This document shows positions 1 to 22,454 of a stretch of DNA of 22,454 bases, one piece after another. Numbering within the stretch: position 1 is the stretch's first letter; each line of letters begins with the position of its first letter. Source of the DNA: a virus. A program made the position numbers and the translations under genes. Where the stretch lies: the IMG/VR virus record IMGVR_UViG_3300030099_007171, positions 1 through 22,454 of that record, one strand, 5' to 3'. A model generated the notes under the pieces. The model saw nothing but the letters and a program-made list of their open reading frames with translations. It was not told the DNA's origin and did no database searches.

Positions 1-1
1 A

Positions 2-127
2 GCGGGTTCGACTGGCCCAGCGGGTCCAGCGGGTCCAGCGGGTTCGGCGGGGCCGAGTGGCGCTGCAGGTGCGGCTGGTCCTACGGGTCCTACGGGTCCG
101 ACTGGCCCTGCGGGGGCAGACGGTGCA
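2..127 (+). repeat. Collagen-like Gly-X-Y repeat, block 1
   Basis: In-frame GGT/GGC codons occur every third codon, giving G-P-A, G-S-T, G-P-T and similar triplets. The DNA is a near-tandem 9-base repeat of the type GGTCCTACG. It begins before the window. Confidence 0.85.
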
Positions 128-1735
128 ACAGTAACTGGCGTTGGGGTAGCTTTTAGCCAAACATTCACGGGTGACGGAGCTACATCAAATTATGCTCTTA
201 GCGCAGGGGTCAGTGCTACTAAAGACATATTGGTAACAATTCAAGGATTTGCTCAAACACCTGACATAGATTATAACTTATTAGGGACAACTGGTATTTC
301 TTTTAATGGAAGTATAATAAATGGACAAGAAGTTAATATAAGGCATCTTGCAATGGGCCCAAGCGGCGTTGCGGGAGCGACAGGCCCAACTGGTCCAGCG
401 GGTTCAACCGGTCCGACTGGTCCTACTGGCCCCACAGGGCCTACAGGTCCGACTGGCCCTTCAGCTGCCGCAGCTGTCGAAGGAACGGGAGTTTCTGGCT
501 ATGTGGCAAGGTGGGCTAGCGCCGATACTCTAACAAGCGGAGCGCTTTTTGATAACGGAACCAGAGTTAGCATAGGAACAAATTCACCTGATAGTAAATT
601 ACATATAGTTGGGGATAATGGAGATCAATTAAAACTAGATAATGATGGAGATCAATGGACTCAGCTTAATTTCGCCAATAATGACACCAATAAAACTTTT
701 CTTGCTTTAGATCATACTAATCATATTTTTGCATTAGGGGCGCAAGGAGGGTACTCTGATTTAGATTATATCGCTTTTAGGCCTGATGGCACTAATGATG
801 ATATGGTCATTCAGCGTGATGGTAAGGTCGGTATAAATCAGGTAAATCCGCAAAGAAGGCTCCACGTCGTTGGTGACGTAGAAATCTCTGGAACTATATT
901 CCAAAGCGGTTCTGTATTCGAAGGAGGCGGAGGCGGAGGCGGTGGTTCATCCACGTTCGTCGGCCTGAGCGATACTCCTGCTAACTTTACAAGTTCTGCT
1001 GGCAAATTCTTACAAGTTAATTCTGCCGCTAATGCGCTAGAGTTTGTAGATGGTAATGGCCTGCTTGATATAACTACAACTAGATTTACTGGGGATGGTG
1101 CAACCTCTGGTTATGCTTTATCTGAAACTATAAACAAAGAGCAAAACTTAATAGTAACAGTTGGCGGTCTTGTGCAAACTCCGGTAGAAGATTATACTTT
1201 AGTTGGAGGAACCGGAGTATTTCTAGACGAGAATGTAGTAAGCGGAGCGGTAGTAGAAGTAAGAAAAATAGCGCAAAATTCTTTCTCTCAAAACGATTCT
1301 GTAGCAGAAGCATTTACAGGAAATGGAACAACTTCTGGATTCGCGCTTTCTGTCGCGCCTCTTAACGCTGACCCGGCAAATGTGCTTGTAGCGCTGAACG
1401 GTGTTTTACAGCAGCCGACTACTTCGTATGTTGTAGATGGATTAAATGTTAACTTTGCTTCTGGCACAGTTGCAAGTGGTGATATAGTTGATGTAAGACA
1501 TACGACTTTGAGTAAGGCTCAACCGAACTATCATCAAGATATATTTACAGGTAACGGAGTCGTATCCGGCTTTTCAATGGGCAGAACAGTTTCTAATATT
1601 CTAGAAACAACTGTATTTGTAAATGGCCTAGCTCAAATATCCGATGTAAACTATTTCGTAGATGGAACGAGCTTGACTTTTGCTTCTGGTGATATAGCCA
1701 GCGGCGATTTAATAATGGTGAGACATGTATACTAA
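2..1735 (+). CDS. Collagen-like tail fibre protein, 5' truncated by window edge
   Basis: The frame is open from base 2, so the true start lies upstream of the window; TTG or ATG codons further in are internal. About 577 residues are visible. In order: a Gly-X-Y collagen-like run (G-P-A/G-P-T), a beta module, a second Gly-X-Y run, two shaft-like motifs of the form '[13 protein letters not shown]' and '[18 protein letters not shown]' around bases 570-870, a run of eight glycines, then three more beta modules. The module begins F-T-G-(D/N)-G-x-x-S-(G/N)-(Y/F), continues with a strand containing (N/Q)-G-(L/V/F)-x-Q and ends S/N-G-x-x-(V/I)-x-(V/I)-R. Such glycine-rich and 'GTxxPxxKLHV' segments are typical of trimeric phage fibres at the tail tip. 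The stop codon overlaps the next start by one base, so it is probably co-translated with the lectin-like array. The role as a fibre is fairly secure; the receptor is unknown. Confidence 0.85.
356..460 (+). repeat. Collagen-like Gly-X-Y repeat, block 2
   Basis: A second run of about 35 residues with glycine every third position, mostly G-P-T triplets, lying between the first beta module and the shaft-like segment of the same fibre. The codons for the triplets vary (GGT CCG ACT, GGC CCC ACA, GGG CCT ACA), which suggests selection on the protein repeat rather than very recent DNA slippage. Confidence 0.85.
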
Positions 1736-2844
1736 TGAAGTTACCTAAATTAACAAATTTATCAGTTACCGGTACGACGGTTGGGGATGTGCATTTTCCA
1801 AAAGTGAAGCTGTTGTTGCCTTTTGATGGTTCGAACGGCGCCACGTCAACGACTGATAGCAGCAACACTAATAACTCAGTGACTTTTGTCGGTACTGCTC
1901 AGTTATCTACGGCGCAAAGCAAATTTGGTGGGAGCAGCCTTCTACTGGATGGTAATAGCGACTACATATATATAGCTAACGATGACTTAGATTTTTCAAG
2001 CACTGAAAGTTTTACTCTTGAATTTTGGGTCTATTTTAATAATATAGACGATGGAAATATAGTAAATTTTTACTCTGATTATTCTGGAGCCAGCAACGGA
2101 ATGTCAATTGATAAGAGTACTGGTAATGTGCTTAGAGCTCATAATGGAGACTCGACCCGTATTACTGGAACAACGACAGTTTCAGCTGGCCAATGGTATC
2201 ACATAGCGCTATCTGGCACTTCTGGGAGTTATAAACTATTTCTAAACGGAACTCAAGAAGGCAGCACTAGCAGTAATGGCTTCACAGGCGGCACTACTAA
2301 TAAGTATATAGGGACTTTCTATTGGGCAGGTTTAGGAGGGGCGGTTCGTCTCTTGAACGGGTATATTGAAGATTTTCGTATCACGAAAGGTGAAGCGCGC
2401 TATACTTCAAACTTTACCCCGCCGACTTCCGCTCATTTAACTTCCGCAGGCGACGTAAATAAGCACATTGTCGTCAACTCGGACGCGGACGGTGTAGCGA
2501 TTGGTACAGGCGGAATTAACCAAGCTCGGATTGCGAAAGCGTGGTGTAACTGGGACCAGACAGGAACAATCGCTATAAGATCTAGTTATAACATTTCTAG
2601 TATAAGTGACCTTGGTACTGGACGCACAGATGTAAATTTTTCAACCGCTATGGCTGATACAAATTATACCGCGGCCGTATACGGAAATCATTCAAGCTCT
2701 AATTCTGCATATACAAATTTTTCTGAGTATCAATCTTATGGAGCGGTATTGAGAACAGTAAACGATATTGAAGTCACTCATTATAAAGCTGGCACAGGCT
2801 ACATTGACTCAAAGCAGGCAGATTTAATAATTTTCGGGAATTAA
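1735..2844 (+). CDS. LamG-like fibre/receptor-binding protein, array copy 1
   Basis: 369 residues. The leader (1-20) ends in TGTTVGDVHFPKVKLLLPFDG. Residues about 25-232 look like a LamG/concanavalin A-like jelly-roll: FGGSSLLLDG, then a strand SFTLEFWVYF, W-Y-H-I-A-L, K-L-F-L-N-G, and the closing strand Y-I-E-D-F-R-I-T-K-G. From about residue 234 the C-terminal domain begins (HLTSAGDVNKHIVVNSDADG, then QARIAKAW and SSYNISSI) and ends in FGN. Domains of this fold bind carbohydrates or proteins in other systems, so a host-surface adhesin at the tail tip is inferred. The start overlaps the preceding fibre stop (TAATG). This is the most typical member of the seven and has the full VGDVHFP leader. 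Confidence 0.85.
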   Translation: MKLPKLTNLSVTGTTVGDVHFPKVKLLLPFDGSNGATSTTDSSNTNNSVTFVGTAQLSTAQSKFGGSSLLLDGNSDYIYIANDDLDFSSTESFTLEFWVYFNNIDDGNIVNFYSDYSGASNGMSIDKSTGNVLRAHNGDSTRITGTTTVSAGQWYHIALSGTSGSYKLFLNGTQEGSTSSNGFTGGTTNKYIGTFYWAGLGGAVRLLNGYIEDFRITKGEARYTSNFTPPTSAHLTSAGDVNKHIVVNSDADGVAIGTGGINQARIAKAWCNWDQTGTIAIRSSYNISSISDLGTGRTDVNFSTAMADTNYTAAVYGNHSSSNSAYTNFSEYQSYGAVLRTVNDIEVTHYKAGTGYIDSKQADLIIFGN

Positions 2845-2847
2845 AAA

Positions 2848-3978
2848 ATGAGAGAATTAAAACTAAGTAATGTTAAGGTCGCGGGTCAGTCTAGCGGAGA
2901 GACTAACTTTAATAAAGTATCTCTGCTCCTTCCTTTTGATGGGTCGGATACCGCAACTTCTACTAGCGACGAAAGTGATAATTCTCATACAATAACTTTT
3001 GCCGGTACAGCTCAGCTAGATACAGCTCAAAAGAAATTTGGAACAGCTAGCCTTTTGCTAGATGGAGATAGTGATTATATTCAAGTCGCAGACCACGATT
3101 CATTTGATTTTGACGCCGGAGACTTTACTGCTGAATGTTGGATTAGATTTGCAGCTTTGGGCAACAACACTATATTCAGTCATTGGGCAAATGGTACGGC
3201 AAGCTCAATGTCTTACTATTTAACATACTTTAACAGTAGCGGTATTTTAAGACTAGGTTATTATTTGGGCGGTAATCTCGATTCGACTTATTCGTGGTCG
3301 CCTTCTACTGGTACTTGGTATCATGTCGCGCTAGAAAGAAGCGGTACAACAATAAAAGTATATATAGATGGTACGTCGGTAATTTCTGTATCTGCCTCTA
3401 CTACAGCTTTAAGAGATTCTGAGGATCCGTTTAGAATAGGAGTATTTAATGACGCTACAACTGGCAGCCCGAGTTTAGATTGGTATTTTAATGGTCACAT
3501 AGACGACCTTAGAATAACTAAAGGTATTGCTCGTTATGGTACTAACTTTACTCCTCCAACTTCAGCGCATGAAACAACCGGAGGAGATGGAAACTTGCCT
3601 GTAGTATTAGACGCTGATGCTACTGGAGTTAGAGTGGATTATGATGGGACAACTAACCAAACGCGACTTGCAAAAGCGTGGGTGAATTTTAATGGATCCG
3701 GGACAGTTCAAATAAGGAGCAGTTATAATATAAGTAGTATTACGGATCAAGCAACTGGATTCTACGTGGCCAACTTTTCAACAGCTATGGCAAACCATGA
3801 TTATTGTGCGACCGTCAGCTCAGGTTGGAACACTGTGACTTGGGGCATTCCTATGTTTGGAACTATATCGGGAGAAACCACCCCTTTCACTGCTAGTAAA
3901 ATAGGAGTTACGGTGAACGATCCGTCCGATACTGACACAGATAATGCGTTCGTAATGATACAAGTTTTCGGGAATTAA
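2848..3978 (+). CDS. LamG-like fibre/receptor-binding protein, array copy 2 (divergent)
   Basis: 376 residues. The LamG features are clear: FGTASLLLDGDSDYIQVADH, D-F-T-A-E-C-W-I-R-F, W-Y-H-V-A-L-E-R, V-Y-I-D-G and H-I-D-D-L-R-I-T-K-G-I-A-R-Y. The leader departs from the family: the VGDVHFP motif is replaced by SGETNFNKV. The C-terminal junction is also altered (AHETTGGDGNLPVVLDADAT in place of HLTSAGDVNKHIVVNSDADG), although AKAWVNFNGSGTV, SSYNISSI and the final FGN remain. It is therefore one of the older or less gene-converted copies. Three bases separate it from copy 1, within the conserved junction sequence. Function as in copy 1, probably with a different ligand; this is inference. Confidence 0.85.
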   Translation: MRELKLSNVKVAGQSSGETNFNKVSLLLPFDGSDTATSTSDESDNSHTITFAGTAQLDTAQKKFGTASLLLDGDSDYIQVADHDSFDFDAGDFTAECWIRFAALGNNTIFSHWANGTASSMSYYLTYFNSSGILRLGYYLGGNLDSTYSWSPSTGTWYHVALERSGTTIKVYIDGTSVISVSASTTALRDSEDPFRIGVFNDATTGSPSLDWYFNGHIDDLRITKGIARYGTNFTPPTSAHETTGGDGNLPVVLDADATGVRVDYDGTTNQTRLAKAWVNFNGSGTVQIRSSYNISSITDQATGFYVANFSTAMANHDYCATVSSGWNTVTWGIPMFGTISGETTPFTASKIGVTVNDPSDTDTDNAFVMIQVFGN

Positions 3979-3981
3979 AAA

Positions 3982-5121
3982 ATGAATATAACCAAGCCAA
4001 GATTAGACCAATTTAAAATAACCGGAAGCACGGTTGGAGATTTGCATTTTCCGAACGTCATCTTTCTCGCTAAGTTTGATGGCTCAAATGGCAGCACCAG
4101 TATCACAGATTCTAGCAACAAAAATAATTCAATAACTGTGAACGGGGGCGCTCAAATTTCGACGGCGGCTAGCAAGTTCGGTGGAAGTAGCCTTAAGCTT
4201 GATTACGAAAATGCGGGAACGGGAGATAGATTAATTGCCGATACAGTGGCGGATAATTTAACGTCAACTACTCATACTATAGAATTTTGGTTTAAAACTG
4301 ATATGGCAGATAGTCATATCACTAGTCAAGATCCTGCCTTTTTTGGATTTAATGATGCTGGTAACAGTTATGATAATAGAATCATGCTGCAGATGACTTC
4401 CAAGACTAATCTTCGTTTTTATCGCGGGGCTAGTAACTATCACGACATGACAGTCAGCGCTATGAATGATGACGCATGGCATCATATAGCAATTGTTTCT
4501 GACGGAACAGATTATGATATATATTTCGATGGCAGCAGAATAAGTTCAGATGCAGGGGATTCTAGGCAAATAAATTCAAACGATACTTTTATGATTGGCG
4601 CAGAGTATGACTCTGGTCCAAGTACAGGTAATTATTTTAGCGGTTATATAGATGATTTTAGAATTACTAACGCAGTAGCTAGATACACCGGAGATTCTTT
4701 TGCTTTACCTACGACACATCTAACTTCCGAGGGAGATGTCAATAAACACATTGTCGTCAACTCTGACGCAGACGGTGTGGCGATAGGAACGGGCGGAATT
4801 TCTCAAGCTCGGATTGCTAAAGCTTGGGTAAACTTTAACGGAACGGGAACTGTGGCGATTAGGAGCAGTTACAATGTGAGTAGCATTACAGATGACGGAA
4901 CGGGCCGGTATGATGTTAATTTTTCAACAGCGATGCCTGACAATGATTACAGCGTAGTTTCGGATGGTCGTTACAACACTGGAGATAGCGCTGGATCATC
5001 TGTCGTTACTGTAAGAAGAGAAGCTTTAACTACTTCGAAGTTCGGCGTGAGAGGAGCTAATGTTGCAACAGAAGCTTTCAATGATTTTGAAATGGTATCA
5101 GCAATAGTTTTCGGGAATTAA
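3982..5121 (+). CDS. LamG-like fibre/receptor-binding protein, array copy 3
   Basis: 379 residues. The leader TGSTVGDLHFPNVIFLAKFD matches the family with DL for DV. The lectin-like core has FGGSSLKLDYENAGTGDRLI in place of the usual LDG-x-x-D-Y, followed by H-T-I-E-F-W-F-K, W-H-H-I-A-I-V, I-Y-F-D-G and Y-I-D-D-F-R-I-T. The core differs strongly from copies 1 and 2, while the C-terminal domain (HLTSEGDVNKHIVVNSDADG, QARIAKAWVNFNGTGTVAIR) is almost the same as copy 1. Conserved ends around a changed middle suit a receptor-binding protein under diversifying pressure. Gene spacing to both neighbours is set by the shared FGN/stop junction. Confidence 0.85.
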   Translation: MNITKPRLDQFKITGSTVGDLHFPNVIFLAKFDGSNGSTSITDSSNKNNSITVNGGAQISTAASKFGGSSLKLDYENAGTGDRLIADTVADNLTSTTHTIEFWFKTDMADSHITSQDPAFFGFNDAGNSYDNRIMLQMTSKTNLRFYRGASNYHDMTVSAMNDDAWHHIAIVSDGTDYDIYFDGSRISSDAGDSRQINSNDTFMIGAEYDSGPSTGNYFSGYIDDFRITNAVARYTGDSFALPTTHLTSEGDVNKHIVVNSDADGVAIGTGGISQARIAKAWVNFNGTGTVAIRSSYNVSSITDDGTGRYDVNFSTAMPDNDYSVVSDGRYNTGDSAGSSVVTVRREALTTSKFGVRGANVATEAFNDFEMVSAIVFGN

Positions 5122-5127
5122 AAAAAT

Positions 5128-6270
5128 ATGGCTTTATCAAAATTAAGACTAGGACAGTTAAAACCAGCGGACGGAGCGACGACGGTTGGAGATGTGCATT
5201 TTCCGAACGTGAAGCTTCTCTTGCCTTTTGATGGTTCAAACGGCGCTACTAGCACTAGCGATTCAAGCAATTCGAGTCAATCTGTTACATTTAATAACTC
5301 TGCAGAGATTTCAACTACGCAAAGCAAATTCGGAGGTAGCAGCTTAAGCTGCCCGGATGGATTAACGAGTGACGTTAGTACTTCTTGGAATGCTATGCCA
5401 ACTGGCACTGAGGATTTTACTATCGAATTGTGGGCCTACTTTATCGACAGAACAGGAGGGGGCAGAACCGAAACTGATTTTGGTATTTGGGGCAATAGAA
5501 ATACTTCGGGTACAGACAATATCCATCTATATGTAGGTTATCCTGACGATAATATGCTAGGGTTTCTAATTAACGATACGGATGTGCAACTGACGACAAC
5601 TTGGAATGTTACTTCTAATTTGAACGCTTGGCATCATATAGCTCTAACAAGAGCAAGTAATACTTTTAAACTTTTTGTTGATGGTACTCAGGTAGGAACT
5701 ACTACTTCTACAGCAACTATGACAAGATCTTATAGCGATTTATTTATCGGAAGCAGTGGGCATACGTGGAATGCAACCAGAGCCACAAGGGGATTCATTG
5801 ACGGTTTTAGAATAACCAGAGGGACAGCAAGATACACATCTGCTTTTACTGCCCCTTCTTCTGCGCATCTGACTTCCGCCGGAGATGTTAACAAGCACAT
5901 CGTTGTAAACTCCGATGCTGATGGAGTGGCAATTGGAACGGGCGGGATAAACCAAGCGCGGATTGCGAAAGCTTGGATAAATTATAATGGAACTACAGCA
6001 AGTATTAGAGACAGTTACAATATTGGGAGTATCACAGATAATGGCACTGGTCAACATACTATTAATTACTCAACAGCAATGTCAGATGCTAATTATAGTA
6101 TAACTGTATTTGCGCATGATGATCAAACGAGCAGTTATTGGTGGAGATCAGCAGTATCTCAAGAAGGAGTTGCCCAAGCAGCAGGGTCCTTCAAAGTCGA
6201 AACAATACATCCGACAGTTGGGGACATTCGTGACAGTGATACTGTATGCGCACAAATTTTCGGGAATTAA
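5128..6270 (+). CDS. LamG-like fibre/receptor-binding protein, array copy 4
   Basis: 380 residues, the longest copy. The leader carries an extra few residues before TTVGDVHFPNVKLLLPFDG. Core features: FGGSSLSCPDG, D-F-T-I-E-L-W-A-Y-F, W-H-H-I-A-L-T-R, L-F-V-D-G and F-I-D-G-F-R-I-T-R-G. The C-terminal domain keeps HLTSAGDVNKHIVVNSDADG and QARIAKAW but has a shortened N-Y-N-G-T-T-A-S-I-R strand. The junction upstream is slightly longer than at the other copies (ATTAAAAAAATATG), leaving six bases between the stop and the start. The gene downstream is the small lipoprotein rather than another lectin-like copy. Confidence 0.85.
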   Translation: MALSKLRLGQLKPADGATTVGDVHFPNVKLLLPFDGSNGATSTSDSSNSSQSVTFNNSAEISTTQSKFGGSSLSCPDGLTSDVSTSWNAMPTGTEDFTIELWAYFIDRTGGGRTETDFGIWGNRNTSGTDNIHLYVGYPDDNMLGFLINDTDVQLTTTWNVTSNLNAWHHIALTRASNTFKLFVDGTQVGTTTSTATMTRSYSDLFIGSSGHTWNATRATRGFIDGFRITRGTARYTSAFTAPSSAHLTSAGDVNKHIVVNSDADGVAIGTGGINQARIAKAWINYNGTTASIRDSYNIGSITDNGTGQHTINYSTAMSDANYSITVFAHDDQTSSYWWRSAVSQEGVAQAAGSFKVETIHPTVGDIRDSDTVCAQIFGN

Positions 6271-6273
6271 AAA

Positions 6274-6507
6274 ATGAAAAAACTTTTACTAACTTTTACT
6301 TTAATTTTCTCCGGTTGTTCAACCGTAGACGATCAAGGTAGGTTGGAAAAAGTCAGAATCGCCGTACCAGCTTTCTTCCAAATAGAAATGGACTACTATA
6401 AAGATAAAGAGAATAAAGGCAAGGGAAGTGTAAATACTAACGTCGTACATTCTCCTTACGGGACTGTTAACGGTTATCCTAAATTAATGGACATGATAAG
6501 AAAATGA
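6274..6507 (+). CDS. Small predicted lipoprotein inside the LamG array
   Basis: 77 residues. The N-terminus is M-K-K followed by a hydrophobic stretch LLLTFTLIFSG and Cys15, a plausible signal peptidase II lipobox (F-S-G-C). Cleavage would leave a mature protein of about 63 residues starting C-S-T-V-D. Serine at +2 would, by the enterobacterial rule, send it to the outer membrane. The mature part is charged and has no further membrane segment. It starts from the same FGN/TTAAAAA junction as the lectin-like genes and its stop overlaps the next start (ATGA, 6504-6507), so it is translated with them. Phage lipoproteins of this size can mask receptors against superinfection (for example T5 Llp) or be outer-membrane spanins (Rz1). 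The place among receptor-binding genes favours the first, by inference only. No sequence match to either family is recognised. Confidence 0.7.
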   Translation: MKKLLLTFTLIFSGCSTVDDQGRLEKVRIAVPAFFQIEMDYYKDKENKGKGSVNTNVVHSPYGTVNGYPKLMDMIRK

Positions 6508-7637
6508 GTTTTAACGCGCCAGATATAAGACAGTTTAAGTTGACCGGAAGTACGGTTGGAGATCTGCATTTTCCGAAAACGGAATTGCTGTTGCCTTTTG
6601 ACGGAACGAACGGCTCAACGTCAACAACTGATAGTAGCAATCGGAATAATTCAATTACTTTTAATGGTAATGCTCAAATATCTACGGCGCAAAGCAAATT
6701 CGGCGGAAGTAGTCTTTTGTTGGATGGGGCGGGAGATTATTTACAAGTCGCTAATCAAGATTATTTTGATTTTGGCAGTAGTGATTTTACTATAGAGTGC
6801 TGGTTTTATTTTGACTCTTCCTCAAGTGAAACTTATAACACTTTATTAGATATGGGTAATGGAAGTGCAGCGGGAAGCGGGCCGTATTGGACAGGAGTGA
6901 AAAGTGATAGCGGAACTTATACTTTATTTGTGCAGATGGATAGCACAGCTGGGGGAGACTGGGATCTCATAAACAATGTGGCGATTACTACTGTATCAGC
7001 AAGCACTTGGCACCATTTTGCAATAAGCAGAGAGGGTAGTAGTTTTAAAGTATTTTTAGATGGAACTTCTGTTTTAACAACGACTAATTCTAATCCTTTA
7101 CGAGACGAAAATAGCGCTCTGCAAATTGGAGCGAGAGGCCAGAATACGGCATCTCATTATTTTAAAGGGTATATAGATGACGTTCGCATAACGAATGGTG
7201 TTGGCCGCTATACATCAAATTTTACTGCTCCAACTACTGCGCACCTAACTTCCGCCGGAGATGCAAATAAACAAATAATTGTAAACTCCAGCGCCGATGG
7301 AATTGATGTAGGAACGGGCGGAATAAACCAAGCGCGGATTTCTAAAGCGTGGGTAAACTTTAACGGATCAGGAACAGTTGCTATTAGAGACAGTTATAAC
7401 GTAAGTAGTATCACAGATAATGGAACAGGCGACTACTCTGTCGTTTTTTCAACAGCGATGTCAGATGCTAATTATTGCATGAACATGAACTCAGGAGACA
7501 AGGCTAGTACGTGGGGAATTCCTATTTATGACGGAGTATCAAACTATACCACTTCGCTTTGCAGATTTTTGACACAAGGCCCAGATGACGGTCCAAATGA
7601 CAACGTTATAGTGTGCGCAAGTTTTTTCGGGAATTAA
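6504..7637 (+). CDS. LamG-like fibre/receptor-binding protein, array copy 5
   Basis: 377 residues. The leader TGSTVGDLHFPKTELLLPFD is followed by FGGSSLLLDGAGDYLQVANQ, D-F-T-I-E-C-W-F-Y-F, W-H-H-F-A-I-S-R, V-F-L-D-G and Y-I-D-D-V-R-I-T-N-G. The C-terminal domain has HLTSAGDANKQIIVNSSADG and a serine for alanine at QARISKAW. The last 50 residues (STWGIPIYDGVSNYTTSLCR) resemble those of copy 2 (VTWGIPMFGTISGETTPFTA), an affinity not shared by the other copies, which suggests exchange of tails among members. The start overlaps the lipoprotein stop by four bases and lacks the usual junction in front, so it depends on coupling with the lipoprotein gene. Confidence 0.85.
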   Translation: MSFNAPDIRQFKLTGSTVGDLHFPKTELLLPFDGTNGSTSTTDSSNRNNSITFNGNAQISTAQSKFGGSSLLLDGAGDYLQVANQDYFDFGSSDFTIECWFYFDSSSSETYNTLLDMGNGSAAGSGPYWTGVKSDSGTYTLFVQMDSTAGGDWDLINNVAITTVSASTWHHFAISREGSSFKVFLDGTSVLTTTNSNPLRDENSALQIGARGQNTASHYFKGYIDDVRITNGVGRYTSNFTAPTTAHLTSAGDANKQIIVNSSADGIDVGTGGINQARISKAWVNFNGSGTVAIRDSYNVSSITDNGTGDYSVVFSTAMSDANYCMNMNSGDKASTWGIPIYDGVSNYTTSLCRFLTQGPDDGPNDNVIVCASFFGN

Positions 7638-7640
7638 AAA

Positions 7641-8741
7641 ATGAAAAAGTTACCTCTAGATTATATAAAAACTTTTGGGTCGACAGCTGGAGATGATCAA
7701 TTTGCAAAAGTGACTGCGCTGTTCAACTTTGATGGCAGTGATGGGGACACTACTGCATCAGGACTAGATTCGAGTAATAAAAATCTCACTGTTAGCTATA
7801 GTTCAGGAGATCAGTTAAGCAACACTCAAAAAAAATTCGGTGCGACTAGTTTATATGTTGCCGATAACGTAGCACTCTCTTCTAGTGACGGATTTAATAT
7901 GGGAACGGGAGATTTTACTATTGAAGCATGGTATTATTTTACTTCTTTTAGTAATAGCTTCGGTCATTACGATCAATGGGCGGGAAGCTCAACTGGAGTG
8001 GGCAACGTTCAAATGTGGAACTCAACTTCAGCCCAAGGGAAAATAAAGTGGTATTACAACGGTAACAGTAATTTTACATCTAGTACTACAATGTCTACCG
8101 GTCAGTGGTATCATGTAGCTTATGTCAGAGAAAGTGGGACTTTAAAAATGTACTTCAACGGTACAGTTGACTCGAATACTCAAAGTTATAGCAGCCAATT
8201 TGGTAAAACTGGCACAGTGTATCTTGGGGATCAACACGCAGGTGGCGGAGGAGCGCCACAGTATTACATAGACGACTTAAGAGTCACAAAAGGATTAGCT
8301 AGATATACTTCCAACTTTACTGCGCCGACTACTGCGCATTTAACTTCTGCGGGAGATTCTCTTAAGAATATTATTGTCAACGAAGATGCTGATGGAGTCA
8401 TAATTGGAACAAGCGGCATAAGCACAACGCGGATTGCGAAAGCATGGGCAGAATTTGATGGATCTGGAGTGACTTTAAACGCATCTTATAACGTAAGCAG
8501 TATTACTGATCATGGCAATAGAGATTATACTATAAACTTTTCTGCAGCAATGGCAGACGCAAATTACAGTATAGTAGGATCAAACATAGGGCAGACCGCT
8601 TCGTACAACTGGTCTGTGGTCACAGGGATGGGGACAGCGAAAACTACTAGCGCAGCAAGAATAAATGTACCTCATATTAATGATAATAGTTTGTACGGTA
8701 ACGACCCAGACGCAGTAAATGTAATAGCCTTCGGGAATTAA
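7641..8741 (+). CDS. LamG-like fibre/receptor-binding protein, array copy 6 (divergent)
   Basis: 366 residues, the shortest copy. The leader is divergent, with GSTAGDDQFAKVTALFNFDG in place of VGDVHFP, and the LDG-x-x-D-Y strand is lost (FGATSLYVADNVALSSSDGF). The remaining core fits: D-F-T-I-E-A-W-Y-Y-F, W-Y-H-V-A-Y-V-R-E, M-Y-F-N-G and Y-I-D-D-L-R-V-T-K-G-L-A-R-Y. The C-terminal domain is also changed (HLTSAGDSLKNIIVNEDADG, STTRIAKAWAEFDGSGVTL) and the gene ends A-F-G-N. Together with copy 2 it forms the more distant part of the family. A receptor-binding role is inferred from family membership. Confidence 0.85.
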   Translation: MKKLPLDYIKTFGSTAGDDQFAKVTALFNFDGSDGDTTASGLDSSNKNLTVSYSSGDQLSNTQKKFGATSLYVADNVALSSSDGFNMGTGDFTIEAWYYFTSFSNSFGHYDQWAGSSTGVGNVQMWNSTSAQGKIKWYYNGNSNFTSSTTMSTGQWYHVAYVRESGTLKMYFNGTVDSNTQSYSSQFGKTGTVYLGDQHAGGGGAPQYYIDDLRVTKGLARYTSNFTAPTTAHLTSAGDSLKNIIVNEDADGVIIGTSGISTTRIAKAWAEFDGSGVTLNASYNVSSITDHGNRDYTINFSAAMADANYSIVGSNIGQTASYNWSVVTGMGTAKTTSAARINVPHINDNSLYGNDPDAVNVIAFGN

Positions 8742-8744
8742 AAA

Positions 8745-9851
8745 ATGAGACAATTTAAACTAGATAAAATTAAAGCTACTGGAACGACGGTTGGGGATGT
8801 GCATTTTCCGAAAGTGAGCCTGCATCTTACTTGCGAAGGGAGCAACGGTTCTACTACCGTGACTGATTCAAGTAATACTAATGCAAGTATAACGTGCATT
8901 GGATCAGCTCAAATTTCAACAGCTCAAAGCAAATTTGGCAGCTCTAGTTTAGCTACTGCTTCCGGAGATATTTCTATATCAACAACTAATATATTTAATT
9001 TTGGCACTTCAGATTTTACTGTAGAGTTTTGGTTTTATAGAACAGGATTAGGATCTAGCAATAATTTTATCGTTGATGGAAGACCAAGCGGGAACAATTC
9101 TAATACATTTATGTTATATATGCCAACCAGTACAACCGCTCCAAGATATCATACTGCCTCTTCTGACCAGATAACTTCATCAATAAATTTAGGAACGAAT
9201 GCTTGGACGCATATAGCAGTAGTTAGAAACTCGGGGACTACAACTCTTTATATGAATGGTGTCAGCGGCGGGAGCTTTTCTGATAGCACTGATTATATCG
9301 ATACAGGTGGCACAACATTAGGATTTTGGGCAGGCTCCTCAACTGATTATTCTATGTATACAACGCCCGGTTATTTTGATGATTTTAGAGTCACCAAAGG
9401 AGTCGCTCGTTATACTTCAAATTTCACGCCGCCAACTACTGCACATCTAACTTCCGCCGGAGATGTTAATAAACAAATCGTCGTCAACTCCGACGCAGAC
9501 GGTGTGGCGATTGGAACGGGCGGCATTTCTCAAGCGCGGATTGCAAAAGCGTGGGTGTATTTTAATGGAGAAAATTCGGCGGCGAATATGATTCAAGGAA
9601 GTTATAACATTTCCAGTATAGCTGATGACGGAACTGGGAAATATCAAATAAATTTTTCAACAAATATGTCTGACACTAATTATTCAGTTGTTGGTGGACT
9701 TGGCGGTACTTCCAATAGCTACTCTAGCACTATAGCAATTGTGAGGTTTTCTCATACTCCCGACGCAACACACCAAAACATGTCCACCGCGTATAGTAGT
9801 GGGAGTTTTTACGACTTTCCTAGAGTATACGTAGTATTTTTCGGGAATTAA
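8745..9851 (+). CDS. LamG-like fibre/receptor-binding protein, array copy 7
   Basis: 368 residues. The leader TGTTVGDVHFPKVSLHLTCE is very close to copy 1 also at the DNA level (ACGACGGTTGGGGATGTGCA in both). The core has FGSSSLATASGD without the LDG motif, then D-F-T-V-E-F-W-F-Y, W-T-H-I-A-V-V-R, L-Y-M-N-G and Y-F-D-D-F-R-V-T-K-G. The C-terminal domain keeps HLTSAGDVNKQIVVNSDADG and QARIAKAWVYFNG and ends F-F-G-N. It closes the array: the same junction (TCGGGAATTAAAAA) follows its stop, but a promoter and an unrelated small gene come next. Confidence 0.85.
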   Translation: MRQFKLDKIKATGTTVGDVHFPKVSLHLTCEGSNGSTTVTDSSNTNASITCIGSAQISTAQSKFGSSSLATASGDISISTTNIFNFGTSDFTVEFWFYRTGLGSSNNFIVDGRPSGNNSNTFMLYMPTSTTAPRYHTASSDQITSSINLGTNAWTHIAVVRNSGTTTLYMNGVSGGSFSDSTDYIDTGGTTLGFWAGSSTDYSMYTTPGYFDDFRVTKGVARYTSNFTPPTTAHLTSAGDVNKQIVVNSDADGVAIGTGGISQARIAKAWVYFNGENSAANMIQGSYNISSIADDGTGKYQINFSTNMSDTNYSVVGGLGGTSNSYSSTIAIVRFSHTPDATHQNMSTAYSSGSFYDFPRVYVVFFGN

Positions 9852-9857
9852 AAAAAA

Positions 9858-9885
9858 TTGACTTTTAGCAAAAAAAATCTATAAT
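9858..9885 (+). promoter_or_regulatory. Sigma70-type promoter before the small gene at 9903
   Basis: TTGACT (9858-9863) and a perfect TATAAT (9880-9885) are separated by 16 bases. Transcription would begin near 9892, only about ten bases before the ATG at 9903, and there is no Shine-Dalgarno sequence in that leader. It lies directly after the last lectin-like gene, where no terminator is visible. Confidence 0.65.
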
Positions 9886-9887
9886 AA

Positions 9888-9894
9888 GTGTAAT
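9888..9894 (+). promoter_or_regulatory. GTGTAAT element, occurrence 1
   Basis: GTGTAATATA stands three bases after the TATAAT box and eight bases before the ATG at 9903. The same heptamer precedes other block-starting genes in this window; TGTAAT could itself serve as a -10 hexamer. Confidence 0.35.
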
Positions 9895-9902
9895 ATAGTA
9901 AA

Positions 9903-10139
9903 ATGGACATCACAGGAAGAATTATTTATCCGACAGCTCCCGCAGAAGGAGAGAGTCATAGCGGTGTCGCAGTAGTTGTCCCGGCTCCTCAAGCCGTTGA
10001 ACGAGGCGAAACCCATGAAGAGTTTATGGCTAGAATCGCCGCTAAAGACGTACCTGCAGGAGTTCCTTATCAAATTATTCCTATCGGCGATCTCCCTGCC
10101 GACAGGTATTTTAGAAACGCTTGGGAGTATGCGGAGTAA
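9903..10139 (+). CDS. Small fibre-associated phage protein
   Basis: 78 residues, acidic and without a signal peptide or membrane segment. The C-terminal half has the pattern EEFMARIAAKDVPAGVPYQI followed by D-L-P-A-D-R-Y-F-R-N-A-W-E. I recognise this as a style of small protein often found beside tail fibre genes in phages; its biochemical role is not known to me. It is preceded by a promoter and has no Shine-Dalgarno sequence. It is followed after six bases by the gene at 10146, with which it forms a pair. A structural accessory of the fibre, or a helper in fibre assembly, is the most likely role. The reading frame and start are secure; the function is not. Confidence 0.75.
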   Translation: MDITGRIIYPTAPAEGESHSGVAVVVPAPQAVERGETHEEFMARIAAKDVPAGVPYQIIPIGDLPADRYFRNAWEYAE

Positions 10140-10145
10140 TAAATT

Positions 10146-10418
10146 ATGCCAATCGGAGTAAATATCGCAAAAGCTAAGGAGCTCCAGAAGGAGCGCTTTC
10201 GCCAAGTTCGCAAGCCGCTTTTAGAGGCACTAGATATTGATTATCAACGTGCTGACGAAGCTGGAGATGCGTCCAAGAAAACAGAAATCGCCACTAAAAA
10301 GCAAGCTTTGAGAGATGTGACAAACAGTACGGCTCTTAACGACGCATCTTCGGCGACTGAAGTTCGCGCTGTGTGGGACACTGACGTTCTTGGTGCTAGG
10401 CCTGCCGAACATACTTAA
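10146..10418 (+). CDS. Small fibre-associated protein, possible assembly chaperone
   Basis: 90 residues, rich in charged residues and alanine, and predicted mostly helical by eye: MPIGVNIAKAKELQKERFRQ, then R-K-P-L-L-E-A-L-D-I-D-Y-Q-R-A-D-E-A-G-D and K-K-Q-A-L-R-D-V. The pattern of a short helical protein with an 'LDxxYxRAxExGD' segment and a 'KQALRDV' segment resembles small companions of phage fibre genes, some of which act as fibre assembly chaperones. GGAG at 10133-10136, inside the last codons of the preceding gene, is a good ribosome site nine bases before the ATG. A gap of 38 bases with a GTGTAAT element follows. Chaperone function is inference. Confidence 0.7.
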   Translation: MPIGVNIAKAKELQKERFRQVRKPLLEALDIDYQRADEAGDASKKTEIATKKQALRDVTNSTALNDASSATEVRAVWDTDVLGARPAEHT

Positions 10419-10440
10419 TTTTCCAAAAAAACTTCATATA

Positions 10441-10447
10441 GTGTAAT
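10441..10447 (+). promoter_or_regulatory. GTGTAAT element, occurrence 2
   Basis: GTGTAATTTA lies nine bases before the ATG at 10457. The flank upstream (CCAAAAAAACTTCATATA) resembles the flank of occurrence 1 (CAAAAAAAATCTATAATA). A weak -35 candidate TTTCCA lies 16 bases upstream of TGTAAT. No Shine-Dalgarno sequence precedes the ATG. Confidence 0.4.
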
Positions 10448-10456
10448 TTATACTAT

Positions 10457-11011
10457 ATGAAAGTTGTCGATATCGCTGACGAAATCTTCAGAGAACTCTC
10501 TGAACCTTCAACTTTGTCTATTCCCGCTATTGCCTACTGGGTTAGAAGCAATGTCGGCGAATTGAATAATTACCTGAATACTTCTTTCAGAGTAAGCCAT
10601 GAAACTTTTGAAATAACAGAGCAAGTAGAAGCTACTGGAAGAGAACCCACTTCTTTTAATAGTTCTGTTGATAATGATACTTTAGAGCTCCAGTTCGAAG
10701 AAAAGGCAGTTCTTAAAAAAATGTATAATGTTCATTATTATGATCAACAACTTAGATCTACTTTAGGGGCAGCTTCTAATGACCCAGTAGTGGAAGTAGT
10801 TTCTGATGGATCCAAAGTCCGCAAAATTAATAAAAATGAACTTAGTAAAACTTACGCATCTTTAAAACGTCAAGAATATGACGAATTAAGTGATATGATA
10901 AATGCGTATAAACTAAGACTTTCGGCCCCAGTCCAAGTCGCAGGAGATGATACTACAGTTGGCGCGCACGATCCGTTTAGGACTCAGCACTTTAATAGGT
11001 CTACTATTTAA
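10457..11011 (+). CDS. Putative head-tail connector/adaptor protein
   Basis: 184 residues. The first 45 residues (MKVVDIADEIFRELSEPSTL, then S-I-P-A-I-A-Y-W-V-R-S-N-V-G-E-L-N-N-Y) form an amphipathic helical region of the kind seen at the start of phage head-tail adaptor proteins. A later segment (L-K-R-Q-E-Y-D-E-L-S-D-M-I-N-A-Y) is again helical. The place, first of four closely packed genes before the tail tube gene, fits an adaptor that binds the portal. The assignment rests mainly on position and length; no diagnostic motif was recognised. The next start lies one base after its stop. Confidence 0.5.
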   Translation: MKVVDIADEIFRELSEPSTLSIPAIAYWVRSNVGELNNYLNTSFRVSHETFEITEQVEATGREPTSFNSSVDNDTLELQFEEKAVLKKMYNVHYYDQQLRSTLGAASNDPVVEVVSDGSKVRKINKNELSKTYASLKRQEYDELSDMINAYKLRLSAPVQVAGDDTTVGAHDPFRTQHFNRSTI

Positions 11012-11012
11012 A

Positions 11013-11450
11013 ATGGCATCTTTAATTCCAGAGTCGAGTAAGACAGACTTTATTTCAGCCCTTAATGATCATTTCGATACTTTTAAGGAAGATATTACTA
11101 TATTTAAAGAGCCTAAAAAAGTTATCACAAATCAAAGCCAAAGTATTTACGCTGGCTATGGAGCGCAGAAAGAAATAGTGGAATATGAAACAGTCAGCCA
11201 AAGCTTTAGCGCTTTAGTGAATTTTAGAGAAAGGCAAGACGAAGAATTTATTGATGATATAAAAATTAAAGATATCCGAGGAGATATTAGAATTAAAGTC
11301 GAGCAAGATTGCAGAGATTATATTAAAAACAATGGTAAGACAGAAGCTGTAGTTGTCCAAGGAAAAAACTATAACGTCATAACTGACGACGGAACTAGAG
11401 AATTTTTGGGGCAAAAGTATTTTGTCTTTCATTTAGAGTCTACTTCGTAA
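11013..11450 (+). CDS. Putative head closure/neck protein
   Basis: 145 residues from the ATG at 11013, one base after the preceding stop. The frame is open further upstream to 10947, but that would overlap the previous gene by 65 bases, so the later ATG is preferred. The second half is rich in alternating strands (R-G-D-I-R-I-K-V, T-E-A-V-V-V-Q-G-K-N-Y-N-V-I, K-Y-F-V-F-H-L), as expected for a small beta-barrel head-closure protein. Its last codon overlaps the next start (TAATG at 11448-11452). The role is inferred from order and fold impression. Confidence 0.45.
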   Translation: MASLIPESSKTDFISALNDHFDTFKEDITIFKEPKKVITNQSQSIYAGYGAQKEIVEYETVSQSFSALVNFRERQDEEFIDDIKIKDIRGDIRIKVEQDCRDYIKNNGKTEAVVVQGKNYNVITDDGTREFLGQKYFVFHLESTS

Positions 11451-12049
11451 TGGCTAGAAAACTAAAGCTGAACCTGCAACAAATGCTCAAGAAACAGTTT
11501 GACCCGAGCAAATCAAAAGCTTTAGAAAACTTAGCTTATTCGGCCGCTTCTAAAAGATTAAAGACGGCTCAACAAATGTTACTAGAAGAAATTAATAATC
11601 ATCAAGTAACACAAAGTATAGAAAAAGGCACTAAAAGTCCTTCGTTGGGATTCCAAGGAAATCTTTTTGAGTTTCTAGGATTTAGCAGAGGAGATAGGCC
11701 TGTAGAAGTTTTAAGAAATGCTTATTCAAATTTTGTACATTTAAAAAGAGTTCCGCTAAAGAAGAAAGTTAGTGCTACTAAAATAAATTATGATTTTACA
11801 GTAACCTTTCCCAGTTTGACAGAAATTTACAGTCAAACTCCATTGCCATGGGGCGGCGGCCGAAGCTGGGTAAAAGCTATTGAAAAAGGCGGAGTTAGTA
11901 ATTTTAATTATACTTTAGCTAATTCTGACTATAATACAAGTAGATCAGGAACGGCTATACAATCAAGATACGTAGTAAGAGATTTTAATTATAAGCCAGT
12001 CCCTTACTTATCTCCTATAATAAATAAGTTTATAGCCAATATATCATAA
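11450..12049 (+). CDS. Putative tail completion/neck protein
   Basis: 199 residues, basic, beginning MARKLKLNLQQMLKKQFDPS. A long helix (S-A-A-S-K-R-L-K-T-A-Q-Q-M-L-L-E-E-I) is followed by a G-N-L-F-E-F-L-G-F segment and then beta-rich sequence. Helix followed by strands, and the position third before the tube gene, resemble HK97 gp10-like tail completion proteins, but the match is one of architecture only. It overlaps both neighbours by a single base, so expression is coupled. Confidence 0.45.
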   Translation: MARKLKLNLQQMLKKQFDPSKSKALENLAYSAASKRLKTAQQMLLEEINNHQVTQSIEKGTKSPSLGFQGNLFEFLGFSRGDRPVEVLRNAYSNFVHLKRVPLKKKVSATKINYDFTVTFPSLTEIYSQTPLPWGGGRSWVKAIEKGGVSNFNYTLANSDYNTSRSGTAIQSRYVVRDFNYKPVPYLSPIINKFIANIS

Positions 12050-12915
12050 TGAAACCGCAATTTGATAACAAAGTGATGTCGAGCTTCTTTTTATGGTTCG
12101 ATAATAAACTATTAAAGAAGGGAGAAGCTTTCGAAAATGTCACTGGTCAATTCTATGATTCTTCTGTAGAATATCAAGGATATAGTACATATTCCAGTTC
12201 TTATTCTCAGCTTGTTGCAGACGCATCTATAACTGGAGCTACTATACCAACAGGATTGTACGTTGGGGATAACTTAGTAAATGTTGGCGAAGGTGGGTCG
12301 GATGGCCTATTTGCAATAAACTATAACGAAGGTAGAGCTTACTTTTCAGGAGACCAATCATCTGATGTCACCGGTTCTTTTGCTATAAAAGACTTTAACG
12401 TATTTCTAACGAATCAACCAGAGGATAAGATTCTTTTTGAAACTAAATATACAGAAAGAACAAAAACAGATATAAGGCCGACTGGGCTGGCTTCTGATAC
12501 AAAAACATATCCTGTTATCTACTTGAAAAATATGGGAACCGCTAACCAGCCTATAGCTTTTGGCGGCCAAGATCAAACTACTATTAATATAAGAGCTATT
12601 ATTTTATCACAAAGTCAGTTCGAGTTGGATGCCGTGGGGTCAATATTTAGAGATACTCAGAAAACTTTAGTCCCGCTTTTTGAAGAAACTGAAATGCCGT
12701 TCAATTCTTTTGGAGGTTATAAAGACGGGGCACAGTTTAACTATTCTATATCTACAAACTCTAAAAATTCTGCAACTTCTTGTTTCGTCGAGGAGGTATA
12801 TGTGTCAAATCTAGAGAGAGGTGTTCAAACTAGGATGAGATCCCTTAATCCGGATATTTTCACTAGTATTATTGATTTTGAGCTTACTAAGTTCAGATAT
12901 CCCCGAGATTGCTGA
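12049..12915 (+). CDS. Tail/neck structural protein of unknown family
   Basis: 288 residues, mostly beta by appearance, with tyrosine- and serine-rich strands and no signal peptide. It begins MKPQFDNKVMSSFFLWFDNK and ends F-E-L-T-K-F-R-Y-P-R-D-C. The one-base overlap with the gene before it and the 64-base gap before the tube gene make it the last gene of the connector block. A tail terminator or a neck ring protein is possible by position. No family was recognised, and its length exceeds that of usual tail terminators. Confidence 0.45.
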   Translation: MKPQFDNKVMSSFFLWFDNKLLKKGEAFENVTGQFYDSSVEYQGYSTYSSSYSQLVADASITGATIPTGLYVGDNLVNVGEGGSDGLFAINYNEGRAYFSGDQSSDVTGSFAIKDFNVFLTNQPEDKILFETKYTERTKTDIRPTGLASDTKTYPVIYLKNMGTANQPIAFGGQDQTTINIRAIILSQSQFELDAVGSIFRDTQKTLVPLFEETEMPFNSFGGYKDGAQFNYSISTNSKNSATSCFVEEVYVSNLERGVQTRMRSLNPDIFTSIIDFELTKFRYPRDC

Positions 12916-12942
12916 TTTTTATTTCTCTTTTGCTTATATTAA

Positions 12943-12972
12943 CTGTAATATCAAATAACAACTTAAAAAAGG
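12943..12972 (+). promoter_or_regulatory. CTGTAAT element and ribosome site before the tube gene
   Basis: CTGTAATATC (12943-12952) is a near copy of the GTGTAAT element. AAAGG (12968-12972) sits seven bases before the ATG at 12980 and is one of the clearer Shine-Dalgarno sequences in the window, in keeping with high expression of a tube subunit. Confidence 0.4.
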
Positions 12973-12979
12973 TTTTAAC

Positions 12980-14641
12980 ATGGCTAGAAATAGAATTATT
13001 TATCAAAGTGAGGCGCTTTTCGCAGGTCAGTTGACCGGTGTTACAGACGCGCATAACGAAAATCAAATAAAGCAGCTGCACCGAGTCCAATCGGCCAACT
13101 ACGCTTTTAACATATCTAGAACTGACGTTAACCAATTTGGTGAACTGGCAGCTATAGATAGAGTCGTACTAGATACCCCGACGGTTTCTCTAGATTTCTC
13201 TTATTATTTAGCTAATTTTGCTAATGAAGCTAATCTTGGTTTTACTGTTAATGGAGTAAGCTCAAGTGCCGACAGTATGACTTCTGCTTTATCTGGTATT
13301 TTAAATAGAACTGCTGACGAAAGAAACTTTTTTATTCAGACATCTAGAGAAGGTGAAGATGCAGTTGGAGATGAGAATAGGCATAGCATATCAGACTCTA
13401 GTATTTCAGCTAGCACTATAGGTATCGGCAATGCTTTCATGACTTCTTATAGTTCAGAAGCTTCGGTTGGAGGATTTCCAACTGTTTCTATCGCTGCTGA
13501 AGGCATGAATATGAATTTCAGCACTGGAACTACTGGTGTTCCGAATCCGGGTATCGATAGAATCAACGGAACTGCTGCCACTACTCTTTGCGACCTTCCT
13601 CCAGCTAGCGGAAGCGCTACTCTTGAGTCTTCTGACGATCCTACTTCTGGAATTCTAGGTCTTAGTACCTTACGCCCCGGAGATATTACTATCAAGGTCG
13701 CGGAAAATGATGGAACTAACGTTTTTGGTACTACTAATTATGATCTTGGTGGCGCGAAGCTTCCAACTAGCGCCGGAGATGCTACAAGCTCAGCTAATAT
13801 TCAGAGCTATAATATTTCTTTTGATCTTGGAAGAACTCCGATTCAGAGACTTGGAAATAGATTTGCGTTTGCTCGTGAGATTGATTTCCCAGTGAATCTT
13901 TCACTTAGCGTAGACGCTATTTTGACTGATTTAACCACCGGTAACTTGAATGACCTTATTGATTGTGAAAAATCGTATAACGTTGAAATTGAGCTTAAAG
14001 GCGCTACTGGAGATGTTTGCGGCGCTGCTGGCAAAACTACAGTTGCTAAATATATCTTAAAAGACATGAGGCCAGATTCACAGTCTTTCAGTTCTTCTAT
14101 CGGAGATAACAAGACTGTTACTATCGACTTCACTAGCCAAATCGGTGGTCCAAGACAGAACGATGTTGGATTATTCATGGCTGGTGTTACTCAGGCTAAT
14201 ACAGTTGATCAAACTGGCCCAACGTTTGAAACCTTCGAGGTTCAAAGCGCTAACCAGCACGTCAATGGAACTGTTAGTGGCGATTTGGTATTTAAATTCA
14301 ACGAGCCAGTACAGCACAAAAGAGCTGACGGAACCACGAGAGATCTTCTTACTTCTGATTTTGTCCTCAAGACCGGAGCTACCGCTTCGATGACCGATCC
14401 AGACACCTTAACAAGTGGAACTCATTATCAATTAATAAATAACGTATCTGATAAGACATTTGTTTTGAGATTCGTTGCGCCGGGCGGTATAGCCAAAATG
14501 AATACTGCCGCAGGAAGCGACTTGTTTATATCTGGTAATGTTCAAGCTACCACGAACGATTTGCTTGGTAATGCCATAGCAGCTGCAGAAGCTCCGATTC
14601 ATACACCAATCGATTCTCAGATATTCGGAACACAACCATAA
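12980..14641 (+). CDS. Tail tube (major tail) protein with Ig-like C-terminal domain
   Basis: 553 residues. Residues about 1-405 are beta-rich with short turns and repeated strand patterns (Y-N-I-S-F-D-L-G-R-T-P-I-Q, E-I-D-F-P-V-N-L-S-L-S-V), as expected for a tail tube subunit that stacks in hexameric rings. From about residue 408 a separate domain begins with D-Q-T-G-P-T-F-E, includes D-L-V-F-K-F-N-E-P-V-Q and runs to the end. This is the form of SbsA-type Ig-like domains (x-x-G-P-x-V ... F-S-E-P-V). Ig-like decorations at the C-terminus of tube proteins are known and project from the tail surface. A good Shine-Dalgarno sequence, its own promoter-like element and its position before the chaperone and tape measure region support the call. 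The tube assignment is by context and composition. Confidence 0.65.
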   Translation: MARNRIIYQSEALFAGQLTGVTDAHNENQIKQLHRVQSANYAFNISRTDVNQFGELAAIDRVVLDTPTVSLDFSYYLANFANEANLGFTVNGVSSSADSMTSALSGILNRTADERNFFIQTSREGEDAVGDENRHSISDSSISASTIGIGNAFMTSYSSEASVGGFPTVSIAAEGMNMNFSTGTTGVPNPGIDRINGTAATTLCDLPPASGSATLESSDDPTSGILGLSTLRPGDITIKVAENDGTNVFGTTNYDLGGAKLPTSAGDATSSANIQSYNISFDLGRTPIQRLGNRFAFAREIDFPVNLSLSVDAILTDLTTGNLNDLIDCEKSYNVEIELKGATGDVCGAAGKTTVAKYILKDMRPDSQSFSSSIGDNKTVTIDFTSQIGGPRQNDVGLFMAGVTQANTVDQTGPTFETFEVQSANQHVNGTVSGDLVFKFNEPVQHKRADGTTRDLLTSDFVLKTGATASMTDPDTLTSGTHYQLINNVSDKTFVLRFVAPGGIAKMNTAAGSDLFISGNVQATTNDLLGNAIAAAEAPIHTPIDSQIFGTQP

Positions 14642-14660
14642 TCCAGAAAGATAAAATATT

Positions 14661-14816
14661 ATGAGTTACGCAAATAAGTTATATAAGAAAAAAACGGAAG
14701 CTCCTGCTCCTACTCCGGCCCCAGCGCCTGAACCGGAGCCAGCCCCGGAGCCTCCCGCTCCGGAACCTTCGGATGGTCCAGATTTGGGAATAGAAAGAGC
14801 AGGAGAATTAGGTTAG
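14661..14816 (+). CDS. 51-residue proline-rich protein
   Basis: A short open frame, MSYANKLYKKK followed by about 27 residues of alternating Ala/Pro/Glu (A-P-T-P-A-P-A-P-E-P-E-P) and a tail ending E-R-A-G-E-L-G. The GC content jumps in the proline-rich part. It begins 19 bases after the tube gene stop, in a different frame, and ends before the terminator, so it would be the last gene of that transcript. The basic head and rigid acidic tail suggest a linker or small virion-associated protein. The codon pattern (Pro/Ala/Glu kept in frame without stops) supports coding; there is no family recognition. Confidence 0.55.
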   Translation: MSYANKLYKKKTEAPAPTPAPAPEPEPAPEPPAPEPSDGPDLGIERAGELG

Positions 14817-14832
14817 TTTATTTCACAAAGTT

Positions 14833-14849
14833 AACGCTCTAGAAGCGTT
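14833..14849 (+). other. Small inverted repeat upstream of terminator
   Basis: AACGCT (14833-14838) pairs perfectly with AGCGTT (14844-14849) around a five-base loop. No T-run follows directly, so it is not itself a classical terminator; it may stabilise the 3' end of the transcript. Confidence 0.4.
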
Positions 14850-14873
14850 TCACACCTTCAATAAACAAAATCC

Positions 14874-14897
14874 AAGCCCCTTTTTAGGGGCTTTTTT
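14874..14897 (+). terminator. Intrinsic terminator after the tube gene block
   Basis: AAGCCCC (14874-14880), loop TTTTTA, GGGGCTT (14887-14893), with an uninterrupted T-run to 14897. The seven-base stem and T-run form a strong rho-independent terminator. It ends the block of tube and proline-rich genes. Confidence 0.85.
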
Positions 14898-14908
14898 CTT
14901 GTTTTTGT

Positions 14909-14945
14909 GTGTAATTATTTATAGGTAAAAGGTACAGTAAAGGTA
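14909..14945 (+). promoter_or_regulatory. GTGTAAT element and AGGTA repeats before 14950 gene
   Basis: GTGTAATTAT (14909-14918) lies just after the terminator, where a new promoter is needed. Downstream are three copies of AGGTA (14923, 14930, 14941); AAAGG at 14939-14943 is a likely ribosome site six bases before the ATG. Confidence 0.4.
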
Positions 14946-14949
14946 TATT

Positions 14950-15180
14950 ATGGAAAAAGATATTGTCGAAAACTTTTTCTCGTTTCAATTAAAGAGAAAA
15001 ATTACAGGATTATACAAAACATTCTTCTTTATTTTAGAAGACCTTAATTCAGAAGGTATACAAATCCCCGAAGAAAACTACAAAAGAATACGTAAACGTA
15101 TTCTTGATCAAGGCAACGATACTATTCGAGAACTTGAAGAATATTTTGACAAATACTTAGAATTCCATAAGAATAAATAA
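14950..15180 (+). CDS. Small helical protein of unknown function
   Basis: 76 residues, nearly all helical by composition, with an aromatic segment (L-Y-K-T-F-F-F-I-L-E-D-L) and a charged C-terminal half ending H-K-N-K. It is not recognised. It opens the block between the terminator and the tape measure gene, and a single base separates its stop from the next start. Genes here in long-tailed phages commonly serve tail assembly, often as chaperones that coat the tape measure protein, so a role of this kind is possible. A clear AAAGG ribosome site supports the start. Confidence 0.65.
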   Translation: MEKDIVENFFSFQLKRKITGLYKTFFFILEDLNSEGIQIPEENYKRIRKRILDQGNDTIRELEEYFDKYLEFHKNK

Positions 15181-15181
15181 G

Positions 15182-15952
15182 ATGAAAAGGTTATACGAAT
15201 TCACCGTAAAGAAAAAGGAATCGGTCGAGAAGGAAGTCCAAGACGTAAATAAGGCTGGAGAAGAAATTACAGTCAAGAAAACTGTCGAGGAAGAGGTAGA
15301 AAAAAAGTTCTTCTTACGAAGACCAACTCGCGCAATGCTAGACGAAGGAGAACTTTATTATGGCGTAGAATTAGGCAAAGCTATTCGCGCTGGAATGATT
15401 ACTCGGCCGCTGCTGCATAAACGTTATACTAACGACGGAGGTATAATGAATGACCTCCAACAAAAAGCTTTCGACGAACTTACTAAAGAGCTTAGAGAGA
15501 TATATAAACAGCAGGAAGAGATTAACGTAATCGACGAAAAGAAAAGAACCAACGCTCAAAAGAAAAAGCATAAGGAGCTAGAGGATAAGGCTAAACCATA
15601 TCTTGAAACCATGAGAAGATATAACATGGCCGAAGAGTCTATCTTTGAAGATACCGCCGAATCTCGCGCTAGAAATAAAGCAATTTTGTGGTGGGTGTTG
15701 TTCATGTCATATAATGATGATGAGACTCCATTTTTTGACAAAGGAGAATTAGAAGATCGCATCGAAAAATATGATGAAATTGACGAAGGTCAAGATCCGT
15801 TTTTGACTTCTGTAGTAGGAGAGTTCACCTATAATATCAGCCTATGGTACTTCGCCCGTCCAAACAGTAAAGAACAATTCGAGGAATTGAAGAAAGGCGT
15901 CACTGACTTGGAAGAGGAGCCGGAGGAAAAAGAAGAGAAGAAAAAGAAATAG
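15182..15952 (+). CDS. Putative tail assembly chaperone, first gene
   Basis: 256 residues, highly charged (Glu/Lys-rich), starting MKRLYEFTVKKKESVEKEVQ. A central coiled-coil-like part (residues about 95-140: Q-K-A-F-D-E-L-T-K-E-L-R-E-I-Y-K-Q-Q-E-E) is followed by a more globular C-terminal part with A-I-L-W-W-V-L-F-M-S-Y and a lysine/glutamate tail (E-E-P-E-E-K-E-E-K-K-K-K). Position two genes before the tape measure gene is that of the upstream tail assembly chaperone. The usual -1 frameshift arrangement is not seen: shifting at the A-rich end gives a stop after three codons. No family motif was recognised, so the call is positional. Confidence 0.5.
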   Translation: MKRLYEFTVKKKESVEKEVQDVNKAGEEITVKKTVEEEVEKKFFLRRPTRAMLDEGELYYGVELGKAIRAGMITRPLLHKRYTNDGGIMNDLQQKAFDELTKELREIYKQQEEINVIDEKKRTNAQKKKHKELEDKAKPYLETMRRYNMAEESIFEDTAESRARNKAILWWVLFMSYNDDETPFFDKGELEDRIEKYDEIDEGQDPFLTSVVGEFTYNISLWYFARPNSKEQFEELKKGVTDLEEEPEEKEEKKKK

Positions 15953-15971
15953 TTTAGTTGTTAAAACCTTG

Positions 15972-15997
15972 GCCCCCCTTAATCGGGGGGCTTTTTT
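15972..15997 (+). terminator. GC-rich terminator-like hairpin abutting a start codon
   Basis: GCCCCCC (15972-15978), loop TTAATC, GGGGGGC (15985-15991), then six T (15992-15997), with ATG of the next gene at 15998. By structure it is a strong intrinsic terminator. The G-run lies seven bases before the ATG, where a ribosome site would be expected, so the hairpin could also hide it. No promoter is seen between the hairpin and the gene, so expression must come from read-through. Confidence 0.75.
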
Positions 15998-16993
15998 ATG
16001 GAAAGGCAGGAATTAAAATTAGTATTTTCGGAGATAGTCGAGGGATATTCCTTGACTCGCTCTGAACTATTCGGCGATTTAAAAATTAAACATATCAATA
16101 ACTATGATTCGGCGAAAACAGATATTAAAAATAATTACTATTTTGAAAAAGCCGTATCACAAGGACTGCCTAAAAGAGAAGAAAAAGTAGAATATTTGAT
16201 AAAAGAAAAACTCTGGGATCCTGAGAAAGATAAAGAGGCAGATAGATTAAAAGAAATGCTGAAGGGTATGAACAGGACGAAGTCAAAATTGTTCCTACAA
16301 GCTCAAATAGACGCTATAAAAAAAGATATAGTAAATAACGAAATGAAGTTAAGTAACATATTGGCTGAGAAAGAATCTGTTATAGGATTCACCGCCGAAG
16401 AATATGCTAACAGAAGAATCAACGAATACTATATGCACATATCTATTCTCGACGAAGAGGGTAAACAGCTTTTCGGCGAAAATGAATTTGATGAATTAGA
16501 ACAGGATCAAGTAAATGATATAATGCAGGTTTACGAAAAGAATAATCGTAAATTTAAAGCTGAAATTTTAAAAAAAATATCTTTAGCAGACTTTTTTACA
16601 AATATCTTTTATCTCTGCGAAGATAACGTATTTAATTTTTATGGCAAACCAGTAATAGATCTCACTTTTTACCAAATAGAAATATACAGTTACGGTAGAT
16701 ATTTCAAAAGTATTATACAGAACTCGGAAGAAAAGATACCCGACCATATAGTCGAGGATCCGGATAAACTGATAGAATGGGCCGAATCTAGCAAGAATGT
16801 AAAAGAAGTCCTTGAGAAGAGCTCTGGGGACGCAGAAAGCGGCGCTTCTAGCATCATGGGAGCCACGAAACAAGACTTGGCAAAAGCCGGAATAGATGAA
16901 AACCAAGATGTTATAGATTTGTCTCAAAAAGCCCAAGAAAAGGGCGGAAGACTCACTATGGAAGATATGATGAAATTGCACGGAGTCAAGTAA
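15998..16993 (+). CDS. Putative tail assembly chaperone, second gene
   Basis: 331 residues, helical and charged, directly before the tape measure gene. It contains M-L-K-G-M-N-R-T-K-S-K-L-F-L-Q-A-Q and a long mixed-charge segment to about residue 190, then an aromatic region (D-F-F-T-N-I-F-Y-L-C-E-D-N-V-F-N-F-Y-G-K-P-V) and a flexible C-terminus (S-G-D-A-E-S-G-A-S-S). It is in the same frame as the preceding gene but separated from it by three stop codons and a hairpin. The ATG at 15998 follows the T-run immediately; the next in-frame ATG (16255, codon 87) would remove a quarter of the protein, so 15998 is preferred. A role with the tape measure protein is inferred from place; no family was recognised. 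Confidence 0.55.
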   Translation: MERQELKLVFSEIVEGYSLTRSELFGDLKIKHINNYDSAKTDIKNNYYFEKAVSQGLPKREEKVEYLIKEKLWDPEKDKEADRLKEMLKGMNRTKSKLFLQAQIDAIKKDIVNNEMKLSNILAEKESVIGFTAEEYANRRINEYYMHISILDEEGKQLFGENEFDELEQDQVNDIMQVYEKNNRKFKAEILKKISLADFFTNIFYLCEDNVFNFYGKPVIDLTFYQIEIYSYGRYFKSIIQNSEEKIPDHIVEDPDKLIEWAESSKNVKEVLEKSSGDAESGASSIMGATKQDLAKAGIDENQDVIDLSQKAQEKGGRLTMEDMMKLHGVK

Positions 16994-16997
16994 AAAA

Positions 16998-17004
16998 GTG
17001 TAAT
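16998..17004 (+). promoter_or_regulatory. GTGTAAT element before the tape measure gene
   Basis: GTGTAATTTA lies seven bases before the GTG start at 17012. TTGCAC (16976-16981) lies 17 bases upstream of TGTAAT, giving a plausible promoter pair that overlaps the end of the preceding gene. No Shine-Dalgarno sequence precedes the GTG. Confidence 0.4.
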
Positions 17005-17011
17005 TTAATAC

Positions 17012-20000
17012 GTGGCGGAGAAGTTACGGGCAGAATTAGAGATACTAACGGCAAAGGCTGAAAAGGATTTAAAAAGGTTTGATAGATCTTTAGCTGGTGT
17101 CGAGAGAAGAATTACGTCTATGGGCGGCAAAGGAGGCAAGTCCCTAAAGCCTCTTGGAGAAGGTTTATCCGCCGCTACAGTAAATGCCAACGAGTTCGAG
17201 AAATCGATGGCAGCGGCGAATGCCCGTGTTATTGCATTCGGTGCTTCTGCTGGTCTGATAATGGCCGTCCAACGTGCGCTAAAAGAAACTGTCCGCGCTA
17301 CTATTGAAGTTGAAAAGTCTCTTGCTGATATTAACGTTGTATTAAATGCTAATAGTAAAAACCTGCAACAGTTCGGAGACAACCTTTTTAAAGTAGCAGG
17401 GCAGACCGGACAAGGATTTAAAACTGTAGCTACTGCTGCGACAGAATTAGCAAGGCAAGGTCTAGGGATGGAGAAAACTCTTCTCCGTACTAAAGACGCT
17501 CTCATTCTCACAAGGCTTACTGGAATGGGCGCTGAAGAAGCAGTGTCTTCCTTGACTGCTGCTGTTAACTCTTTTTCTAAAGCTGGAATTACGTCTGCAG
17601 AAGTGATTAATAAAATGGCAAAAGTCGATCAGGCTTTTGCTGTCAGCTCAGACGATTTAGCTAAAGCTATATCTCGAGTAGGTTCATCTGCAGTTGATGC
17701 CGGAGTTAGCATGGACGAACTTCTTGCTATCACAACCGCAGTACAACAGAGAACTGCTCGTGGCGGCGCAGTAATAGGTAACGCCTTCAAAACTATTTTC
17801 ACTAGAATCGGAAGAACTGACGTTCAGAAAAAGTTGTCTGATATCGGAGTAGCGACTAAGGATATGGCTACAGGAGCCATGCTCCCTGCAACAAAAGTAT
17901 TAGAAAATTTATCTAAAAAATTCCAAACTTTAGGCAAGACTCAACAAAACCAGATAGCAGAAAGCGTGGCTGGAGTTTTCCAAGTCAATATCCTGCGTGC
18001 TGCCTTAGGAGATCTGTCGAATAAATATGGAGTATATAATAGAGCTATAAGAGAGTCCGCTAGTGCTACTAACGAAGCTTACCTGAAAAACGAACAATTA
18101 AATAAAACTTTAGATGCGTTAACAAATAAAACTTTAGCTAATTTAACTAAAGCTGGATCTGCTATAGGCGGAGCAACTTTGCAGCCCGCTATAGAAAATG
18201 TTCTAAATTTAGTAAACAGCGCTATAGGAGCATTTGGCAAAGGAGGCAGGTTCGAAGAATTTGGCAAGGGCATAGGAAAAGATTTACTAGAAGGTATAGG
18301 TAAATTTATATCAGGTCCCGGGTTAGTTATATTAACTGCTGGGATTGTTAAGCTTGGAGCAAGCTTCGCAGGATTTGCTTTCGATGCGCTGAAAGGATTC
18401 GCGGCTTTAGGAAAAGAGGCCGCGAATAGAAAAGCTTTAGAAGCACAAATAACCGCAGAGCTGCAGAGACAGCCAAATATAATAAGACAAATAGAAAGAG
18501 GCGAACTATCTGCTGCTAACGCTGCTAGAGATATGTTGGCAGCCATGAAAGCTTCAAATCTAGAAGCTACAAAACTTGCCACAACTACTTCAAGAATATC
18601 TGCTAGTATGATGGGAATGGGCGCCCTTAGAAGACCCGGTCGAGCCCAAGGCTTTATTCCTAACTTCGCCGATCCAAATGCAGAAAGAGCTTCCGCCGCT
18701 ATGGGCGGATATAAAGCTGGCGCTATCAAAAGCATGAACATTCCGGGGCAGGGTTCTGTAATGTATAATAGCGCAGAAACTGTTAAGAGATTCCCGGGTA
18801 TGCAGCAGCCTGCTATTATGCCACCGCAAGGAAGCCGCGCTGGTTCTAATTATCAAAAAGCTTTCGGCGCTGCACACGGCTTTGATCCTTACGCCGCTGG
18901 TGGATTTGTCCCTAACTTCAACAAGATGAGCGTAAAGCAACTTTTTGGATTAGATAGAAACGCTAAAATTAGAGATATAAATGTAAACGAACAAAGGTCA
19001 AAACAGCTAGAAGATGCTGCGGCATCAGGAAGATTAAGGTTTGATGATTATAGCGATAATCCAGCGATAGCAGCTGCTGTTACAAGAGGTAAATTAAGAG
19101 CTCAAGGCACTAAAACAGAGCAAGTAGGTAAGAACTATACTCATAACGCAAGTTACCTAGGACTTTTAGGATTAGAAGGATCGCATCTGGGCACGAGCAC
19201 AACATCTCTTGGTAAAATAGCTAGATTTGCTGATGCAGGGCTAGATCCTAGATTATTGAAGAGAAAAGTTACCTTTACCCACATGCAATCTAAATCTATA
19301 AATGAGATAACTAAGGGTAGCACTCAGGTAAATAAATCTAAATTTTCTGATCTCATTTCGGAAAAAATGACAACCCCGGTGTCTCAAATAGCGAATGAGA
19401 TATTTCAACAAGCTTTAGGAAACGACCACGACATCGCAGTAGCTGATTTACAAAAACAATTTAAAGGAAACCACCAATTACTGCCTCCGGGTGCAGAAGG
19501 AAGTATATTTGAAGCGGCCGTTAACTTAGGATTATTAACGACTAAAAAAAGTCCGAAGGCAAGATTAGATGCCTTTGACCAAAGCACTAAAGGAGCCCAA
19601 AAACCTTTTGACTTTGAGGAGTCAGGAAGAGCCAAACCTCCTTTTAGAGAGACCTTTCACTTTGAGCCAAACCTTCTCTACGCAGACGCTAAAAGAACTA
19701 TAGATAATAAGAGCATGGGCACGCTAATTAAAAAGGCCTACAATCAACACATACCGGGACTACCCGGATTAGAGCTACTCGAAGGGGGAGCAACTGTCGC
19801 AAAGGGCGCGAAAAAAAGAAAAGCTTTAGGCCACGTTCCGAACTTCTCTCCGCTAGGAGACGCGATCACAAGAGAAAGAGCGGCCGGTGTTCCTAGGTCT
19901 GCTATTAGAGTTGGCGCAAGCGCTTCATTAAGAAGCTCGGGCAACCCAGCAGGACTCGGGGTATATAATACTATAGACGAACCAGCAGGTCTGCACCAAG

Positions 20001-22454
20001 GTATTAATAGGTCAAGAAGCATGGGTATAAATCCGAAGACTCATGGAGTGCCTAACTTCCAGTTTAGATCAACTTCCAACAGAGCTCAAACTTTTAGGCC
20101 TCATGAGCTTGGTCTAAGTCCAGTCGCAGAGTCTAAACAAGTTCAAGCTAACGATAAATTTGACAAAGGAAGTGAAAAGCTCACAAAAGCCGCTGGTAAA
20201 CTAGAAAAATCAGCGGCAGGAATGAACATGGGAATGGGCAAACTCATGGGGTTGACTTCTCTTGCTTATGGGCTAACGCCTGTAATGGGAAGTATGGGTA
20301 TGGAGGAAGATACTCAGAATAGGATGATGAGAGGGCTGACTGGACTGACAATGGCGCAAAGCCTAGGTATGTTTACGGGAGACTTCGGAGAATTTAACGA
20401 AGGCAGAAAAAACATGAAGTCACGTATCGCGAAATCACCAGCGGCCGGTCGACTTTCTTTCGGACAAAAGCTAGGTATGGGAGTAAAGGCAGGCTTCAAA
20501 AATATGCTAGGAATAGAAAAAGGAGGCAAGTTAGGATTTAAAGGGGCGGCGACAGGCGTCGGCAAGCTTGGATTTAAAGCTCTTCCTTTTGTCGGAACTG
20601 CGTTGTCTGTACTAGACATGACTACTGGAATTTTTGATAGTTTTTCTCAAGCAAGCGAAGAAGAAGAAAGGATGAGAAAACTTCAAGAAAAGCTAGCTGG
20701 AATCGAAGACAGTCCTATAAGGATGGCTACAGAAACAGGATTGTCGCAGCTTACTAATTTCGTAGGAGGTTTTGCTGGGGCTACAGGTCAACAAAGAGCG
20801 GCTGCTTTTTCGGATTTACAAAAAACTTTTGGTGGAGATTTTACAAAAAGTTTATCCAACGATGAGCTGACTAGATTTTCTTCTGCGTTTAAAGAATTCC
20901 AAGATTCTTTCTCTGGAGGTTCTGCTTCTGTAGAAGAAAAAGGCAAAGAGTTATCCAGAGTTCTAACGGAGTTAGCGGAAGCAGAGCAAGATGCAAAAGC
21001 CGCGACCTTAGACTCAATTAAAGCTGAGGAGATAAGAAATAAAATCCTAGAAGGCACTCCCGGCCTAATGAAAACCTCAGAGCCTAAAGAAGAGTTTGTA
21101 CGCCGGGAACTAACAGAAGATGAAAAAGCTCTGTTTAGAGTTTTGGGTCAAGAGCCGCCAGCTACTTCACGTGAGTCAATTGGATTTTTCACTCAGCAAG
21201 TCGAAGATACTAAAAAAATTAAAAGCCTTGTAGACATGCTTTTAGACCCAGAGTCTACAGGAGGCACTGCAATTAAAGGCGGTATAGCAGGCGTAAATCA
21301 AAGAATAGCAGATCGATTAAAAGAAACTGGGGGTCCGGTTACTCCAGAGGCTATAAGAAAAATACTTATTTCTTCGATGGGCGAAGCAGGTATGGACACC
21401 GACTTTCTCCATAGAGGCGTTTTTGGGATGCAGACAGGAGCATCTGGAGCTTTAGGAGCTGCCGGGCCTAGAGGACAACAAGCTCTTTTAGCAGAGTTAT
21501 TTAGAAGAGGCGCTGGGAATGAAGCGCAAATTAGACTTTTAATGTCTAAAGTTGAAGCACAAGATTTCAAGGGAGATCAAGGAGTAGGGTCAGCAAGAGA
21601 TAGAGGTATGGCGGCACAGAAAGCTCTAGACATAAGAATTGACAAAGAATTATACAAAACAAATTTAGATGAGCAAAAACTAACTCAAAAAACTAACTCT
21701 CTAAAAAGAGCGTATAATGACGCGCTTAAAGCTAGCACTCAAGGCATTTACGCTGAAAGTAGAATAAAACTTAGAGAGTCTAAACAAGCCTTACAAAATG
21801 CTTATGATAATAATACTAAAGAAGCTAGGAATGAAATTGAATTCATCACCAGAGACTTTGAAGTGCAGCGGCAGAACATAATAGCGGGCTTAAAAGGCGC
21901 GACAAAATCAGACAAGTTTCGGCAAGACGTATTTTTAGAAAGGTTAACGAAGACCGAGGGATTAGAAGGCAGAGATGCTGTCAACAGATTGGCGGAAACA
22001 CAAGCAAAGCTTAAAGACGCGGGAGCCGACGGCACTATGCAAAGAATTCTAAAAGCTGAAGAAGATATGCTCAAGGCTATCATAGCAAGAGATGATAAAC
22101 TAAGGGCCAATAATGCGATATTAACAAGAGAAGAAAACGCCTTGAATGCGGGTGTGCGTCAAGCAGAGATACAGTTAGAGATAGATCAACAAATATTAAA
22201 AAATAAATATAAATTTAATAGACGTTTAGAAATGCAAATAAAAAATCTAGAACATCAACTTGAAGTAGATAGAAATAGATTTTTAGATGTAGATTTAAAA
22301 TCAGGTAAAATAACGGCAGATGAATTTAGGTCTAGAAAAGCTTCTGAACGATCCAAAGGCAGAGATGCTAAAGGTATGGCTGGAGTGCCTATGGCTAGCT
22401 TCGGTGAAATAGTAGAAGAGTCTTTCAAATTTGGCCCGAGAGACGCGGCTGAAA
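17012..22454 (+). CDS. Tape measure protein, 3' end beyond window
   Basis: Starts at GTG 17012 (MAEKLRAELEILTAKAEKDL) and is open for 1814 codons to the window end. Residues about 60-330 look like the TP901-type phage tail tape measure core: A-A-A-N-A-R-V-I-A-F-G-A-S-A-G-L, E-K-S-L-A-D-I-N-V-V-L and T-A-V-Q-Q-R-T-A-R-G-G-A-V-I-G-N-A-F-K-T-I-F. Hydrophobic stretches follow near 428-465, 1070-1100 and 1180-1212. Residues 547-1016 hold four P-N-F motifs that bound distinct modules, one nuclease-like. From about 1540 the chain is coiled-coil-like. Tape measure proteins fix tail length inside the tube and often take part in DNA entry. The start is a GTG because no ATG lies before the conserved N-terminal part; it leaves 18 bases after the previous stop. 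The family call is strong; the internal modules are interpretation. Confidence 0.85.
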   Translation, partial: MAEKLRAELEILTAKAEKDLKRFDRSLAGVERRITSMGGKGGKSLKPLGEGLSAATVNANEFEKSMAAANARVIAFGASAGLIMAVQRALKETVRATIEVEKSLADINVVLNANSKNLQQFGDNLFKVAGQTGQGFKTVATAATELARQGLGMEKTLLRTKDALILTRLTGMGAEEAVSSLTAAVNSFSKAGITSAEVINKMAKVDQAFAVSSDDLAKAISRVGSSAVDAGVSMDELLAITTAVQQRTARGGAVIGNAFKTIFTRIGRTDVQKKLSDIGVATKDMATGAMLPATKVLENLSKKFQTLGKTQQNQIAESVAGVFQVNILRAALGDLSNKYGVYNRAIRESASATNEAYLKNEQLNKTLDALTNKTLANLTKAGSAIGGATLQPAIENVLNLVNSAIGAFGKGGRFEEFGKGIGKDLLEGIGKFISGPGLVILTAGIVKLGASFAGFAFDALKGFAALGKEAANRKALEAQITAELQRQPNIIRQIERGELSAANAARDMLAAMKASNLEATKLATTTSRISASMMGMGALRRPGRAQGFIPNFADPNAERASAAMGGYKAGAIKSMNIPGQGSVMYNSAETVKRFPGMQQPAIMPPQGSRAGSNYQKAFGAAHGFDPYAAGGFVPNFNKMSVKQLFGLDRNAKIRDINVNEQRSKQLEDAAASGRLRFDDYSDNPAIAAAVTRGKLRAQGTKTEQVGKNYTHNASYLGLLGLEGSHLGTSTTSLGKIARFADAGLDPRLLKRKVTFTHMQSKSINEITKGSTQVNKSKFSDLISEKMTTPVSQIANEIFQQALGNDHDIAVADLQKQFKGNHQLLPPGAEGSIFEAAVNLGLLTTKKSPKARLDAFDQSTKGAQKPFDFEESGRAKPPFRETFHFEPNLLYADAKRTIDNKSMGTLIKKAYNQHIPGLPGLELLEGGATVAKGAKKRKALGHVPNFSPLGDAITRERAAGVPRSAIRVGASASLRSSGNPAGLGVYNTIDEPAGLHQGINRSRSMGINPKTHGVPNFQFRSTSNRAQTFRPHELGLSPVAESKQVQANDKFDKGSEKLTKAAGKLEKSAAGMNMGMGKLMGLTSLAYGLTPVMGSMGMEEDTQNRMMRGLTGLTMAQSLGMFTGDFGEFNEGRKNMKSRIAKSPAAGRLSFGQKLGMGVKAGFKNMLGIEKGGKLGFKGAATGVGKLGFKALPFVGTALSVLDMTTGIFDSFSQASEEEERMRKLQEKLAGIEDSPIRMATETGLSQLTNFVGGFAGATGQQRAAAFSDLQKTFGGDFTKSLSNDELTRFSSAFKEFQDSFSGGSASVEEKGKELSRVLTELAEAEQDAKAATLDSIKAEEIRNKILEGTPGLMKTSEPKEEFVRRELTEDEKALFRVLGQEPPATSRESIGFFTQQVEDTKKIKSLVDMLLDPESTGGTAIKGGIAGVNQRIADRLKETGGPVTPEAIRKILISSMGEAGMDTDFLHRGVFGMQTGASGALGAAGPRGQQALLAELFRRGAGNEAQIRLLMSKVEAQDFKGDQGVGSARDRGMAAQKALDIRIDKELYKTNLDEQKLTQKTNSLKRAYNDALKASTQGIYAESRIKLRESKQALQNAYDNNTKEARNEIEFITRDFEVQRQNIIAGLKGATKSDKFRQDVFLERLTKTEGLEGRDAVNRLAETQAKLKDAGADGTMQRILKAEEDMLKAIIARDDKLRANNAILTREENALNAGVRQAEIQLEIDQQILKNKYKFNRRLEMQIKNLEHQLEVDRNRFLDVDLKSGKITADEFRSRKASERSKGRDAKGMAGVPMASFGEIVEESFKFGPRDAAE
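18650..20059 (+). repeat. Four dispersed P-N-F motifs in the tape measure protein
   Basis: Motifs: GFIPNFA (residues 547-553), GFVPNFN (631-637), GHVPNFS (940-946) and GVPNFQ (1012-1017), at bases 18650, 18902, 19829 and 20045. All are preceded by a short small-residue or charged stretch and divide the chain into modules of about 77, 302 and 65 residues. They are too regular in form to be chance, and the codons differ (CCT AAC, CCT AAC, CCG AAC, CCT AAC, with varied neighbours). Confidence 0.7.
19499..19699 (+). other. Possible PD-(D/E)XK nuclease-like domain within the tape measure protein
   Basis: Within the module between P-N-F motifs 2 and 3 there is a helix-like G-S-I-F-E-A-A-V-N-L with Glu834, a strand-like P-F-D-F with Asp867, and L-L-Y-A-D-A-K-R-T with Asp892 and Lys894. 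The order Glu ... Asp ... Asp-x-Lys, with 25 residues between the last two parts, is the usual arrangement of the PD-(D/E)XK fold, where Asp and (Asp/Glu)-x-Lys bind metal and the helix Glu assists. It is a pattern match by eye only. Confidence 0.4.

Follow-up and report, generated by a model that had tools for sequence, protein, structure and literature searches.

The middle part of the tape measure protein (TMP) studied here was divided by a short P-N-F motif into modules, and the explanation that best accounts for the data is likely to be a phage TMP that carries exchangeable modules in an internal bay. A modular cargo bay in the TMP is very likely. Sequence comparison shows whole cargo modules being exchanged, gained and lost, with the boundaries exactly at the motif. 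Many modules resemble enzymes, and it is fairly likely that the cargo would be enzymatically active in the host, as predicted. The new element would be a TMP-mounted cargo of several modules with a shared linker motif, and the concept appears closest to that of the polyvalent proteins.

The tape measure gene and its relatives

The window, which is the whole 22,454-base viral fragment analysed, contains the TMP gene at 17012..22453 on the plus strand. The gene has a GTG start and is open at the 3′ end of the window, with 1814 aa visible. The end coordinate given in an earlier note, 20059, is that of the fourth motif; the ORF runs past the end of the window. Two genes upstream of the TMP gene, at 15182–15952 and 15998–16993, occupy the place where TMP chaperones are encoded. 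The encoded protein matched PF10145 (E = 1.5e-27) and the TMP family phrog_4211 (E = 5.4e-53). Twelve more families were matched, nearly all of them annotated as TMP, and tblastn recovered annotated TMPs, including SPbeta YomI, through the generic N-terminal domain. The matches identify the gene as encoding a tape measure protein; a position in the tail tube and a role in tail length are predicted for it. The conserved N-terminal TMP region is encoded at 17138..18214 (plus strand, aa 43–401), with PhageMin_Tail at aa 131–321. The C-terminal TMP region is encoded at 20060..22453 (plus strand), and the contig ends before the gene does. A complete copy of the gene in a 76%-identical relative (L210/L217) encodes 2225–2226 aa. 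The TMP length was 1862–3712 aa among complete relatives and reached 5040 aa in the enlarged set.

Relatives were gathered via conserved patches. A total of 263 TMP-like ORFs was obtained, with 200 left after the removal of near-duplicates, all on uncultured contigs; the family counts given below describe this sample and not all phages. Cultured relatives were sought by tblastn of the whole TMP, two other TMPs and the two bracket modules described below (M1 and ML) against 50,697 phage records. Only generic N-terminal TMP matches were found in these records, and the bracket modules were present in none.

The 76%-identical complete TMP is located on a 76,987-base contig (L210, NZWA01000041.1) assigned by binning to a public Flavobacteriales MAG. 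A second relative (L212) is placed in a Flavobacteriaceae MAG. These placements are either a hint of the host or a binning artefact. The L210 contig encodes a TerL (phrog_2, E = 7.4e-27) and a tail-tip protein (PF13550), together with a weak portal match (phrog_16240, E = 0.00028); no sheath gene was found among the scanned genes of this contig.

Several other genes were observed in the window and on the related contig. A row of seven paralogues, each about 370 aa long, occupies 1735–9851 of the window; they share 36–51% mutual identity and have the look of LamG/ConA-type lectins. This lectin-like tandem array possibly encodes receptor-binding or decoration proteins. The related contig also encodes a Laminin_G_3 protein. 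The window encodes a fibre-like protein with collagen-like Gly-x-x repeats at 230–1735, and two very long proteins with similar collagen repeats are encoded on the related contig. A further protein of the related phage contig combines an ERCC4 nuclease domain with a C2H2-type zinc finger and an HNH-associated repeat (L214:11775-12710).

The P-N-F motif, the bracket modules and the predicted structure

Four copies of the motif were located on the plus strand of the window gene: GFIPNF (motif 1, 18650..18667, aa 547–552), GFVPNF (motif 2, 18902..18919, aa 631–636), GHVPNF (motif 3, 19829..19846, aa 940–945) and the variant GVPNF within T-H-G-V-P-N-F (motif 4, 20045..20059, aa 1012–1016). All four copies reported earlier are thus present, with the reservation that the fourth is one residue shorter than the pattern given for it. 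The wider pattern [FYHVILMW][IVLF]PN[FYW] occurred nowhere else in the forward frames of the window, and no copy of G-F-I/V-P-N-F was found in its reverse frames. The DNA form of motifs 1 and 2 was expected 0.00 times in shuffled windows.

The distribution of the motif was investigated in the relatives. At least 120 IMG/VR stretches encode GF[I/V/M]PNFA, and among the IMG/VR matches listed, 94 of the 120 matching ORFs were long ORFs with at least two motifs. A consensus built on 360 copies, again among the matches listed, was [AS]-x-G-[FY]-[IV]-P-N-F-[AS], preceded by a stretch rich in K, G and N. The strict pattern occurred 212 times in 69 complete non-redundant relatives, compared with 0 times in residue shuffles. 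In these 69 proteins the median position of the first motif was aa 548, and the last motif was followed by about 1280 aa (median). There were 679 copies in 364,229 aa of TMP, against 24 in the 1,011,724 aa of the remaining frames; almost every one of the 24 belonged to a cut-off or re-fetched TMP. Motif arrays were found only in TMP-like ORFs, where they invariably came after the N-terminal domain and before the C-terminal region. The number of motifs per protein was 2–12 among the 200 non-redundant TMP-like ORFs, and the distance from motif to motif was irregular, with 5th and 95th percentiles of 58 and 351 aa. A lineage represented by L116 and L027 has TMPs with one motif near the C-terminus. 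One copy of GFVPNFA, probably due to chance, was seen in an internal virion protein of another phage type (L066:3714-9170, phrog_6651).

The order of the array was motif, M1, motif, cargo modules each ending in a motif, ML and a final motif. One to nine variable modules lie between M1 and ML; the window has one, of 303 aa (aa 637–939). M1 is encoded at 18668..18901 (plus strand, aa 553–630) and is a conserved, folded alpha/beta unit. It has about 78 aa, a mean column identity of 68% over 15 sequences and an AlphaFold2 pLDDT of 84–88. ML is encoded at 19847..20044 (plus strand, aa 946–1011) and is likewise conserved and folded. Its length is about 58–82 aa, its mean column identity 66% and its AlphaFold2 pLDDT 85–92. 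M1 is encoded by 190 contigs and ML by at least 431 IMG/VR contigs. Homology between M1 and ML was weak (hhalign 74%, partly due to the motif itself). The earlier view that the motifs bound modules of unlike character was borne out, although not every segment is cargo: M1 and ML are conserved brackets.

An ML-like stretch, DPL.NAI.RE....NLAIANT.E, was also observed at the end of the TMPs of Nostoc phage N1 (L218:2710-4788) and Anabaena phage A-1(L) (L219:2746-4815). It is not accompanied by a P-N-F motif in these cyanophages. Both cyanophage TMPs were reached via the C-terminus of the single-motif TMPs L116 and L027. This stretch suggests that the ML bracket could be an ancient component of TMPs.

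The three-dimensional structure of aa 531–1040 of the window protein was modelled by AlphaFold2 with an alignment of 71 relatives. The model showed three folded units, M1, the cargo and ML, with pLDDT mostly 70–95. The pLDDT was below 50 at model residues 1–24, 102–105, 172–175, 398–415 and 486–510. Motif 2 (residues 101–106) coincides with the low-confidence residues 102–105, and motif 3 (410–415) falls within 398–415. Motif 1 (17–22) lies within 1–24, at one end of the construct, and motif 4 (482–486) borders 486–510; with these two so close to the construct ends, only motifs 2 and 3 are informative on disorder. A motif buried in a continuous fold had been named as the observation that would speak against the modular reading. 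When this was examined, the motifs lay in low-confidence linkers between folded units. The model suggested that the motifs lie in linkers between independently folding units.

The same conserved peptide is found at each joint in linkers predicted to be disordered, which suggests recognition by a common partner. The motif would be a recognised joint. Its likeliest function is that of a protease site from which the modules are set free, and the next likeliest that of a docking or chaperone-binding site. Proteolysis of the TMP during tail assembly has been reported for other phages (PMC10966104). Cleavage at the motif, with release of the modules by a protease, is proposed tentatively and is given somewhat less than even weight. 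The second option is that the motif is a docking site, chaperone-binding site or hinge that is left uncut, so that the modules stay in one chain and are anchored for threading and refolding. This option is given only slightly less weight than cleavage. It is consistent with the conservation of the hydrophobic peptide G-F-I/V-P-N-F-A in disordered linkers, and with the presence of the motif beside the small M1 and ML, which are not obviously cargo themselves. Against it, the irregular motif spacing is unlike that of a periodic tube anchor.

Cargo modules, their proposed delivery and known systems

A total of 497 cargo modules from the 200 non-redundant relatives was grouped into 106 sequence families. 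The window cargo, encoded at 18920..19828 (plus strand, aa 637–939), belongs to the main family, which accounts for 145 of the 497 modules (enlarged set), 130 of them with the regex signature. Residues G830, E834, D867, K894 and K908 of the window protein were invariant in 71 of 71 aligned sequences, and position 892 was D in 41 and E in 30 of the 71. The mean column identity of this alignment was about 24%; the catalytic-type residues are kept while the rest diverges. The resulting pattern, G-F-E...D...(D/E)xK...K, is the signature of PD-(D/E)xK nucleases. A second cargo family has the pattern E...D...ExK. The window cargo is therefore a probable PD-(D/E)xK-type nuclease, with its activity predicted from the conserved residues. 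It had no match in Pfam, and profile searches of solved structures returned nothing. The AlphaFold models used to look for a restriction-endonuclease-like fold were of fair confidence. Foldseek searches with models of the window cargo and of a relative's cargo (pLDDT 81, pTM 0.67, better than the window's) gave no significant match in the PDB or among predicted viral structures; EcoRV entries appeared in the Foldseek list only at E = 1.4–2.4.

Other enzyme types were detected in the cargo of relatives. A module of L128, lying wholly between two motifs, matched the staphylococcal nuclease family PF00565 (E = 1.9e-9, profile positions 3–106 of 107) and, by phmmer, thermonuclease chains (E = 1.7e-4). 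Pfam matches were also obtained for GNAT acetyltransferases (E down to 7.8e-7), and a GHKL-type ATPase (HATPase) module was found at E = 5e-5. The matches to P-loop and ParB-like modules were weaker. ADP-ribosyltransferase-like, kinase-like, HAD-like and HExxH (peptidase-like) modules were recognised at motif level, by eye or regex. TMPs with several enzymes occurred among the relatives, for example L085, L114, L128 and L221, with nuclease, GNAT and P-loop types. The majority of the 106 module families had no Pfam match. PADLOC gave one match only, which was SNase-like.

TMPs are known from other phages to fill the tail tube and to leave it at infection (PMC13277306, PMC10966104). Because TMPs occupy the tail tube and exit during infection, we infer that the tail carries the modules and that they reach the cell interior. 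Foldable enzyme modules would ride in the tail tube as the middle part of the TMP and, when the TMP leaves the tube, would pass into the cell together with the DNA or before it. The delivered modules could then target DNA, either the host's or a competitor's, or proteins of defence and regulation. The earlier proposal of domain carriage inside the tail, with its putative steps of packaging and entry, fits the modularity, the exchange and the enzyme likeness of the modules. One point counts against a cargo bay: globular modules of 200–300 aa would fit the tail tube only when unfolded or somehow accommodated.

It is improbable that the modules instead belong to the virion structure or help to penetrate the envelope, with a function in the tail or periplasm and not as effectors in the cytoplasm. 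Known phage TMPs do carry peptidoglycan hydrolase motifs (Piuri & Hatfull 2006, cited in PMC13277306), and SPbeta YomI is annotated as a transglycosylase. However, no lysozyme, transglycosylase or M23 family was matched among the modules scanned. The matches obtained were to nucleases, acetyltransferases and ATPases. Enzymes of these kinds generally have cytoplasmic substrates, and the module turnover is that of conflict proteins.

The exchangeable cargo bay was compared with known systems. Polyvalent proteins (Iyer et al. 2017, PMC5512222) also unite unrelated enzyme domains in a single large polypeptide that is shuffled rapidly. Their domains include ART, GNAT, kinase, ParB-like, peptidase and nuclease types; they are thought to be injected with the DNA and to target the nucleic acids, proteins and defence systems of the host early in infection (PMC5512222). 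Multiple unrelated enzyme domains were likewise found in the relatives, with the window itself holding a single cargo, and a phage with portal/terminase packaging is indicated by the terminase (phrog_2) and the weak portal match. The systems differ in the carrier. Phage polyvalent proteins are described as packaged in the capsid, whereas the carrier here is the TMP and delivery is deduced from the location of TMPs. Tape measure proteins and linkers are not mentioned in PMC5512222; here a fixed bay has the same motif at each joint.

Enzymatic TMPs, such as that of mycobacteriophage TM4 with its TMP motif and SPbeta YomI, belong to the same protein class with a PF10145 N-terminal domain. They carry envelope-hydrolase parts for entry, in contrast to the up to nine nuclease, acetyltransferase, ATPase or other modules with a common separator motif described here. 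The CIS TMP-derived effectors Sle1/Tme also have a TMP-related carrier and an exchangeable part loaded in the tail tube (PMC13277306). In Sle1 the functional domain follows an N-terminal coiled coil resembling that of TMPs, and the gene belongs to a CIS cluster. Sle1/Tme have a single C-terminal variable part, a bacterial injection particle and a DUF4157 protein (PMC13277306), while the cargo here is internal and multiple, is encoded in a phage genome with a terminase and is associated with a linker motif. Polymorphic toxins similarly consist of a conserved carrier and a rapidly exchanged effector part. Their toxin domain is C-terminal and accompanied by an immunity gene, whereas the cargo here is internal and followed by about 1280 aa (median). 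A literature search for the motif string and for effectors carried by TMPs found no description in a relevant setting.

Protein delivery by phages is known mainly for head-packaged proteins, and here the tail ruler appears to be a swappable carrier of several enzymes in uncultured phages of a common group. The more than 100 module families, mostly unannotated, are candidate early anti-host or anti-defence proteins that can be found by the separator motif, and the motif allows a direct test of cargo loading, release and delivery through the phage tail. A general cargo-mounting system of phage tails, widespread in uncultured phages and comprising a bay, loading, release at the peptide and co-delivery of several anti-host or anti-defence enzymes, is conceivable and is put forward with reserve.

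Exchange of modules at the motif

Among 856 pairs of TMPs with similar N-termini, the mean identity was 81% for the N-terminal region and 81% for M1, compared with 25% for the first cargo. In the pair L132 and L137, identity was 100% over 460 N-terminal residues and 96% in M1 but 4% in the cargo. The DNA similarity of this pair extends over bases 1–1889, and motif 2 is located at 1876–1893. The DNA of L138 resembles that of L140 up to base 1900, and the similarity resumes at base 2605, where motif 3 starts. Compared with L192, L186 has one additional whole module, which is inserted exactly between two motif copies. The module order was also variable, with 72 distinct orders in 75 TMPs that have at least three cargo modules.

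The ends of similarity blocks were located relative to the motif. In the non-redundant TMPs of the first set, 61–68% of block ends lay within 10 aa of a motif, against 10% of random points. In arrays with at least three cargo modules the corresponding values were 44% and 8%. Since HSP counts are not independent events, the ratio and not a probability is the result. The modules between motifs, described earlier as unlike one another, change independently of their flanks, and many are enzyme-like.

The breakpoints of exchange lie inside the motif codons, which would suit a recombination site in which the motif DNA, and not the peptide, matters for moving cassettes. This was judged very unlikely, with ordinary codon use and with residues conserved across distant phages. 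The synonymous codon entropy of the motif was equal to background (G, 1.82 vs 1.88; P, 1.75 vs 1.81; N, 0.87 vs 0.84), by which the DNA site was largely refuted. Because motif codon use equals that of the rest of the gene, selection appears to act on the peptide and not on a DNA site.

An ordinary TMP with a fast-evolving middle, in which the motif is a conserved patch of one continuous domain, is scarcely credible: TMPs are known to be mosaic and to evolve rapidly by sequence (PMC10684548), but this reading was refuted by the exact insertion of a module and the cassette exchange in DNA, by the unrelated enzyme domains between motifs, and by the three separate folded units and their linkers in the AlphaFold2 model.

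Mosaicism of TMPs has been noted at the sequence level, but it could not be established as recent shuffling (PMC10684548). For the present phage group, the cassette exchanges read from the aligned genes confirm it, and a modular cargo bay in the TMP is the reading retained. A duplication was also observed in L197:10298-14600: two neighbouring modules, one of 116 aa and one of about 130 aa, are present as a pair close to the beginning of the array and again close to its end. The two copies of the 116-aa module are nearly identical, which indicates that the duplication is recent.
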